Shown piece after piece: positions 1 to 64,000 of a DNA stretch of 64,000 nucleotides. The notes beneath the pieces were generated by a model, which was not told the origin of the DNA, searched no databases, and worked only from the letters and a program-made list of their open reading frames with translations. This DNA is from Streptomyces sp. NBC_01497 (GTDB lineage Bacteria > Actinomycetota > Actinomycetes > Streptomycetales > Streptomycetaceae). Location of the stretch: the NCBI RefSeq assembly GCF_036250695.1, contig NZ_CP109428.1, forward strand, positions 434,001 to 498,000, written 5' to 3'. The translations under genes and the position numbers were made by a program. Each line of letters starts with the position of its first letter. Within the stretch, counting starts at the first letter, position 1.

Positions 1-359
1 TCGGCCGAGGCGATGTTGCGGGTAAACAGCACGACCGATGGCGGCCTGTCATGCACCGTGCACAGACTCCACTCCGACGATTGGCTCGCCACGAAGCCCG
101 GCTGGAGGACCGAGAGCGCCAGCTTGGTTACGCTTGCCGAAGCCTCAACCGTGCTATGCGGGGCCAGGGTGTGACACGTCGGGCGGCAGGTGCACCTCGC
201 AATTGCCGGGGCAGGCACGTGGAAGTCCTTCCGGGGGCTTCCGTCCCCTGGTACATCACTCCTCGCGCCGCAACCGCCTCCACGAAGAGCCGAGGCTAGG
301 TAACCAGCCCGGCCTTCGCTCCTACGTTGACGCGCATTGCGGCGTCCTCAGGAAAACCC
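1..359. other. Left edge, no gene recognised
   Basis: No reading frame here has convincing codon bias or a recognisable motif. The overlapping frames through this stretch look like chance open frames in GC-rich DNA. It may be the 3' flank of a lost gene, since the msrB gene to its right runs leftwards and stops at 360. Confidence 0.4.
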
Positions 360-824
360 TCAGGCCCCGACCCCTCCCTCGGAGGCGTCGAACTGGCCCA
401 GAAACTGGCCGTAGCCCTCCTTCTCAAGGTCCTCAACGGGGATGAAGCGCAAGGATGCTGAGTTGATGCAGTACCGAAGGCCGCCCCGGTCGGTGGGCCC
501 GTCGGGGAACAAGTGCCCCAAGTGGCTGTCCCCCGACACCGACCGAACCTCGACGCGGGTCATGCCATGGCTGGTGTCGCGCCTCTCGACGAGGTTGCCG
601 GCCTCGAGGGGTTTTGTGAAACTGGGCCACCCGCTACGGCTGTCGAACTTGTCCGACGAGGCAAACAGGGGCTCCCCCGACACGACATCCACATAGATTC
701 CGGGTGTCTTGTTGTCCCAGTAAGCGTTGTCAAATGCGGACTCTGTCTCATCATTCTGAGTTACGCGGTACTGCTGGTCCGTGAGCTGCGAAAGACGCTC
801 CGGGCTCTTACGGTACTCCGGCAT
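360..824 (-). CDS. msrB: Peptide-methionine (R)-S-oxide reductase, zinc-less type
   Basis: Reduces the R-epimer of methionine sulfoxide in proteins, a cytoplasmic repair enzyme. The 154-residue product shows the MsrB core: [19 protein letters not shown] (51-69), [10 protein letters not shown] (101-110) and catalytic Cys119 in [11 protein letters not shown]. Both CxxC zinc pairs of the common form are absent (VDVVSG and VRSVSG stand in their places), and the usual resolving cysteine is Ser64, so recycling probably uses an external thiol or another Cys-independent route. The start at 824 was chosen because GGAGG lies five bases upstream and [14 protein letters not shown] is the typical N-terminus; an in-frame ATG ten codons further up is less likely. 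A second, zinc-type MsrB and an MsrA lie at the other end of the window. Confidence 0.93.
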
Positions 825-1612
825 CTCGGCCTCCTCGAAGGTGCTGGCATGCATCGTTCCTTCAGGGCATCTGCGTCGCTGGTCGCCGTATTCTTACCGA
901 CCGGGACCCTGTCCTTCCGCCTCGCTGGCAACGCCGTCGCAGGATGGGCGGCGCTTTCCTTAGGCCGCGGGGACCACCGGATATGACTGGCCTTGCGAAC
1001 GCACCGCCTCAGCCGTCTCAATGAACCACTGAGGCTGCGGCCCCGAGCAACGACAAAGCGGCGCTGGCACGGTCCAGCCACCCCAAGCCCGCTCGGGTCC
1101 GGCCCCTACATCCGCAAACAATTCTGCATCCAGTGTGAGGCCTCTCAGGCAGTAGCGCACGTAGGCGTAGCCCCAGCTCGGGTGATCGGGGGTTCGGGGC
1201 GCGACAAAACGTTGGTTAGTCGTGCGTGTACCAGCGGATTTGTGCGGTCCAGGTCCGGGTTTGTTCGACGGTCCGGCAAGTGGTCTGCGAGAGGTCCCGT
1301 TGTGCCGCTGCCCGCGTTCCAAAGACGATGCACGAGGGTGCGGGTGGTTGCCCGGCTTGCCGGAACCGGACGCGATGATCTGGCCGGAGGGAGGTCACCA
1401 CTGACAGGGCAGCGACCGGTGTCGGCAACGAGTCGGCGGTAGCCGAGGGCGAGCAGGGCCAGTTCCCGCGGCCAGGGCGCGGTTGCTGCAGACCGAGCAT
1501 CCAGGCTCAATGGAACGAGTCAGGGGCTTGGTCCAGAAGCCCCGCCACTGCCTTGTCCACCCGCCCGACCGGCGCGTGCCGCCCTCGGCTCGGACAAGCG
1601 GCAAGGACGGGC
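825..1612. other. Gap of about 790 bp without a supported gene
   Basis: Several open frames overlap on both strands but none shows a known motif or a ribosome site with consistent codon use. It lies between msrB and an IS110 remnant and probably holds old, scrambled insertion-sequence flanks. Confidence 0.4.
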
Positions 1613-2336
1613 ATGACCAGCAAGACGCATGACGGCCCGGAGCTCACCGACGGAGTCGACACCCACGGCGTGACCCACCACGCGGCCATGATCGACTCCA
1701 TCGATAGGACCTCGCCGACCGGGAGTTTCCCACCACGATCCGCGGCTACCGCGACCTGCTGGACTGGATGCGTGGCCACGGCGCACTAGTCGCGGTCGGT
1801 GTCGAGGGCACCGGCGCCTACGGGGCCGAGCTGGCCCAGGTCCTCGCGGCGGCCGGGGTCGCGGTCGTCGACGTCGACCGCTTGGACCGCAAGACCCGCC
1901 GGATGAAGGGTAAGTCCGATCCGATCGACGCCTAGGCCGACGCGACGGCCGCGCTCTCGGACGCGCCACCGGCACCCCGAAGAGCCGGGACGGCGTGGTC
2001 GAGGCGGTACGCGTGCTGCGGGTCGCACGCCGCAGCGCGGTCAAGGCCCGCACCCAAGCCATGAACCAGATTCGTGGCCTGCTCGTCTCCGCGCCCGCGA
2101 TGCTGCGCGAGCAGACCGCCGGGTTGGAGCGGGCCACACGATACGGACTCTGGCCCGGCTCCGGCCCGGTGACGACCTATTCCGTCCGCCGCCTGCCGCG
2201 CGTGCGGCCCTGCGCCGTCTGGCCCGCCGCCACCAGGCGATGGACGAGGAGGTCAACCGAGCTGGATGCCGAGCTCGGGCTGCTGACCCGGCGGGCAGCC
2301 CTGGCACTGCTGGGGACGAAGCCGGATTCTCGATGA
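1613..2336 (+). pseudogene. IS110-family transposase, N-terminal part, decayed
   Basis: Remnant of a DEDD (RuvC-like) IS110 transposase. The frame starts MTSKTHDGPELTDGVDTHG, shifts near 1702, then reads GVEGTGAYGAELAQVL and KTRRMKGKSDPIDA, hits TAG at 1933-1935, shifts again near 1955 and reads VVEAVRVLRVARRSAVKAR. These are typical IS110 N-terminal and linker motifs. Two frameshifts plus one stop make it inactive. The C-terminal Transposase_20 part is missing here; a separate IS110 C-terminal fragment lies at 4014-4385, but the two need not come from one element. Confidence 0.85.
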
Positions 2337-2445
2337 CGCCCCCGACCTCCCGCACCTGGGGCAGGCGCGGACCCACCTCGGTCATCCGGACCCGAGGCCG
2401 TTCCCAGCTCCATAGCAGCCCTGAGCTGCTACAAACCGGGTGAAC

Positions 2446-2640
2446 ACTCCCCCCTGATCTACCGTCTCGAACGGCATACCGGCCACAAGAGCCGCGGCCG
2501 CGGGAGCTTCGCCTGGACCGAGTACCGCGACCTCCTCATCGCCACCCACGAGCAGCCGGAGGGGCCCATCGTCCTCATCCGGGACAACTCAAACGTCCAC
2601 AATGACCACCATCCGGGCCCTCATCGACCCGCACGCCCGG
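2446..2640 (+). pseudogene. IS630-type DDE transposase fragment
   Basis: The frame reads SFAWTEYRDLLIATHEQ and PIVLIRDNSNVHND, which matches the region around the second catalytic aspartate of actinobacterial IS630 transposases (normally WDNLNTHVS). The expected downstream LPxYAPxLNPVE motif is missing, so only about 65 codons survive. Confidence 0.6.
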
Positions 2641-2659
2641 CCCACCCCCCACCCCGACC

Positions 2660-2753
2660 GGACCTGTACCCACGACACCACGCCCACAACGTCAGTAACA
2701 GCAGTCTCGACTACCGCAACCCCGTCGACTACGAGCCCGCATTCGCAGCCTGA
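2660..2753 (+). pseudogene. Possible IS3 OrfB C-terminal scrap
   Basis: The frame ends SLDYRNPVDYEPAFAA and then stops, like the extreme C-terminus of IS3-family OrfB proteins (LxYRxPxDFE). It is very short, so the assignment is weak. Confidence 0.3.
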
Positions 2754-3382
2754 CCAGCGCACCAAAGCTGTCCGTCACAGCGGAACAAGCTCAGACGGCC
2801 TGAACCGACCGTACGACGGCGGGCTGTGGTGTCGCCCGCTGTGTTCTCCGGGTGGCCGCATCCATCCCAACCGCCGTCGTATCCGGCGGGGCGGTGTCCC
2901 TGCCCGGCGACGCGCTTGTGCGGAAGGGCGCCGGGCTGTCCTGGGCAAGCCCCGGGTGGGCCCGGGTAAGCCCTGGGTGGTGCCGCGTAAACCAACAAGG
3001 GTTGCCCTCGCAACTTGCGGCAGCTGGCGCCGTCTGCATAGGCAGGATCCTTTGCTGGCACCCCCGCTGCCGTGCCAGGATCGCTCGATCCGGCCGCAGT
3101 AGATTCAGTCCTATAAACAACGTCATGGTTGCATTGTCGGCGGAATTGGCGGACATTCGAGCAGGAAGGAGAATTCAAGCTGATATGCCGCACGGGGAGC
3201 CCCCGTCCTCTCGCTAGAATACCCAGAATGCTCCCGTTCAGAGCAGCAAGAGGGCGACGCCTCGCGGCCGTTTACCTCCCTACATACAACCGGGTCTTCA
3301 GCGAACCGTCACAAAAGGATAAAACGCTCGACAGCTCGGACCGGACCAGTTCAGCACAGACGGCGTTGATGCAAATGAACAG
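2754..3382. other. Gap, no gene recognised; locally lower GC
   Basis: About 630 bp with no supportable coding region. The part from about 3095 to 3320 is poorer in GC than its surroundings, which suggests DNA of another origin or a non-coding spacer. Confidence 0.35.
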
Positions 3383-3438
3383 GGAAGGCCTCCAATGCGA
3401 TGAAGCGGTCTGGAGACTGCACCGCATGGAGGCCTTCC
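3383..3438. terminator. Long hairpin
   Basis: GGAAGGCCTCC-A-ATGCG at 3383-3399 pairs with CGCATGGAGGCCTTCC at 3423-3438, a 16-bp stem with one bulged base and a 23-nt loop. It sits just past the truncated 3' end of the leftward IS5 remnant, so it may be a terminator or part of an insertion-sequence end. Confidence 0.5.
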
Positions 3439-3449
3439 GCACCAGACTA

Positions 3450-3905
3450 GGCCCGGCTGACCGTTTGCGCTCGCTGGGCAGCGATCGCGTAGGTTTCCGG
3501 ATACCCCATCCCCTCAGAGCCACCGTCGTGGCGGTTTCCGCTGGTCAGCGAGACGGCCAAAGGGGTGCGGCGCCGGTCGGTGATCAGGTGGTGCTTGCTG
3601 CCCGGACGTGCGCGGTCGACTGGCGACGGTCCGGTGTGAGCCCCCCTTGAGGGCCCGGACGTGAGAGCCGTCGATCGCTGCGTCATCCATGTCCAGCAAG
3701 CCCGTCGCCCGCAGTTCTGCCAGCAGGATCTCGTGCAGACGGGGCCACACACCAGCCTCGGTCCAGTCCCGCAAACGCCGGCAGGCCGTCACACCGCTGC
3801 AGCCGATCGGCTCCGTGGGCACATCCGCCCATCTCACACCCTTGCGCAGCACGTAAACGATCCCACGCAAGGCAGCCTGGTCATCCGTCGGCAGCCGCCC
3901 GGGAT
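3450..3905 (-). pseudogene. IS5-family transposase, truncated and frameshifted
   Basis: Reads LRGIVYVLRKGVRWADVP, then DDAAIDGSHVRALKGG in one frame, and GPSPVDRARPGSKHHLITD with LTSGNRHD in the other. These are the first catalytic Asp (AIDGSHVRA) and the central block of IS5/IS4-type DDE transposases. A frameshift falls near 3645 and the C-terminal third with the second Asp and the Glu is gone. Confidence 0.85.
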
Positions 3906-4013
3906 ACCTCCGGAGCCTCGGAGGACGCGGCGTGTCAGGTCGTCGGGGGCGGTTTCGACCCGTTCGATGAGACGCTGCACGGGGCGGGTCTCCTCCTGGG
4001 GGACGTGGCCTAG

Positions 4014-4385
4014 ATGCCCGGTGTCGGCGTCAGGACCGCCGCAGTCCTGCTATCCACCGTCGGTGACGGCACCAGCTTCCCCACTGCCGCCCATCTCGCC
4101 TCCTACGCTGGACTCACCCCCACCACCAGACAGTCCGGGACCCTGATCCATGGGGAACACGTACCCCGAGGCGGAAACCGGCAGCTCAAACGCCCTACGC
4201 TCCTCTCCGCCTTTGCCTGCATGAACGCTGACACAGCCTCTCGCACCTACTACGGCAAACGACGCGCCGGCGGAAGAACCCACACCCAAGCCCTCCTCCG
4301 TCTCGCTCGCCAACGCACCAGCATCCTGTTCGCCAGGCTCCGCGACGGCACCTTCTACCAACCCAGGACCCCACGGCTCGCTTGA
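4014..4385 (+). pseudogene. IS110-family transposase, C-terminal fragment
   Basis: Contains PGVGVRTAAVLLSTVGDG, FPTAAHLASYAGLTP and a KRPTLLSAFACMNADTASRTYYGKR-type tail, the helix-hairpin-helix-like Transposase_20 domain of IS110 proteins. It starts mid-protein after a TAG at 4009-4011 and has no usable ribosome site. The ISL3 element at 4418 inserted just beyond its end. Confidence 0.8.
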
Positions 4386-4538
4386 CGAAGGGCATAGTGG
4401 CTCTGTTGATGACAAGGGGTTCTGGCCCGCTTTCCGTGAAGCGCGCACGCTGAGTGACGGCTGGTGCTCCGTTCAGGCTCGGGGAAGTTGCCTGGAAATG
4501 ACCAGGGCCGATCTTGGTGTGGTCGACACTGCGGCGTC

Positions 4539-6140
4539 GTGGAAGAGACGTCGCCCCGCCTGGAGGACCTGCTGTTTCCGTCCATCGCGGACGTGTCGGT
4601 GCTGTCGCTGGACGTGAGTCACGAGGCGATACGCATCGACGTGTGCAGTGCGACGGCCGGGGCGGCATGCCCGGACTGTGGGAGCGAGTCGACCCGGGTG
4701 CACAGCTCCTATCTGCGGTGTCCTGCGGACGTGCCGAGTGGGGGACGTCTGGTGGTCCTACAACTGGGAGTTCGGCGGTTCTTCTGTCCGGAGTCTTCGT
4801 GTGCTCGGCGGACGTTCGCTGAGCAGATGCCGGGACTGACCCGGCGGCACAGCAGGTGGACGGAGCGCTTGCGGTCGACTCTCGCCGCGGTGGGTCTGGC
4901 CCTCGCCGGCCGGGCTGGCGCCCGGTTGGCACGGGCCTTCGGGGTTTCCATCAGTCGCAGCGCGGTGTTGCGGCTGCTCGATGTGTTGCCCGAACCAGAG
5001 GTCCCAGCGCCGCGGGTGGTTGGCGTTGATGAGTACGCCACACGCAAGGGACGGGTCTACGGCACGGTACTCGTCGACGTCGAGACCCGTCGGCCGGTGG
5101 ATCTGCTGCCTGACCGGGAGGCGTCCAGCTTGGCCGCATGGCTGGCGAAGCGACCCGGGGTCGAGATCGTCTGCCGGGACCGCGCGCCGTTCTTCGCCGA
5201 GGGCGCCACAGCCGGGGCACCCCAGGCGACGCAGGTCGCCGACCGCTGGCATTTGTGGCACAACCGCGGGGAGGCTGCTGAGCGGGCTGTCGCCCGACAC
5301 CGCCAGTGCCTTCGCATCCTGGTCCCTGATCGCGTGGGGAAGGTCAACCTACCGGCGCTGTCCGAGGAGAAGGCTGACTCTCCCTGGCGGAGCGAGCGGT
5401 TCGCCAACCGTGTCCGAGCCCGGCACGCCACGGTCCACGCGCTGCTGGAAGCCGGCCACAGCCGCCGCTCCATCGGGCGCCAGCTGAACATGACCCACCG
5501 CACGGTCAAGAGCCTCGCCGACGCCGCGAAGCCCGAAGACCTCTTCCGCGGCCAGTGGCAGCACAACAGGACCTCCGTCCTCGACGAGTACAAGCCCTAC
5601 CTGGACGAACGCTGGGACGAGGGCTGCACCATCGCCTGGAAGCTCTGGGAGGAGATCGTTCCATTGGGCTATCGAGGCAGCTACGGCCGAGTCAGCGCCT
5701 ACCTGCGAGAGAAACGGACCTCGCCGCGGCCGGTGACCGCGCAGCCGCCGGCACCCCGCGTGGTGACGAGATGGATCCTGAGCCGACCCGAGACGCTGAC
5801 CGAGATCGAACAGGTCCGGCTCAAGGCCGTCCTGGCCAACTGCCCCGAACTCGATGCCCTGACCGGTCACGTCCGGTTCTTCGCCCAGATGCTCACCGAG
5901 CGCCAGGGCGAACGGCTCCCGCAGTGGCTCGACGCCGTCCGCCAGGACGACCTGCCCAGCCTCCACACTCTCGCGGCGGGCATCGACCGAGACCGCGACG
6001 CGGTCATCGCCGGCCTGACGCTGCCCTGGAACTCCGGCGTCGTCGAAGGACACGTCAACCGGATCAAGATGCTCAAGCGCCAGATGTTCGGCCGGGCTGG
6101 CTTCGCACTGCTCCGCAAGCGAGTCCTGTTGGCTCACTGA
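4539..6140 (+). CDS. ISL3-family transposase
   Basis: 533 residues from the GTG at 4539 (VEETSPRLEDLLFPS). N-terminal zinc-binding region CPDCG followed by a second Cys cluster (FFCPESSCARRTF), then the DDE core: VVGVDEYATRKGRVYGT carries the first Asp, VCRDRAPFFAEG and ADRWHLWHN the second block, and WNSGVVEGHVNRIKMLKRQMFGRAG the Glu. Length and motifs are full for the family. The longer open frame up to 4464 runs into the left inverted repeat and is unlikely to be translated. Confidence 0.93.
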   Translation: MEETSPRLEDLLFPSIADVSVLSLDVSHEAIRIDVCSATAGAACPDCGSESTRVHSSYLRCPADVPSGGRLVVLQLGVRRFFCPESSCARRTFAEQMPGLTRRHSRWTERLRSTLAAVGLALAGRAGARLARAFGVSISRSAVLRLLDVLPEPEVPAPRVVGVDEYATRKGRVYGTVLVDVETRRPVDLLPDREASSLAAWLAKRPGVEIVCRDRAPFFAEGATAGAPQATQVADRWHLWHNRGEAAERAVARHRQCLRILVPDRVGKVNLPALSEEKADSPWRSERFANRVRARHATVHALLEAGHSRRSIGRQLNMTHRTVKSLADAAKPEDLFRGQWQHNRTSVLDEYKPYLDERWDEGCTIAWKLWEEIVPLGYRGSYGRVSAYLREKRTSPRPVTAQPPAPRVVTRWILSRPETLTEIEQVRLKAVLANCPELDALTGHVRFFAQMLTERQGERLPQWLDAVRQDDLPSLHTLAAGIDRDRDAVIAGLTLPWNSGVVEGHVNRIKMLKRQMFGRAGFALLRKRVLLAH

Positions 6141-6170
6141 GATGTCAGGCGCGCGCGATAGCTTCCCGAC

Positions 6171-6752
6171 ATGGGTGTGTATTTGGTGAGCGTCGGCGCG
6201 GAGGAATGGTTCGGTGATGAGGAAGATGGATGGGGTGAAGTTGCTTCAGCGCTCAACGCTGAACTCAGGCGGTGGGGCCTGCCGCCCTACGAGGACGTAC
6301 CCCCGGAGGTGGACTTCGCACCGGGATCAGGGCAAGCCTTCGAGGAGAAGCTGACCCCCTCCATGACCGGGTTCCTCGCCTTGTGCCAGACACACCTGTC
6401 ACGAGAGGAATCGGAGACCCTGTCCGGCTGGACCGTGCTCGTGCCCTTCTCGCTCGACGAGGAGATCTGGTTGCCCGTCGAATCCCGCGACTACGACTCC
6501 ATGGTCGCCGGCGCTCCGCAGGTACTACCGCTCGCCGAGAAGCTCGCGGCAGCCATCGATCTGCCACCCGAAACCCCGGCGACATGCGACAACCTCGACC
6601 TGAGCATGTGGTTCAGGCACCAAGCAAAGGAACTGGCCACTACTCGAACAGGACCGTGGAGCAAGGACCTGAACACAGCCTTCTACGTCGCGCTGTTCCT
6701 GCGCGCTGCCCAGCACTCGATCCGACGCGGCTGCCCCATCGTCTGCACCTGA
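6171..6752 (+). CDS. ISL3 cargo protein of unknown function
   Basis: 193 residues, starts 30 bp after the transposase stop and ends 36 bp before the right inverted repeat, so it travels with the element. I do not recognise a domain. The chain is acidic, without signal peptide or membrane segment; it begins GVYLVSVGAEEW and includes a leucine-rich middle (PQVLPLAEKLAAAIDLPP) and a conserved-looking C-terminus WSKDLNTAFYVALFLRAAQHS. The soluble acidic shape recalls small immunity or SMI1-like proteins, but that is only a resemblance. No clear Shine-Dalgarno is seen, so it may be translated by coupling to the transposase. Confidence 0.7.
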   Translation: MGVYLVSVGAEEWFGDEEDGWGEVASALNAELRRWGLPPYEDVPPEVDFAPGSGQAFEEKLTPSMTGFLALCQTHLSREESETLSGWTVLVPFSLDEEIWLPVESRDYDSMVAGAPQVLPLAEKLAAAIDLPPETPATCDNLDLSMWFRHQAKELATTRTGPWSKDLNTAFYVALFLRAAQHSIRRGCPIVCT

Positions 6753-6836
6753 GACTCATTTTCGGTCCCACTGGTCTCCCAGCGGAGATCACTCATCGTG
6801 CACGCGTCACGGAAAGCGAGCCAGAACCTGACAAGG

Positions 6837-7360
6837 AGCAGCGTTTCTCAGGCAGTTCGGGAGGCGTTTCCCGCGTCGTCTATCGATGGCTTTGGACAGC
6901 AGCTCGGTGTCGAGCGGCAAGAGGCCGTCTGCCGCTCCTCTGAGGCCCGGGGCAAAAGCGCTCGCTACGGGCGCAGGTGACGGCCGTCGTCCCGCCGTTG
7001 CCGAGTGCCCGCGGGTGACTCCCGCTCTCGTCGACATCGAAATCCGGGCCCGGCGAGCGCCGACCGAGGCCGTCGACAACTGCTGTCGCGTGACGTCGAG
7101 AAAACCAGCTGCTGCCCTCGGCAGCTCCAAGATTCCCAGCAGCGTCAAGTTAGGAGGAGGGCTGTAGGGGAGGTGCGGGGGAGAGGCGTGGGTCAGAGAC
7201 CGTGAATACTCAGAGATCTGCCATGACGATCCGTCCCGCTGACTGCCGCAACGGGCCAGCGTGCCTACAGAGGCGGGTGGGGCCGCCCGGAGCACAGAGC
7301 GGAGCGGGAACGATGAAAGCCACGCCCGCCCCCCTTACGCTCCCCCTGTCCAGCAAGGCG
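6837..7360. other. Gap, no gene recognised
   Basis: DNA right of the ISL3 target site. No frame has convincing motifs. The sequence continues the pre-insertion locus that began left of 4417. Confidence 0.35.
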
Positions 7361-7410
7361 GACGGCCCTGGCCGGGCGCACCTCCTTCGTGGCTCCCCGC
7401 CCGGCCACCA
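7361..7410 (+). repeat. GC hairpin repeat, copy A
   Basis: Stem GGCCGGGCG (7370-7378) with CGCCCGGCC (7398-7406). The loop holds CACCTCCTTCGTGGCTCC. The same stem, loop and flanking GGACGG-type sequence recur at 7778-7829 and, inverted, at 17485-17535. Confidence 0.75.
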
Positions 7411-7777
7411 CCACCCGGCCCAGCCCAGCGACGAATCACTGAACCGCCAGCGTCGGCATATCAACCATCGGGCGTCCGGCTCCGAACCCCTGTTGCCTGA
7501 CGTCTTTGCGTTCCACAGCCTGGGCGCGGGCGACGACGGGCGTTCGGACCCTCCCGCACGGTCGCGAGAGCAACCTTCCGCTGTGGGCCTGCCCAGCATT
7601 ACGCCCCCTCGGGGGCTCGCTTACCCGGGACAGTAGGCAACCCTCCGCACCGGCACACCTCCGGGCGAGGACACCGCGCTGTCCGCCAGATACGGGCGGG
7701 GTGGATGCGGCCACTTGACGGACACAGCGAGCGGCAACACGCCTGCCCTCGTACGGTCGTCTTAGCCGTCGGTGGTG
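7411..7777. other. Spacer between two hairpin repeats
   Basis: About 370 bp between copies A and B. Short open frames occur on both strands, none recognisable. Confidence 0.3.
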
Positions 7778-7829
7778 GACGGCTCTGGCCGGGCGGGGCG
7801 TCTCCTCTGTGGCCCCCGCCCGGCCGCCA
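7778..7829 (+). repeat. GC hairpin repeat, copy B
   Basis: Perfect 12-bp stem GGCCGGGCGGGG (7788-7799) with CCCCGCCCGGCC (7815-7826). Same orientation as copy A, about 415 bp away; the left flank GGACGGCTCTGG matches GACGGCCCTGG in copy A. Confidence 0.75.
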
Positions 7830-8147
7830 CTTGCCGCGCCGGTGATGGCATATTCCCTCCGCGGTCACCCAACTGGGGGTCGGATAGATGCCCAGAAACC
7901 TGAGGTCACACCAGCGAAGGGACTGAACCAGCCGCGCGGGCATCCGCGACCTGCTCGTGGGAGTTCTGGTCCCGCACCGCCTCGTCACACATGAAGCCGT
8001 GATGAGCCCTGCCCCAGCCAGCGGGGGCGCAGTTCATCGGAGGGAACTGGAGGACGGGCCTGCAACGCGACACACGGGTACGGAAGTCAGTTCCCTCACA
8101 GACATCGAGGACCTTGGTTGGTCTCGAAGTCCTGACAGGCCGCTTCC
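7830..8147. other. Gap, no gene recognised
   Basis: Lies downstream of the broken DUF5131 start on the minus strand. It may hold more of that decayed gene, but I cannot align it by eye. Confidence 0.3.
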
Positions 8148-8228
8148 TCAGCCGGGGGAGACCCGGTCGCAGCCGGTCGTGGGGTTCCAGGTGGCCTCGG
8201 TCCACTCGATCGTGCTGCGGTCACTCAT
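8148..8228 (-). pseudogene. DUF5131 (phage Gp37/Gp68-like) 5' remnant
   Basis: Only 26 codons remain: [20 protein letters not shown] followed by DRVSPG and then a stop. This is the conserved N-terminus of DUF5131 proteins, which in full length continue with CxxCYA, a radical-SAM-like cluster. The Cys motif is lost here. Family members are often carried by phages and plasmids. Confidence 0.7.
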
Positions 8229-8754
8229 CGTGCCACCGCTTTGCCATTCGCGAACTCGACTGCGCCGTCATGTCGTCCGCCAATCTAGCTGGAGGCCTCA
8301 TTTCATCACTAGCTGCCCTTGGGCCACGACCGAAGGCCATGGATAGAACGCGCGTTCAGTTTTTCCGTGCATACTTGTCCGTGGTTCTGCTGTCGGGCAG
8401 TCAGACTCGTGGGCGGGCGAGTCGTGGCTGTGGCCCACCGTTTCGATGCCGTCGCGTGGACGCTGGCTGCGGAGCGTGGGTCGGCTCTGGCCCCGGCGTA
8501 GAGCGCAGACCGTACCGCGTTCGTTTGTCGTCAGCGTTCGTTGAACGAGTCCGCCGTCGGGCGGGCAGTTCATTGGGAAACGCACGTGGTCGCGGGCAAG
8601 GGTGGCCACCCATTTCAGGTAGCCCTACAAGAGTCGCTGTTCGCAAGCTGGCAACGTATCGAGCTGGAATGCCGTTGTGCGTGGGTGGCCGGCCGCTATC
8701 CCCGATGATAGAGGCCAGCGGAGCGACAGATCGAGTAAGGCTGGGAGCACATAC
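8229..8754. other. Gap upstream of the 8755 gene
   Basis: About 525 bp without a supported gene. The right end must hold the promoter of the gene at 8755; I see no clear -35/-10 pair. Confidence 0.3.
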
Positions 8755-10365
8755 ATGGCAGTGGTGGACCGCACACAGCAGGAGGAGCGTGTTTCAGGCC
8801 GGGTGTGGACGGTGCGTCTGGACCCTGACGGCCGTCCCGCCGCTGGTATGGTGAAGCTTTCCTGCTCCCGTTCTGTCTGCGCTGATCAGCGCTTCTCCAA
8901 TGCTGTCGAAGGACGCAAGGCTGCAGTCGGCCACGTGAACATGCACCTGGCTCGCATCCGTACGGGTGGTGGGCCGCGCGGCGAGGCTAGGTGCGCCTGC
9001 CGCGCCGTCGAGTGCGGGTGGCACACTCCCGACCCCGACGCCAGGCGATACGGAGGGCCGCGCCCGGCGGCAGGGGTGGTGCGATGCGCTGGCCAGGTGG
9101 TCCTGACGGTGTACGCGGACCGTGCCACACGGCTGTGGCGCATCGCGGAGACCTGCGCGCGGTGCGCTGCTTCCACCTTCAACTGCCGGATCCTGGACAC
9201 GGCCTCACCGTCGCGCCCCGGCCAGACTGGGCCGGCCCAGCCGGAAAAGACCCCGGCAGGTGAACGAGTGACCGCTCCCTGCGCGGCCGGGCACGCGACG
9301 GCGATGTTCTCTGACCGCAGCGCCTATCTCCCTCCTGGCGCCCCCTCTTCCCCGGCCTCCAGCGTCACACCGCTCCCCGATGAGCGCAGCGCCGCACCGA
9401 CCACGAAATCCGGGCGGTTGAAGCGGTGGGGGAAAATCGCCCAGCGGACCGTGCCACATGACCTTAAGCCCGAGTCCCTGCGCGCAGAACTCGTCGACTT
9501 GGGGGACGCCTACCGCGCCTACCAGCAGCTCCCCGAGTCCGACCTCGCCTTCTTGGCCGACCTCCACGCACGCAAGGCCCGCGCCTTTCGCCTGTGGGCC
9601 GACGTCACCGGCGACGACTCCCTGCGCCAGGAGGCGAGGCGCGCCGAGAAGGCCGTGGACACCACCCACGGCATGCACGTTAGTCGCGGAGACGGTCCTG
9701 TTGGGGAACGGGTGCTGACTGCAAGTCAGGCCGACCATGCCCGCGCCATACTCGACTACGTAGCCTCCCACGCCCCACACTCCGAAGCTGAAGTCCACCT
9801 TGCCGTTCTCATGCTCACTTTGCGGGCCGCACGTGCCGGCACTGGACACGTCACCGGCCAGGACCTCATCGGCTGGCTCCAAGGCGATACTGAACAGGTA
9901 CTTGAGCGCTTGGTCGCCGTGGACTGGCTGCGGCTGCCGGACACCGTCGCCGCGCTGATGGCTTCCAGCCCGGAGGATCCCACTGCCATCACCGTCCCCG
10001 CACTACTAGCCGAGCAGTCCCGCCCCTTCGGTTTCGGCAAGACGACACGCGCCAGAATCTCCGGCTGGGCCCAGAAGACCGTGGGCGACCGCAAGATTCG
10101 TAGGAAGAAACTGGGGGCTGCTATCCCCCTCCTGGCCTTGTACACCGCTGCCCACAGTCGCCCCGATGGCTGCCTCGGACACCCCGAGGACGACGGACTG
10201 GACCTACGCAAGGTCGCGGCGTTCTGCGCCCTACGTCCGGAGCAGATTGCCGAACATGCTGAAGTGCTCATGAGCGCCGATTGGCTCACCGAAGCTGACA
10301 TCAGCGCAGGAAGAATGCGAGGGCAGCTCGCTGAGCGGGTCTTGCCCCTAGGAGCACCACTGTAA
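8755..10365 (+). CDS. Large unknown protein with Cys/His clusters
   Basis: 536 residues starting MAVVDRTQQEERVSG; GGGAG lies about eight bases upstream of the ATG at 8755, and the longer frame upstream has no such site. The first 170 residues carry zinc-binding-like clusters: LSCSRSVC, HVNMHLARI, RCACRAVECGWHTP and ETCARCAAS. The C-terminal 350 residues are alpha-helical in composition (for example EARRAEKAVDTTHG and DLIGWLQGDTEQVLERLVAV) and may contain winged-helix-like segments. No catalytic motif, signal peptide or membrane helix is seen. I do not recognise the family. It is the largest intact non-transposase gene in the left 20 kb; a nucleic-acid-binding role is a guess from the zinc-like clusters. 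Confidence 0.75.
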   Translation: MAVVDRTQQEERVSGRVWTVRLDPDGRPAAGMVKLSCSRSVCADQRFSNAVEGRKAAVGHVNMHLARIRTGGGPRGEARCACRAVECGWHTPDPDARRYGGPRPAAGVVRCAGQVVLTVYADRATRLWRIAETCARCAASTFNCRILDTASPSRPGQTGPAQPEKTPAGERVTAPCAAGHATAMFSDRSAYLPPGAPSSPASSVTPLPDERSAAPTTKSGRLKRWGKIAQRTVPHDLKPESLRAELVDLGDAYRAYQQLPESDLAFLADLHARKARAFRLWADVTGDDSLRQEARRAEKAVDTTHGMHVSRGDGPVGERVLTASQADHARAILDYVASHAPHSEAEVHLAVLMLTLRAARAGTGHVTGQDLIGWLQGDTEQVLERLVAVDWLRLPDTVAALMASSPEDPTAITVPALLAEQSRPFGFGKTTRARISGWAQKTVGDRKIRRKKLGAAIPLLALYTAAHSRPDGCLGHPEDDGLDLRKVAAFCALRPEQIAEHAEVLMSADWLTEADISAGRMRGQLAERVLPLGAPL

Positions 10366-10571
10366 TAGGCCGGACCAGGCCAGGCGGCGCAGCCAGGACT
10401 GCGGTGCTCCCTTTCCCAATCGCCGTTGTCAGAGGGCGGTTTGTGATTCTTAGATGCGTTCTGTCGTCGCCTGATGGTGTGGGTGCGAGAGGAATCTGCT
10501 GGTCCGCGGCTGGTGGTCTGCTGGGGTGTCGGAGTGAGTGAACGCACGCCTTACCCAAGCGACGTGCCGGA
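10366..10571. other. Short spacer
   Basis: No gene seen between the stop at 10365 and the MITE. Confidence 0.4.
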
Positions 10572-10731
10572 CTAAGGGTTGTCCCGTAACTGGTTCGACG
10601 TCTTGCGCGCGTCCGGTTCGACCTGATTCGCGGCGATGTCGTCGAGCCTCGAAACTCAGGCCAGAAGCGGACAACCCGTCCGAGTGACGATGACCGTCCG
10701 CCCCTCCAGTGACTTACGGGACAGCCCTTAG
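10572..10731. repeat. MITE-like element, copy 1
   Basis: About 160 bp bounded by inverted repeats: CTAAGGGTTGTCCCGTAACT at the left and, read inwards from the right end, CTAAGGGCTGTCCCGTAAGT. No coding capacity. Related copies at 39217-39378 and 58753-58910. The interior shares stretches such as TCGACGTC and CGATTCG-like blocks with the third copy. Confidence 0.8.
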
Positions 10732-10737
10732 CAGTGG

Positions 10738-11510
10738 TCATTGGTCGAGCCGCTGATCACGGCCGGGAAGGACCGGCACCGTTCGCTCAGCGGCCACTAG
10801 GGCTCCTGCGCGACGCGAGAGATCGTGAACGCGACCCGCTACCAGGGCCGGACCGGCTGCCAGCAGACGTACCTCCCGCACGATCTGCCGCGGAAGAGCG
10901 CGACGTACTACTGCTACTACGCGTGGCGCGACGACGGAACCGACCAGGTCATCCATGAACTCCTGCGCTGCCAGGTCCGCGAGAAGGCCCACCGATTAGA
11001 GAACCCGACCCTGTTGGTGCTGGACACGCAGAGTGTCCACGTCACCGCCGGGGTCCCCGCCTCCACGACCGGCCGAGACGCCGGAAACGGATGCCGGGCC
11101 GCAAGCGGGGCGTGGCCGTGGACGTGCTCGGCCCGGTGATCGCCGTCAGCGTCCTTGCCGCGAGCGCGCACGACAACGCCGCGGTTATCCCTATGCTGGA
11201 CCAGGCTGCCCACCACGCCGGCGGCAGCGTCCGCAAGGCTCTGGTCGACCGCGGCTTCAAGAACCAGGTCGTCCTGCACGGCGTCGGCCTGGGGATCGAG
11301 ATCGAGATGGTCCAACGCAACGCGCAGGACAAGGGGTTCGTCCCGCGGCCGATCCGCTGGAGGGTCGAGCAGACCTACGGAATCCTGATAGTGCATCGGC
11401 GCCTGGTCCGTGACTACGAACACCACCCGTCCTCATCCCGCGTCTTCTGGGCGATGTCCCACTCCGCAACCCGCTACACTCCAGCCGCCCAGCGAAACCC
11501 ACAGGTCAGA
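10738..11510 (+). pseudogene. IS5-family transposase, decayed
   Basis: In one frame YQGRTGCQQTYLPHDLPRKS, VIHELLRCQVREKAHRLENP and LVLDTQSVHVTAGVPASTT (first catalytic Asp region); after a frameshift near 11080 PGRKRGVAVDVLGPVIAV, SVRKALVDRGFKNQVV and RWRVEQTYGILIVHRRLVRDY, the final Glu block. A TAG interrupts the N-terminal part at 10798-10800. All three catalytic blocks are present but in different frames, so no active protein can be made. Confidence 0.88.
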
Positions 11511-11791
11511 CACCGAAATCCTGCTGGAGTACTAGGGGGTCCGGATGACTGGCCTGCCAAGCACCGAATTGCGCCGGTTGCCCCCTCACGAGGCGATGTA
11601 CGGCCGCGCGCCGTGCAGCCCCAGCCCCACCACCGACAGCCCAGGAGCAGTCCACAGGATCAAGTGCGCTTTTAGAGGGGCTCGACTAGAACGCCACGTC
11701 CGAGCAGACTTACCTGGCCTATGGCCGCACCACGAGAGCGGGTCTCTGAATTGGGCTTTCGCCCGTCAGAGACCTGTCGCTCGTACCTTTT
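11511..11791. other. Spacer
   Basis: No gene recognised between the IS5 remnant and the microsatellite. Confidence 0.35.
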
Positions 11792-11866
11792 GGCACCGGC
11801 ACCGGCACCGGCACCGGCACCGGCACCGGCACCGGCACCGGCACCGGCACCGACACCGGCACCGGC
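11792..11866. repeat. Hexanucleotide microsatellite (GGCACC)n
   Basis: About 12.5 uninterrupted-looking copies of GGCACC, with one GACACC variant near 11852. Long perfect simple repeats are uncommon in Streptomyces and prone to slippage. No well-supported gene reads through it, so phase variation of a product cannot be claimed. Confidence 0.9.
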
Positions 11867-12037
11867 TGTGGTGCCAGTCGACGAGGGACGCCCCGCACGC
11901 TTGTGGGCGGGGCGGACCGCACCTCGCGGTCCATGCCCCGCCGTCAGGACGCCCATCTCCTCACCGCTGCTGGGCACAGTCGCCGACCTGATCGCACCGG
12001 GCCGTCCGTTGAACCGTGAAGGGAGGCCGCGTGGTGA

Positions 12038-13018
12038 TCACCGGTTCGGCGGCCCGAGGTGGGGAAACTCGGGCAGCAGATCGTCATGCGGCGACAGACC
12101 ATCCGGGGTGGCGCCTCCATTGGTCAGGAAGGCCATGCGGGTGCTGAAGACGTCATCGGTGGGGGTCCGGCCGTTGGGGTAAGTGGCTGGCAGGCCTCGG
12201 TCGTAGCGCAGGATGTCAGGCAGCACGGTGGAGGCGGCCGCGGTCGCCTCGGCCGCCGCGTAGCCGTTCTGCATCAGGAGCTGCGACCACGGCTCCAGGT
12301 ATGTCGCCACGTCGTCGACCGGATGGCCCGCGTTGTACTCGTCCTTCGCGTACTCGGGGTTGATAAAGGGGTTGAGGCTCGGATGCCCGGCACGGTCCAC
12401 CTGGACGAGTTCCCCGTCACGGCGCACACTGGCGGTTGCCCACACGCCGATGAGCGGCTCCGCGCTGAGCATCTCGTCAGGGACCTCAAGAGCGATGCAC
12501 TGCACGTCCTTGCCGGCGAAAGCATCCTCTCCTGTCCATTCGAAGCCGTGCAGCGCGCCCTCGGCGTCGGCGAAGAACGGATCGCTGCGCGCGCCGATGA
12601 ACACCCTGCATGGGCCCACTTGCACCGGTTGCGCGGAGGCGTCGAAGCCCACCGGTACGGCAGAGGCGAGCACCTCGCCGGCTGGCCCTGGCTGCCGGGC
12701 GTCCTCGTCGGTGGCGTAGTGCACCGAGCCGGTCTGCTTGCTGCCCTTCGCCGCGGTGAATACGAAGGAGAAGGCGGCGTCCGCCCGGAAGTCTCCGTTG
12801 TTGTCGATGTTGATGCGGTAGACGGCCTCGGGGTGGAATTCTGGCTTCATTACGAAGGACGGGGTCGCGTTCAGACCCATGGTGAAGGGATTTGCGTCGA
12901 GGATCAGCACTGTCCTGCCCGGAGCCCCGGGAGCGGGGAAGACATACAGGTCAGTAAGGTCCAGACGGGCATCGTCGCCTGGGAACTTGAGATAGGCCGC
13001 GCTGAAGTGGTTGGACAC
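12038..13018 (-). CDS. DUF4331 family protein
   Basis: 326 residues from the GTG at 13018, where GAGGGA lies just upstream; the longer frame to 13111 has no such site. The N-terminus SNHFSAAYLKFPGDDARLDL followed by TDLYVFPAPGAPGRTVLILD is the family signature. Further blocks include AVYRINIDNNGDFRADAAF and AGHPSLNPFINPEYAKDEYN. No signal peptide is seen, so it is probably cytoplasmic. The biochemical role of DUF4331 is not established. It lies alone between mobile elements, with a flavin-oxidoreductase remnant upstream on the same strand. Confidence 0.88.
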   Translation of the reverse strand: MSNHFSAAYLKFPGDDARLDLTDLYVFPAPGAPGRTVLILDANPFTMGLNATPSFVMKPEFHPEAVYRINIDNNGDFRADAAFSFVFTAAKGSKQTGSVHYATDEDARQPGPAGEVLASAVPVGFDASAQPVQVGPCRVFIGARSDPFFADAEGALHGFEWTGEDAFAGKDVQCIALEVPDEMLSAEPLIGVWATASVRRDGELVQVDRAGHPSLNPFINPEYAKDEYNAGHPVDDVATYLEPWSQLLMQNGYAAAEATAAASTVLPDILRYDRGLPATYPNGRTPTDDVFSTRMAFLTNGGATPDGLSPHDDLLPEFPHLGPPNR

Positions 13019-13129
13019 GTTGACTCCCTCGGTCGGGACGGATGATGGAGGCAGGGGTTCACGATCCGGGCAGGGATATGAAACTAAGCAGGCGCCGACG
13101 GAGCAACTCACCTCTCGAGCCCGCTCGCC

Positions 13130-13476
13130 GCTGGGCGCGCAGCGCCTGTAGTAACCGGAACTAGATCGCCGAGACCGTCAGGTAGCTGGGCACGACGTGC
13201 CACAAGGTAGAGAGAGGGATTCGACCTACGATGGCTGTGGTGGCGAGGTTCACGAATTCGGTGGATCCTGGCAACCAAGGTGGCTCCCACTACGGTATCG
13301 TCGATGGGATCGATGGGGATCTTGGCGTGGCCCCGATAATTCGAGCTCGTGACATGAGTTCTGCCGAGGACGTTGGGGTCGTACTCCACAACCCCAACGT
13401 TCACACCGGAATCCCGTGCACGGCGTTCCGCCACGCTGGCGCTTACGACTTCCGGAGCAGTGAACGCGACCTATGA
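13130..13476 (-). pseudogene. Pyridine nucleotide-disulphide oxidoreductase, C-terminal remnant
   Basis: In the leftward direction the sequence reads FTAPEVVSASVAERRARDSG, VVEYDPN, HAKIPIDPIDDTVVGATLVA and, after a frameshift, IAIVGRIPLSTLWHVVPSY with a TAG before FRLLQ. This follows the dimerisation domain of the mercuric reductase/lipoamide dehydrogenase family (xTDPEVASVG, VVGATxVG, HAVPxxPTxSE). The FAD and NAD domains are gone. Confidence 0.65.
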
Positions 13477-13685
13477 ATGGCTTACGCCATGGCCCTGCTC
13501 AGGTGCAAGAGCGGATGACGGACGCCCGTGACGGTACCTTCGGAGGTAAGAGGCAAGTCCCCAAGGGGTGCCGTCACCCGAACTGGATTCGGCAGGACGA
13601 GTCCCGCATGAATCTATGACGCACACATCCCCGCCGCCCGAAAGAGGGCCCAGACTCCCCTGAGTAGTAACGGGAGATCTCTTAG

Positions 13686-15057
13686 TACTGCAACGACACT
13701 CCGTGATGTCCTCTGCGTCTGTAGTGGCTGATGCGGGCCCGGGCTTGGCTTCTTCTTCGCCATAGAGACTAGGCGAGCATGTGCTGGATGCTGTGGCGAA
13801 TAGGAGAAGAGATGCGATTGAAGATTCGTCGGGCCTCGTTCATGGTCACGGGGATGAGGGATTGATCGCGGCCGGTATGCGGCCCTCCTTTTTTGCCTCT
13901 GCCCGCAGGATGGCGAGAAAGGCAAGGGCGGCCATGGAGAGGGTTATGTGCCGATACCACGCGATGTAGCCGCGGACTTGGTAGTGATCGAGTCCCGTTT
14001 CGTTCTTCGCGCTCTGGAAGCACTCCTCGATCATCCACCTCGATCCCGCGACTCGGACGGGCTCTTCCAGCGAAGTCCCGGCCGGGCAGAAGCAGATGTA
14101 GTAGGCGATGTCCGTGGGATCCGTGAGGCTGCGCCGTGCCAGCAGCCAGTGGTCCCAGCCTTCTCGCCGCCAGGGCCTGATGGGTACCGCTGCCCAGTCG
14201 TACTCGCGCGGGCCGTGGGCGCCCCCGCCGCAGCTCAGGCGTGTCCACGCACCGTCACAAAGCTCGCTGACCAGCTGGTGGGCGCGGGCCTGGCCGAAGA
14301 GTCCCATGGTCATGACCATCTGTGATTTCGGGACCGCGAGAACATGAGGGATATCGTGTTCCTCCAGCCAGATCCGCAGGCGGCTCGTCTGGCCGTATAC
14401 CTCGTCCGCGGTCACCCACCCGAAGGGAATACCGGAATCAACGGCACGCTGCAGCATGCGTAAGCCCATATCCGGCTTGGTGGCGAACTCGACCTCGTCA
14501 CTGATACCCGCCGCCCGGCAGCGCTCACGATCCGATGTCCAGTCCTTCGGCAGGTACAGCTCCCGGTCGATCAACGCCCGCCCCCGGTCGGAGCCATAGG
14601 CCAGGAACACCCCGATCTGCGAATTCTCGATCCGGCCGGCAGTCCCCGAGTACTGCCGGCCCACCCCCGCGGACCGGACCCCCTTCTTCAGGAATCCCGT
14701 CTCGTCAAGAATCAGCACACCCCGCACGGGATCCCCGATGTGCTCCACCACCGCGTCACGGACGTCGTCGCGCAGGGCATCCGCGTCCCACAGGTAGTGG
14801 TTCAACAGCCGCTGCATCCCCTGGGGACCCGTGTCCCCGGCGCCCTCAGCCAGCGTCCAGCCGTTCTTGCGCTCCGCCTCACTCAGCGGTCCCCGCAGGT
14901 AGGACACCATCCGTCGCCTCGGCTCCACCGGCCCGAAGCGCCCCGCGAACCGCGCCACGAAGTCACCGAACGCACCTGACCAACCGTCAGCTATATCCTC
15001 CTGCATGAAGAGTTCAACGACGAGGAACGTACCGCGTCACGGAGTGTCGTTGCAGTA
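13686..15057 (-). mobile_element. IS701-family element
   Basis: Inverted repeats TACTGCAACGACACTCCGTG at the left (13686) and the same sequence read inwards from 15057. Flanked by TTAG at 13682-13685 and 15058-15061, the YTAG 4-bp target duplication known for IS701. Length 1372 bp. The right TTAG is shared with the left flank of the next element, so the two elements abut. Confidence 0.93.
13846..15006 (-). CDS. IS701-family transposase, C-terminus altered
   Basis: 386 residues. DDE-type core: LILDETGFLKKG (first Asp), FGWVTADEVYGQ (second Asp) and RWMIEECFQSAKNETGLDHY (Glu) are all intact. A one-base indel near 13890 moves the expected tail (SLIPVTMNEARRIFNRI, IRHSIQHMLA) out of frame, and a TAG at 13766-13768 interrupts the tail again, so about 50 residues are missing. 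Whether this abolishes activity cannot be told from sequence alone. Confidence 0.88.
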   Translation of the reverse strand: MQEDIADGWSGAFGDFVARFAGRFGPVEPRRRMVSYLRGPLSEAERKNGWTLAEGAGDTGPQGMQRLLNHYLWDADALRDDVRDAVVEHIGDPVRGVLILDETGFLKKGVRSAGVGRQYSGTAGRIENSQIGVFLAYGSDRGRALIDRELYLPKDWTSDRERCRAAGISDEVEFATKPDMGLRMLQRAVDSGIPFGWVTADEVYGQTSRLRIWLEEHDIPHVLAVPKSQMVMTMGLFGQARAHQLVSELCDGAWTRLSCGGGAHGPREYDWAAVPIRPWRREGWDHWLLARRSLTDPTDIAYYICFCPAGTSLEEPVRVAGSRWMIEECFQSAKNETGLDHYQVRGYIAWYRHITLSMAALAFLAILRAEAKKEGRIPAAINPSSP

Positions 15058-15060
15058 TTA

Positions 15061-15925
15061 GACCGCGTCCTACATGGTGAGTTTAATGAGTCGTTTGTAG
15101 CAGCAGAGGGCTGCGGCGAGGCCGAGAAAAGGCCAGGTAGTTGCCGGTTGGCGTTCGTATCGGGGGCTGAGTCTGCGGTAACCCGTCAGCCATGACATCG
15201 TCCGCTCGATCACCCACCTGCGGCGCCCTAATCGTTCGCTGGACTCGGTTCCTTTGCGGGCGATACGGATGCCGATGTGTTTGCCCCACAACCATTTCCG
15301 CGGGTGGGGGATGTCGGACGCTTTGTCGGCATGGAGACGCTGAGGCTTGGACTGGGCTGCGTGGGATTCGTGTCCCATGTGGAAATGGGACAGCATCGGC
15401 TTCAGGCCGAGGCTGTCGTGGGTGTTGGCCGCGGAGAGCCCGACGCGTAGGGGCACTCCGTTCGCGTCGGACAGGACGTGCATTGTGGAACCCGGCTTAC
15501 CTCGGTCCACGGGGCTCGGACCTGCAAGTTCGCCCCCTTTTTTAGCCCTCACATGCGCGGAGTCCAAGACCGCGTGGGAGAGGTCGATCAGGGCTTGTTC
15601 GTCCAGGAGTTGGAGGATTCTCTGGTGCAGTCGGCCCCAGACCCCGGCACGGGACCAGATGACGAAGCGGCGGTGCACAGTCGACTTCGACGCCCCGAAG
15701 CACGGCGGCAGCGCACGCCAGGCACAGCCACTGACCAGCACGTAGATGATCGCGGCGAAGACCGCCTCATCATCGATGTTCGCGACCCCGCCGCCCTGCG
15801 GCCGCACCCTCGCCGCGGGCAACAACGGCCGCGCTATCTCCCACAACCCGGCCGGCACAACCCAGTCCCAACGAGCCCTGTCCATAGAAAGCGATCTACC
15901 CCGACTGGCCATGCAGGACACGGTC
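15061..15925 (-). mobile_element. IS5-family element (IS427-like group)
   Basis: Ends GACCGCGTCCTACATGG at the left and, read inwards, GACCGTGTCCTGCATGG at the right. TTA flanks both ends (15058-15060 and 15926-15928), fitting the 2-3 bp TA/TTA duplications of this group. Length 865 bp. Confidence 0.88.
15070..15885 (-). CDS. IS5-family transposase
   Basis: 271 residues from the ATG at 15885 (MDRARWDWVVPAGLWEIARP). N-terminal DUF4096-like block, YVLVSGCAWRALPPCFGASK, first Asp in LDSAHVRAKKGG, second block in ADKASDIPHPRKWLWGK and Glu in RRWVIERTMSWLTGYRRL. Full length and without disruptions, in one frame rather than the programmed frameshift seen in many relatives. Confidence 0.9.
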   Translation of the reverse strand: MDRARWDWVVPAGLWEIARPLLPAARVRPQGGGVANIDDEAVFAAIIYVLVSGCAWRALPPCFGASKSTVHRRFVIWSRAGVWGRLHQRILQLLDEQALIDLSHAVLDSAHVRAKKGGELAGPSPVDRGKPGSTMHVLSDANGVPLRVGLSAANTHDSLGLKPMLSHFHMGHESHAAQSKPQRLHADKASDIPHPRKWLWGKHIGIRIARKGTESSERLGRRRWVIERTMSWLTGYRRLSPRYERQPATTWPFLGLAAALCCYKRLIKLTM

Positions 15926-15928
15926 TTA

Positions 15929-16512
15929 GACCGGGTGCCACACGGTGAGGTTGCGGAGGCGTTTGCAGCAGCGGACTGTGGCTGCTGGCCGAGGAAGGGC
16001 GGGGCAGTTGCGTGGGTGGCGTTCGTGGCGGTGGTGGAGTCGGCGGTAGCCGGTGAGCCAGGACGTGGTGCGTTCGATGACTCAGTGTCGATGCCCCCAT
16101 CGTTGGCTGGGCTCTATGCCCCTGCGGGCGATGCGGACGCCGATGGGTTTACCCCATAGCCATTGCCGCAGGTGAGGGACGCCGTGTCGGCGTGGAGACG
16201 TTGCGGCGTGGAGTCGGTCGTGTAGGACTCGTGTCCCATGTGGAAATGGGACCATCGGCTTCAGCCCAAGGCTGTCGTGAGTGTTGGCCGCGCAGAGCCC
16301 GACGCGTAGGGGCAGTCCGTCCGCGTCGGACAGGACCTGCATGGTGGAACCCGGGTTGCCCCGATCCACGGGGCTCGGACCTGCAAGATCTCTCCTTTTT
16401 AGCGCGGACATGGGCGGAGTCGATGACCGCACGCGAGAGTTCGGACAGGTCCCGCTCATCCAGGTACCGGAGGGTCTTCTGGTGTAGCAGCCGGATTTCG
16501 AAGCCCATCGCA
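15929..16512 (-). pseudogene. Decayed tandem IS5 copy
   Basis: A diverged copy of the neighbouring IS5 starts exactly after the shared TTA, with the matching end GACCGGGTGCCACACGG. Recognisable pieces are LHQKTLRYLDERDLSELSRA, VIDSAHVRAKK, then in other frames GPSPVDRGNPGSTMQVLSDA and GKPIGVRIARRGIEPSQRWG. The N-terminal half is missing and at least two frameshifts occur. Confidence 0.85.
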
Positions 16513-17484
16513 CCCTTGAACGCAAGCATCTTCGGCGTCCAGGGGCTTCGGTGCCTGTGCCTGCGCAAAGGCCGCGTTGCTCTGTACCGGCCGGATATCC
16601 CGGCCAGCGTCATGGTGCAGGTGCCTGCGAACGAGGCCGACGAGGCGCGGCCGTGGGTCATCGAGCTGGGTTGGGACGGGGACTCGATGCACTCAGCGCC
16701 GACGTGGGGGGCTCCCGAACGCGTGCAGCCGCCAGCGAGGGGAGGAGTGGCCCGATCTGCGAAAGGGGGCAGCCGGCTGCTGCGCCGGCGGTTCGCGTCA
16801 AAGACCTGCTCGCGTTCTCCCTCATCGACGCCAGCGGCCAGATGCCGGGCGGTTCCTTGCAGCGAGTGGGGCTGCGGGACGCCTTGCTCCTGCGGCGTAC
16901 CGGGCCCGGCCCTGGCGAGGCCGGAAGGAGATCAACACGAGGAGCCAGACGAGGGGGAGCGGGAAGAAGAGGCGCCTGAACCTACCTTGCCTTCACGTCA
17001 CCGTGCCACTGATAGGGCCGGGAAGTGCATCGATCGCAAATCGGAAAGCTTTCCCGCCAAGAAGGGGATAGCCATAATCGCGGCGGACAGCAAATCTGCC
17101 AGCGTAGTCCTAGCCGATTGCCGAGGCCGGGGTGAGGGCCACCCAATGCTACGTCGGCAGCCTTGACAAGTACCTTGCCGCCGTCGGCACACGTCACCCG
17201 AGCAGGAACCCCCGGGGTAAAACCGCCTTTGGGATAACCAGCGTGCGTGATGAGTGAGGCAGGCTGCCTGCTGTCGGATGTCCGTCGACCGCGACAAGGA
17301 AGGACGGCCCGGACGCCGTCGGCGCTTCGTCATCATGGCGAACCGTGGCCCAGTCACTTTGTAGGCCCGCCAGGCCAAAGTGAGAGGGCCTCAACCGCGC
17401 CCGAGTCAGAAACCCGGGTACCCAACGGCGCCACCTCAAACACAGGAGGGGGCACTGGATTGACGCAGGACCCGGGGCTATGAG
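16513..17484. other. Gap of about 970 bp, possible gene remnants
   Basis: The plus strand from about 16550 to 16720 reads LRKGRVALYRPDIPASVMVQ and VPANEADEARPWVIELGWDG, which has coding-like composition but no start and no family I recognise. The rest shows nothing supportable. A hairpin CACTTTG/CAAAGTG with a GGCC-rich loop lies near 17357-17383. Confidence 0.3.
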
Positions 17485-17535
17485 GAGGTGGCCGGGCGGG
17501 GATCCGCAAAGGAGGTGCCGCCCGGCCGGACGGCC
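17485..17535 (-). repeat. GC hairpin repeat, copy C (inverted)
   Basis: GGCCGGGCGG (17490-17499) pairs with CCGCCCGGCC (17518-17527). Read on the minus strand the loop is CACCTCCTTTGCGGATCC, nearly the loop of copy A about 10 kb away. Confidence 0.75.
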
Positions 17536-17545
17536 CGAGGCAACC

Positions 17546-17795
17546 CTACGAGGTCTGACGGACAAGGAGGTCGTGCTCGGGGAGGAACGTCGTGGCTGCA
17601 GGGTCGTCGCCGAGCACGAGTGCCTGTGTGGGGCCTACTTCGATGATGCCATTGAGGTCCTCGACTGGGCAGGCGCGACCGTAGTCGCCTTCGTCAGCGG
17701 GGTATTTGCGCGGGGAGCCGGTCCAGTGCTGTCATGCCCGATTCTGAGATCATGATCAGGGGTCCGCCCATCGAGGTGACCCGGGGGCGTGTCAC
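17546..17795 (-). pseudogene. Imm21-type immunity protein, frameshifted
   Basis: Leftward reading gives VTSMGGPLIMISESGMTALD, a frameshift near 17710, then EGDYGRACPVEDLNGIIEVG, QALVLGDDPAATTFLPEHD and LLVRQTS with a stop at 17546. The SMGGPL start, DYxRAC, LGVIxVG and LVLGDEP blocks are those of the Imm21 family, immunity proteins of polymorphic toxin systems. No toxin gene lies beside it. Confidence 0.6.
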
Positions 17796-18154
17796 TGAGT
17801 TCTCCGATCAACTCGCGCGGATGAGGGCAGGGGTCATGACCGGTGGCTGATCTCAGCTATGTAGGCGGCCCAATCTCCGGCGGAAGCGCGCTGCCATGTG
17901 ACGGCGACGGTGATGTCGATGCCGGGGGCCCGGGGCGTCGTCGACGACCTCCATCCGGCGGTCTTCGGCGGGCGGCTCGTTGACTCCATTGGCCCGGCGT
18001 CACGGTATGTAGGTCGCATGCCACACGACTGCCGACGCCGGAGCGAGCCTTGGACCTGGCGCCCAGCATCGACCAGGCACCCGGTGAGCGATTCTGCCGC
18101 GTGTTCAGCCAGACTGCTAGCCATCGGTATCAGTGGCTAGCTATTGTGGTCGGC
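17796..18154. other. Gap upstream of a toxin-antitoxin pair
   Basis: No gene recognised. A leftward open frame ending at 17834 (ITVAVTWQRASAGDWAAYIA) might be a remnant. The right end should contain the promoter of the antitoxin gene. Confidence 0.3.
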
Positions 18155-18418
18155 ATGGCAAAGCAGACAAATATCCGACTAAACGACGAGGTAAGGGCGG
18201 CTGCCGAGGACCGGGCTGCACGCCGCGGCCTGAGCCTCCAGGGGTACGTGGCAGACCTGATCGAAGCCGATGTGAGCCGGTCACGCGCAACCTTCATGGC
18301 CGGCGCTGCGACATTTCTGGCGGGGTACGCGGATGCCTTCGAGGCGGAGGTCGGTGAGGACCGGTACCCCGGCCTCCGAGATGGGCTGGAACAGCCGGCG
18401 CCGAGGGACGCCGCGTGA
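18155..18418 (+). CDS. Ribbon-helix-helix-like antitoxin
   Basis: 87 residues, starting MAKQTNIRLNDEVRAAAEDR. The first 45 residues fit an RHH/Arc-type DNA-binding fold (strand NIRLNDE, helices around RAAAEDRAARRGLSLQGYVA), and the acidic C-terminal tail would bind the toxin. Its stop overlaps the toxin start by four bases (GTGA), the usual coupling of TA pairs. Autoregulation of its own promoter is expected for the family. Confidence 0.8.
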   Translation: MAKQTNIRLNDEVRAAAEDRAARRGLSLQGYVADLIEADVSRSRATFMAGAATFLAGYADAFEAEVGEDRYPGLRDGLEQPAPRDAA

Positions 18419-18780
18419 ATCTCCGCATCGACCTCGCGTGGATCTTGGCAGTGGCACAGCAGATCCCTGGCGATCCACAGGTCGTCGACTACGGCGTCCC
18501 GGTTGCGGCGGAAGCACGTCATCGGGCGGAGATCCTGGACCACGAGGTCTACCCCGAGCCCCATCACAAGGCTGCGGCACTGCTGTGCGAGCTGGCGAGA
18601 ACCCCTAGCTTGGAGATGCGAAACCTGCTGTTCGCGGCTGCGGTTACGGCGGCCTACCTGTCAGCGTGCGGCATGCCGGTAAGCCCCGGCCTGGACAGCG
18701 TTCTCCCGCTGGCCCGCGCCGCCCGGGATGGGCTCCCGGTGCGGGAGGTCGCCGCCCAGATCAAGACCTGGACGAGCTGA
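18415..18780 (+). CDS. Fic/Doc-like toxin component
   Basis: 121 residues from a GTG inside the antitoxin stop. Resembles the short actinobacterial Fic-family toxin components: MNLRIDLAWILAVAQQIPGD, then HHKAAALLCELARTPSLEMR and NLLFAAAVTAAYLSACGM. The canonical HPFxxGNKR loop is replaced by RTPSLEMRN, so AMPylation or phosphorylation chemistry cannot be assumed. It forms a two-gene operon with the antitoxin. Confidence 0.75.
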   Translation: MNLRIDLAWILAVAQQIPGDPQVVDYGVPVAAEARHRAEILDHEVYPEPHHKAAALLCELARTPSLEMRNLLFAAAVTAAYLSACGMPVSPGLDSVLPLARAARDGLPVREVAAQIKTWTS

Positions 18781-18792
18781 CCCACTCGTCGC

Positions 18793-18921
18793 ATGGGGCC
18801 CCTCCCGAGGCCGGCGCAACCCGCCGAAATCGCACCGTCCTACGTCATCCTTGCCTCGGAGCACGCGAGCTTCCTGACGGCGGAGATCGTCAACGCCGCA
18901 GGCGGCGCCCCGTTGCCGTAG
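18793..18921 (+). pseudogene. Short-chain dehydrogenase C-terminal fragment
   Basis: 42 codons reading RPAQPAEIAPSYVILASEHA, SFLTAEIVNAAGGAPLP and a stop. This is the C-terminal PEEIAPxYVFLAS...YxTGxxxxVxGG segment of SDR oxidoreductases. The Rossmann and catalytic Ser-Tyr-Lys parts are absent. Confidence 0.7.
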
Positions 18922-19264
18922 AACGCCAAGATCAACGACGCCCAGACCATCCCGCGGGCCGAAGTGCGGCGTCCCGTCTGCCTCCGCTTCGACGACGGCG
19001 GCCAGGGGGATGCCTGGTGTCGGCGTCTGGCCGGCATCCGGATGTCCAATGGGCAACCTGGCGGATCGGCAACCGCAACTGGTCACATGATCATTGGGGT
19101 ATCGAGCGGCTCACCGGCCGGGACCTCAAACGCCTCACCCGTGAGCCACTCATGAAACTGAGCAGGGCAGAGGAACGGATGTGCCGTGACTCGATCTTCT
19201 CGGGGAATCGAGCCTCCATCAGATCCGCAGCGGTTCAGGCTGCCGAAACTGCGGGGCCCGGTCC
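18922..19264. other. Gap between the two TA modules
   Basis: About 340 bp after the SDR fragment. No gene recognised; the open frames lack motifs. Confidence 0.35.
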
Positions 19265-19651
19265 TCAGCGGTTGAGGTCCAGGACGGGCACCCCATGGCC
19301 TGCGTAGGCCTTGGGAGCCACCGTCGCCACGAGGGCATCCGCATCCCACTTCGGCAGATGGCGGGCGGCATGGATGGCGGCCCCGACCCCTGGGGGGACG
19401 CCATCGTGAAACAGTTGGGCGACAGTCAGCGTCGCCGAATAGTCCAAGTCCAGGGTATGGATGACCTCCAGCTGCCCGACGTGCTCAGTGGTCCCCATGT
19501 GCTCGCGGTCAGCCTCCAGGACGGACAGAGTTGGCACCCACAGGCGTGTTTCGGTTTCGAAGTAGGCACGGTGGATCAGGGCGGACACCTGTCGGCTGCC
19601 TGACAACGCCACCAGGGTCGGGGTGTCCAGGACGAGGTGGTGCAGGATCAC
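19265..19651 (-). CDS. PIN-domain (VapC-like) toxin
   Basis: 128 residues, GTG start overlapping the antitoxin stop by four bases. PIN-fold acidic residues are visible: Asp9 in HLVLDTPTLVAL, Glu46/Asp48 in LEADRE, Asp103/Asp105 in WDADALVAT and Asp125 in VPVLDLNR. Such toxins are metal-dependent RNases. The leftward operon with the gene at 19648-19911 and the palindrome before it support a TA role. Confidence 0.82.
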   Translation of the reverse strand: MILHHLVLDTPTLVALSGSRQVSALIHRAYFETETRLWVPTLSVLEADREHMGTTEHVGQLEVIHTLDLDYSATLTVAQLFHDGVPPGVGAAIHAARHLPKWDADALVATVAPKAYAGHGVPVLDLNR

Positions 19652-19911
19652 GCGGCCGCGCCCTGCTGTCGGCCGAACGCCTCCCGGAGCCTGTGGCCCA
19701 TCGCCGAGCTTTCTTCGCCCGACACCTCGACACTGAAGTGCTCGGCCAGATACGCACGGGCCCGCTCGGCTCGCTCTTGCCGCTCTTCGTCGGTCAGGGT
19801 CGACTCGGCGAACTCCTGCATGAGGGAGCGGATCGACGTTCCCCGGGACTCGGCAATCACTGCCAGACGGTCCCGCACCTCGGCGGGTACCCGAATCATC
19901 GCGTCAGCCAT
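19648..19911 (-). CDS. Antitoxin of the PIN toxin (RHH-like)
   Basis: 87 residues from the ATG at 19911 (MADAMIRVPAEVRDRLAVIA). The MIRVPAEVRDRL strand-helix start and the GTSIRSLMQEFAE helix fit a ribbon-helix-helix repressor; the acidic C-terminus should wrap the toxin. The start was chosen at 19911 because a perfect palindrome begins six bases upstream and leaves no room for the longer frame. Confidence 0.8.
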   Translation of the reverse strand: MADAMIRVPAEVRDRLAVIAESRGTSIRSLMQEFAESTLTDEERQERAERARAYLAEHFSVEVSGEESSAMGHRLREAFGRQQGAAA

Positions 19912-19916
19912 GACCC

Positions 19917-19938
19917 GAGTATACGCCGGCGTATACTC
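19917..19938. promoter_or_regulatory. Perfect 22-bp palindromic operator
   Basis: GAGTATACGCC followed directly by its reverse complement GGCGTATACTC, ending six bases before the antitoxin start codon. Position and symmetry are as expected for the site bound by the antitoxin dimer for autoregulation. The promoter -10 may overlap the TATAC element. Confidence 0.82.
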
Positions 19939-20105
19939 ATAGGGCCCCTGCCACCGCCGCGCTCGGTGGCGCACGGACCTGGCAACCGACCTCGTGGCGT
20001 TCCTCGGGCTGCTCGAAGATCCGGGGTGGTATGAGTGGTGAAGCGTCCCCTTGATCACGGACACCTGGAGACTGGGATCTGAGGTTCCAGAGGAAGTAGT
20101 GCCAG

Positions 20106-20383
20106 GTGGGAAGCAAGTACACGAATCGGTACTCGGACGAGTACAAGCGGGACGCGATCGAGCTCGTGCGGTCGTCGGGCCGGACGGTGACCGAAGTCGC
20201 CCGGGAACTCGGGATCAGCTCGGAGTCCCTGCGGGGCTGGGCGAAGAAGGCCCGCGCCGCCCAGGACAACGGATCGGGGCCCGGTGTCGTGCGGGCCGCC
20301 GACGATAGGGACGAGGAACTGAAGCGGCTGCGGAAGCTGACGGCTGAGCAGGCGAAGACGATCGAGATCCTGAAAAAAGCGAC
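20106..20383 (+). pseudogene. IS3 OrfA, cut by IS30
   Basis: Helix-turn-helix OrfA: YSDEYKRDAIELVRSSGRTV, VARELGISSESLRGWAKK, then a leucine-zipper-like KRLRKLTAEQAKTIEILKKA. The frame is broken after KKA by the IS30 at 20384 and resumes at 21609 as TAFFVKESDR with its stop at 21636-21638, which overlaps the OrfB start. Removing IS30 and one 2-bp copy restores the frame exactly. Confidence 0.9.
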
Positions 20384-21608
20384 GGTGAACTCAACCCGTC
20401 AGCGCAACAGGGCTGCAATTCTAGCGGCGGGAGTGTCGTAGCCGAGGGTCTTGCGGGGTCTGTCGTTGAGTTTCGCTGCGAGGGCGTCGAGGTCGGCTTG
20501 CGTGACGTCGGCCATCGAGGTGCCCTTCGGGAAGTACTGCCGCAGGAGGCGGTTGGTGTTTTCGTTGGTGCCGCGCTGCCAGGGGCTTCGGGGGTCGGCG
20601 AAGAAGACGTCCATGCCGGTCCTCGCCGTGACGGTCTTGTGGTCGGCGAGCTCCATGCCTCGATCCCAGGTCAGCGTCCTGCGGATCTGCTGCGGCAGCT
20701 GCAGCATGGTCTGCGACAGGCGGCGGGTCACGGTGTGCTTGTCGCGGCCGTCCAGCTGCACCAGGACCGTGAACCGGGTGGCCCGGTCCACCACGGTGGC
20801 GATCTGCGTGACACCGCGGCCCACAATGAGATCGCCCTCCCAGTGGCCGGGGACGGTTCGGTCATTGGCCTCTGCGGGACGCTCCCGGATCGAGACGGCA
20901 TCCTTGATCTGCGAACGCCACTGTCCGGAGACGGTGTTGTGGACGCTGCGACGGGTCGGCCGTCGGGTGCGCAGATGCTGCTGCAGCTTCTTGGCGAGAA
21001 CGCCGCGGGCCTGGATAAACAGCGACTTGTAGATCGTCTCGTGGCTGACCCTCATGCCGGATGCGGAAGCATGATGCCTGCGCAGGTGGCCGGCGATCTG
21101 TTCAGGAGACCAGTCTTCGGCGAGCCGGCCCGCGACGAAGTCCCGGAGCTGGGTGTTCTGCGCCAACAGACACGGCTTTCGTCGCCGGGCGCGGTCCCAG
21201 GCCCGGTCCTCCGCGTCCGCGGCCCGGTACTTCGCCCTCCCCTTGTTCCGGGCGATCTCACGGCTGATCGTCGAGGCGGATCGGCCCAGGTCGCGGGCGA
21301 TCTGCCGCATGGAATCCCCGCAGGCTAGACCGCGTGAGATCTCCTCGCGCTCAGCCCGCGTCAGCGTGCCAGGACGCCGCTTGCGGACCGCAGGCACGTA
21401 GCCACCATTGGCCTTGAGGATCGTGAAGATCGAACCCGGCGGACGCGCGAGGGCACGACCGATCTCGCTGATCGACTCGCCCGCCTTCCACCGATTCCAC
21501 AACTCCCGCTTCTGCTCGTCCGACATCCCCGGACGGCCCAACCGTGCCATGCAATACCTCCATCAAGATGATCTCTTGGGGTGTTGCGCTGACGGGTTGA
21601 GTTCACCA
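20384..21608 (-). mobile_element. IS30-family element inside IS3
   Basis: Perfect 26-bp inverted repeats beginning GGTGAACTCAACCCGTCAGC at both ends (20384 and, inverted, 21608). A 2-bp AC duplication flanks it (20382-20383, 21609-21610). Length 1225 bp. It interrupts the OrfA codon pair after KKA, so it is younger than the IS3. Confidence 0.95.
20399..21550 (-). CDS. IS30-family transposase
   Basis: 383 residues. N-terminal HTH regions (ISEIGRALARPPGSIFTILK and GDSMRQIARDLGRSASTISRE), then the DDE core: GHWEGDLIVGRG (Asp), TWDRGMELADHK (Asp) and DPRSPWQRGTNENTNRLLRQ (Glu), ending LNDRPRKTLGYDTPA. Full length, no disruption, so probably active. Confidence 0.95.
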   Translation of the reverse strand: MARLGRPGMSDEQKRELWNRWKAGESISEIGRALARPPGSIFTILKANGGYVPAVRKRRPGTLTRAEREEISRGLACGDSMRQIARDLGRSASTISREIARNKGRAKYRAADAEDRAWDRARRRKPCLLAQNTQLRDFVAGRLAEDWSPEQIAGHLRRHHASASGMRVSHETIYKSLFIQARGVLAKKLQQHLRTRRPTRRSVHNTVSGQWRSQIKDAVSIRERPAEANDRTVPGHWEGDLIVGRGVTQIATVVDRATRFTVLVQLDGRDKHTVTRRLSQTMLQLPQQIRRTLTWDRGMELADHKTVTARTGMDVFFADPRSPWQRGTNENTNRLLRQYFPKGTSMADVTQADLDALAAKLNDRPRKTLGYDTPAARIAALLR

Positions 21609-21636
21609 CCGCCTTCTTCGTGAAGGAGAGCGACCG

Positions 21637-22581
21637 GTGAGCGAGATATGCCGGTTCATCCACGCGGAGAAGGCGAATTACACGATCACGCTGCTCTGCA
21701 AGGTGATGAAGACCGCCCGCTCGACGTACTACGCGTGGGTTGCCGGAGCCGAGGCCCGCGAAGCGAGGCGACGGGCGGACGGGGTTCTGGCGCACGAGAT
21801 CACGGTGATCCACATCGCGTCCCGGCGAAACTACGGTGTCCCGCGCGTCACCGCCCAACTGCGCCGGCAGGGACGGGTGGTCAGCCGCAAACGGGTGGAG
21901 CGGGTCATGCGGGAGAACGGCATCGCCGGCAACAGCCGGCGCACTGGACGCCGCAGCCTGACCAAGGCCGACACCAAGGCCGCCCCGTCGCCCGACCTGG
22001 TCGGCCGGGACTTCACCGCAGGCCGCCCCGGAACGAAGATCGTCGGGGACATCACCTACATCCCCACCGCCGAGGGCTGGCTCTACCTCGCCTCGTGGTT
22101 GGACCTGGCCACCCGCGAGGTGATCGGGTACTCGATGGCCGACCACCACCGCGCCGACCTCGTCATCGACGCCCTCGACGTGGCCGCCGCGCTCGGCCGC
22201 CTGGAGCCCGGCTGCGTGATCCACAGCGACCGCGGATCCGAATACACCTCCAGTCAACTGCGCCACAGAATTGGCGCGTTGGGGCACCAGTAAAGCATGG
22301 GCCGGACCGGAAGCTGCTTCGACAACGCCGCCGCGGAGAGCTTCTGGGCTGTCCTGAAAGAAGAGATCGGCACCCGCTTCTGGCCCGACCGGGCCACCGC
22401 CCGCGCCGACATCTTCGACTTCATCGAAACCTTCTACAACAGACACCGCCTGCGCAAGCACATCGACTGGGGATACCTCACGCCCCACGAGACACGCCTG
22501 CGCTACCGGCAGACCAAGCCCTCGCGGCATAACAAAGACGTGTCCATGATCACGGGGAAACTTCAATTCGGTGCTGTGTAG
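21637..22581 (+). pseudogene. IS3 OrfB with a nonsense codon
   Basis: Reads ICRFIHAEKANYTITLLCKV, DITYIPTAEGWLYLASWLDL (Asp), IHSDRGSEYTS (Asp), a TAA at 22291-22293, and then in the same frame MGRTGSCFDNAAAESFWAVL (Glu) and HRLRKHIDWGYLTPHE. The TAA falls between the second Asp and the catalytic Glu, so the protein is inactive unless read through. The frame runs out through the right inverted repeat. Confidence 0.9.
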
Positions 22582-22898
22582 TCGCAGTGCGTCGGCCGTT
22601 TGCTGAGGTCAGGCCGATGGTTTCAGTCGACGACCTCGCTGACGGCGGCGCGGACGCCTACCTGGTATCACCACCAGTGGACGCCGCCGCGGCATACGGC
22701 CACGCATCCCCGGCACGTGCACCACCGCCGGGCCCGCGCGCCCGCCCGCATTCCTCACCGCCAGGTGACACCGGCCTACGACATGCGGTGCCTGTGCAAG
22801 GCGCGGACACCGTCGTCCCGCAGGCCGCGTCAATGTGCCACGACACCCACGGCCGCTGAGCTGCGCAGCAGTGCGTGGGTCCAGCAGGAGCCCCGCTA
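22582..22898. other. Gap downstream of the methyltransferase
   Basis: About 320 bp. A 90-codon open frame on the plus strand lacks any motif; I see nothing else. Confidence 0.35.
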
Positions 22899-23774
22899 CT
22901 ACGATTTGCGGGCGACTCCCGCGTACAGCGGCACGATCTCGTCGGCCGCGTCGGCCGCAGTCGAGGAGGCGATGGACAGCGCGGGCGTGTCAGCGAGCGG
23001 GGCAGAGGGGCGCCACCGTTCGATGACCTCCAACCCCGGTTCCACCAGGTCGAGCCCGTCGAAGAACGCCGCGACCTGCTCCTGCGTGCGGGAGGTGACA
23101 TTGGAGCCTTCCTGATTGAGCCCCTCAGCCGCCGCGCCGACAGACGGAGCGTCGAAGTCGCGCGTGAGATGCGTGATGACCAGCGCGCTCCCCGCCGGCA
23201 CGGCGTCCATCAGGCGCCGCACGATGTCGTACGGGTCGGCGTCGGCCGGCAGCCAGTGCAGGACCGTCAGCAGCATCACGGCGACGGGTTCGTCAAAGTC
23301 CAAGGTCCTGCGTGCCTCGGCGAGGATGGTGTCAGGCTCGCACAGGTCACCGTGCACGTAGGCGGTGCGGCCCTCCGCGGTGCCCTGGTGCAGGGCGCGG
23401 GAGTGGGCTAGCACGATCGGATCGTTGTCGGCGTAGACGACACGGGCGGCCGGATCCACGTCCTGGACCACCTGGTGGAGATTCGGCTCGGTCGGGATGC
23501 CCGTGCCGATGTCGAGGAACTGCCGAATCCCCGCCTCGGCCGCCACGTAGTGCGCGGCCCGGTGCATGAACGCCCGATTCTCCACCGCGGTCGGACGCGC
23601 GATCGGCATGACCTCCAGCAGCCGCGCGACGGCATCCCGGTCCGGCTGGTAGTTCGTCTTGCCACCCAGCAGGAAGTTGTAGACACGGGCGGAGTGCGGC
23701 CGGTCCGTTCGCAGGTCCAGCGGCGGCCGCCAGGACTCGAATGCTGACCCGCTCAGACCGTTCTGTGATGTCAT
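22899..23774 (-). CDS. SAM-dependent methyltransferase (DUF574/Methyltransf_19)
   Basis: 291 residues. The family signature PHSARVYNFLLGGKTNYQPD (26-45) is followed by the SAM-binding motif I FLDIGTGIPT (86-95), the acidic VVYADNDPIVLAHSRAL block and a VAVMLLTVLHWLPADADPYD region. Streptomyces genomes hold many paralogues near regulatory (bldB/whiJ-like) loci; substrates are unknown. A small open frame ends 13 bp upstream and could be co-transcribed. Confidence 0.93.
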   Translation of the reverse strand: MTSQNGLSGSAFESWRPPLDLRTDRPHSARVYNFLLGGKTNYQPDRDAVARLLEVMPIARPTAVENRAFMHRAAHYVAAEAGIRQFLDIGTGIPTEPNLHQVVQDVDPAARVVYADNDPIVLAHSRALHQGTAEGRTAYVHGDLCEPDTILAEARRTLDFDEPVAVMLLTVLHWLPADADPYDIVRRLMDAVPAGSALVITHLTRDFDAPSVGAAAEGLNQEGSNVTSRTQEQVAAFFDGLDLVEPGLEVIERWRPSAPLADTPALSIASSTAADAADEIVPLYAGVARKS

Positions 23775-23787
23775 GCCAAATCCGTTC

Positions 23788-24087
23788 CTACGCCGGAGCC
23801 TGCCGCAGCACGCGCTTGAACCCGCAATCGTAGTACTCCAGTTGCGGGTCCACGGCCCCGCAGCAGCTCAGCTCTTCCCGAGGTTCGGTGGAGGGCAGCG
23901 CGTGAGTGAACGCCGCGGCCACGCGGCCCTTCACCAGGTCCGCGGGTTCGGTGAAGGGCCGCGTGTACTTCGGCGTGACGGAGCGTGTCGCGCCGTCTGT
24001 ATCCGCTCGTGGGCAGACGGCGCGCAGGTGCCCATCCACAGCCGCCGGGTTGCCGTCCAGGTGCGTCGGCCGCCCGCAGGTGCGCAC
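23788..24087 (-). CDS. Small unknown protein
   Basis: 99 residues upstream of the methyltransferase in the same direction. Ends CCGAVDPQLEYYDCGFKRVL and contains TRPFTEPADLVKGRVAAAF. No domain recognised, start uncertain. It may be a fragment. Confidence 0.35.
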   Translation of the reverse strand: MRTCGRPTHLDGNPAAVDGHLRAVCPRADTDGATRSVTPKYTRPFTEPADLVKGRVAAAFTHALPSTEPREELSCCGAVDPQLEYYDCGFKRVLRQAPA

Positions 24088-24341
24088 CGCAGGATGTGGC
24101 CGGTGCGGTCACTGGTGCGTTCCCGAAGTCGCCCCCGCAGTGCCGCGTGCGGCGGTGCGCACCATCCGCATCGGGGTGCGTGTGGTGGTGCGCCCACCGG
24201 CCGCACCGGGGTGCGCTTGCCGGAGTGGAGGTCAGGAGCCGCCACGGTCCCGAAGCCCCGCCCCAGCGCCGGCCCGACCTGACAGCGCCGCAAGCCTGCC
24301 CGGTCTGCTGGCCGGCCCGACCCCACCCCAGGACTGGTGGG
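24088..24341. other. GGTGCGC-rich spacer
   Basis: Non-coding by appearance. The stretch 24074-24220 repeats GGTGCGC/GTGCGCACC words several times, which could form small palindromes. Confidence 0.4.
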
Positions 24342-24887
24342 TCAGGCGCAGTTGTTGAAATTGGCGTACGAATACGACAGCAGGTGGTGGTCGCTGCCGA
24401 TGTACATGCCCCAGATCCCGTCCGTGTTGCGGGTGAAGGTCACGTACCGGCCGGTGAAGATCGAGTCTGCGGTTTCACCGTTGTAGGTGAGCGTGAGATA
24501 GCTGGATGTGCTGTCGTCCCTGATGTGAGTGAGCATCGCCTCCTCAAGGGTCGCCGGGCCTACGACGCCGTCGGCGGTGGTGCGGGGAAAGTCACTCTGC
24601 CAGTTCAAGGTGGCCGATCTGGTCCCGCTGCCGAAGACGCAGTCGATCTTCGAGGTGGACGTGAGGTATCCGTCCGCCCAGAGGATGGCTTGCCACATCG
24701 CCGCGGCGTTGCTGTGGGAGTGCGACGAGGTGGAGATCGGGCCCTCGTCGTTCATGTCGTCGGTCCAGGTCCCGGAGCCAGAGACGTAGCCGCTGCTGGT
24801 GCCGGCGGACGCGGGGCTGATCGTGCCGGCGAGGGCGCCGAACGCGAGGAGCGCGGCGACCGCGACGGACTTCGTGCGTAGGTTCAT
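24342..24887 (-). CDS. Secreted peptidoglycan-binding-like protein
   Basis: 181 residues with a Sec signal peptide (MNLRTKSVAVAALLAFGALA, cleavage after ASA at 28). The mature part has a peptidoglycan_binding_1-like fold: SNAAAMWQAILWADGYL, IDCVFGSGTRSATLNWQSDF and TADGVVGPATLEEAM, though it lacks the usual LQ core spacing. One Cys pair (CVFG and the terminal NNCA) may form a disulphide. GAGGTGA lies five bases before the start. It is divergent from two membrane HTH genes, one of which also ends in this domain. Confidence 0.85.
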   Translation of the reverse strand: MNLRTKSVAVAALLAFGALAGTISPASAGTSSGYVSGSGTWTDDMNDEGPISTSSHSHSNAAAMWQAILWADGYLTSTSKIDCVFGSGTRSATLNWQSDFPRTTADGVVGPATLEEAMLTHIRDDSTSSYLTLTYNGETADSIFTGRYVTFTRNTDGIWGMYIGSDHHLLSYSYANFNNCA

Positions 24888-24904
24888 GGATCACCTCGGG
24901 TAGG

Positions 24905-24920
24905 GGCTTCTTCAGAAGCC
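24905..24920. promoter_or_regulatory. Short inverted repeat upstream of the secreted protein
   Basis: GGCTTC-TTCA-GAAGCC, a perfect 6-bp stem, 18 bp before the start codon at 24887. It could be an operator or a leader hairpin. Confidence 0.35.
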
Positions 24921-25235
24921 GTATCTGGGGGCGGCGCGGGGTGGACCGCGCCGCCCGGCTTGCACCACTGACATTGCCGGGCATTCCTGGCCTCTCACAG
25001 CGACCGCCGCCGGTTGACGTACTTGTGGACCGTCCTACCCTCTGACCTGTGCAGATGCCGCCGTGCATGACGAAGCCGTGGGACGCGGCGGGCACGTCGG
25101 GCGGCGGGAGGGCTGGCCGAAATGCGCGCTGCGCAGCGGGCGGATCACCTGCCATGGCGCGGGAGGGCGGTATATAACAACTGCCCAGGAGGCGAGTAGC
25201 ACGCCTCCGCGGGCATAACGGGTGTGGGGTGGAAC

Positions 25236-26009
25236 ATGCCGCGGTGGAAGGAATTACCGAGTTCGCTCGACGAACGGGTGCGGAACTTGATCGTCCAGAT
25301 GCGCCGGCTGAAGGACCGTAGCGGGCTGAGTCTGGCGTCGCTCCAGACCAAGACCAGTTACAGCAGTTCGTCCTGGGAGCGCTACCTCAGCGGGCGGGCC
25401 CTGCCGCCGCGGAAGGTGCTGGAGGAACTGGCGCGGGTGAGCGGCGTCGACCCGACACGGCTCCTGGTCCTCCACGAACTCGCCGAGGAGGCGTGGAACC
25501 AGGAAACCACCGGAGCACCGGCGCCGGAGACACCGGAACCGGTCGTGGACACAGCGGAACCGGAGAATGCGCGGCGGCCAGTGGTGCTGATCGGTGTCTG
25601 CGTGGCCGTCGTTCTCGGCGTGATCCTCGCCGGCGTGCTGATCGCGGCGCCGTGGAAGGGCGGCGGACACGGGAGGAACGGCGCGGCTTCGGCCCGGCAC
25701 AACTCGGCACCGGCGTCCCGCGGCGCTTTCGCTTACAAGGCGGGGAAGACCTATCCGTGCACGGTGCGCCGGGAGAACGGCCGGCTGTCCGCGGGCTACA
25801 GCGATACCAGCACCGCGCTGCTGTCCGGTCCGGCCTGGGACGTCGTGGAGGCACAGTGCCTGCTGGGCTACCACGGTTTCAACCCGGGTGGTGTCGACGG
25901 CGTCATCGGGCCCAGGACCACGCGGGCCGTCAAGCGCCTGCAGCAGAAGGCCGGCGTGGCGCCCGACGGCGTCGTGGGCCCGCAGACATGGCCGGCACTG
26001 CGGAAATGA
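25236..26009 (+). CDS. Membrane-anchored HTH protein with peptidoglycan-binding domain
   Basis: 257 residues from MPRWKELPSSLDERV; an ATG four codons upstream is possible. Residues 15-75 are an XRE-type HTH (LSLASLQTKTSYSSSSWERY). A proline/glutamate linker leads to one membrane helix (115-138, VVLIGVCVAVVLGVILAGVL), then an outer part ending in a peptidoglycan_binding_1 domain (200-255: AQCLLGYHGFNPGGVDGVIG, TTRAVKRLQQKAGVAPDGVV). Cys175 and Cys208 lie outside. The layout suggests signalling from the wall to DNA, ToxR-like. The stop overlaps the next gene by four bases (ATGA). Confidence 0.9.
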   Translation: MPRWKELPSSLDERVRNLIVQMRRLKDRSGLSLASLQTKTSYSSSSWERYLSGRALPPRKVLEELARVSGVDPTRLLVLHELAEEAWNQETTGAPAPETPEPVVDTAEPENARRPVVLIGVCVAVVLGVILAGVLIAAPWKGGGHGRNGAASARHNSAPASRGAFAYKAGKTYPCTVRRENGRLSAGYSDTSTALLSGPAWDVVEAQCLLGYHGFNPGGVDGVIGPRTTRAVKRLQQKAGVAPDGVVGPQTWPALRK

Positions 26010-26827
26010 CGGACACCGCACCCCCGCCCGCATGCAAGCGGCTGGCCGAGGCGCTGCAGGACCTCAGATCCCGGACCGGCCTGACCCTGACCGCGCTGGC
26101 CGAGTGCACCGCATACAGCAAGTCCTCCTGGGCGCGCTACCTCAACGGCAGGCAGCTCGCGCCCCGCGAGGCCGTCGAAGTGCTGTGCACCATGGCAGGA
26201 CACCCACCGGGACGCCTGGTGGCGCTGTGGGAACTGGCCGAGCTGGAGTGGAGCGGCCGCCACAGGACGTCGGCCGCACCGCCGCTACCGCCCCCCGACC
26301 AGCCTGTCGGCGGCGAGGCGCCCGCACACCGCTGGAACACCCGGCGGCGGCGGGTGCTCGCCGCGGCGGCATGCGCGGTCACGCTGGCGGCTGCCACCTG
26401 GCTTGCGACCTTCCACGTTACGCACACTGGAGACACCGCGGGGCGAACCGCATCCTCTGCCGGGCCCGCACCGGGGTGCCGCGCCCAGAAGTGCACAGGC
26501 GAGGACCCGGAGACGATGGGCTGCGCGGCGCCGGAGCAGACCCGGCGACTGGGCCCGCCGTACCGGACCCGCACCGGGGCGCGCCTGGTAGTTGTCCTCA
26601 GCACGCGGTGCCACGCCGCGTGGGCGCTGGCGTGGAACACCCGCACTGGTGACGCATTCGAGCTGTCGGTCCCCGGCGGCACGGTGGAACAGGTCAAGGT
26701 GGCCGACTCCCTCGACGCGCAGGACCCCCTCTTCACGCCCATGACCGACTCCGGTGACCTGACCGGCCTGCGAGCCTGTTTCACACCGACGGCCAGCAGG
26801 CAGGAATGCGTCCACGTCCACGGCTGA
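26006..26827 (+). CDS. Membrane-anchored HTH protein with DUF2690 domain
   Basis: 273 residues, translationally coupled to the upstream gene. Residues 14-75 form the same kind of HTH (LTLTALAECTAYSKSSWARY), a single membrane helix follows at 116-137, and the outer domain (158-265) is DUF2690-like: CRAQKCTGEDPETMGCAAPE and ARLVVVLSTRCHAAWALAWN with several cysteines. The two proteins share the plan HTH, linker, helix, extracellular sensor and may act as a pair. Confidence 0.9.
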   Translation: MTDTAPPPACKRLAEALQDLRSRTGLTLTALAECTAYSKSSWARYLNGRQLAPREAVEVLCTMAGHPPGRLVALWELAELEWSGRHRTSAAPPLPPPDQPVGGEAPAHRWNTRRRRVLAAAACAVTLAAATWLATFHVTHTGDTAGRTASSAGPAPGCRAQKCTGEDPETMGCAAPEQTRRLGPPYRTRTGARLVVVLSTRCHAAWALAWNTRTGDAFELSVPGGTVEQVKVADSLDAQDPLFTPMTDSGDLTGLRACFTPTASRQECVHVHG

Positions 26828-27209
26828 CCGGCGCTTTGGGGTCCGGTGCCGCCTGGCAGAAGCTGTCTCCTTTGAGTGGGTGTTTCGGGCAGGCGACAGC
26901 CAATCTGCCGACCGGCGGTTTGAAAACGATCAGTCGCGGGCGGCTTCGCGGGAGTCGGGCTGCCGGGCCCGGCGGGACTGGCGCTTGGTGATTCGCCTGG
27001 TCATTAGGGTGATTGCGGCCCTGATGACGCGCGCCGCCGTCAGACCGACGGCACCTGCCTCGGACCAGGGTCATTGAACGCGCTGATGGCTGCGTGAGGG
27101 GGCGTCGGGGCGAGCGGCGTGGTGCCGCTCATGTCGGCATCTTGCGTATGGGCCGCTTCGACGGTCGCGGCGGCTGTGGAGCCCACGAACCCTCACGACC
27201 GGCGCATTG
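26828..27209. other. Gap with an IS5 scrap
   Basis: Only the IS5 C-terminal fragment at 26926-27030 is recognisable. The remainder shows no gene. Confidence 0.4.
26926..27030 (-). pseudogene. IS5 transposase C-terminal scrap
   Basis: Leftward reading gives AAITLMTRRITKRQSRRARQ followed by PDSREAARD and a stop. It closely matches the last residues of the complete transposase at 44543 (TITLMTRRITRRISRMSGQ), so an element of that type once sat here. Confidence 0.7.
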
Positions 27210-27659
27210 CTATGCGGGTGGGTCGGTGAGTCGGCGGAGTGCGGCGTCGCGCAGCGTGGTGAGGAGGGCGGGGACGTCGTCGGGGGTGGCGCTGGTGATG
27301 GTGAGGAGGCAGCTGAGGAGGGCGCGGGCGATCGTCTCGGTCTGCTCGGCTGTGGCGGCGGGTGCGAGGGTGGTGAGTGTCTCGGTGAGTACCCGCGCGA
27401 TCCGCACGGTCGGGTCGGAGCGCATGGCGGCGGCTGCGATCTGCAGCTCGTGCGGCGGCAGGTCGTCGTGGATGCCGTGGTGAGCGCTCAGGAGTTGCTG
27501 GAGGATGTCGTTCCCGAGTTGGGTGACCAGGACGGCCGTGGGCGTCTCGCCGGGCCGGTGGTCCAGGAGCGCGGCCTGCTCGCTCAGGTTCTCGTTCCAG
27601 ACGGCCTCGAGGTAGCCGCAGGCGCGCAGGACGTCGTCTGCCGGCAGGGGGTTGCTCAC
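27210..27659 (-). CDS. Unknown helical protein
   Basis: 149 residues from a GTG (27659) overlapping the stop of the upstream endonuclease gene by two bases within GTGA. Alpha-helical composition (SNPLPADDVLRACGYLEAVW, LVTQLGNDILQQLLSAHHGI, TETLTTLAPAATAEQTETIA). No domain recognised. The coupling suggests it worked with the endonuclease, which now carries a stop. Confidence 0.7.
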   Translation of the reverse strand: MSNPLPADDVLRACGYLEAVWNENLSEQAALLDHRPGETPTAVLVTQLGNDILQQLLSAHHGIHDDLPPHELQIAAAAMRSDPTVRIARVLTETLTTLAPAATAEQTETIARALLSCLLTITSATPDDVPALLTTLRDAALRRLTDPPA

Positions 27660-28531
27660 TGGTACTCCCACACGTTGTCGGTCTGCGCCTGGTCCAGGTC
27701 GAGTTGTACGAGCAGGCCGCGGTGGTCGGAGGCGCCCGCCGTCGGATCGAGCAGCCGGTAACGGGTGATGGCCTCGCGCAGCGGCGCGAACACCCACAGC
27801 TGATCGATCCGGTCATCGGTCCCGGTGCGCCGCAGCAGGTCCTCGTCGCCGGTGCGTTCCTAGAGCTCCCAGGCCGCGTCGACGTAGCCGGAGTAGGACA
27901 GCATCTCGGCGACGCGCCGGTCAAGGACCGGAACGGGCCCGTCGCCCGACTCGCTCGGCAGACGAGTCCTGCTCGAACGGCTGTACGGACGCATCGATGC
28001 ATAGCCGGGAGCCGGGTGACTGGGGGAGTGGGGCGGGTAGTTGATGTCGCCTCCGACGATCGCGTACGGGCCGTAGCGGTAGGCCCGCGTCGCGACCAGT
28101 TTCGCCTCGGCTCGTGCGCGGTCCGCGCTGAAGGGATCGAGGTGTGCTGGGGCGACGGCGAGCGGCGCCGGCAGTCCGAGGTCGAAGGTGGCGACGCCGA
28201 AGCCGTGCAGGCTCTGCGCGGCGAAGTCGATGTTCCAGCGGGTCCAGCGGCCCATCGTCTCGCGCCGGTAGAACAGGACCGGGGGCATGCCGGAGCTGGA
28301 CGGCGGGAGCGGGCAGGCGTCCATGTCGAGGTCGCGCATCGCGCGTGCGAGCTGTCGGTGCCCAAACGCCGACCAGCCGACAGCCTCGCACCCCAGCACC
28401 AGATCCGGCGCCACGCCCGATGCACGGATCCGTTCCACGAACAGCGGCCAACGGTCCTCCGGATCCCCGTCCCCGTTATGCAGGGCGCCCTGCTGGAAGT
28501 TCTGCACCCAGATCGAGATCGACCTCGTCAT
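27656..28531 (-). pseudogene. Endonuclease/exonuclease/phosphatase family gene with internal TAG
   Basis: From MTRSISIWVQNFQQGALHNG the frame shows EEP-type motifs: the N-terminal WVQNFQQ strand with its metal-binding Asn, FYRRETMGRWTRWN and VGGDINYPPHSP (GDxN). A TAG at 27860-27862 ends the protein after AAWEL, but the same frame continues ERTGDEDLLRRTGTDDRIDQ, LWVFAP and the catalytic SDHRGLLVQLDL to a natural stop at 27656. The truncated product lacks the SDH histidine and should be dead. An upstream GTG (VSSMAARQAKGGG) is an alternative start. Confidence 0.85.
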
Positions 28532-28742
28532 ACCACCCCCCTTCGCCTGCCGCGCCGCCATCGAGGACACCGTACGGCCAGCTGTCCGCAGCTGTGCCGT
28601 GGTGCCAGTTGCAGACGCGCGTTGCGGGCCCGGCGGGGGATCCGGGGGAGTCCATACCGGGGACGATATGGGGACCGATTGCGGCCGCGCGGGGCGACTG
28701 CGCACGATTGCGCATATTCCCCGGAGGTCTTTCGTCGTTTAC

Positions 28743-29585
28743 TCACGCCCCGTCAAGCGCGGCCTGGGCACGGCTGATCAGGCGCCGTGCGGTGGTGTCG
28801 TAGGCGGCGGAGTCGGCGAGCCACTCCCAGGCCCGTTCGTACAGGGTCACGCTGTCCTGGTCGTCCAGCCACATTTCCGCGTTGATCGTCTCCACGATGA
28901 CCAGGCGCCGGTCGTAGATCCAAGACCCGTGCGCGGGTGTGCGGCCCAGTTGGGCGCCGAGCGGGATGATGCCCAGTTCGACGGTATCGAGGCCGATCAG
29001 CGATCCTAGGCGGTCCAGTTGCTGGGCCATCACCTGCGGCGGGCACACCAGCATGTACAGGGCCGCCTCCCAGACCAGGAATCGGAAGGTCTTGCCCGGC
29101 TCGTAGAGCGCTGCTTGCCGGCGGATCCTCGCCCGCACCGCGTCCTCGATGTCCTTCGAGACACCCTGGAAGGCCGCGGCGCTGGAGAGCATCGTGCGCG
29201 CGTACTCGGGTGTCTGGAGCAGGCCCGGGATGCGCGCGGTCTCGACGCCCCGGATCATCTTCGTCGCCGCGGTCTCCACGATCGCGACCTCTTGCCGGGC
29301 CCGGTGCCCCGCAGACCGCTGCCGGCGCCACGAGCGGTACTGCGTCTCCAACCCGTTGCGGCGCGCAACGAGCTCGCCCGCGAGGTCGGTCCGGCCGACC
29401 GCGTCCGCCCAGGCCCGCAGGTCCGCCTCGGACGGCGTCTGCCGGCCGTTCTCCAGCCGGCTCACCTTCGAGCCCTGCCAGCCCAGCAGCGCGGCCAGGC
29501 TCTTGCCGTCCAGCCGTGCCTCGGTGCGCAGTTCACGCAGCCGCGCACCGAGCGCGATCCGGCCGGCCTGGTAGTCGGTGCTCAC
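28743..29585 (-). CDS. XRE-family regulator with DUF5753 domain
   Basis: 280 residues from the GTG at 29585, which overlaps the stop of the upstream gene (GTGA). HTH at about 10-65 (LAALLGWQGSKVSRLENGRQ), then the DUF5753 ligand-like domain (IPGLLQTPEYARTMLSSAAA, LVWEAALYMLV, LGIIPLGAQLGRTPAHGSW, YERAWEWLADSA). WhiJ/AbaA-type loci of Streptomyces pair such regulators with small partner proteins; here the operon is 30324-28743 with three genes. Confidence 0.94.
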   Translation of the reverse strand: MSTDYQAGRIALGARLRELRTEARLDGKSLAALLGWQGSKVSRLENGRQTPSEADLRAWADAVGRTDLAGELVARRNGLETQYRSWRRQRSAGHRARQEVAIVETAATKMIRGVETARIPGLLQTPEYARTMLSSAAAFQGVSKDIEDAVRARIRRQAALYEPGKTFRFLVWEAALYMLVCPPQVMAQQLDRLGSLIGLDTVELGIIPLGAQLGRTPAHGSWIYDRRLVIVETINAEMWLDDQDSVTLYERAWEWLADSAAYDTTARRLISRAQAALDGA

Positions 29586-30118
29586 CGCAGCGACGGTACC
29601 TGCGCCTGGAAGAGGCCGGTGGGGGCGGCGTGGTGCCAGGCGGCGTCCCGCACCTGGCACGCGGCCAGGACCTGGACAGGGTCCTCGGTGACGGTGACAC
29701 CCACGGTCCCGTCCGCGTCATCGAAGTGGAGGCGCACCAGCAGACGCGAGTCGAACAGCCAAAAGTCTTCTCGCGGCAGGTTCAACCTGTCGGCGTCCGA
29801 GCGCCACAGATTCCGGACGTCCTCGCCCGCCTGCACGTTGCCGAGCCCCGTGGCGAGGAGGTAGCGCTGGCCCTCGCTGGGCGGAGCGTCGACCACGCGG
29901 ACGCGTTCGATCCTCTTGCCCTCGCCGACCTGACGGCGCACGTTGACGGCCCAGGGCCGCCCCGCGTCGTCGGGCACCGTACCGGTGGCAAGGAAACGGG
30001 CGTACTTCTCGCTGCCCCGATCAGAGCCGTACCCGCGCCGCGTCTCCAGCCGCCAGGCCGTGTGCTCGAAATCCTCGAAGAGGTGGCCGACGTCAGCGAA
30101 CGGGATCAGATCCGGCAC
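29582..30118 (-). CDS. DUF6879 family protein
   Basis: 178 residues. MPDLIPFADVGHLFEDFEHT, LETRRGY and REDFWLFDSRLLVRLHFDDA are typical of DUF6879, a partner commonly encoded next to XRE-DUF5753 regulators. It starts three bases after the stop of the small upstream gene and overlaps the regulator downstream. Confidence 0.88.
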   Translation of the reverse strand: MPDLIPFADVGHLFEDFEHTAWRLETRRGYGSDRGSEKYARFLATGTVPDDAGRPWAVNVRRQVGEGKRIERVRVVDAPPSEGQRYLLATGLGNVQAGEDVRNLWRSDADRLNLPREDFWLFDSRLLVRLHFDDADGTVGVTVTEDPVQVLAACQVRDAAWHHAAPTGLFQAQVPSLR

Positions 30119-30120
30119 GC

Positions 30121-30324
30121 CTACTCCTTGGGGGCGAAGCGTACGAGGAGCTCTCGCGGGATGCGGACGAAGGTCTCACCGGCCTTCACGTCCCGCAGCT
30201 GGGCCAGGTGCCCGGGATCGGTCTCGACGTCTCCCTGCACCAGGATCTCGCCGGTCTCCACGACCTCGTAGAGGGTGGGGCAGTCGCCGTTCTCACTGGT
30301 CGTACCGATGAACCTCAGCGTCAT
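30121..30324 (-). CDS. Small partner protein of the WhiJ-like operon
   Basis: 67 residues, starting MTLRFIGTTSENGDCPTLYE and ending RIPRELLVRFAPKE. A small beta-rich acidic protein of the type that leads these operons. GGAGG lies upstream of the ATG. The role is unknown; family context suggests a toxin-antitoxin-like or anti-regulator function. Confidence 0.8.
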   Translation of the reverse strand: MTLRFIGTTSENGDCPTLYEVVETGEILVQGDVETDPGHLAQLRDVKAGETFVRIPRELLVRFAPKE

Positions 30325-30471
30325 GATGGCCTCCGGGCCCGGTAGGGGAGGATCCAGAATGCGCCGGACCGCTTGCACCCGGCAGGCGATTGCAGCAGAT
30401 TGCGCAAGGAGGGGCAGGGCAGGGGCCCGGGCATGACAGGACGTGCGTGCCTGGGACAGCCTTATTCACTG

Positions 30472-30519
30472 CCCTACAGTCCTCCCTACACTCTCCCCTA
30501 CAATCCTCCCTACAGTGCC
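30472..30519 (+). repeat. Four 12-bp direct repeats
   Basis: CCCTACA recurs at 30472, 30484, 30496 and 30508, exactly 12 bp apart, with consensus CCCTACA(G/A)TCCT. The array ends one base before an ATG at 30521 and lies between divergent genes. Such spacing points to a cooperative protein-binding array. Confidence 0.85.
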
Positions 30520-30520
30520 T

Positions 30521-31231
30521 ATGCTCGACGTCCGGGCGTTGACGCAGTGGTCCGCTGCCGCGGACAGGATCAGTCATCCGCCGCTTGCTCTGGTCTTCGC
30601 CAAGGACGTCACCGCCACGGTCCTCGAGCGCCGTATCGCTACGGTCCGGGACCTCTCCCGAGCCTGCTGGTCCGCCCCGTGGACCAGCTACCAGGGCTTC
30701 GGGGCCGGGGGCGCGCGGGAGGACGACGGATGGCGCGAGTACGAGGACGTCATCCTGGTCATCACCACCACCCTCGCCCAGCTGCAGAAGCACGGCCCAC
30801 ACGGAGAGGTCTGGACACGCTTCGGCCGCTCCCAGCCCCAGTCCCTCACCAACGCGCTCGCCCCCCGCAACACCCACGAGGACTACATGGCGCGGAATGA
30901 GCGCCCTCAGGCCGCGAGACGTCCCCTGCCGGGTCAAGGCGGTAGCCCCCAGGGGATGCCAGCAGCGGATCCGCGGGCGGCTCCGGAGGCAGACCCATGG
31001 GCGGACGGCCTCCGACCTGGAAATGCCCCTCGTGCGGCACTGCGACCTCCACTGTGGCGCCGGGATTGGACGGCTACGCTCCCGAGTCGGGCGGCCGGTG
31101 CCCGCGCTGCGAACAGCTCCACCGCGAGCTCACCCGGAGCCGCACACAGGCCGGCGTCCTGGCGCGCTTGCGGGCACGCGCGGAGGGACGTCACCCAGCC
31201 TCCCCAGAAGCCTGAGATGACGGCGCGTTGA
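30521..31231 (+). CDS. Unknown protein downstream of the 12-bp array
   Basis: Starts MLDVRALTQWSAAADRISHP and continues to EYEDVILVITTTLAQLQKHG, PHGEVWTRFGRSQPQSLTNA, LAPRNTHEDYMARNE. This core recurs as a fragment at 56545-56748 (GPHGPTWTRFGRSRPEPLTV), so it is a real family, though I cannot name it. The C-terminal half after about 30900 becomes low-complexity and overlaps another frame, so a frameshift or an earlier true end is likely. No Shine-Dalgarno is visible because the repeat array abuts the start. Confidence 0.5.
   Translation: MLDVRALTQWSAAADRISHPPLALVFAKDVTATVLERRIATVRDLSRACWSAPWTSYQGFGAGGAREDDGWREYEDVILVITTTLAQLQKHGPHGEVWTRFGRSQPQSLTNALAPRNTHEDYMARNERPQAARRPLPGQGGSPQGMPAADPRAAPEADPWADGLRPGNAPRAALRPPLWRRDWTATLPSRAAGARAANSSTASSPGAAHRPASWRACGHARRDVTQPPQKPEMTAR
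30997..31215 (+). CDS. Possible small zinc-ribbon protein
   Basis: 72 residues in an overlapping frame: WKCPSCGTATSTVAPGLDGY and GRCPRCEQLHRELTRSRTQA. Two CPxC knuckles suggest zinc binding. It competes with the tail of the 30521 frame; only one is likely real. Confidence 0.4.
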   Translation: MGGRPPTWKCPSCGTATSTVAPGLDGYAPESGGRCPRCEQLHRELTRSRTQAGVLARLRARAEGRHPASPEA

Positions 31232-31486
31232 GAGTTCAGTGCCGGCCGGAGGCGCAGTCTGAGGTCGCGTCACCGGCCGGCGAGTGCCCTTTCCGGGGTG
31301 CGCACGCGTGAAGCGATCCGGTGGGGCGTTTCCGAGTGTGCCGTACCGCGGGATGATCGCGTGAACGGGCGCGTCACTAAAGCCGCGCGTTGTCTTCAGA
31401 CCAGGAGAACCAACGCCGACAGACGAAATCTTCGCCGAGCCGGCATCGGTGATCCGCATGACGCATGTTGCGATATGGGCCGGCCG
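31232..31486. other. Spacer
   Basis: No gene seen. Confidence 0.35.
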
Positions 31487-31657
31487 TCATACGGCAGCCG
31501 GCTGCGGCAGTTCCAGCACCCCGGCGATCTTCCGTGCGAGCGCCGCTACGTGGGGTGGCAGATAGCTCTCCAGTGCGTCGACGTCGTCACACAGCCGGGC
31601 GCGCAGCGCGTGCAGACATGCCTCGGTGAACAGCCTCTGCTCATCGGGCTCGGACAT
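31487..31657 (-). CDS. Possible small helical protein
   Basis: 56 residues MSEPDEQRLFTEACLHALRA to LARKIAGVLELPQPAAV, preceded by an AAGGCGG site. Helical and acidic at the start. No family recognised. Confidence 0.4.
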   Translation of the reverse strand: MSEPDEQRLFTEACLHALRARLCDDVDALESYLPPHVAALARKIAGVLELPQPAAV

Positions 31658-32171
31658 CAGTCCGCCTTCCGCACACCCCTGGCCCATCGAGAAACCGCAT
31701 CTGCGCGTCCCGACCGTCCTCGGGGGAAGCGGCGTGCCGAGCATCCCGGCGACCGCCTGCCGGTCCGAATCCCTTGGGCCGGCCGCCCGGCTGCGCTGCT
31801 GCCGGGTCTGGAGGTACGAGGCGAGGGTGTCCAGGGCCAGCCTGAGTGTCGTCCCGTGCACGCGTGGGACGACGAAGGTGAGCCGCTGGTGCTGTGGAAG
31901 AAGGAACATGGGACGGCCCTGACCCTTTCCCAGTCCTTCCGCTTCGGCCCTCGCCTCGCCGACGAAGTCAACGGGTGGCTCGCCATCGTCGACGCGTCCG
32001 GCGTCGCGCCGCGACCCTGGGCATGGGCCGAACGGGTCCATCTGAGCCGGTCTGTGGGGGTGGGCCGCTGCGATCGCGATCTTGCCTGGCCCGCCGGGTT
32101 ATGGTCCGCGTGGAAACGCTCCCTGAGGCAGTTCCTGCTGCTCCCGCTGGTGTGCTTGGAGGCTCGCAGGT
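31658..32171. other. Region upstream of the ion-channel gene
   Basis: Contains the helicase scrap at 31858-31998 and the ribosome site for 32172. No other gene seen. Confidence 0.4.
31858..31998 (+). pseudogene. UvrD-like helicase fragment
   Basis: Reads LWKKEHGTALTLSQSFRFGP and RLADEVNGWLAIVDASG. The LTLxQSxRFGPxLAxxAN motif is characteristic of motif IV/V surroundings in UvrD/Rep superfamily 1 helicases. Neither the Walker motifs nor the C-terminus are present. Confidence 0.45.
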
Positions 32172-33212
32172 ATGCCCCGTTCGTACTGCGGGCCGGCGGA
32201 CGGGCGACGTGACTTCCTGGCGGGGCTCCGGTCGCGAGCGGGCGCCCTGCTCGCAGTGGCCGCTGCGGTGCTGAGCTCGTTGGTCATCACCACGCCCGCC
32301 GCTGCGGCCGTGCCCAGTTGCAGCGTCGGGGCTTACGTCACCGACCTCTACGCGGTGGATCCGATCAGGGGCACCGTGAACGCGGACCTGTGGCTGTGGA
32401 GCGTATGTCCACGCAAGGACCTTGCCGCTGTCCAGCGTCTCGAATTCACCAACGCGACGAAGACCATGTTGACAGCGCCTTCCAGCGAGAAGGTGGACGA
32501 CGAGTACTGGACTCAGGTCAAAGTGTCCGGGACCTTCCGGCAGGCCCTGGACCTGACGGACTTCCCGTTCGACAAACAGGTCATCCGGATCCAAGTTGAG
32601 GAAAACAAGCTGGACAAGTCGCGATTCGTCTACCGGGCGGATGTGAAGAACTCCACGTACAACCCCAGGATCCATCCCGCCGACTTCAAGATCACGCAAT
32701 TCCGGATCGGTGTCGGGGACGCGCCCTACAGGACGAACTTCGGCGATCCCCGGCTCGAACAAGGAGGAAGCAGCCGCTACTCCCAGCTGATGATCGAGTT
32801 CCAGCTCACCCGAGAGGGCATCACAAGTTTCGGCAAGCAGATCCTGCCAGTATACGTGGCTTTCCTGGTCGCCCTGATCTCGTTTCTGATCTGGTCGAAG
32901 GACAACGAGGTCGCCATGGTCGCGCGGCTCGGGATCCTCGGCACCGCGCTTTTCACGATCATGCTCAACTTGCGGGCAGTCGACGAGGCGCTGGGCACCT
33001 TCCTGAACGTGACGCTGGTCGAAGAGATCCACTTCATGAGCCTGCTCTACGTACTGATCGGTGTCGCCAACACCGCCTACGTCATGAAGCTGCTGACCGA
33101 TCCCATGGTCCAACCGGCAGCACGGCGCTTCAACAAGCGCATTTTCGCCATCGCGACGGGCCTGTACGTCATCGCCAACATCGTCGTCATCTCCCTCACC
33201 GTGTCGTTCTGA
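32172..33212 (+). CDS. Pentameric ligand-gated ion channel homologue
   Basis: 346 residues; GGAGG lies nine bases before the ATG. A signal peptide (about 1-46) precedes a 175-residue extracellular beta domain with AYVTDLYAVD near its start, the WLWS segment, and DLTDFPFDKQVIRIQVEE (127-144), the FPFDxQ Pro-loop of the Cys-loop superfamily without the flanking cysteines. Four membrane helices follow: M1 222-241 with Pro226, pore-lining M2 about 245-268 (MVARLGILGTALFTIMLNLR), M3 283-305 and M4 323-345 at the C-terminus. This matches bacterial GLIC/ELIC-type channels. Ligand unknown. It stands alone, with no channel partner needed. Confidence 0.9.
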   Translation: MPRSYCGPADGRRDFLAGLRSRAGALLAVAAAVLSSLVITTPAAAAVPSCSVGAYVTDLYAVDPIRGTVNADLWLWSVCPRKDLAAVQRLEFTNATKTMLTAPSSEKVDDEYWTQVKVSGTFRQALDLTDFPFDKQVIRIQVEENKLDKSRFVYRADVKNSTYNPRIHPADFKITQFRIGVGDAPYRTNFGDPRLEQGGSSRYSQLMIEFQLTREGITSFGKQILPVYVAFLVALISFLIWSKDNEVAMVARLGILGTALFTIMLNLRAVDEALGTFLNVTLVEEIHFMSLLYVLIGVANTAYVMKLLTDPMVQPAARRFNKRIFAIATGLYVIANIVVISLTVSF

Positions 33213-33218
33213 GTCCGT

Positions 33219-33856
33219 GCACTGCTCGGCGGGCACACCAGCTGGGAGGCGTACTGCCGGGCGGAGCCCGGCATCTCCCGCGCGCAGGCCTACCTGCTCC
33301 TGGACGTCGCCCGCGCCCTGGCTGCGATCCACGACGCGGTGGCCCGCTCCGAGGCGTCTCGCACGCGAGACACCGACTCGGCCACCGCGGCTGTGCTCGA
33401 CTTCGGCCTGTCCCAGCGCGCCCCGGTCGCCGTGGCCGGCCTCACGGAAACCGTCGCGGATCTGATCACCCGTCGTCCCGCCACGCTCGTCGGCAGCGGC
33501 CTGCGCGGCCTCGATGCGCCCGCAGTCCGCGCGGTGGTCCGCCAAGCCGTCCGCGACACCCACACCGCCCCGCCCCGCCGCCCGCCGAAGGGCCGGCCGA
33601 TGCGACCCTCGCCGCACTGCACCGCACGGTCGACGACCTCACTTCGGGCAGCCACCCGATCGGGGAGCTGCTTCTCGAAGTCGCGCCGGCCTACCTGTCC
33701 GATGCCGACGCGGCCCACACGCTCGCCCCACTGTGCGAAGAGATCGGCGAAGAGCTTGACCACGGCCTCGCCGCCCGCCGCTACGCCATGACCGGCGACC
33801 GCCGCGCCCTACACGGCACCGTCCTGTATGAACGCCTCGCTCACAGGCAGGCCTGA
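33219..33856 (+). pseudogene. HTH-like regulator gene, truncated and frameshifted
   Basis: Begins mid-protein right after the channel stop: TSWEAYCRAEPGISRAQAYL, LLDVARALAAIHDAVA, then LDFGLSQRAPVAVAGLTETV. After a frameshift near 33590 it continues LAALHRTVDDLTSGSHPIGE and YLSDADAAHTLAPLCEEIGE to the stop at 33856. The WExYCxxxxGISRAQAYRLLDVA block is a plasmid-type HTH seen in Streptomyces. The 5' end is missing. Confidence 0.7.
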
Positions 33857-33938
33857 TCACGGCCATTCCTGTGTGCCTTTTTGGCCGTTGTGCTGGAATC
33901 GTCCGCGCGGTCGGAGGTCTGGCCGTCGCTATCCGTGC

Positions 33939-34154
33939 GTGCTGAAGTCTCCCGGACGCCTCGTCCTCACCGCCGTCGCTGCACTGACCGCCCTCTCCCT
34001 CACCAGTTGCAGCACGGACTCACCGCCGCAGCAGTCCACCCGGCTTCAAAAGGCCGCGGGTCTCAACGCCAAGATCGACGCTGTGAAGAAAAGGCTGAGC
34101 CCGAGCGACCCGCCGCTACGGATTGTGGTGGACACCGCCTTCACTCAGCGCTGA
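33939..34154 (+). CDS. Small lipoprotein
   Basis: 71 residues from the GTG at 33939. LKSPGRLVLTAVAALTALSL then the lipobox LTSC, so Cys24 would be lipidated. The short mature chain (STDSPPQQSTRLQKAAGLNA, KIDAVKKRLSPSDPPLRIVV) is mostly charged. Unknown role. A strong hairpin follows at 34182. Confidence 0.7.
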   Translation: MLKSPGRLVLTAVAALTALSLTSCSTDSPPQQSTRLQKAAGLNAKIDAVKKRLSPSDPPLRIVVDTAFTQR

Positions 34155-34181
34155 ACCACCCGGCTCTTCCCTTGCGGGAGC

Positions 34182-34225
34182 GGCCGACCCCTCAGCCCAC
34201 CCACCGGCGGGCTGAGGGGTCGGCC
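34182..34225. terminator. 17-bp hairpin between convergent genes
   Basis: GGCCGACCCCTCAGCCC (34182-34198) and its exact complement at 34209-34225 with a 10-nt loop. It lies between the rightward lipoprotein gene and the leftward gene ending at 34289, so it may terminate both. Confidence 0.85.
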
Positions 34226-34288
34226 GGCCGAAAGCTCGACAGATGTCTGCCCGTCATGCAATCGAGGCTGGCGTTCGGACGGCCACTG

Positions 34289-34903
34289 TCACTGGACGTG
34301 GTTGGTCTCGATGCTGTCGTCGATCCGGAACGTGATGCCCGTCGTCTTGCCGGCTTCGGCGTCTGGATCAACGAGATCGACGAAGTCCACGAGCTTCCTG
34401 TAGAGCCGATTGCTACAAGCGGATGTGGTCGCATCGTCCACTACTGACCCCGCCTGCAACGAAACGAGCAGCTGGGCCAGATTGTGACCGGAAAGGATCA
34501 CCTTCTGCATGCCATTCTGGCGTCCGCCCTCTGTCAGCTTGGTGATCCTCCCGTCCGGAAGGTTTGGGTTCTGTGTGAACTTGTCCTCGTAAGTTGGACA
34601 GCGGGTTCCGGTAATTGAGCGGGTGACGCTGTCAGTCCAGGTCGGCTTCCAGGTGCCGAACGCGAGGATTGCCATGAAGGTCCACGTGTCCTCATGGCAG
34701 ACCAAGGTCAGATAGGAGACGCCAGTGGCCACCTTGAGGTTCTCGTTGTGCACTGCAAGGTCGACGGCGTTGTCTGCGAGGGCTTTCTCGCGTGCCGCCC
34801 AGTCCTCTTCCAGCCAGTGCTTCTCTTGCTGCCAACGGTCAAGAGCGATCTGCCGCTCCAGCGCCTTGCCCGCCCGGTACTCCTCGCGCTATGTCTTGAG
34901 CAT
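34289..34903 (-). pseudogene. Unknown gene with a stop at codon 5
   Basis: With GGGGAGAG upstream, an ATG at 34903 starts MLKT, then TAG (34889-34891), then the frame stays open for 200 codons: REEYRAGKALERQIALDRWQ, LKVATGVSYLTLVCHEDTWT, GGRQNGMQKVILSGHNLAQL, VDFVDLVDPDAEAGKTTGIT. A functional protein would need an internal start such as the ATG at 34753. No domain recognised; the amphipathic N-terminal helix is rich in charged residues. Confidence 0.65.
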
Positions 34904-35223
34904 CCACTCTCCCCATCACTGAAAGTGCAAAGAGTATGCCTGTCCGTGTCCAGGGTCGGTAGTGCACCCTAAGCCGGAGGCAGGCGCGATCGGCTCTGTA
35001 GGGCGCCCACCTGCAGGGGCGGGCCGCTCGTCGACAACTTAAGTGGCCGGCACCCTCAGTCCGCCCGAAGGCGGGTGACGCGGGTGCCGGCCGACCCAAG
35101 ACACCACCCCAAGGGGCGTGTGCTCGCCCCGCAGGTTGTCGCCCCCCGGCCGGTAGGTGAACCTGTAGTGTTGTTTTCTCGACACGTTTTCCGGTGGAGT
35201 GCCGGACGCGGGAGGCCCTGAAA
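34904..35223. promoter_or_regulatory. Divergent intergenic region with a compound hairpin
   Basis: About 320 bp between divergent genes. It must hold promoters for both sides, and the hairpin at 35045-35092. Confidence 0.5.
35045..35092 (+). terminator. Two-tier hairpin in a leader region
   Basis: Outer stem GGCCGGCACCC/GGGTGCCGGCC (35045-35055, 35082-35092) encloses an inner CCGCC-CGAA-GGCGG stem-loop. It sits about 130 nt upstream of the gene at 35224, so it may be an attenuator, a structured leader, or a terminator left from a lost gene. Confidence 0.55.
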
Positions 35224-36231
35224 ATGATCCGTGCCGGACGCCGGCACCTGGTGCGCACTCTGGCCGACATCGCCGCGCAGCAGGACGTTGCTCTACAGAC
35301 CCTGCTCAACACCCGCCAGCACCAGGCGGAGGGCTTCCCCGCGCCGTTGAACGCGGGCCGCACCCGGCTCTACGACGGAGAGCAGATTGACGCGTTCCTG
35401 GCCAGGCGCCCGGTGCCGCCGCTGCCGGCGAGCGATGAGGAGGAGGACCTCCTGGACCGTCAGGAGGCCGCCGCGCTGCGCGGGGTGGAGCCGTACCAGT
35501 GGGACACCCGCAAGAAGAACCCGGCCGTGGCCGAGCACCTGGTCCTCATCCATGGTGTCGAGCACTGGCCCCGCCACGTCGTACGCGACCACACCCCCAC
35601 GCCGCGACGGCACGCCGGTGGGGGCGGGGGTGGCCGGCCCACCGGCGCAGGCGACCAGGTCCCGCGCGATCAACTGCACGCGCGCGTCGCGCAGCTCCTG
35701 GACGACGACCCCCACCTCACCGCGGCCGGCGTCACCGACAGGCTCGGCGTGCACCGCAACACCGCCCAGAGCGCGCTGACTCAGCTCCGCGCGGAACGCA
35801 TGGCCGACCGCATGCAGGAGCGCGAGCTGAATACCGCGCAGGCCGCCACAGACCTCGGCTACCCGCCCGGCCTGACCCGCCGCGCCGCCGTGCGAGCCGA
35901 GGCGGTCCTGCGCGGCCGCCAGGTGCTGCCGTACCTCGCCGACGTCGCCCAGGCGCTCCACACGCAAGGGTGGACGTCGTCCGGCACCGCGCCGGCCGTT
36001 CAGTACCCCGACAACGTCTGCGTCGCGGTGCTCGTGCTGGATGCGCCCGCGGCGCCGGCCCCGGCCTTGGCGTGGTCCGAGCAGCACGGCTGGCGCACCG
36101 CGACCTCCCGCCGCCACCCCCTCGGACGGGGCGCAGCACGGCCCCCGCCCGGCGACGGCGTATGCCACCTCGCCACCGGCATCACCCCCGCCCCCGCCGC
36201 CCTCGTCCAGGCGCTGTACACCACCGGCTGA
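35224..36231 (+). CDS. DUF6292-like protein with HTH N-terminus
   Basis: 335 residues; GGAGG precedes the ATG at 35224 by eight bases. The N-terminus (MIRAGRRHLVRTLADIAAQQ, ALQTLLNTRQHQAEGFPAPL) resembles an excisionase-type HTH; a second HTH-like block is LDDDPHLTAAGVTDRLGVHR. The C-terminal 110 residues (VLPYLADVAQALHTQGWTSS, ALAWSEQHGWRTATSRRHPL) match DUF6292, a small domain common on Streptomyces plasmids and integrative elements. Probably a DNA-binding regulator or replication accessory; the function is not known. Confidence 0.75.
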   Translation: MIRAGRRHLVRTLADIAAQQDVALQTLLNTRQHQAEGFPAPLNAGRTRLYDGEQIDAFLARRPVPPLPASDEEEDLLDRQEAAALRGVEPYQWDTRKKNPAVAEHLVLIHGVEHWPRHVVRDHTPTPRRHAGGGGGGRPTGAGDQVPRDQLHARVAQLLDDDPHLTAAGVTDRLGVHRNTAQSALTQLRAERMADRMQERELNTAQAATDLGYPPGLTRRAAVRAEAVLRGRQVLPYLADVAQALHTQGWTSSGTAPAVQYPDNVCVAVLVLDAPAAPAPALAWSEQHGWRTATSRRHPLGRGAARPPPGDGVCHLATGITPAPAALVQALYTTG

Positions 36232-36581
36232 CCCAACCCGCCCCACCGCGCACCGCCTGGGCCCCCAGGACCCCCTGGGGGCCCGCGGCATGCCCGCACC
36301 AGCACACCCGGGACCCCAGGGCGCGCCGGAAGGCCAACACGGCGCAGGGCCGCGACCGGGCGGGGCGCAGCAGCGGGCAGGGCGCGGACCGCCCCGTCGA
36401 AGTGAAGTTCCCTCAGCGGGGAGCGGCCGCGCCGGGGCCTGGCCGCTCCATATGGGTTGACCTGCGTAAACGTTCCCTCATAGGTAGATCAGTAAGCAAG
36501 TTAGAGATGCACTTGTCTTATTGGTCGATAGCAACATCCGACCAACACCCAAGACCACCAACGCACTTGAAGGGGATACCC
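36232..36581. promoter_or_regulatory. Intergenic region with terminator and promoter candidate
   Basis: Contains the hairpin at 36420-36449 and, right after it, TTGACC (36457-36462) followed 18 bp later by TAGGTA, a possible sigma-70 type promoter for the 36582 gene. AT content rises sharply from 36455 to 36560. Confidence 0.5.
36420..36449 (+). terminator. Hairpin terminator
   Basis: GGA GCGGCC (36420-36428) pairs with GGCCGCTCC (36441-36449), a 9-bp stem with a 12-nt loop, downstream of the 35224 gene and just before a promoter-like sequence. Confidence 0.65.
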
Positions 36582-36893
36582 ATGCTCGCAACCAACCTCG
36601 CCCTCGTCATCCGCCCCGACGCCACGTTCGACGTCATCGACTGGCCCGCCGACGGCGCCACCCTGCGCACCCTCTACACCGCGCTCAACTGCGACTACGT
36701 CGACATGGTCGACGTATCCCCCGAGCTGTCCATGTGGCTGGACGACAGCGGAATCACCATCGGATCCCCCGTCAACATCCCCGCCACCAACCACCGAGGC
36801 GACACCATCGGCCTCACTCGCGAACAGTGCGACATGGTCCTCGGAATCATCGGAATCGAAACCCCGACCATCCCGCACCAGCACACCAAGTAA
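36582..36893 (+). CDS. DUF3846 family protein
   Basis: 103 residues, AAGGGGA six bases before the ATG. MLATNLALVIRPDATFDVID and LRTLYTALNCDYVDMVDVSP followed by SMWLDDSG and DTIGLTREQCDMVLGIIG fit DUF3846, small proteins of plasmids and phages with unknown role. GC is lower than average. Confidence 0.85.
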   Translation: MLATNLALVIRPDATFDVIDWPADGATLRTLYTALNCDYVDMVDVSPELSMWLDDSGITIGSPVNIPATNHRGDTIGLTREQCDMVLGIIGIETPTIPHQHTK

Positions 36894-37084
36894 CTCCCCA
36901 ATCCCCGGCGGCCGGGGAGACGAACTCCCCCGACCGCCCGGCCGCCACACGCCCCCAGCGCCTCACAGCGGCCCGTCGGATGAACTCTCCGGTCCCCTTC
37001 TCCCCGCGCGCCAACAGCCCGAGTCGAGCCGCCCCATGGGCCCGCTCCTCGCCCCCGCGCCCCTCACACGCCCAAGGAACCCCT

Positions 37085-37707
37085 GTGATCCCGGTCAAGA
37101 GCACCGAAGAGCAGCGCGACGCCTACACGCGAGCGATCACCAGCACGTTGGACGCCGCCCCGCCGGACCAAAAGCGGCGCGGACGCGAGCGGTACGCCAC
37201 GGCCCATCAATTCGCGGTCGGGATCTCCAAGGGAGCCACCTCGAAAGGCGCGGGAGTTCTCGCCGCACTGTCCGCCAACAAGTCATGGCGCAGAATTACA
37301 GGCTCGCCCGAAAGGCATTCATGGAGGGCACGGCAAGCGGACACGTCCGCGACGCGGTCACGAAAGCCAACCGCATCATGGCCGGTACCGGCCCCACCGA
37401 AGTTCTCCCCATGCACATCAAAACGGGATACTTCTATGTGTGCATCGCCAACCCCGAAGACGGGCAAGCGGCAGTGATTGGCCGTCACGCGCACGACATC
37501 GCCGTAAGAGAGATCTACGGCCAAAGGGAAAGGGGGCTCGGCGAACTCGGGCGCTACAACGTACTGGCCGACTGCTACCGAGCCGCCACACGAGAAATCG
37601 GAGAGGTACCCAGCAAAGTTCAGGCCGTCACGCCGGCAGCGCACATCGAGCTGAAGGCCCCCTCGTACCGTGGAGTCCGTGATACCAGGGGAAACAGAGG
37701 TTCATAG
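37085..37707 (+). pseudogene. DUF7178-type gene, frameshifted
   Basis: From the GTG at 37085 (AAGGA seven bases before): STEEQRDAYTRAITSTLDAA, FAVGISKGATSKGAGVLAAL, SANKSW; a one-base shift near 37285 leads to AQNYRLARKAFMEGTASGHV, RIMAGTGPTEVLPMHIKTGY, FYVCIANPEDGQAAVIGRHA, HDIAVREIYGQRERGLGELG. The second half carries the conserved RHAHDIAVGxxYGQRERGL core of the family. The last codons run into the IS3 flank. Confidence 0.75.
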
Positions 37708-38021
37708 GGTCCGAGCAGCAGAAGTACGACGCCGAGTTTCGTGAGGGTGCTGTACGCATCGTGATCGAGACGGGCAAGCCGATCCCGGAGGTCGCCGAAG
37801 ACCCGGGTGCTCATCCGGGGATGCTGCCCGCTGGGTCTCGCGCTGGAGGAGGAATGGATCGGCCTCCTCGGACCGGCCCGCGCCCGCCGCTTCGGGCGGC
37901 CGACTGCGGGAAGGCGAACGCGCTGAGCTGGAGCGGTTGCATCGCGAGATGGGTGAAAGGAACGCGAGCTGGAGATGGGGCGTGATGTCTTCAAACAGTG
38001 CATGGCCTTGTGGGTGAAGTA
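37705..38021 (+). pseudogene. IS3 OrfA, decayed
   Basis: GSEQQKYDAEFREGAVRIVI and ETGKPIPEVAEDPGAHPGML are OrfA-like, then ELERLHREMG and MGRDVFKQCMALWVK in other frames. The start codon appears mutated (ATAGGG) and at least one frameshift occurs. Confidence 0.8.
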
Positions 38022-38915
38022 GCTGCCGCGGACCCGGCCCGGCTGGCCGGGGTGATCAGCGGCTGCAAGGCCGGGCAGAACATTCCGCACGCCGTGTCCT
38101 GCCGCGTGCTGGGCGTGCGCCAGTCGCGGTTCTACAAGTGGAAGGACAAGCCTGTCACCGCCCGCGAGGTGCGGCGAGGACAGCTGGCCGACGCCATCCG
38201 GCGCGTCTTCGACGCCTCGGGCGGCACCCACGGCTCACCGAAAGCGTGGATCACGCTCGCCCGGGAGGGATGGCGCATCTCGGTGAACACCGTCGCGAAG
38301 ACCATGGCAGAGCTCGGTCTGGCCGGACGGAAGGTCCGCCGACGCCGCGGTCTCACCCGCCCGGGCCGGCGGGCCGCGGCACCGGACTTCGTGCGCTACG
38401 ACGCCCCGGACCAGGTAGGGGCCGGCGACATGACCGAGATCGTCACAAGTGAGGGCAACCTGTACCTCGCCACGGTGATCGATGTGTTCTCAGGTCGTCT
38501 GCTCGGCTACGCGATGGGTGCCCATCGCGATGCCGAACTCGTCCTGGCCTCAATGCACATGGCCGCCGCCACCCGCGGCGGAGACGTGAAAGGCGTGATC
38601 TTTCACAGCAGAGGCAGCGAGTACGTCTCCCGCCACTTCAAGCGGGCCTGCCGGAAACTCGGCGTGACCCAGTCCATGGGACGCGTCGGGTCGTGCTTCG
38701 ACAACGCCGTCAGCCAGGCGTTCAACAGCGTACTCAAGGTCGAGTACGTCCACCGGCGCACCTTCGCCACCCGCACCGAAGCCCGGCTGAAGATCACCAC
38801 ATGGATCACCGGCTCCTACAACACCCGCCGACTACACGGCGTATGCGGATACCGCAGCCCAATCGACTACGAAAACAATCACCAGACCGGCTCCGACCTT
38901 GAGCTGGCCGCATAG
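37998..38915 (+). CDS. IS3 OrfB with altered catalytic residues
   Basis: 305 residues in one frame, starting within OrfA. The HTH_21/rve layout is present (RQSRFYKWKDKP, DQVGAGDMTEIVTSEGNLYL with the first Asp). The second Asp position reads FHSRGSEYVS instead of HSDRGSEY, and the Glu position reads DNAVSQAFNSVLKVEY with Gln instead of Glu. Two of three DDE residues therefore look lost, so the enzyme is very likely dead although its frame is open. Confidence 0.85.
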   Translation: MHGLVGEVAAADPARLAGVISGCKAGQNIPHAVSCRVLGVRQSRFYKWKDKPVTAREVRRGQLADAIRRVFDASGGTHGSPKAWITLAREGWRISVNTVAKTMAELGLAGRKVRRRRGLTRPGRRAAAPDFVRYDAPDQVGAGDMTEIVTSEGNLYLATVIDVFSGRLLGYAMGAHRDAELVLASMHMAAATRGGDVKGVIFHSRGSEYVSRHFKRACRKLGVTQSMGRVGSCFDNAVSQAFNSVLKVEYVHRRTFATRTEARLKITTWITGSYNTRRLHGVCGYRSPIDYENNHQTGSDLELAA

Positions 38916-38942
38916 AAGAACTCCACACTTCGAGGGGATTGA

Positions 38943-39050
38943 CACGAGGACCGCTCCCAGGGCCGCACCGGCAACGCGCCCCGCGTCATGGCCGGCCTCC
39001 GCAACACCGTGATCACCCTGCTGCGTCTCCACGGCCACCACAACATCGCG
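38943..39050 (+). pseudogene. ISAs1-type transposase C-terminal scrap
   Basis: Reads EDRSQGRTGNAPRVMAGLRN followed by TVITLLRLHGHHNIA, the typical C-terminal EDRSxxRTGxxPxxMAxLRNLAI block of ISAs1 transposases. Confidence 0.7.
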
Positions 39051-39216
39051 CCGCCCTACGGCATCACGCCCGTGACACCGACCGACCCGTCAGCCCCTTC
39101 CTGGCCGCATGATCAACAGCTTGCCGGGGCCCTGACCCGCAACATCCCCACCCCGGGGGCTGAACCGCACCAGCCAACACCAACGTCGTACCAGAAAAGA
39201 GTCCACCCATCCCCGA

Positions 39217-39378
39217 CTCAAGCGTTGTCCCGTAACTCAGGGCATGAAGTCGGCGGGTCACCACAGGCAGATCCGATTGTCCGATCGTGCCCCAAATCAC
39301 GGCCTCAACCCGATCCTGATCAAGTAGGTCGAACCCGACAGTGGTAAGGGCTGTCCAGAGTTACAGAACAGCCCTTAA
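39217..39378. repeat. MITE-like element, copy 2 (diverged)
   Basis: Left end CTCAAGCGTTGTCCCGTAAC; right end read inwards TTAAGGGCTGTTCTGTAACT. The right end forms its own hairpin with TAAGGGCTGT at 39345-39354. More diverged than the copies at 10572 and 58753. Confidence 0.6.
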
Positions 39379-39413
39379 CAAACCAGCCCCCACCTACACG
39401 AAAGGCAAACCCC

Positions 39414-40637
39414 ATGCCACACAACGAGGCCGCCCAGCGCCAGATCGAGGCCGCGTACGTAGAAGAACTCCGCAAGCTGGGGCCGGAAGACCCCCTCCCC
39501 AGCAAAAGAAGTTCCCCTCTTGGCGGGTACCTGGTGAGGATGCGGTCACGCGGGTCGGCCGGAAAGCCGGGCCCAGAGCTGTGCGAGGAGCTAAGGCGGT
39601 ACGACCTCGAATTCACACAAAGGGTGACTGGCGGCAACTGGTTCCTGCCGTACCTCACCAAAGAGCAGCAGTACGCGACAAAAGCAAAAGCGCAGCGCAA
39701 GGCTATAGATGCAGGCGCGCACCAATCCTTCTCGCGTTTTTTGGGGTCCGAGGCCGCGTACGTAGAAGAACTCAACAAACGGAATGTGGGAGAACTGCCC
39801 GTCCAGAGGGATGCCGGCCTTGGTCGGTACTTGAGCGACATGCAGAAAAAAGGTCGGGCCAGTGTGTCGGAAGGGATGCATGATGCGCTGGGTCGGCAGG
39901 GCCTGTTCGTCGTCCGGAAGGACGGCAAATGGCACCTGCCGAAGGGCTACAAGGCGTCAAGTAAAGAGTTCGAGTCCATTTTGAGGAGTGCGGCGGGCCC
40001 TTCGTGGTCGGGGGACGTGTCTTACCCGGCCGGAGAACGGCAGCCCTCCACGTCACAGACCACGCGATCCCAGTGGTCACCGCCCGGCTTCGAGGGGGAA
40101 GGCAGTTCCCAGACACCGGCCCTCCCCGGCCGCACGCCCTCGCCGTATCAGTCCTTCCCCGCACCGACCTACCCCAGACTCCAGGAAGCACCCACGAACC
40201 ACCAGCCCCAACAGCAGTACGGCAGCACACCCACCCAGCCCTATCCGCAACACCCGCACCACACCCTGCCCGCACCCACCCACCCGGCGTACCAGCGGCC
40301 CGCCACCTCCTCCCTCTCCAGCCTCGCCGACGCCATACCCGGCATAACCCACCTCACCCAACTACAGCCCACCGCATCCCACCAACAGCCCCCGACCCCC
40401 TCCACACAGCCATACCCCCAGTACCCGCACCAGCCGCACCCGGGACCGCACCACCAGCCGCCGAACACACAATCCGCCCGCCCCAACCCCCCAACCCCCC
40501 AAAGGCAGGCACCCTACACACCCCGCTACCTCCCCCTACCGCCCCAGAACACCACAACGGGACTCCCAAGCTCCTCATCCACACGCCCAACCCAACCCCC
40601 CACCCGCCCCAAAACCCCGGCGCGCAAAACCCGCTGA
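39414..40637 (+). CDS. Repeat protein with proline-rich tail
   Basis: 407 residues. Two related units of about 100 residues: one starts EAAYVEELRKLGPEDPLPSK with LGGYLVRMRSRGSAGKPGPE, the second EAAYVEELNKRNVGELPVQR with LGRYLSDMQKKGRASVSEGM. Each ends in a tryptophan-containing strand (NWFLPYL, KWHLPKG). Residues 210-407 are low-complexity Pro/Gln/His/Ser. The units recall small repeat modules in Streptomyces helicase-associated or secreted-toxin proteins, but I cannot name the domain. It begins 36 bp after MITE copy 2. Codon use is less GC-biased than its neighbours. Confidence 0.75.
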   Translation: MPHNEAAQRQIEAAYVEELRKLGPEDPLPSKRSSPLGGYLVRMRSRGSAGKPGPELCEELRRYDLEFTQRVTGGNWFLPYLTKEQQYATKAKAQRKAIDAGAHQSFSRFLGSEAAYVEELNKRNVGELPVQRDAGLGRYLSDMQKKGRASVSEGMHDALGRQGLFVVRKDGKWHLPKGYKASSKEFESILRSAAGPSWSGDVSYPAGERQPSTSQTTRSQWSPPGFEGEGSSQTPALPGRTPSPYQSFPAPTYPRLQEAPTNHQPQQQYGSTPTQPYPQHPHHTLPAPTHPAYQRPATSSLSSLADAIPGITHLTQLQPTASHQQPPTPSTQPYPQYPHQPHPGPHHQPPNTQSARPNPPTPQRQAPYTPRYLPLPPQNTTTGLPSSSSTRPTQPPTRPKTPARKTR

Positions 40638-40696
40638 AAGACAGAACAAACCAACCAAAAAACAACCCGAACCGCCAGGGGACTGTAAGAAGAACA

Positions 40697-42326
40697 GCTC
40701 TGTTCCGTAGTCGGTGGTAACGGCAGGTGACAGGTGTCGTTGACCTGGTATGCGCGATGTCAACTCCCTTGTGGCAATGGTGTTTTCAGGGCTCTCGGCA
40801 CTGGTCATCGAAGACGTGGCAGATGACGGCGAGGTGATCCGGGTCATCGCCCGGACCCGGGATGTTCCGGTGCCCTGCCCCGTGTGCGGGGTGCCGACGG
40901 GGAAGGTGCATGCACGAGTATCACGCCCGGACGGTGGCGGATGTGCCGGTGGACGGTCGGCAGGTCGTGGCCAGCGTCCGGGTGCGACGCCTGGTCTGCC
41001 CGGTCCTGGGCTGCCGGCGGCAGACCTTCCGCGAGCAAGTCCCTGGGCTGATCGAGCGCCTTCAACGTCGCACCATGCGTCTGACCAGCCAAGTCTCGAA
41101 GGTAGTCAAGGAGTTATGTGGCCGGGCGGCCTCCCGTCTCGCCCGGTTCCTGGCCACGCCCCTCTCCTACGCCACCGCCCTGCGCCTGCTGCGGCGCATC
41201 CCCCCACCGACGGTGCGGATCCCGAGGGTGATCGGGGTCGACGACTTCGCCCTGCGCCGCCGCCACCGCTACGCCACGATCATCATCGACGCCGAGACCG
41301 GGGAACGCGTCGACGTCCTGCCCGACCGCGAGGCCGCCACCTTGGAGGCATGGCTGCGCGGGAAGAAAGGGGTGGAGGTCGTGTGCCGGGACGGCTCGGC
41401 CACCTACGCCGAGGCGATCCGCCGGGCACTGCCCGACGCGGTGCAGGTCAGCGACCGCTGGCACCTGTGGCGCAACCTGTGCGACAAGATTCTGGCCGGA
41501 GTCCGCGCCCACGCCCCTTGCTGGGCCACCGTCAATCCGCCCCGGCCCGGCGGGGTACGCGAGCAGACCACCCGCGAGCGCTGGCACACAGTCCACGCCC
41601 TTCTCGACTCCGGCGTCGGCCTGCTCGAATGCGCCCGCAGACTGAACCTCGCCCTGAACACCGTCAAGCGCTACGCCCGCATCCCTGAACCGTCCGCCGA
41701 TCGCATCGCCCCACGCTACCGGCCTACCGTGGTTGATCCCTACCGCGACCACCTGCGTCAACGACGGGCGGAAGACCCGACCGTCCCCGTCACCCACCTC
41801 CTCCACGAGATCCGGGAACTGGGCTACACCGGCAGTGCCAACCTGCTGGTCCGCTACCTCAACCAGGGCCGCGCCGAAGGCGACCGCCCCGTGACAACCC
41901 CACGCCGAGTCGCCCGGCTTCTGCTCACCCACCCCGAGCACCTGTCGACCAAGGACACCGACCTGCTCGGACTCCTCACCGCTGCCTGCCCGGAGATGAC
42001 CGCGCTCGCCCGACTCACCGGCGAGTTCGCCGCTCTCCTGACCCCGGCCCAGGCCAACGACAACAAGCTCACCCAGTGGATCACCACCGTCCGCACCGTC
42101 GACCTGCCCCACCTGCACAGCTTCTGCAACGGCCTCGAACTCGACCGCGCCGCCGTGAACGCCGGCCTCACCCTGCCCCACCACAACGGCCGGACCGAGG
42201 GCGTCAACACCCACACCAAGCGGATCATGCGGCAGATGCACGGCCGTGCCGGATTCGAACTCCTCCGCTACCGCATCTTGCTCAGCGCATAGGCATGCAA
42301 CGTCACCACCGACTACGGAACAGAGC
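40697..42326 (+). mobile_element. ISL3-family element, defective
   Basis: Inverted repeats GCTCTGTTCCGTAGTCGGTG at 40697 and, inverted, at 42326, extending to about 27 bp. No 8-bp target duplication is visible, so one flank may have been rearranged. The transposase inside is frameshifted. Confidence 0.85.
40750..42292 (+). pseudogene. ISL3-family transposase with a +1 frameshift
   Basis: The first frame gives FSGLSALVIEDVADDGEVIR and CPVCGVPTGKVH; one extra base between 40912 and 40918 moves the rest to the next frame: EYHARTVADVPVDGRQVVAS, RLVCPVLGCRRQTFREQVPG, IGVDDFALRRRHRYATIIID, VCRDGSATYAEAIRRALPDA, SDRWHLWRNL and HNGRTEGVNTHTKRIMRQMH. All DDE residues are present. A programmed shift cannot be excluded, but no slippery run is seen. 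Confidence 0.9.
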
Positions 42327-42354
42327 CGTTGATTGGGCAGTCCCGGGGACTCAC

Positions 42355-42387
42355 GACCGGCCCGTCGGCTCAGCCGACGGGCCGGTC
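42355..42387. terminator. Strong inverted repeat
   Basis: GACCGGCCCGTCGGCT, one unpaired base, then its exact complement, 42355-42387. It lies just past the 3' end of the leftward hydrolase gene and is probably its terminator. Confidence 0.8.
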
Positions 42388-42427
42388 CAGTCAGAGGGCG
42401 AAAGGCGTGCGAGCCTCCTGCGTCAGG

Positions 42428-44205
42428 TCACCCCAGGGGCAGTGTCAGGTGGGCCGCGCTCTTGGCGGGTGAGCTGATCGTTGTCGTGCTGTTGTCGGTG
42501 TCGCCGTCGGTGTCGGCGTCCGAGTAGAGCTGGTCCCTGGTCCCGACGACCAGCATCAGGCGGTGTTCCTGGGGTACGTCGTAGCCGGCTGCCTGAAGGT
42601 CCCAGGTGGCGCTCTTGTCCTGGCCGCGGGTCAGGTCGGTGAGTGTGAGGGGCTCGTGGGTGATGATGCGGGCGGTGTTGTCGGGGCTGACGTCGAACAG
42701 GTAGGCCACCAGGGTGGCGGCGTCGGCCGTGCTGCGCACGGTCAGGCTGAGCTGGGGGACGCCCCGGATGCGGCGGGCCGCGGTGAGTGGCGTGCTGGTC
42801 CAGACACCGAGGTACTGGCGGTCGAACTTGTCCGGGCTGTAGGTCTTCGGGCTGCCGTTCCACTCGGCCTGGCCGATGGTGATGACGGCGTCCACCGCTG
42901 TGGCGTCGGTCAGTTGTCCCGGGGCGAACTTCCGGTTCCAGCCCGTCGCCGGGTCTGCGCCCAGAACGCCGTCGCTGCTCTTTGGCGCGGAGCCGGTCAG
43001 GTACCAGCGTTCGGTGGAGGTGGTGACGTCCGCCCAGGAAGACCGGGGCTCGCGGATGCCCGGCTTGGTGATGACGTTCTTTCCGGTCTTCGGGTCGGTC
43101 CGGGTCTGGTAGCTGAACATGATGTGGCTGGTGACCGGGGACCAGTCGGGCACGCCGTTGTCGGCCCCGAGGACGTGGTGGTCCAGCCACGCGAACGCCT
43201 CGTCGACCGGCAGGTTCGGGCCGCTGAAGGGGATGGTGAGGCCGGCGCCCTCGGGGGCGGCGTGGTCACCGATCCACAGGTTCAGGTGCTTGGGCACAGC
43301 GAGCTTGTCGAAGTGCTCGAGGACCTGGTTCACCGGGAACAGCGTCTCGTGCCAGGTGTTGGAGAAGTACGTCGGGACGTTACGGTCGTTGGTCGCCGCG
43401 GCGTAGGAGGAGGGAGCCCGCTCGGTGCACCACTCCACGACGGATTCCATCCCCTGCCCGCGCATGAAGTCCGACAGGATCTGCTGGGTGGCCTCGTCGA
43501 ACTTCCGGTCGAGCGGCCCGCCGGTGAAGTTGATCAGGGCTGTCACCGCGGCGAGGTGCCGGGTGTCGTTCTGGTAGAGGGCGGTGGCCAGGTTGCCCCA
43601 GGTGCTCAGGGCCACGACGGCGTCGACACGCTTGTCCTTGTCGTGCGCCGCGACCAGCTGGCTGATGCCCGAGCCGTACGACTCGCCGAGGAAGGCGACG
43701 CGGCTCGGGTTGAAGTACTGCTGGGCGTAGTCGATCGCAGTGGAGGCGTCGGACCAGTCCAGGGGGCCGGCGACATCGATGGTTCCCCCGGAGGTGAAGG
43801 GGCTGTCCACGTAGCCTCCGCCCGGCATTTGCGTCGTGAGGCCGATCCCGCGCGGCGTGTAGGCCAGCACGTGGTAGCCGCGCAGCGCCAGCTGGAGGTA
43901 GGTGTACTCGAACAGGGCCCAGCCGTACGGCGTCCAGCCGGAGGGCACGATCACCACAGGCATGGACTCCGAGGTGTTGAGTTTGATGGTGTGCGCCGAC
44001 AGCCGCACGCCGTCGGCAGCGGTGATCCGGGGAAAGCCGACGGTGGCCGCTTGCTGCACCTTCCCCGTCAGCTGCCGGAGGTCAGAGGTCAGCACAGACC
44101 GCTCGGCCGTGCCCTGCAGGGTGGCGATCAGTGCCTGGGCGACGTTGACGGCGGCCGGGTTCAGCGAAGTCGGCGAGGCGTAGACGCCGTGCTCGGCACA
44201 TCCTG
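42428..44205 (-). pseudogene. CocE/S15-type alpha/beta hydrolase, 5' end lost
   Basis: Over 550 residues of a CocE/NonD-family hydrolase: nucleophile in VAFLGESYGSGISQL, GIGLTTQMPGGGY, a GDHAAPEGAG segment near the catalytic His, and a C-terminal jelly-roll domain (AARRIRGVPQLSLTVRST, LMLVVGTRDQLY). The frame continues upstream of the GTG at 44095 (GVYASPTSLNPAAVNVAQAL, IATLQGTAERSV) up to a junction near 44205 with an unrelated transporter fragment, so the signal peptide and start were removed by a rearrangement. A shortened protein could still be made from 44095. Confidence 0.85.
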
Positions 44206-44206
44206 G

Positions 44207-44425
44207 TCCGTCGGCTCGAAGACGTGCCAGGCCGCCTTCATGATCGCTGGTGGTCTCATCGTCGCCCTCGTGGGGGTGCGCGGTGCCCTGCTCATCGCTG
44301 GGCTGCTGTGTTTGGCGAGCGCGCTGCTCCTGCCATGGCGGCAGGAAGGCACCGCCACGGGGAATGTTCCGGCGCCGGCGACGGAAGCGGCTCCGTCCCC
44401 GGTGACGGATAGTCCCTCCGCATAG
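44207..44425 (+). pseudogene. MFS transporter C-terminal fragment
   Basis: Reads SKTCQAAFMIAGGLIVALVG, VRGALLIAGLLCLASALLLP, then a hydrophilic tail and a stop at 44423-44425. Two membrane helices typical of the end of a major-facilitator exporter. It faces the truncated hydrolase at a deletion or inversion junction. Confidence 0.65.
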
Positions 44426-44542
44426 CGGTTTTTGCCGGATTGCAGTGATACGGCTTTGCCGGTGGGAGGGTAATACTCAGGGGCTGCGATCCGGGCCCGG
44501 TGGCCTCTTGGTGGGACTGCTGACCGTCAGTGCCAAGAGGAT

Positions 44543-45451
44543 TCAGTCGCGGTGGGCCTCGCGGGAGGCCGGCTGTCCGCTCATGCGGGAGATGCGGCGG
44601 GTAATTCGCCTGGTCATCAGCGTGATCGTGGCCCAGGTGATGAGCGATTCCGAGTGTTGGACGAGCCGTTCGTAGTCGCGCGCGTGTCGACGGGCGTGCA
44701 TGACCCAGGTGTGTGAGCGTTCGACGACCCAGCGTCGGGGCAGGACGACGAACCCGGGGACGTCCTTCGGGCGGCTGACGGTCTTGATCGTCAGGCTCAG
44801 GTAGGCCTTTGCCCAGGTCACGAGCTGTCCGGCATAGGCGGAGTCTGCCCAGACGATGGTGATCTCGGGGTGCATCAGCCGCAGCCGGAGCAGCACTTCC
44901 TTGGCCGCGTTGCGGTCGGTCATGTCGGCCGGGGTGACCATGACGAACAGCGGCAGGCCTTTGGTGTCCACGACCAGGTGCCGCTTGCGGCCGTTGATTT
45001 TCTTGCCGGCGTCGTAGCCGCGGGAGTCGTTGCCGACGGTGTCGGCGGCCTTGATCGATTGGGAGTCGATGACGGTGGCGACCGCCCCGGGCGCCTTCCC
45101 CATCTCGCGGCGAATCCGCTTGCGGAGCTGGTCACGGATCTGCCCGATGACGCCGGCGGTTGCCCAGCGGGCCATGAACCCGTAACACGTGCGCCAGGGC
45201 GGGAAGTCCTTGGGCAGTGCCCTCCACTTGCATCCGGTGTCGACGACGTAGCGGATCGCGTCGACCACCTCCCGGCGCGAGTGCTTCTCTGGGCGGCCCC
45301 CGGCCGGGGTCTCGCAGGCCGGTGTCGGCAGCAGCGGTTCGAGCAGGGCCCACTCGTCGTCCCAGGTGTCGGAGGGGGTAGCAGCGCCTGCGCGGCAACG
45401 TTCCCTCCTTGGAAGACGGGGTGGGCCCGGCCGCGAAGGGACCGGGCCCAC
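44543..45451 (-). CDS. IS5-family transposase
   Basis: About 300 codons open; the conserved part begins TPSDTWDDEWALLEPLLPTP. DDE motifs: VATVIDSQSIKAADTVGNDS (Asp), TIVWADSAYAGQLVTWAKAY (Asp), RRWVVERSHTWVMHARRHARD (Glu). The first 25 codons up to 45451 overlap a terminator and read poorly, so the natural start may be missing or nearer 45391. A 35-codon scrap of the same transposase lies at 26926. Confidence 0.85.
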   Translation of the reverse strand: MGPVPSRPGPPRLPRRERCRAGAATPSDTWDDEWALLEPLLPTPACETPAGGRPEKHSRREVVDAIRYVVDTGCKWRALPKDFPPWRTCYGFMARWATAGVIGQIRDQLRKRIRREMGKAPGAVATVIDSQSIKAADTVGNDSRGYDAGKKINGRKRHLVVDTKGLPLFVMVTPADMTDRNAAKEVLLRLRLMHPEITIVWADSAYAGQLVTWAKAYLSLTIKTVSRPKDVPGFVVLPRRWVVERSHTWVMHARRHARDYERLVQHSESLITWATITLMTRRITRRISRMSGQPASREAHRD

Positions 45452-45452
45452 C
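45420..45452. terminator. 11-bp stem terminator of the RacP gene
   Basis: GGTGGGCCCGG (45420-45430) pairs with CCGGGCCCACC (45442-45452). It immediately follows the stop of the leftward gene at 45455. Confidence 0.8.
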
Positions 45453-45454
45453 GG

Positions 45455-45889
45455 TCAGGCGTCGGCGTCGGTGAAGTCGGCGATGACGTCGAGCGTGGAC
45501 TCGACCGAGTTGAGCTGGGTGTTTAGGTGTTTGATCCACCGGCCCTTGGGTTGAAGGACGGCGTGCGGGGCGACGGTCCCAGTGATGAACCGGCGGATCT
45601 CGGTGAGCTTCCCGCGGATGACCGCGACCTCGTATGCCTGGAGCTCGGCAGGGTCGGCGCAGAGCTTGTAGCCGTCCGGCCTCGTCCAGATCAGCGGCGG
45701 CCAGCCGCGTTCGGTGATGGTGTCCCGCAGGCAGGCCAGACCCGAGCGGGTCTGGTGGGGCGACAGTTCGCTGGATCTGACCAGTTGGGGGAAGGCCAGA
45801 CCGGCCGGGCGGGCTTCGAAGAGTACGAACCGAACGGTGTCGGCGTGTCGCTGGGCGGCGGGTGATCTGCGCTCGGAGGCGCGGGGCAT
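45455..45889 (-). CDS. RacP family protein
   Basis: 144 residues. AAQRHADTVRFVLFEARPAG followed by LAFPQLVRSSELSPHQTRSG is a winged-helix-like start, then PPLIWTRPDGYKLCADPAEL and HGKLTEIxRxxTGT-like KLTEIRRFITGTVAPHAVLQ. These are features of the proteins annotated RacP in Streptomyces plasmids and mobile regions. It starts three bases after the stop of the upstream DUF6192 frame. Confidence 0.75.
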   Translation of the reverse strand: MPRASERRSPAAQRHADTVRFVLFEARPAGLAFPQLVRSSELSPHQTRSGLACLRDTITERGWPPLIWTRPDGYKLCADPAELQAYEVAVIRGKLTEIRRFITGTVAPHAVLQPKGRWIKHLNTQLNSVESTLDVIADFTDADA

Positions 45890-45893
45890 CGCC

Positions 45894-47168
45894 TACTCGC
45901 CTTGCAGCAGGCGGGCCAGTTCGCCGTCGACGTCGACCCTGCCGGTGTCCACCGGGGTCTCGATCCAGTCCAGCGTCGCCCTACGCGGGCGACGTTCTCG
46001 TGCACGATGGTGCGTTCGTCGTCGCCGAGCTGGCGGTCGCGCAGGCCCGGTACGACGCGGCCGGACGCCGCGACGAACGCGTGGCAGGCGGTGACCAGGT
46101 CCAGGAACTCCACCGACCGGTCGATGTTGCGGATCGCCGGGGCGACGGGGCCGGACTCCTCGAAGTGCTCGCGGGCCTGCCGCCCGCGTTCGACCTGGTG
46201 GCGGGCGGTGTCGTCCGACATCGCCCGGAAGGCGACGTCCGGGCGCCGGAGCAGCCCGGTGGTCACCTCGGCCGCGACGTGCTCGTCACGGGTCAGCTCC
46301 TGGACCGCCTTCACCTTGTCCGCCTTGGCGACACGGGCGACGACCGCGGGCCTGCGAAGGAAGTCCGGGGCGACGGCTGCGGCGACCTGGTCCTCCCGGG
46401 TCAGTTCCTCCACCGCCCGGACTTTGGCCCTGTCCTTGACCTGCGCGACGACCGCGGGACGCCGCAGCAGATCACCGGTGACGGCGGCGGCGACCTCTTC
46501 GTCCTGGGCGAGCGTGTGAATCGCGCTGACCTTCTCCTGCGGGGTGACCGGTTTGACGACCTGCCGGCCGACCCGCCGGTTCGCCTCGTCCGGCGTCCAG
46601 CGGGACTTGCCCTCGGGCGGGCTGAGGATGGTGGTGAACCGTTCCTCGTCGTCGGCGATGGACGCCAGGATCTGGTGGACCGTGAACGACACGCCCGCCT
46701 TCCGCCGGTCCTTCGGCCACTTCGACGTGGTCCCACCGGGGCCTTGTCCACCCTTGCGTAGGACAGCCCGATGTCCTCAGCCAGGCGGAACAGCGACTCC
46801 TTGACCGTGAACAGCGAGTCGCTCCGCTCCTGGTCCCCGGAATCGCGCATGGGCTCGACTTCGAGCGCGTAGTCGCCGCCCGTGAACTGGATCCGGCTGG
46901 CGGTCTCCACCAGCTTCCGCAGCTCGGCCACGATCTCCGCGTACCGGTTCGCGCTGACACTGCCGACCTTGTCGGCGTCGTTGATCTCTTCAGTCATGGG
47001 CTTCTCACCCTCAACTACGGGCCGACCACTCAACTCAGCAGCCACCCGCTTGCGCAACCGGCGGTCCCGGCGCCACTGCCTGGCACGACATGCCGCCGAG
47101 CAGTACACGACAGCGGGCCGCGCGTCCGGCCTCAGCCGTTCACCACAGCCCCCGCACGCACGCTCCAC
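45894..47168 (-). pseudogene. DUF6192-type plasmid protein, several frameshifts
   Basis: GTG start at 47168 after a GGGGGG run. An N-terminal zinc-knuckle region (CGGCGERLRPDARPAVVYCS, AACRARQWRRDRRLR) is fused to a DUF6192 body: KVGSVSANRYAEIVAELRKL, SLFTVKESLFRLAEDIGLSY; two close shifts near 46730-46750 lead to SFTVHQILASIADDEERFTT and repeated DLLRRPAVVAxV units (three copies); another near 45985 leads to WIETPVDTGRVDVDGELARL and a TAG at 45894. Such proteins are frequent on linear plasmids. Confidence 0.75.
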
Positions 47169-47270
47169 AGCCCCCCGGCGTCCTCGGACACCCAGCCAGC
47201 CTAGGACCCAAAGCTACTCAAAACCGGGGATCGAAAACAGGCACTGACGCGGGCGCTCGATGAGGCAGGC

Positions 47271-47715
47271 TCAACCGATCGAGAAGTCGGCGAACTCGAC
47301 GTCACTGAAAGCGATGTGCTGCCCGTGGGCCCGGCGGCCCCACCCGCGAGAGTAGGAGCGCCCCAGCGCACGGGCGAGTATCACCGTCTGCTGCTGCTCA
47401 CCCGCGCCGGCATCCCGAGCAGCGAACAACTCCCGAGCTACCTCTCCCGGCAGGTCCTGGGTGATCCACCGAACCCGCGGATCGTCCGAGGAGCCTGCAG
47501 GAGCCGCGAATCCGAATCGCGCACGTGTATGGAAGGCGGACCCCCCGCCTCTGCCTGGGCACGCCGACGGGCCCGTACCCGGGGTTGCCACCGACCCAGG
47601 ACCGCTTCCTCAATAGCCCGCACCTGTGTCGGCCCCGGGGGACGACGTGCTCCGGGCTTCTTCGTCACCCACCGCTGCACGGTGCGCTCTGCAACGCCTG
47701 TGCGAGACAGCAGGA
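47271..47715 (-). pseudogene. Second terminal-protein (tpg-like) gene, decayed
   Basis: Leftward: RTGVAERTVQRWVTKKPGAR, GPTQVRAIEEAVLGRWQPRV, then after a shift near 47540 TRARFGFAAPAGSSDDPRVR, WITQDLPGEVARELFAARDA, GRRAHGQHIAFSDVEFADFS. Aligns block by block with the intact Tpg at 51946 (RTVERYVKDQ, KRWQPQIRAKA, ARMGYTAPIGSTD, QLFEAQEAGAS, VRFTDVEHLEFDL). The N-terminus is missing after an upstream TAG. Confidence 0.75.
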
Positions 47716-48385
47716 GCTATGCCCCGCCCTCACGCCCAGGGACGCGAGCGCCCTGTCACCTGGAGAGGGAGCGTGGCAGCCGCGGCAGATCCCGGACTGG
47801 AACGGCGACCGGCGCGTCGCGACCCTCGCCGTACTCGCCCACAACCCCCACACCTCGAAGCCGGCTGTAACCGACCTGCTGCCCACGCTGCACCCGGTCG
47901 AGATCCGCTGGCTGATCACATACGACAAGGCCCCTGCGTGGCTGAAGCAGGAAGCCCAGCGCCACGTCTCGCCGGATCCGAATGCCGGCGTCCTGCGGCT
48001 GCTGAGCGACGAGGAACTCGATCAGACGGCCGACCCGGCGGCCATCCTGCAATCCTGGATCGACACGGGAAACGTCTCCCACATGGACCAGGTGGCGTAC
48101 GCCATCATCGCCTCCCGTCACTGCACCCGCGACCTCCTGCGCCAACTCCCATTCCGTATCCCGCTGACTTCCAATGACCGGGCGGCTGCGACCGATGAAG
48201 TCCTCAGGGCCTGTGGAAGCGATACCCGTTGCTGGCACAAGCTGCAAAAGGTACTGAAAGAGGCCTCGCGCGAGCGCACGTTCGGAGAGGTGCTGGACGG
48301 CGCCGACATGCCGGCGCCACGACCCGTGCTCGACGCGGGCCGCCACGCCGACAACGAGCCATCGCTGCCCGACGAGCACGTCTGA
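47525..48385 (+). CDS. Unknown protein, start uncertain
   Basis: The frame from 47525 overlaps the tpg-like pseudogene and looks non-coding until about 47790. From there it reads like a genuine protein: RRVATLAVLAHNPHTSKPAV, LHPVEIRWLITYDKAPAWLK, LLRQLPFRIPLTSNDRAAAT, RCWHKLQKVLKEASRE. About 200 residues, helical, no domain recognised. It may be a gene whose 5' end was lost, since no start with a ribosome site is visible. Confidence 0.5.
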   Translation: MYGRRTPRLCLGTPTGPYPGLPPTQDRFLNSPHLCRPRGTTCSGLLRHPPLHGALCNACARQQELCPALTPRDASALSPGEGAWQPRQIPDWNGDRRVATLAVLAHNPHTSKPAVTDLLPTLHPVEIRWLITYDKAPAWLKQEAQRHVSPDPNAGVLRLLSDEELDQTADPAAILQSWIDTGNVSHMDQVAYAIIASRHCTRDLLRQLPFRIPLTSNDRAAATDEVLRACGSDTRCWHKLQKVLKEASRERTFGEVLDGADMPAPRPVLDAGRHADNEPSLPDEHV

Positions 48386-48417
48386 CGTAGCCCCAGACCC
48401 CCAGGACTCGGGGAATC

Positions 48418-48453
48418 ATGACGGCCGCCCGGATCGATCCGGGCGGCCGTCAT
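48418..48453. terminator. 36-bp perfect palindrome between convergent genes
   Basis: ATGACGGCCGCCCGGATC followed by its exact reverse complement, 48418-48453. Placed between the rightward gene ending at 48385 and the leftward gene ending at 48464, it can act as a bidirectional terminator. Confidence 0.85.
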
Positions 48454-48463
48454 CTGGGGAGTG

Positions 48464-49438
48464 TCAGTCGTCAGCCCCAGTGCCCGGGGGGAGGCCGTCG
48501 TCCAGGACGATGCGGATGGTCTCGCCTTGTCCATCGATGCCGGCGAGTTCGGCCGCGATGCGGTTGTAAGACGTCGTAGCCAGTGCCCAGTCGCCCTGCA
48601 GCGGAGTGGCGGTGGAGCGGGTGTTCCACAGCTCGATCAGCAGGGCGATGAGGGAGCGTCCGGACAGGACGGTCTGGACGCGTCCTTCCTTGATGTCCTC
48701 GACCGAGGGAGGGGTGCGGAAGTGGCCGTGGTCGACGGCGAGTGCGGTGAGCCACTCCCAGGTGTCACGGTGCGCGATCAGTTCCGCTGAGGCCACGCCG
48801 GCGGCCTTCAGCAGCAGGACACCGTGGGCGATCCGCGGATCCTGCGAGTCGGTGAAAGCCTGCGAGGCGGTAGCGAGAGGCTGTGCTGCGGAAGGGCTGG
48901 TCCCCTGATAGGCGGCCTCGATTGCCTGCTTGAGAGCGAGGTCCCGATCCTGACTTTCAGGCTCCGGCTGCGGCTGGCGGGCGCTGTGCTCCATGGTTCC
49001 CCCCTGGGAGTCGATGTCAGATGGGATGGGCGGCTGCATCGTTTCGGGGTCGACGGAGTCGGTGTCGCTCTCCGCTCCCGGCTCCGGCGAGGCTGTCTCT
49101 TCGGTGTGCCTGTGCGGGCCGTCGCCGGGCTGCTCACCCGTCCCCTGTAGCGAGGCGAGGGGACTGAGGGTGTCGAGGTGGTCCAGCAGTTGCCGGAGCT
49201 CGCCTCGGGTTTCATGCAGATCGCTGATCATTCGGTCCTGGCGCCGGCGTACTTCCCGGTTCTCCTCGCGCAGTCCGGTGACGCCTCCTTGGACGGTTTC
49301 CAGGATCTTCAGCCGGCCCTGTGTGAATTCTCCGTGCAGCGCGGTCAGCCCGACCGTCGGCTCATCAAGACGTGCAACTTGCTTCCGTATCGCCTCCAGC
49401 TCTTTCATCGCGCGATCGAACGCGTCTTTCCACTTCAC
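48464..49438 (-). CDS. Coiled-coil protein of unknown function
   Basis: 324 residues. Residues 1-95 form a long coiled coil (MKWKDAFDRAMKELEAIRKQ, VTGLREENREVRRRQDRMIS). A Glu/Pro-rich linker leads to a globular C-terminus (ALKQAIEAAYQGTSPSAAQP, RDTWEWLTALAVDHGHFRTP, TVLSGRSLIALLIELWNTRS). It is divergent from tap and shares its promoter region, as seen for accessory genes of linear plasmids. No domain name. Confidence 0.75.
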   Translation of the reverse strand: MKWKDAFDRAMKELEAIRKQVARLDEPTVGLTALHGEFTQGRLKILETVQGGVTGLREENREVRRRQDRMISDLHETRGELRQLLDHLDTLSPLASLQGTGEQPGDGPHRHTEETASPEPGAESDTDSVDPETMQPPIPSDIDSQGGTMEHSARQPQPEPESQDRDLALKQAIEAAYQGTSPSAAQPLATASQAFTDSQDPRIAHGVLLLKAAGVASAELIAHRDTWEWLTALAVDHGHFRTPPSVEDIKEGRVQTVLSGRSLIALLIELWNTRSTATPLQGDWALATTSYNRIAAELAGIDGQGETIRIVLDDGLPPGTGADD

Positions 49439-49569
49439 GTGACCCCCTGGTTACTCAGAGCATCCATCTGCCCGTATCTCCCCGCAAACCCTCCCCGTGA
49501 CGCGATGCTTTCCAGCCCTTCCCCGGCCGGGGGGTACTTCCTGCCACCGCACGCGCTTCGTACGCGATT

Positions 49570-49586
49570 TGTACTGTAAATGTACA
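49570..49586. promoter_or_regulatory. Inverted repeat in the tap promoter region
   Basis: TGTAC-tgtaaat-GTACA, with further GTACG nearby at 49592. AT-rich island between the divergent coiled-coil gene and tap. A candidate operator, perhaps for the HTH of Tap itself (inference). Confidence 0.5.
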
Positions 49587-49632
49587 CTGATCGTACGTTT
49601 CATGAGGTAGAGTGGCACTCGGGAGGTGCTTC

Positions 49633-51933
49633 ATGTCCGAGTTGTTCGACGCGGTCGACGCCCTGCTTGCGTCCCGCGCCACGCTCCCGCCGCCGGCGGA
49701 GCGCAAGCGGCTGCGCGCCGCGCACGGCCTGACGATCGACGAAGTGGCCACCGCGCTGAAGGTGCGCCGGGCCACAGTGTCCGGCTGGGAGTCCGGCAAG
49801 ACCGAGCCCCGCCCGCCCGAGCGCGACGCCTACGCCCGGCTGCTGGACAAGCTCGCCGAGCTCTACCCCGCAGCCGCGTCCAATGCGGTCGCGCCCCTCC
49901 AGGACGTCGCGGAGCCAGCCACTTTCACCGCCGTTCCCGACCCGGCGGAAGACCAGACTCTGTCCACAGGGGAGGCGTCCGAGGCTGCGGCCATGACTGC
50001 AACCGAGAACACCCAGCCCCCTGCCCCTGTCGCCACTCACCCGGCGGGCGCGCCACATCCGGCGGGCGCGCCACATCCGGCGGGCGCGCCACATCCGGCG
50101 GGCGCGCCACATCCGGCGCGCACCACCAAGACGTCGTCGACGTCGCGCCGCCCGGGTGCGAAGAAGGCGGCCCCGGCCGGAACCCCGGCGGCCGATCTAC
50201 GGTTCGAGAACGGCCCGCTAGCCGTCCTGGACGTCGACGACGACGGCAAGGCGCTGGCGTACTGCACCGGCGGACTGATCCTCGACGTGCCCGCCAAGAG
50301 CATCCCGGCCCTGGTGGACTGGACGCTCAAGGAGGCGAAACTCGGGGCGCCGAAGCTGTCCGGTCCGGGCAAGGACGCCGATCCGCTGCTCGTGCTCACC
50401 AAGGCCGCGCTGGAGCGCTACGGCCTCCCCGTCACCCTCACCGAGGAGGAGCGCCTCGCAGGGCGCCTCACGGAGGACCACAAGGTCATCAAGCAGCTGG
50501 CCCGCGCGGAGTGGAAACTGACCAAGCGCGGCCTCGGGCCGTGGGCGCGAATCTACCGCCCCGCCACCGGCTCGGAGCGGGCCTGCGTCCAGCTGTGCAT
50601 CCCCTCCTGGCAGGCCCTGGACACGCGGCACTGGGGCGAGGCCGGACAGCTCCCGCCGGCCGAACTCGCCCGCGTCCTGGGCGTGTACGCGTCGCGGGTG
50701 ATGACGCCGCGCGGCTCCACGGCCGTGACGGGCCTGGAGCTGATGACCGCGTTGCATCCGCCGACCCGGGCCTCCGAGCCGGATGCCGACGGCAAGCGGC
50801 ACTCCGAGCACAACCCCGGCTCACTCGGAAAAGACGCCATCGAAGCGATGGACTGGCCGCCGTGCGAGGTCCCCGACGGCCACCCGGTCCTCAAGGATCT
50901 GCCCCGCTTCCATGTGCGCGGCCCGGCGGAGAAGCTGTTCGAGGAGGCGTACGACTGGGCACGGCCGATGACCGATGCCGAGTGCACCCTGCGCCACCTG
51001 GTCGGCATCGACGTGAACATGGCTTTCGCGGCCGGTGCCAACGGTTTGCCGGTCGGCCTCGGAGCGCCGGCGCACGTCACGGATCCGGTGTTCGACCCGA
51101 AGCTGCCCGGCTCGTGGCTGGTGGACCTGTCCCACGTCGACCTGTCGAAGGTGAAGGTCGGCAAGGAGTGGGTGGATCTGGACGGCGCGCTGTTGCCCAG
51201 CCCGTTTACGCCTAAGGGCGAGCGGCCCGAGGGCCTGGCCTGGTACGCGACGCCCACCGTCGCCTACGCGGCGGAGCTCGGCTACGAGGTGCGTCCGGTG
51301 GAGGCGTGGTTGCGGCGTGAGAGCGGCCGGTACCTGGACGGCTGGTACAACCGGCTGCGCGACGCCTACCTCGCCACGATGGCCGACCTCGGCGTCGATG
51401 CCGACTTCTCGCCGGCCGACTTCCTCGCGGAGATGGACGGCTACCGCGGCCGTGACCCGGAGCTGGCGATCGTTGTTTCGGCGGTCAAGGCGACGGTGAA
51501 GGGCGGACTGGGCAAGCTGCGCGAGCGGCCGCGCGGCGAGGGATGGCGTCCCGGTGAGCCGTGGCGCGCCCTGTCCCGTCCGACGTGGCGCCCCGACATT
51601 CGCGCGGCGGTCATCTCCCGCACCCGCATCAACCTGCATCGCAAGATCGTCAAGCACGCGGCGTTCACCGGGCAGTACCCGGTCGCGGTCCTCTCGGACT
51701 GCGTCGTCTACGCGTCCAACGGGCCCTCGCCGCTGGACTTCCTGCCCTACCGGGAGGGCAAGCCGCTTCCCGGCGGCTTCAAGCTCGGCATCAACCCCGG
51801 CCTGGTCAAACACGAGGGCACCCAGTCCGTGCTGTGGGGCGAGGAGGTCCGCGAGCGATTCAACGCCCCGGAGCTCAACTTGGCCAGGTACATCAAGGAC
51901 GGCACCGTCACCGACGCCGACAACGGAGAGTAG
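49633..51933 (+). CDS. tap: Telomere-associated protein Tap
   Basis: 766 residues from the ATG at 49633, with GGGAGGTG upstream. Tap binds the telomere 3' overhang of Streptomyces linear replicons and recruits the terminal protein Tpg. N-terminal HTH at about 27-57 (GLTIDEVATALKVRRATVSG), a variable Ala/Pro linker with a 6-residue repeat, then the long conserved body: FENGPLAVLDVDDDGKALAY, IYRPATGSERACVQLCIPSW, HLVGIDVNMAFAAGANGLPV, SRTRINLHRKIVKHAAFTGQ, FKLGINPGLVKHEGTQSVLW. The tpg gene follows after 12 bp, the standard tap-tpg operon. Confidence 0.95.
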   Translation: MSELFDAVDALLASRATLPPPAERKRLRAAHGLTIDEVATALKVRRATVSGWESGKTEPRPPERDAYARLLDKLAELYPAAASNAVAPLQDVAEPATFTAVPDPAEDQTLSTGEASEAAAMTATENTQPPAPVATHPAGAPHPAGAPHPAGAPHPAGAPHPARTTKTSSTSRRPGAKKAAPAGTPAADLRFENGPLAVLDVDDDGKALAYCTGGLILDVPAKSIPALVDWTLKEAKLGAPKLSGPGKDADPLLVLTKAALERYGLPVTLTEEERLAGRLTEDHKVIKQLARAEWKLTKRGLGPWARIYRPATGSERACVQLCIPSWQALDTRHWGEAGQLPPAELARVLGVYASRVMTPRGSTAVTGLELMTALHPPTRASEPDADGKRHSEHNPGSLGKDAIEAMDWPPCEVPDGHPVLKDLPRFHVRGPAEKLFEEAYDWARPMTDAECTLRHLVGIDVNMAFAAGANGLPVGLGAPAHVTDPVFDPKLPGSWLVDLSHVDLSKVKVGKEWVDLDGALLPSPFTPKGERPEGLAWYATPTVAYAAELGYEVRPVEAWLRRESGRYLDGWYNRLRDAYLATMADLGVDADFSPADFLAEMDGYRGRDPELAIVVSAVKATVKGGLGKLRERPRGEGWRPGEPWRALSRPTWRPDIRAAVISRTRINLHRKIVKHAAFTGQYPVAVLSDCVVYASNGPSPLDFLPYREGKPLPGGFKLGINPGLVKHEGTQSVLWGEEVRERFNAPELNLARYIKDGTVTDADNGE
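50035..50120 (+). repeat. 18-bp tandem repeat inside tap
   Basis: About 4.5 copies of an 18-bp unit (CATCCGGCGGGCGCGCCA) encode HPAGAP repeats in the linker of Tap. Being a multiple of three, copy-number change would alter linker length without breaking the frame. Confidence 0.9.
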
Positions 51934-51945
51934 GAGCAGCCGACG

Positions 51946-52503
51946 ATGACCCTGTTCGGCGACGGCCTGGACGCCGCGGTACAGAAGGCGTTCACCCGCC
52001 CAGCGCCCAAGAACGCCGGCCCACAGATGCGCTACCTGGTCAAGCAACTGGGCGGCACCAAGCTAGTCGCGCAGATGCTGCGGATCTCCCAGCGCACCGT
52101 CGAGCGGTACGTGAAGGACCAGATCAAGAAGCCGCGCCCGGACCTGGCCGCGCGCCTAGAGCGCGAGGTGAAGAAGCGGTGGCAGCCGCAGATCCGGGCG
52201 AAAGCCCGGAAGAGGGCGGCGAGCACAGGCGGCATCGTCATCGACGCCCGTGCCCGCATGGGCTACACCGCGCCGATCGGGTCGACCGACCAGGACCGCA
52301 TCCGGCACCTGACCGTCGCCCTGCCTCCGCAGTACGCCGCCCAGCTCTTCGAGGCCCAGGAGGCCGGCGCCAGCGACGCCCGCCTCCAGGACATCGCGGG
52401 CGAAGCCCTCAAGGAGGTGTACTTCCAGGACGGCGGCCGCCGCGCCGGCAGCCTGGAGGAGGTGCGCTTCACCGACGTGGAGCACCTGGAATTCGACTTG
52501 TAA
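51946..52503 (+). CDS. tpg: Telomere terminal protein Tpg
   Basis: 185 residues, GGAG eleven bases before the ATG. Tpg is covalently attached to the 5' ends of Streptomyces linear DNA and primes end-patching. Typical features: MTLFGDGLDAAVQKAFTRPA, the HTH KLVAQMLRISQRTVERYVKD (39-58), the basic KKRWQPQIRAKARKRAASTG region and the C-terminus LKEVYFQDGGRRAGSLEEVR then FTDVEHLEFDL. Full length. Co-transcribed with tap. Confidence 0.96.
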   Translation: MTLFGDGLDAAVQKAFTRPAPKNAGPQMRYLVKQLGGTKLVAQMLRISQRTVERYVKDQIKKPRPDLAARLEREVKKRWQPQIRAKARKRAASTGGIVIDARARMGYTAPIGSTDQDRIRHLTVALPPQYAAQLFEAQEAGASDARLQDIAGEALKEVYFQDGGRRAGSLEEVRFTDVEHLEFDL

Positions 52504-52610
52504 CACCCGCGCCCCGACCAGCCGTGAGTCCGGTGTTGTGGCTGAGCACTTCAGTTGGCGGGGCCGAGCACGGTCGATGGCGAACAACTCGGCGGAGTAT
52601 GTGGACGCGG

Positions 52611-54362
52611 TCAGCGTTTGACGCGACTGCGCACGGCTAGGACCGCGAGTCCGAGGAGCAAGGGTTCGGTGAGGCGGGAAGCCATCTCGGTGTAGGTGCC
52701 GACAGTGGTCAGGTCCTGGCCGGAGGACCGAAAGATCACCGAATTGATCACCACTCTGAGGGATCTCTCAAATCGTTCGGTGGTGACGCGCTCTGGCCAG
52801 CGGCTGGTGGGATTGACTGGATCGGGACTGTCCGTGGTCAGGGTAAGTGTCTGCCCGGCGGTGACTTGGCGGCCGATGGTTTCCTGCTTCGAAGCCTGGG
52901 CCGGTACACCCCAGAGGATCATGACCGCGATGGTGGCGGTCATTGCTGCCGCAAGGCAGGCCAGAGCGCGAGAGGCGCGCAACCCGTACCCGGCCATCGC
53001 CCAATACGCCGTCAGCAGGACGCGTTCAGTCCAGGGGGTGCCGATGCGATCATAGCGGCGCATTTCGCACTCGCCGTAGTAGAAGTCGGCGGCCCCGGGT
53101 TCGTTCTTGCCGTCTTCCAGTGCTTTCCGCAGCTGTCGGTAGAGCGCGGCGAGGGTCTCTGGGCCCCGGAGGTGCAAGAGGTCCGGGTGATGCGGTCCGG
53201 GCTGCCACTCGCGGAGGGAGGGTTCCTGGCCGGGGGTGAGGCGTCCCGTGGCGGCGCGCCAGTGGTGCTCCTCGGCCAGGGTGCGACGCCTGGACCATCG
53301 CAGCGGCACCGGCCCTCGGTGCTGCCAGCCCGTCGGTGGGCGGGCGAACGTGGTGCGGCCATCCATGCGGAGCTGGTCCAGGTGCACCGCGCCGGCGAAG
53401 CGGCACTCGGACAGGTCCACGTCAGTCAGGGCAAGATGGGCGGCATCCACCCCACTCAGGTTCCTCACCCGCACACCTGCGTCCTGGGCCGCCAACACCT
53501 CCTCGGGCACGGGGCGGTCTAGCGGGCCATTCACGGGGGCCTGTTCCGCTGTCACGGTGACCGGGTGCTCCAACACTGCACCGGCCAGATCCATTTCGGC
53601 ATGTCGCAGCCGCAGCGCGGCCGTGGCCCCAAACCGTGTCCGCCGCAGCGATAACTCTCGCGCCGAGACCATCATCGTCACCGGTGCCTCGAATACCGCA
53701 CTATCCAGACCCACCGTTCCGCCGCACACCAGCGGTCCCAGCCACGGAGCGTTCTCGAATCGGGCGCCGGCGAACGAGACATCGCGGTTGAAGATCGCTC
53801 CAGGAAACTGGACGGCGTCGGCGAACGCCGCCCCGCGGAAGTTGGCAGCGCCGGCGAAGGACGCGCTCCCGAACGCAGCGGCGCCGGTGAAGACCGCTCT
53901 GTCGAACCACGCGGCGAAAGCGAAGGCCGTCTGATTGAATGCGGCGAGACTGGCGAAGACCGTCCCGGCGAACGACGCGGCATGGGTGAACGTCGCACCG
54001 TCGAATGACACGGTGTCGGTGAAGACGGCTCCGTCGAACCGCGCGGAGCCGGTGAAGGACGCCCCGTCGAATCGGGCCGGGCCGAAACTGGGATGTCCGC
54101 TGGTGGGATCGCGCAGGGCTTCGAGCAATCCGGCCAGCAGGTCTTCGCTGAACGGGGTGCCTCGGTGGTCGATTGCGGCTCCGGAGGCCAGGGCCGCGAG
54201 ATATGCGACTCGGTCGGCCGGGTCCAGGTGGGCCGGGCATGCGGTATGTCCGGGGACGCAGATGCCCCTACAGCCGACCGGATCCTCTTCGGTGGTGCCG
54301 TGGCCGCAGTGAGGCCACAGTGGGTGGGCGTGGGATGGCGGTTCGGGCTGTCCAGACGTCAT
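52611..54362 (-). CDS. Pentapeptide-repeat membrane protein
   Basis: 583 residues. N-terminal Cys/His region (HCGHGTTEEDPVGCRGICVP, GHTACPAHL). About 20 pentapeptide repeats from 96 to 235 (ARFDGASFTGSARFDGAVFT, FAGAANFRGAAFADAVQFPG), forming a right-handed beta helix. A helical linker (ALYRQLRKALEDGKNEPGAA, ADFYYGECEMRRYD) leads to two membrane helices (about 466-486 and 566-578) around a segment FRSSGQDLTTVGTYTEM. The two-helix plan with TTVG resembles the pore loop of a potassium channel, though GYGD is not present. Function unknown. Confidence 0.88.
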   Translation of the reverse strand: MTSGQPEPPSHAHPLWPHCGHGTTEEDPVGCRGICVPGHTACPAHLDPADRVAYLAALASGAAIDHRGTPFSEDLLAGLLEALRDPTSGHPSFGPARFDGASFTGSARFDGAVFTDTVSFDGATFTHAASFAGTVFASLAAFNQTAFAFAAWFDRAVFTGAAAFGSASFAGAANFRGAAFADAVQFPGAIFNRDVSFAGARFENAPWLGPLVCGGTVGLDSAVFEAPVTMMVSARELSLRRTRFGATAALRLRHAEMDLAGAVLEHPVTVTAEQAPVNGPLDRPVPEEVLAAQDAGVRVRNLSGVDAAHLALTDVDLSECRFAGAVHLDQLRMDGRTTFARPPTGWQHRGPVPLRWSRRRTLAEEHHWRAATGRLTPGQEPSLREWQPGPHHPDLLHLRGPETLAALYRQLRKALEDGKNEPGAADFYYGECEMRRYDRIGTPWTERVLLTAYWAMAGYGLRASRALACLAAAMTATIAVMILWGVPAQASKQETIGRQVTAGQTLTLTTDSPDPVNPTSRWPERVTTERFERSLRVVINSVIFRSSGQDLTTVGTYTEMASRLTEPLLLGLAVLAVRSRVKR

Positions 54363-54718
54363 GCTCTAGGGACGATCGGCGCCGCCAGGCAGTTGCTTGA
54401 CGCTAGAGAGTGGGGCATGGAACCTGTGATCGTCGCAGCGACGGTCACCGTGGCGCTGAATGTCGTCAACGGGTGCGAGTCGCCCAAGGGTAGTGGCGGG
54501 CCTCGGTGGAGATAGCGCGTATCACCGAGACTGCGAAGATTGCTCGCGTACAGTGCTTCGCCTGCCGGGCCCGCTGGGCCGCCATCGAGGGCACCGTACG
54601 GCCGGCCGCGCGCAGTTGGCCGACCGCGGTGACTCGCTGCACGGGGACGATGCACCACGCGCCGCCACCGCGTCGGATTCACCCAGGAGGGCACTGGCCC
54701 CACAGCACCCGTCTTGGG
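54363..54718. other. Gap holding a block shared with 28.5 kb
   Basis: No gene supported. Positions 54557-54618 repeat, with small changes, the block at 28552-28592 just upstream of the endonuclease gene (CGCCATCGAGG then CACCGTACGGCC). Confidence 0.4.
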
Positions 54719-55192
54719 TCACGCGCGGGGGCGTCGCATGATCTCGAAACCTGTCATACCGGTGCTGAGACGGATCCAGACGGGGCCCAGCACCGCCCAC
54801 GGCGCCAGCTCAACGAGCGTCACCAGCCCAAGACCGACCCACGCGTCGCCTTTCACGGGGTGGCCGAACATCAGGTAATTGAAGTAACCCACCGGGGCTG
54901 CGGCTACCACGAGCAGCAGCCAGCCCCAGAGGTTGGATGGCATCAGCTCCAGGAGGGCTGCAGCTACCCCGACCGTGACCACACAGAACAGGGGGATCCC
55001 CGCGGCTTCCAGGGAGCTAAGCCCGTGGCCGTGCAGGGCGGGGTAGACGGTGACCTCCAGCATCACTGCCATGGAGATGGCGTACAGGCCCGTCAGGGTG
55101 ATCGTGAGGGCGGTGCCCCACTGCGGCCACGTGGGACGCTCTCGCTGATGCCCGGGGCCCGCTGCCACATTCACGTCCGTGTGATCAGTCAT
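54719..55192 (-). CDS. Small membrane protein
   Basis: 157 residues from MTDHTDVNVAAGPGHQRERP. Four hydrophobic helices: ALTITLTGLYAISMAVMLEV, GIPLFCVVTVGVAAALLELM, WLLLVVAAAPVGYFNYLMFG, GLGLVTLVELAPWAVLGPVW. No known domain recognised. The ATG at 55192 was preferred to 55240 because the upstream codons lack membrane or HTH character and no ribosome site is seen for them. Confidence 0.8.
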   Translation of the reverse strand: MTDHTDVNVAAGPGHQRERPTWPQWGTALTITLTGLYAISMAVMLEVTVYPALHGHGLSSLEAAGIPLFCVVTVGVAAALLELMPSNLWGWLLLVVAAAPVGYFNYLMFGHPVKGDAWVGLGLVTLVELAPWAVLGPVWIRLSTGMTGFEIMRRPRA

Positions 55193-55300
55193 GCACGCAT
55201 TGTGGTGGGTGCCGATGGAACGCGATGGGTGTTCACCCACAACGCTCCCTGACCGGCCCCTTATCCGGCCATCCGGCTCGCCGGGACGGGCAAGCGTCCC
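55193..55300. other. Short spacer
   Basis: Between the membrane protein and the GntR gene; nothing distinct. Confidence 0.3.
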
Positions 55301-55564
55301 TCAGTCGGCCTCGGGGCGCTCTCGGACGTAGCTGCCCTTCCCGTGGGTCGTGACAATCAGGTCTCGTTCGCGGAGTTCCTGGATGGCGCGGCGTGCTGTG
55401 CCGAGTGCGACGCGGTAGGTGCGGGCCAGGTCTCGCTCGCCGGGCAGCCTGGCGCCCGCGGACAGTTCGCTGGCCTCGATCTGCCGTTGCAGTTCGTTCG
55501 CGAGCTGTGCGTATACCGGTACGGGTGAACTGGCCTGGAACGGGCTCTCCTGGTCGTCGTCCAT
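55301..55564 (-). CDS. Small GntR-family regulator
   Basis: 87 residues, MDDDQESPFQASSPVPVYAQ. Only the winged HTH is present: LANELQRQIEASELSAGARL, PGERDLARTYRVALGTARRA, IQELRERDLIVTTHGKGSYV. There is no ligand-binding domain, so it is a stand-alone DNA-binding GntR, like the transfer regulators of actinobacterial plasmids. Five 10-bp repeats begin 21 bp upstream and are likely its binding sites. Confidence 0.9.
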   Translation of the reverse strand: MDDDQESPFQASSPVPVYAQLANELQRQIEASELSAGARLPGERDLARTYRVALGTARRAIQELRERDLIVTTHGKGSYVRERPEAD

Positions 55565-55584
55565 GACGGCACACTCACATAGGG

Positions 55585-55634
55585 GGCAGCTCCCCACAGA
55601 TCCTCACAGCTCCATACAGCTCTATAGAGCTCTG
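55585..55634. repeat. Five 10-bp direct repeats
   Basis: Units start at 55585, 55595, 55605, 55615 and 55625, each close to NACAGCTCYN (GGCAGCTCCC, CACAGATCCT, CACAGCTCCA, TACAGCTCTA, TAGAGCTCTG). One unit per DNA turn puts all sites on the same face. The last units also form AGAGCTCT-type palindromes. Located upstream of the GntR gene. Confidence 0.8.
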
Positions 55635-55760
55635 GACCGGTAGGCTCGATTCCGGGTCGTCGGTGGCCCTACGGGCGGAGTACGGGGAAGGTGAGCGGCT
55701 GTGGGTGCGAGTGTGAGCCGGGGAGGCGGCGACGGTAGGCCTGGTCCGGTGCAGCAGACG

Positions 55761-55915
55761 ATGGATCAGCAGCGGATGCGTATCGACGCGGCCTGGCGCG
55801 CGCCTACACCGGCCACACCAGGAAGTGCTCGGCGTGCGGCACAGGCGTCGATTGCCCGAAGGCGCGGACGCTGCGGGCGGTATGGCGCGAGCTGGTCCCC
55901 CGCGTGTAAAGCACT
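55761..55915 (+). pseudogene. Small Cys-rich plasmid protein, frameshifted
   Basis: MDQQRMRIDAAWRA in one frame, then AYTGHTRKCSACGTGVDCPK, ARTLRAVWRELVPRV in the next. The CxxCxxxxDC arrangement and AAWRAY start belong to a small Streptomyces zinc-knuckle type protein. One base is missing near 55800. Confidence 0.6.
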
Positions 55916-56544
55916 CTGCAGCCCTTCGCCGTGTCAGTTGACGTTCTATGGCCGAACTCGAACTTCCCGACCTGAGTTGACAACCTGCATGAGGGGAGGC
56001 TCACCCAGGCGGACCTGCAGGCGAGGCACTACCTGTCTTTCGGTCGTGCGGTAGTGACGGTGAAACACCTGCTACTCCGGCCATGGGGGGCGGGGTCCGG
56101 AGGAGCCCCCCATGGGGTCGCGCAAGGGCGTAGCCCGCAGCCCCGCAGCGCAGCGGAGGGGTCGCCATAAGGAGGCCGCAACGGCGAGTCCTTGATCCCG
56201 GACAGGGTCCGGCCGACGGCGGCGACGTACTGCCGGACCGGGCCGAAGGCCCGGTGCACCACCCACGACGGCAAGACACGGCTTCTGCCGCTGTTGGCTT
56301 CGGGTTGCACAGATAAGGGCTTGCCCGGCCCCGAGGTGGCAAGCCCAGGACCGTATGCACGACAGCTTGCCCCGCCGGCTCAAGCCAAGGTCTCTTGGTA
56401 GGGGCACGGACGTGCCAGACTCGCTCGCACTGCGGGTAGCGGCCGTCCTGTTCAGGGCTTTAGCCCTCAGAGCCCGTCTGATCACTTCCTGGTGGTGCCG
56501 AGCGGGGAGGCATCAGTGCACTGCCGGGGCTCGCGTTCTCCGCA
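55916..56544. other. Gap with a hairpin, no gene
   Basis: About 630 bp without a supported gene. Contains the hairpin at 56081-56115 and GC-rich low-information sequence. Confidence 0.4.
56081..56115. terminator. 11-bp stem hairpin
   Basis: CCATGGGGGGC (56081-56091) pairs with GCCCCCCATGG (56105-56115). Orphan terminator-like structure in a gene-poor stretch. Confidence 0.55.
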
Positions 56545-56748
56545 TCACAGGTTGTCTGTGCCTCCAGGCTGGCGGACTGCCACCCTGGAGGCCGCTGACC
56601 GGCGGGACTCTTCTCGACGCTGGTAGTCGTCGCGGGCGTTGTGGTGGGTGAGCGCGACCGTGAGAGGTTCCGGGCGGGAGCGTCCGAAACGCGTCCACGT
56701 CGGCCCGTGAGGCCCCTGCTCCTGGAGAAAGGCGAGAGTGGTGGTCAC
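56545..56748 (-). pseudogene. Fragment related to the 30521 protein
   Basis: MTTTLAFLQEQGPHGPTWTR and FGRSRPEPLTVALTHHNARD, then DYQRREESRRSAASRVAVRQ. The first 45 residues match ITTTLAQLQKHGPHGEVWTR and FGRSQPQSLTNALAPRN of the 30521 product. The N-terminal 90 residues are lost. Confidence 0.6.
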
Positions 56749-56936
56749 GACGGGAACGGGGCAGTCATGCGTGACGGCTGCTGCCGCAGCTGATTCAGAG
56801 ATGCAAGATGAGAAGTGGCCTTGCTTCTCTCTAAATAAAACTTGCCTTGTGAGCAGGTACCGCGTTAGAAAAGCCCTGCCACTCTGCCTGTAGATACGTT
56901 CACCTGAACCGTTCGAGGTCGACGAGCTGAGTCAGA
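56749..56936. other. AT-rich spacer
   Basis: 56810-56870 is markedly AT-rich (TCTAAATAAAACTTGCC), unusual for this genome. No gene seen. Confidence 0.4.
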
Positions 56937-57338
56937 TCATTCGGAATCGGCAGGCTTCAGCCGCAGGGATAGGCTGTTGATGCAGTATCGCTTGTCCGTT
57001 GGGGTTGCGAACCCCTCCCCCTCGAACAACTCTCCAAGATACGACCCGCAACGAGCACATCGAACCACGGGATAGGAGGATCCGCCCCGCTGTACTTGGA
57101 CCGAGCCGAGGTCCTTAGGGTCGTAGAACGCAGGCCAGCCACAACGAGAGTCGAACTTTTCCTCAGAAGTGAAAAGATCGGCACCGCAGGCCCTGCAAGA
57201 GTACACACCATTTTCCTTTGTATCGGTGTACTCTCCCGTAAACGCCGCTTCGTCCGCAGCGCAACGCAACACCCTGTATTCTTCAGGGCTGAGCTCCGCG
57301 TGCCACTCGTTGTTTGACTTCTCAATATCGTATGCCAT
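56937..57338 (-). CDS. msrB: Peptide-methionine (R)-S-oxide reductase, zinc type
   Basis: 133 residues from the ATG at 57338 with GGAGGG eight bases upstream. Reduces methionine-R-sulfoxide. Two zinc CxxC pairs are present (YSCRACGADLF and VRCARCGSYLG), resolving Cys66 in KFDSRCGWPAF and catalytic Cys119 in KRYCINSLSLRL. GC content and codon bias are clearly lower than for its neighbours, and HLGHVF reads YLGELF. It differs from the zinc-less MsrB at 360 and lies downstream of msrA on the same strand. Confidence 0.93.
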   Translation of the reverse strand: MAYDIEKSNNEWHAELSPEEYRVLRCAADEAAFTGEYTDTKENGVYSCRACGADLFTSEEKFDSRCGWPAFYDPKDLGSVQVQRGGSSYPVVRCARCGSYLGELFEGEGFATPTDKRYCINSLSLRLKPADSE

Positions 57339-57855
57339 GACTTCAACCCTCCGGGATTTTGACGACGCGGCGGTGGAGGCCCGCCCGTACGGGCAAAGCC
57401 AAGTGTCGGAGCCGTATCCTGTGTCGGACGCCCGCCGGAGACTAAGCGAGATATGTCTCAAGAATTCCGAATCCCAAGACAGAATCCGAAGCCGGACGGA
57501 ACACCTCAGCCACGAGTCCGACGCCCGGATAGCGGCCTCCGCCAACGGCATTTTTGTGCCGAAAGCGGCCTTCGCGCCAGGCTCCTGCCTGGCTTTTGTG
57601 CGGCCCGGGAACGACGAGTCGGGTGTCGGCGTCGATGGCGATCTGTTGGTGGTGGACTAGCGGCTGTTAAGTAGCTCATTGGTGGGCCGAGCCTGCGACG
57701 CAAGGGACACCAAGCAAGATGGACGCTTGCCGCCGTTCCGGGACCGAGATCCCCGCAGTCAGGTCGGTTGCACCATGCTTCGTTCCTACCCGGCGCGGGA
57801 CAGGCGGGTGACACCAGGATCAAGGTAGTGGGCTGCGCTCTCGCCAATAAGGCCA
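57339..57855. other. Spacer between msrA and msrB
   Basis: About 515 bp. A plus-strand frame reads RRLSEICLKNSESQDRIRSR but overlaps the msrB leader and has no domain. No gene supported. Confidence 0.35.
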
Positions 57856-58410
57856 TTAGGCAGAGGTCCCATCACGCCTTGGCAGCACCCAATCTTTGCG
57901 GGGGAAGTGGCACGTGTAACCGTTCGGGTAATTGATGAGGTAATCCTGATGCTCGGGCTCCGCCTCCCAGAAGGGGCCAGCTGGCTCGATCGTCGTCACA
58001 GCTTTACCCGGCCATAGACCGGACGCGTCGACATCCGCGATCGCGTCCTTTGCGACCTGCTCCTGCTCAGGCGAGAGGGGGAAGATCGCCGAGCGGTAAC
58101 TCGCGCCGATGTCGTTTCCCTGGCGGTTCAGGGTCGATGGGTCGTGGATCTGGAAGGAGAACGCCAAGATGTCGCGGTAGGTCGTCTGGGCCGGATCAAA
58201 GACGACCTCGACCGCCTCGGCGTGGCCGGGGTGATTGCGGTACGTTGCGTGATCGTTCTCCCCGCCGGTGTACCCGACGCGCGTGTCCAGCACGCCGGGT
58301 TGCCGGCGAATGAGGTCCTCCATACCCCAGAAACACCCGCCGGCTAGGACAGCCGTCTCGGTGTCCGGTTGGCGGGTGATCTGTCCGGTGTCGTGAATTC
58401 CGCTGGTCAT
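57856..58410 (-). CDS. msrA: Peptide-methionine (S)-S-oxide reductase
   Basis: 184 residues; GGGAGGAG precedes the ATG at 58410. Reduces methionine-S-sulfoxide, so together with the two MsrB enzymes both epimers are covered. Catalytic Cys28 in [20 protein letters not shown], then [49 protein letters not shown] and [10 protein letters not shown], with [12 protein letters not shown] near the end. All family blocks intact. Confidence 0.96.
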
Positions 58411-58613
58411 GATAGGCGCTCCTCCCTGTTGATGATTTCGGCCGCTTCGAACGGCGAGCGGTACTCGCCATTTCCCTGTGTCCCGGGCTCGAAGAACGGG
58501 ACGAAGCGAAGCGAAGCGTGATCGAGCTCATCCAGTCGCTGGTCGCCGGCGTCGGTTTGGCCATATCGAACACGCGCCCAATCCCAGAGTAAGTCGGGAG
58601 CCAAAGATCGCAA
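58407..58613 (-). pseudogene. Short frame overlapping the msrA start
   Basis: 68 codons [51 protein letters not shown], with its stop inside the msrA start (ATGA). Coding-like composition and overlap suggest the tail of a gene once upstream of msrA. No domain recognised. Confidence 0.4.
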
Positions 58614-58752
58614 ATTGCCTGCCGTAACGGCGCTGGACTGCGGTCAGAGCCGACATCGTGGGGCTCAACGGTGGCCGTGTCCTTGATCAGAGCATCGACC
58701 GGGCCGCCAGACAGCAAGTCGTCGATGGTCCCGAGTGTCGTTGGTCGAATCG
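58614..58752. other. Spacer
   Basis: Interrupted at 58753 by the third MITE copy; nothing recognised. Confidence 0.3.
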
Positions 58753-58910
58753 CTAAGGGCTGTCCCGTAACTCCCGTGGGCGCTCGACGTCGCCCGTTTC
58801 GGTCCGATTCGGAGCGCCTCATACATGGCCGAGAGTGGGACAGATACGGACAAGTCCCGGTCTCGAGGCCAACCTGTTGTCCACCTCAGGCACTTACGGG
58901 ACAGCCTTAG
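58753..58910. repeat. MITE-like element, copy 3, joined to a transposase
   Basis: 158 bp with ends CTAAGGGCTGTCCCGTAACT and, inwards from the right, CTAAGGCTGTCCCGTAAGTG. The leftward transposase fragment to its right reads through the right end as QVKDQAKAVP and stops in the repeat at 58894, which links this repeat family to that transposase type. Confidence 0.85.
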
Positions 58911-59660
58911 CTTGATCTTTAACTTGTGCGTCGTGGTCGTGGGGTAGTTGGCTTCGTCTTTTGCCGCTTCGCTGGGTGGTGTCTGGCGGATGTGTGCACG
59001 TCGTAGCGTGGCGTGGGCCAGGTGTTCTTCTGGCCTGGTGGCCGTCCGGTGCCTGGGCGGGAGGGTTTCGGTGCGCGGGCTGGGCAGGCGGCTTGTAGGC
59101 GGATGTGCCGAAAGTCGCGGCGGACGCGGGCCGGGGTGAGCCTGTCCGGGGAACTCGGCTTCTCCCAGGGGTGGCGGCGGTCGGCGGCCAGGGTGCGGGC
59201 CAGTCGCAGTTGGGTGTAGGCGGCCAGAACGAGCCAGGTCCAGCGGTCGGCCGCTTCCGCAGTACGGATCTTGGGGCAGGTCCAGCCGAGGGTCTGATTG
59301 AACAGGCGGAACGTGTGCTCGATGTCGAAGCGTCGCAGGTAGGCCTGCCAGAGCCGGTCGGTGTCCGCGGGAGTGGCGTCGGTGCCCGACCACCACAGCC
59401 AGACCGGCTTTGGGGTGGCTCCGCTGGGCAGGTGGCTGATGTCCAGACGGATCACTGTGCCTTCGACGATCGGCAGGGTTGCATCGGCTGCCGCCCAGGA
59501 TGAGCGATGGGTGAGTTTCGGGTGCAGCCGGTCCCAAGAGCGGGCGAGTGCGGTGCCGTAGAGGCGGGTGTGGTTGAGAGTTTCGACGTCTGGTGTGCCC
59601 CAGGTGTCGGGCCGGCCGAAGACGAACTCGGCGCGGTGTCGGGGTGGCCGGCCCGTGGTG
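58894..59660 (-). pseudogene. DDE transposase fragment (NF041680-like)
   Basis: HTTGRPPRHRAEFVFGRPDT, DRLHPKLTHRSSWAAADATL, VIRLDISHLPSGATPKPVWL, DRLWQAYLRRFDIEHTFRLF (Glu block), TWLVLAAYTQLRLARTLAAD and a charged tail. The frame shifts near 58930 so that the expected QVKDQAKAVP end lies in another frame. The N-terminal half with the first Asp was removed where the IS3 element begins at 59687. Confidence 0.75.
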
Positions 59661-59716
59661 TGCGGCTGCCGGGTTGGGACGGACCTGGGGCCTTGACCCC
59701 GAATCCTGAATACGGG

Positions 59717-60618
59717 TTATGCGGCTGGTGCCAGCGTAGTTGGTGTGAGGTGGCGGGCGTTCTCGAAGGCGATCGGTGATCGTTGTCCGAGGCGGGAGTG
59801 TCGGCGTCGGGTGTTGTAGCGGTGGAGCCATCTGAAGGCGTCGAGTCGGGCCTGGCGTTCGTCGGGCCAGCTCTTTCGTCCCTGCAGTGTCTCGCGTTTG
59901 AAGGTCGTGTTGAAGGACTGGGCGAGTGCGTTGTCTGCGCTGGAGCCGACCGCGCTCATGCTTCGTCGGGCCCCTGCTGACCTGCAGGTTTGAGCGAAGG
60001 CCCTGCTTGTGTACTGGGCTCCGTGGTCGGTGTGCATGATTGATTCGGCGAGGCTGCCGCGGGTGCGGACCGCCGCGGCAAGGGCGTCGGTGGCGAGGTC
60101 CGCGCGCATGTGGTCGGCGATCGCCCAGCCGGCCAGACGGCGTGAGGCGAGGTCGATGACGGTCGCCAGGTAGCAGAATCTCCCGCCGTCGATGGGCAGG
60201 TAGGTGATGTCGCCCACGTACTTCGTGCTGGGTTTCTCGGCGCTGAAGTCGCGGCCGATAAGGTCCGGTGCTTTGGCCGCGGCCGGGTCGGGGACGGTGG
60301 TGCGGTGCCGGCGTCGCAACCGGACCCCTTCGAGCCCGGACGCCCGCATAATCCTGGCGACGCGTTTGTGGTTGACGGCTTCACTGTTCGTCTCGCGAAG
60401 TTCGGCGGTGATCCGTGGGGCTCCGTAGGTGCCGTCCGATTCCTGGTGCACCGCCCGTATCCGGGCGGCCAGCCTCGCATCGCCGCCTGCCGGGCGGCCC
60501 GGTCCGCGGCTGTCCGGCGCCAGTAGTAAAGGCTCGAGCGGCTCACGCCGAGGATGCTGCACAGCCGCTTCACGCCGTAGCGGCGGTGGAGGTCGGCGAC
60601 GCACTGGAAGCGGTTCAC
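59717..60618 (-). pseudogene. IS3 OrfB, frameshifted and with Glu to Gln change
   Basis: Begins VNRFQCVADLHRRYGVKRLC, LGVSRSSLYYWRRTAADRAA; a one-base shift near 60478 then RLAARIRAVHQESDGTYGAP, DITYLPIDGGRFCYLATVID (Asp), IMHTDHGAQYTSRAF (Asp) and SSADNALAQSFNTTFKRETL, where the catalytic Glu of ALAESF is Gln. The ending RRRHSRLGQRSPIAFEN is normal. Both defects predict an inactive enzyme. Confidence 0.88.
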
Positions 60619-60914
60619 CAGCGCGTCTCCCCGGCGAAATACTTCGCCGCTTTGCGGAGGATCTCGCGTTCCTCCTCCAGCTCGCGGATCTTCTTCCGCA
60701 GAGCCGCGTTCTCCGCTTCCAGCGGGGCCGGCGGCTGGGCCGGTTCCTGCGTCCGGCGTCCCCGCGGACGGCTTGCTCCGGCAACCCTCACCCAGTTCCG
60801 CAAGGTCTCTGGATTGATCCCCGGATCGGCGGCGACCGACCTGATCGTCGCGTCGGGCCGCGACTCGTACAGCGCGACCGCGTCCGCCTTGAACCCCGGC
60901 GGGCAGTTCTTCAT
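60615..60914 (-). CDS. IS3 OrfA
   Basis: 99 residues MKNCPPGFKADAVALYESRP, TIRSVAADPGINPETLRNWV, then a leucine-zipper ENAALRKKIRELEEEREILR, KAAKYFAGETRW. Overlaps the OrfB start by four bases (GTGA), the standard arrangement. Confidence 0.88.
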   Translation of the reverse strand: MKNCPPGFKADAVALYESRPDATIRSVAADPGINPETLRNWVRVAGASRPRGRRTQEPAQPPAPLEAENAALRKKIRELEEEREILRKAAKYFAGETRW

Positions 60915-60985
60915 GACCACGAGATGTCCGTTCTCAGATCCGCAGGATCCAGTGTCTCGTGTGTCCAACATCAGGGGTCAAGGCC

Positions 60986-61170
60986 CTCTCGGTGTTCACC
61001 CCGAGATCACCGGCGACCGACTTAATCGTCGCTCCCGGCCTCGACCGGTACAACGCGACTGCGTCCGCCTTGAACTCGGCGGGATAGTGCTTCATCCCCA
61101 CGGGGACTCCGTTCTCCTGGACCGACAAGATCCAAGTCTCTCCGGTGTCCAAGATTTGGGGTCAAGGCCC
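60986..61170 (-). pseudogene. Second IS3 OrfA, truncated by IS3-A
   Basis: MKHYPAEFKADAVALYRSRP, TIKSVAGDLGVNTE and then the end of IS3-A. Its own right terminus GGGGTCAAGGCCCC lies at 61158-61171. A close relative of IS3-A was therefore the landing site of IS3-A. Confidence 0.8.
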
Positions 61171-61335
61171 CTGCTCTACGCCCGCACCTGGACCTCCGAA
61201 GCGGAGCGGACCCGGGCGATCGCGGTCTGGAACGTCCACCACAACTACCACCGGCCGCACACCACCGCAGGGAACCGTCCTCCTGCCTCACGCCTCCCCA
61301 TGAGCGTCACAAACGTCACGGTCAGCAACATCTAG
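61171..61335 (+). pseudogene. IS481-type transposase C-terminal scrap
   Basis: LLYARTWTSEAERTRAIAVW and NVHHNYHRPHTTAGNRPPAS, then RLPMSVTNVTVSNI and a stop: the YxSxxxRxxALxxWLxxYNxxRPHxxLGxxPPxSR ending of IS481 transposases. Confidence 0.75.
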
Positions 61336-61577
61336 ACGGCCTGTTGACGTTGCCTGGCAAGCCACTTGCCGATGTTCATTCCGCACACGGTGACGCCGGG
61401 CAGGACGTCGGCCCCTTCTCCGGCGGCGACCAGCTCGTGCAGGGCGGCGTAGTGTCGCTGCCACTCCGCCGGCCAGGCCGGGTTCCGGTGCTCGTCCACG
61501 GCCTCCAGTGCGGTCTTCCACTCGGCCTGGTCGTCCAGCGCGATCGAGCGGCGCAGATTGGACACCCATTGCTCCAC
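61332..61577 (-). pseudogene. Helicase-associated (HA) domain fragment
   Basis: WVSNLRRSIALDDQAEWKTA, PAWPAEWQRHYAALHELVAA, ADVLPGVTVCGMNIGKWLAR, QRQQAV. The WxxxWQRxYAxL and GxxxGxWLxxQR motifs are those of HA domains found at the C-terminus of Streptomyces plasmid and subtelomeric helicases. The helicase part is missing. Confidence 0.7.
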
Positions 61578-61598
61578 GGGTCGATCCGGTGTCGTCGC

Positions 61599-61847
61599 TT
61601 ATGGCGAGACCCGGACGGCTTTCACGGTGGGCGGTTGCTGGTAGCGGCTGGTGTGGATGATACGGACTTCTGCCTGGTTGCTGATCTCTGCCTGGACGAT
61701 GCCGCTCTCGTCGGTGTAGATGGGGTTGCCACCGGGGCCTGTGCGATCCGTGCGGTGGACGAGCACTGTTTCGTCTTCGCCGCCCGGTTCCTGGAAGACC
61801 AACTCGTATCGGACTACGTGGCCGGCCCCTCGTTCTTTGTCTGGCAT
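61599..61847 (-). CDS. DUF6296 family protein
   Basis: 82 residues from MPDKERGAGHVVRYELVFQE. VLVHRTDRTGPGGNPIYTDE and SGIVQAEISNQAEVRIIHTS follow the short beta-rich pattern of DUF6296. The start at 61847 was chosen over 61910 because the conserved part begins there. Role unknown. Confidence 0.75.
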   Translation of the reverse strand: MPDKERGAGHVVRYELVFQEPGGEDETVLVHRTDRTGPGGNPIYTDESGIVQAEISNQAEVRIIHTSRYQQPPTVKAVRVSP

Positions 61848-61922
61848 GCATGTCACCGCCCGCGGAGTGAGGTCCTGTCGGTAGTCGCAGCGCGCCGCCG
61901 GCAACGGCATCGGCGGGGCTTT

Positions 61923-62150
61923 TCAGGTTCTGGGCCATTCGTGCGGTCGGCTGCCCTGCCATTCAATCCAGGCGGGGTCGTCGATCGCTGCTTCGGGGTC
62001 GTCGATGCCGGCTTTTTCCAGGAAGACGGCCAGGTCCACGTCGGAGTGGGCAACGCCGACGATCTCGTCGTGTCCGCCGGAGCGCCGCACAGAGACGTGC
62101 CGGCCGCCGGTTGCAGTCGGTCGATGTACGACGATTGGAGCGCTCTCCAC
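61923..62150 (-). CDS. Small unknown acidic protein
   Basis: 75 residues: HVSVRRSGGHDEIVGVAHSD, VDLAVFLEKAGIDDPEAAID, DPAWIEWQGSRPHEWPRT. A family of small Streptomyces proteins with FLxxAGLDxxxxxLDDPxxIEWxG is recalled, without known function. It lies upstream of the DUF6296 gene on the same strand, so the two may be co-transcribed. Confidence 0.6.
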   Translation of the reverse strand: MESAPIVVHRPTATGGRHVSVRRSGGHDEIVGVAHSDVDLAVFLEKAGIDDPEAAIDDPAWIEWQGSRPHEWPRT

Positions 62151-62358
62151 CTTCCCATCGTGCCATTGCGGGCACCATCAGGCATGTCACGGGCTCTCCA
62201 CGCTTCGGCGCACGCCAACGCGTCACGGATGGCCCACCGCCCAGCCGGCGCTGCAGCCCGAACGTCCTTCAGCTTGTCCTACCTCCCAAGCGTGGGTCTG
62301 AGGCGGTCATTCGTAAGAGGACGTTCCGGTGAAAAAAAGGGATAGTTCATGGGTTGTA
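62151..62358. other. Spacer before an IS5 element
   Basis: Nothing recognised. The run GTGAAAAAAAGGGATAG near 62328 may lie close to the left end of the IS5, but I could not define matching inverted repeats. Confidence 0.3.
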
Positions 62359-63192
62359 TCAGGTTATAGGTGTTTCGCCGGTTGCTCGTTTCTCGAGGTT
62401 CGAGATCATCGCGAGGCGGATCATGCTCTCGGAGTGCGCAGGTTTGGTCTCGTAGTCGCGGGCCAGGCGGCGGTGCATCATGATCCATCCGAAACTCCGC
62501 TCGACGACCCAGCGCCTGGGGATCACCGAGAAGCCTTTGACCTGCTCGTTCCGTGGGACGACGTCGACGTCGATGCCGAGGGTGGCGCCGTGCTCGATGG
62601 CCTTGGTCTTGTAGCCGGTGTCGACCCATGCCTTGGTGATCGTGGGGTGGTCTGTGGCGAGTTGGGTGAAGAGTTGCTTGCCGGCCTCGTTGTCGGAGAC
62701 GCTGGCGGCGGTCACGATGACCAGCAGTAACAGGCCGAGCGTGTCAACGACGATGCTGCGTTTCCGGCCCACGATCTTCTTGCCGGCGTCCGTGCCCTGG
62801 GTGTCGGTGGGGACGCTGGTCGCGGTCTTGACGCTCTGCGCGTCGATCACGCACGCGGTGGGTTCCGCGGTGTGTCCTGCCTGTTCACGGACCATCCGGT
62901 GCAGGTGAACGCCGAGCTTCTCGATGGTGCCGTCGGCGGTCCAGGCGCTGAAGTAGCCGAACACGGTGGTGTGCGGCGGGAAGTCGTGCGGCAGGTAGCG
63001 CCAGGGGACGCCGGTCCGGTTGAGGTAGAGGATCGCGTTCATGACTTCTCGCAGATCAGTTAGCTTGCCGCCGAGGTGGAGCGAAGTCTTCTGGCGCTCG
63101 GCCCGCCAGGCCGTCAAGGTCGGTTCCATCAACGCCCAGCGGGCATCGGAGAGATCACTCAGGTACGGCCGGCGTGGCTGCGAAGAAGTCAT
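62359..63192 (-). CDS. IS5-family transposase
   Basis: 277 residues from MTSSQPRRPYLSDLSDARWA. Blocks: NAILYLNRTGVPWRYLPHDF, ACVIDAQSVKTATSVPTDTQ (Asp), VGRKRSIVVDTLGLLLLVIV, ITKAWVDTGYKTKAIEHGAT (Asp), RRWVVERSFGWIMMHRRLAR (Glu). Complete and in one frame, so possibly active. Confidence 0.93.
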   Translation of the reverse strand: MTSSQPRRPYLSDLSDARWALMEPTLTAWRAERQKTSLHLGGKLTDLREVMNAILYLNRTGVPWRYLPHDFPPHTTVFGYFSAWTADGTIEKLGVHLHRMVREQAGHTAEPTACVIDAQSVKTATSVPTDTQGTDAGKKIVGRKRSIVVDTLGLLLLVIVTAASVSDNEAGKQLFTQLATDHPTITKAWVDTGYKTKAIEHGATLGIDVDVVPRNEQVKGFSVIPRRWVVERSFGWIMMHRRLARDYETKPAHSESMIRLAMISNLEKRATGETPIT

Positions 63193-63515
63193 AGGGATAC
63201 TCAGGCATGGGGTTCCGGACCGGGCATATCGCTCGATCGAGCGAGGCAAAAGCCACTTTCAGAAGGTTCTTCGAACCGGACAGGAGCTATCGGATGAAAC
63301 AGGGCTTAAACGCGCGGTCACGTCCACTGAAGCTGCAGACGCAAATCACCTGTTCTGCCTGGATGCGGCCAAACCCGGCACGACACAACCACCTCAAACC
63401 GTCACGTAAATACCACGAACGTCCTCTGATGACCCAATAGCAGAAAGGTGCTGCTGACCTGCAAGGATGCGAGTGTCTAGGCCGTATCCGTTGCGAGAGT
63501 CAGGGCACCTTTCCG
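63193..63515. other. Gap between IS5 and IS1380
   Basis: About 320 bp. A plus-strand frame reads GLNARSRPLKLQTQITCSAW, which I cannot place. It may hold the left end of the IS1380 element. Confidence 0.3.
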
Positions 63516-64000
63516 GTGGGCGAGCGTACAGGGTGGGATCGTCGGCTGCGTGTACGGGCCGACGGCAAAGGGCTGGTCGGGCATGCCGGAGCGGTACTGC
63601 TGCGTCGGTGCGCCGACCGGATGGGGTTGACCAGGGCCCTGGCTGATGTGCTGCCGGTGGGCGTCGGGCACGTCTGGCGCGATCGGGGGATCGTGGTGGT
63701 CCAGCTCGCGGTGGCCATCGTGCTCGGCGCGACGAACCTGATCGAGGCCGAGCAACTCGGCCTGCACCAGGGAGGACTGTTCGGCCCGGCCGCTTCGGAC
63801 TCCACCGTCCGCCGCGCCCTGCTCGATCTGGACAACGCCGCACTCACGCTGATCGCGAAAGCCCGGCGGAAGGTCCGCCGTCACGTGTGGTCGCTCATCA
63901 CCGCGGCCTCGAAGAAGGAGAAGGCCGCAGCCACGTTCAAGGGCACGTTCGGGTTCCACCCCCTGGCGGCCTGGTGCGCGAATACCGCCGAGTGCCTGGC
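63516..64000 (+). CDS. IS1380-family transposase, cut by the window edge
   Basis: Open from the GTG at 63516 to the end of the window (161 codons): RLRVRADGKGLVGHAGAVLL, ADRMGLTRALADVLPVG, VVVQLAVAIVLGATNLIEAE, SDSTVRRALLDLDNAALTLI. The early V.ADG.GLVSHAG block and the DAxLxLGG-type N-terminal layout match IS1380 transposases. Without the C-terminus its integrity is unknown. Confidence 0.85.
   Translation, partial: MGERTGWDRRLRVRADGKGLVGHAGAVLLRRCADRMGLTRALADVLPVGVGHVWRDRGIVVVQLAVAIVLGATNLIEAEQLGLHQGGLFGPAASDSTVRRALLDLDNAALTLIAKARRKVRRHVWSLITAASKKEKAAATFKGTFGFHPLAAWCANTAECL

Follow-up and report, generated by a model that had tools for sequence, protein, structure and literature searches.

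The described proteins closest to the one reported here are pentameric ligand-gated ion channels (pLGICs): GLIC, the proton-gated channel of Gloeobacter violaceus; ELIC, the Erwinia/Dickeya channel; and the animal anion channels (glycine, GABA-A and GluCl receptors), which bear the disulfide across the beta6-beta7 loop that marks the animal Cys-loop receptors. Tasneem et al. (2004, PMC549065) describe a hWxP motif before strand beta4 as common to the animal proteins and to only one bacterial subset, which includes those from the hosts of GLIC and ELIC; their text also describes prokaryotic pLGICs that lack hWxP, some of them fused to a PBP-I domain. According to the text of Jaiteh et al. (2016, PMC4795631), a biological role was known for no pLGIC of a unicellular organism, the gap for GLIC being due mainly to a host that is difficult to culture. 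Among the papers listed by searches of the open-access (PMC) literature we found none on a pLGIC of Streptomyces or Actinobacteria; the main text of PMC4795631 contains neither "actinobacter" nor "streptomyces", and actinobacterial members may be in print.

The gene described here lies in a stretch of 64,000 nucleotides of Streptomyces sp. NBC_01497 DNA (the window, to whose numbering positions refer unless a locus or contig is named). A first-pass annotation, made from the letters of that stretch, had read it as a channel built on the GLIC/ELIC plan, a reading that the profile matches and the predicted fold bear out. We put at roughly 0.78 the probability that its product, P0001, is a subunit of a homopentameric ligand-gated channel of the Cys-less (Pro-loop) type found among prokaryotic pLGICs.

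An intact gene with the architecture of a channel subunit

The P0001 reading frame starts with ATG and runs through 346 codons with zero internal stops, and with its GGAGG (Table 1) it agrees with the earlier description of an intact gene with a good ribosome site. Hydropathy gives one N-terminal hydrophobic stretch, as proposed for a signal peptide, and four others. In the predicted model, strands lie between residues 49 and 214 and are followed by the four helices of Table 1; the beta domain and the four helices, with a proline (Pro226) in M1, had likewise been anticipated. The only cysteines are residues 6, 50 and 79. None is in or near the FPFD loop, which had been called Cys-less, and the disulfide of the animal receptors is thus absent. 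The only tryptophans are residues 74, 76, 113 and 241, and there is no WxP. One description was overstated: M2, which had been called polar, is mostly apolar, with few polar or charged residues (R0′, T6′, N14′, R16′, D19′ and E20′). The first pass made no mention of the pore signature, the pair Cys50/Cys79, the shortening of the N-terminal domain or the mobile unit, all described below. No sigma-70 promoter was found between 31900 and 33500; the single site there resembling a terminator, against 0.8 expected, falls within the channel gene on the minus strand.

Table 1. Features of the channel gene and its surroundings, in window coordinates.
Feature	Position	Strand	Basis
pLGIC-superfamily channel subunit P0001, 346 aa (CDS)	32172..33212	+	ORF call, profile and fold matches
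GGAGG ribosome-binding site	32158..32162	+	9 nt 5′ of the ATG; kept in 8/8 aligned clade A loci
Predicted signal peptide, residues 1-46	32172..32309	+	basic start, hydrophobic core, AAA-type end; hydropathy
Predicted extracellular beta domain, residues 47-215	32310..32816	+	model; ECD-only profile against GLIC, E 1.4e-7
Cys50 codon, strand beta1; proposed disulfide partner Cys79	32319..32321	+	co-variation
Cys79 codon, end of strand beta2	32406..32408	+	60-row alignment
Pro-loop FPFD, residues 131-134	32562..32573	+	60-row alignment
Pre-M1 Arg214, expected salt-bridge partner of Asp134	32811..32813	+	alignment; superfamily table in PMC4795631
M1 helix, residues 218-239, kink at Pro226	32823..32888	+	model
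M2 pore helix, residues 245-274	32904..32993	+	model
M2 positions: A251 -1′, R252 0′, G254 2′, T258 6′, F261 9′, L265 13′, R268 16′			
M3 helix, residues 282-307, with His287	33015..33092	+	model, alignment
M4 helix, residues 311-345	33102..33206	+	model
Unit common to other genomic contexts	32001..33231	+	borders 32001-32015 (left) and 33215-33234 (right), depending on partner
Left fragment, 80-odd bp	31910..31996	.	matches end at 31995-31999
Right gene fragment	33230..33828	+	matches a hypothetical gene carried by Streptomyces plasmids, close to the plasmid end in many rows

Membership in the pLGIC superfamily

Forty-two homologues besides P0001 were found among the matches listed, and seven other loci carry intact orthologues. 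A full-length family profile matches pLGICs in the PDB with E-values of about 1e-11 to 2e-15; its matches to 8twv, the Erwinia chrysanthemi ligand-gated ion channel, and to 2yks, which we take to be ELIC, have E-values of 2.8e-11 and 3.6e-12. An ECD-only profile matches GLIC at 1.4e-7, and a TMD-only profile retrieves nothing from the PDB at E<=1, so the pore domain is assigned from the full-length profiles and the predicted fold. Searched as a single sequence, P0001 matches GLIC chains in the PDB with a best E of 0.02. Given the homologues, the intact orthologues and the significant profile and fold matches, we do not regard the observation as due to chance.

Pfam, NCBIfam and PADLOC give no curated call for P0001. 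The whole protein matches neither PF02931 nor PF02932 at E<=1; its ECD alone reaches E 0.094 and 12.6 bits against PF02931, whose gathering cut-off is 26. Elsewhere in the family, PF02931 matches 8 of 42 members at E<=0.1 (best 0.0037) and 5 of 19 ECDs (best 8e-5). At E<=0.01 in NCBIfam, NF033918 (LGIC_1) finds 10 and TIGR00860 (LIC) 7 of 32 family members; P0001 itself matches TIGR00860 only, at 20.5 bits, far under the cut-off of 280.2. A scan with PF02931 was positive in 0 of 296 genomes of the phylum and likewise in 0 of 14 control genomes, so its zero count is uninformative. Confirmation by PF02931 and PF02932, which the first pass had envisaged, is therefore not obtained with the single sequence, but because the profile and fold comparisons are significant we let them override that null result. 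Since PF02931, PF02932 and TIGR00860 miss P0001 at their cut-offs, counts of bacterial pLGICs made with such models may be low.

The predicted structure of one subunit, compared with GLIC, has the ECD-4TM arrangement. At the level of sequence and model, homology, this one-subunit fold and the conservation of the coupling residues together show that P0001 belongs to the pLGIC superfamily. Its family is a subfamily of an established kind of channel, new and not yet curated.

Conserved residues and comparison with known channels

Our alignments covered 42 of 43 homologue proteins (A1; the partial P0014 was left out), 19 of 20 rows tried (A2 and A3; L024 was left out as a duplicate) and 32 of the 51 proteins P0001 and P0003-P0052 (A4). 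Of 64 distinct rows, 60 entered the conservation counts; L037 and the three PBP-fused proteins were set aside. At the tip of the beta6-beta7 loop, where the superfamily has [F/Y]PxD, Pro132 and Phe133 are present in all 60 rows and Asp134 in 59. The other superfamily features are also found: the pre-M1 Arg214 (58/60), the M1 kink Pro226 (51/60) and the strand beta9 aromatic, here Phe172 (F in 36, W in 22 and Y in 2 rows). In addition, Gly191 is found in 60/60 rows and the M3 residue His287 in 59/60.

Cys50 and Cys79 occur together in 54 of the 60 rows and are both missing from 6, and neither ever occurs alone. In the model they fall in the beta1-beta2 hairpin (strands 49-63 and 68-79) and, by residue count, lie close across it, from which we infer that they are likely to form a disulfide. 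Position 275 in the M2-M3 loop is Gly in P0001, as in 48 of the rows (T in 7, P in 3, others in 2). The table in PMC4795631 gives Pro in this loop for 88% of pLGICs and Gly for 3%; the Pro is thus no superfamily invariant, and Gly275 marks divergence, not exclusion.

P0001 is 17-20% identical to GLIC and 13-16% identical to the animal anion pLGICs. It is about 18 residues shorter than GLIC from strand beta2 to past loop A (4x5t 43-76 against profile 62-77), suggesting an N-terminal domain shortened relative to that of GLIC. The stretch that would hold hWxP is a gap in the GLIC alignment, and the motif is absent. Unlike GLIC, P0001 has the Cys50/Cys79 pair; the M2-M3 Pro is replaced by Gly, neither -1′ nor -2′ is acidic, and 9′ is F, where GLIC has I according to the titles of mutant structures. 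It differs from the animal receptors in lacking the Cys-loop cysteines, and its M3-M4 loop is short. It is like the prokaryotic pLGICs without hWxP described in the text of PMC549065 in having no WxP before its "EFTNA" stretch. The family profile also picks up PBP-fused relatives from other actinomycetes, whereas P0001 has no extra N-terminal domain; the three such proteins examined have neither the Cys pair nor the M3 His, both of which P0001 has. In the loci L033 (1261-3471, minus strand), L059 (7702-10269, minus) and L055 (3834-6503, plus), all actinomycete and the last from the window's genus, a PBP domain (PF13458) is fused to a pLGIC-like module in proteins of 736-889 aa, with PF02932 below its cut-off.

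The pore and its possible selectivity

The prime numbering is taken from 4x5t, whose glycine-receptor M2 aligns gap-free with M2 of P0001 as A-1′ R0′ G2′ T6′; the relative P0050 reads TPARLGVLG. Across the 60 rows, 0′ is Arg or Lys in 57, -1′ is Ala in 34 and an acid in none, 2′ is Gly in 50, and 9′ is Phe in all (Phe261 in P0001). The Thr at 6′, which P0001 shares with the glycine-receptor alignment, varies inside the subfamily (T in 14, A in 30 and G in 14 rows). ELIC also has Arg at 0′, but its pre-M2 motif is the cation-type Glu-Arg, whereas P0001 has Ala-Arg. The text of Tasneem et al. (PMC549065) gives A-[R/K] at -1′/0′ as anion-type, and P0001, with AR and no Glu at -1′, fits that motif. 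An anion-type pore (A-1′, R0′, G2′ and no acid at -1′) is a tentative reading of the sequence, which we place somewhat short of an even bet.

Alternatively, P0001 could be a cation- or proton-gated channel working like GLIC and ELIC, the Arg at 0′ being irrelevant to selectivity. To our knowledge the prokaryotic pLGICs characterised to date are cation channels, and the single-sequence PDB matches are GLIC chains. Jaiteh et al. (PMC4795631) also state that pre-M2 residues are insufficient to predict selectivity in prokaryotes. Speaking against such a channel are the lack of an acid at -1′ throughout the rows and the scarcity of Glu or Asp at -2′ (5/60; Val in P0001), and the pore His of GLIC at 11′ (so placed by a structure title) corresponds to Ile263, the conserved His of the subfamily being in M3. 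We consider a cation or proton channel possible, though distinctly below an even chance.

Distribution and tree

A family profile search matched 13 of 295 genomes of the genus (own genome counted) and 11 of 394 of the class, the weakest of the latter (E 8.7e-5) being doubtful; the class set takes in the own genome and three more of the genus, and 7 of its 11 matches lie outside the genus. The two of these seven that were scanned with Pfam (G413 and G527) are PBP-fused proteins. The first-pass view that such channels are rare in actinobacteria thus holds for these samples. A pattern scan of 84,980 genomes gave 11 confirmed loci; nine are from Streptomycetaceae and the other two from MAGs, one of Caulobacterales and one of Okeania. 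Relatives are also present in nine plasmid records: one Streptomyces linear plasmid (48%) and eight from Azospirillum (24-27%). On plasmid pAB510b of Azospirillum sp. B510 (L091 5773-11821, plus strand), a relative of 27% identity stands 19 bp ahead of a CheW-like gene, in an operon-like run on one strand that continues with MCP and mechanosensitive-channel genes. The phage collection contained no relative of the channel, and none of 35 pattern matches in viral contigs was confirmed.

In a midpoint-rooted tree, P0001 belongs to clade A, within a Streptomyces radiation that includes several clades of paralogues; the deep branches are long and we do not rely on them. The tree has 66 rows: 39 of the 42 in A1 (P0030, P0031 and P0041, partial or odd, were left out) and 27 locus rows, with same-organism duplicates (L026/L057, L024/L052 and P0006/L040) and without L028, L029, L051, L056 and several weaker loci of the class survey.

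A near-solitary unit on a linear plasmid-like replicon

When window positions 28000-37000 were compared by blastn with 14 chosen loci, each of seven clade A loci gave one aligned piece only, of 1.21-1.23 kb and 89.0-92.1% identity. It consists of the channel gene, 157-171 bp upstream (L022 has little upstream sequence) and 3-22 bases past the stop. Among the other loci, L024/L052 (same contig) aligned partially at 65% and L042 over 62 bp at 77%, and the remaining four did not align. By eye, the aligned borders show neither terminal inverted repeats nor a common end, and since the borders differ by partner we do not claim a transposon-like cassette. Three of the clade A loci (L019, L020 and L021) have their aconitase-side flank in common beyond the unit. 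In L020 (7782-9176) the unit is reversed relative to L019 (7781-9183) and L021, seemingly at the same place beside aconitase; the opposite orientations in L019 and L020 would reflect either an inversion or an independent insertion.

The flanks in the window match the earlier description of decayed neighbours. In the two plasmid records examined, the whole of the left fragment falls within a UvrD-helicase gene, and its matches elsewhere are often near chromosome ends; on the right, similarity to the plasmid gene begins at about 33221-33230, the first 176-182 bp of that gene being absent (again in two records examined). Transposases of rve, ISL3 and IS4/5 types lie at 37998-38915 (plus strand), 40862-42292 (plus) and 44543-45451 (minus). 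At 28743-30378 (minus), an HTH_31/DUF5753 regulator, a DUF6879 protein and an 85-aa ORF stand in a row; such a regulator, a DUF6879 protein and a small ORF are a common Streptomyces set.

The contig (G000:C2, 528,823 bp) ends in inverted repeats, positions 1-3000 and 525824-528823 being 99.8% identical over the 3 kb compared, and both ends (L053 and L054) carry short palindromes, as Streptomyces linear plasmids do. From its matching inverted ends we take it to be a linear plasmid-like replicon, with the channel gene at 466172-467212, about 61.6 kb from the right end.

For the window copy, the case for transfer is based on the foreign flanks and on a GC content of 61.9% for the gene against 67.3% for the window. 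In relatives it comes from synonymous divergence: between L019 and L020, dS (NG86) is 0.039 for the channel and 0.145, 0.341 and 0.319 for three neighbouring genes, and in the other two pairs of the L019/L020/L021 trio it is 0.112 and 0.106 for the channel and 0.222-0.584 for the neighbours. These lower values support horizontal transfer in that group. The lower GC, the unit common to differing flanks and the divergence in relatives agree with the first-pass suggestion of recent acquisition. The channel gene is accessory and spread between strains by DNA transfer, and it seems to move among them almost alone.

A near-solitary unit in shifting contexts, with fast amino-acid change, is also what one might see in a membrane effector encoded by one mobile gene, for example a pore used in abortive infection or competition that has borrowed the pLGIC fold, and there is a non-significant match to RexB (E 0.91). 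We think such an effector very improbable: PADLOC gives nothing at E<=1, the phage collection and the viral contigs yielded no confirmed relative, and the window and the seven clade A loci share nothing past the unit by blastn.

Constraint on the channel

Over 28 pairs in clade A, dN/dS of the channel is 0.35-1.16 by NG86 and 0.17-0.63 by YN00, and that of three neighbouring genes over 9 pairs is 0.06-0.42 (NG86); all dN/dS and dS figures are rough, given the strong GC3 bias. The channel values are mostly above those of the neighbours, so constraint on it is weak. All eight clade A frames are open, and the least variable regions are M2-M3, M2 and the Pro-loop region, as a gated pore predicts. 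The proposal that the gene is still in use thus gains indirect support from intact frames and a conserved M2, and loses some from constraint weaker than that on the three yardstick genes. In S. virginiae (L029 8001-8830, on the same contig as L051) there is a broken distant copy, in two pieces in different frames, with about 42 residues between the pieces unmatched.

The high dN/dS, the TMD-only profile without a PDB match, the Gly at the place of the M2-M3 Pro and the one broken copy in a relative would all suit a receptor that has kept the pLGIC shape but lost conduction, or a gene being lost under relaxed constraint. This seems unlikely to us, as the frame is intact in 8/8 clade A loci examined, M2 and M2-M3 vary least, and the wider family keeps Phe at 9′ (60/60) and Arg214 (58/60).

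Neighbouring genes and the ligand

None of the genes examined around the channel points to a ligand. In clade E, a paralogue adjoins a gamma-glutamyltranspeptidase gene in 5 of 7 loci (L045, L047, L048, L050 and L058), starting about 45-80 bp after it, with a carbon-nitrogen hydrolase and an amidohydrolase farther off (Pfam assignments from one locus). Such neighbours might suggest that the ligand is an amino acid, for example beta-alanine, a reading we did not adopt. Of 101 genomes surveyed in the genus, 96 have the transpeptidase, and of 30 transpeptidase loci examined one has the channel. In two of the 30 (L061 and L062) the transpeptidase and hydrolase lie about 200 bp apart with no channel, which implies that the channel was inserted into, or lost from, an existing block. 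The clade A loci examined show no clustering with transpeptidase or hydrolase neighbours.

Discussion

By analogy with the superfamily, P0001 would form a pentamer, gate and conduct. Its secreted beta domain would face the cell-wall space, where a small molecule or protons would bind between or within subunits; movement would pass via the Pro-loop, where Asp134 would pair with Arg214 in a salt bridge, and via the beta1-beta2 and M2-M3 loops, opening a hydrophobic gate with Phe261 (9′) at its centre. The most likely use would be sensing of an outside metabolite through a change in membrane potential. Streptomyces are not motile, which makes a chemotaxis role unlikely here; a chemotaxis or chemoreceptor role has been proposed for other bacterial members (Tasneem et al., PMC549065).

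Four features set the subfamily apart, each only modestly unusual by itself: a pore that looks anion-like, two cysteines that co-vary, an M2-M3 loop without its Pro, and a gene that is mobile and nearly solitary. We give somewhat less than even odds to the idea that P0001 is the first of a class of prokaryotic pentameric channels selective for anions, which Streptomyces strains carry as a mobile unit of one gene. If it is true, a chloride-channel pore like that of animals either arose in bacteria or survived there and is traded between strains, and an anion-type pore would bear on the origin of the animal anion and cation branches. Because genes can be deleted and moved in Streptomyces, the subfamily would make the role of a bacterial pLGIC testable there.
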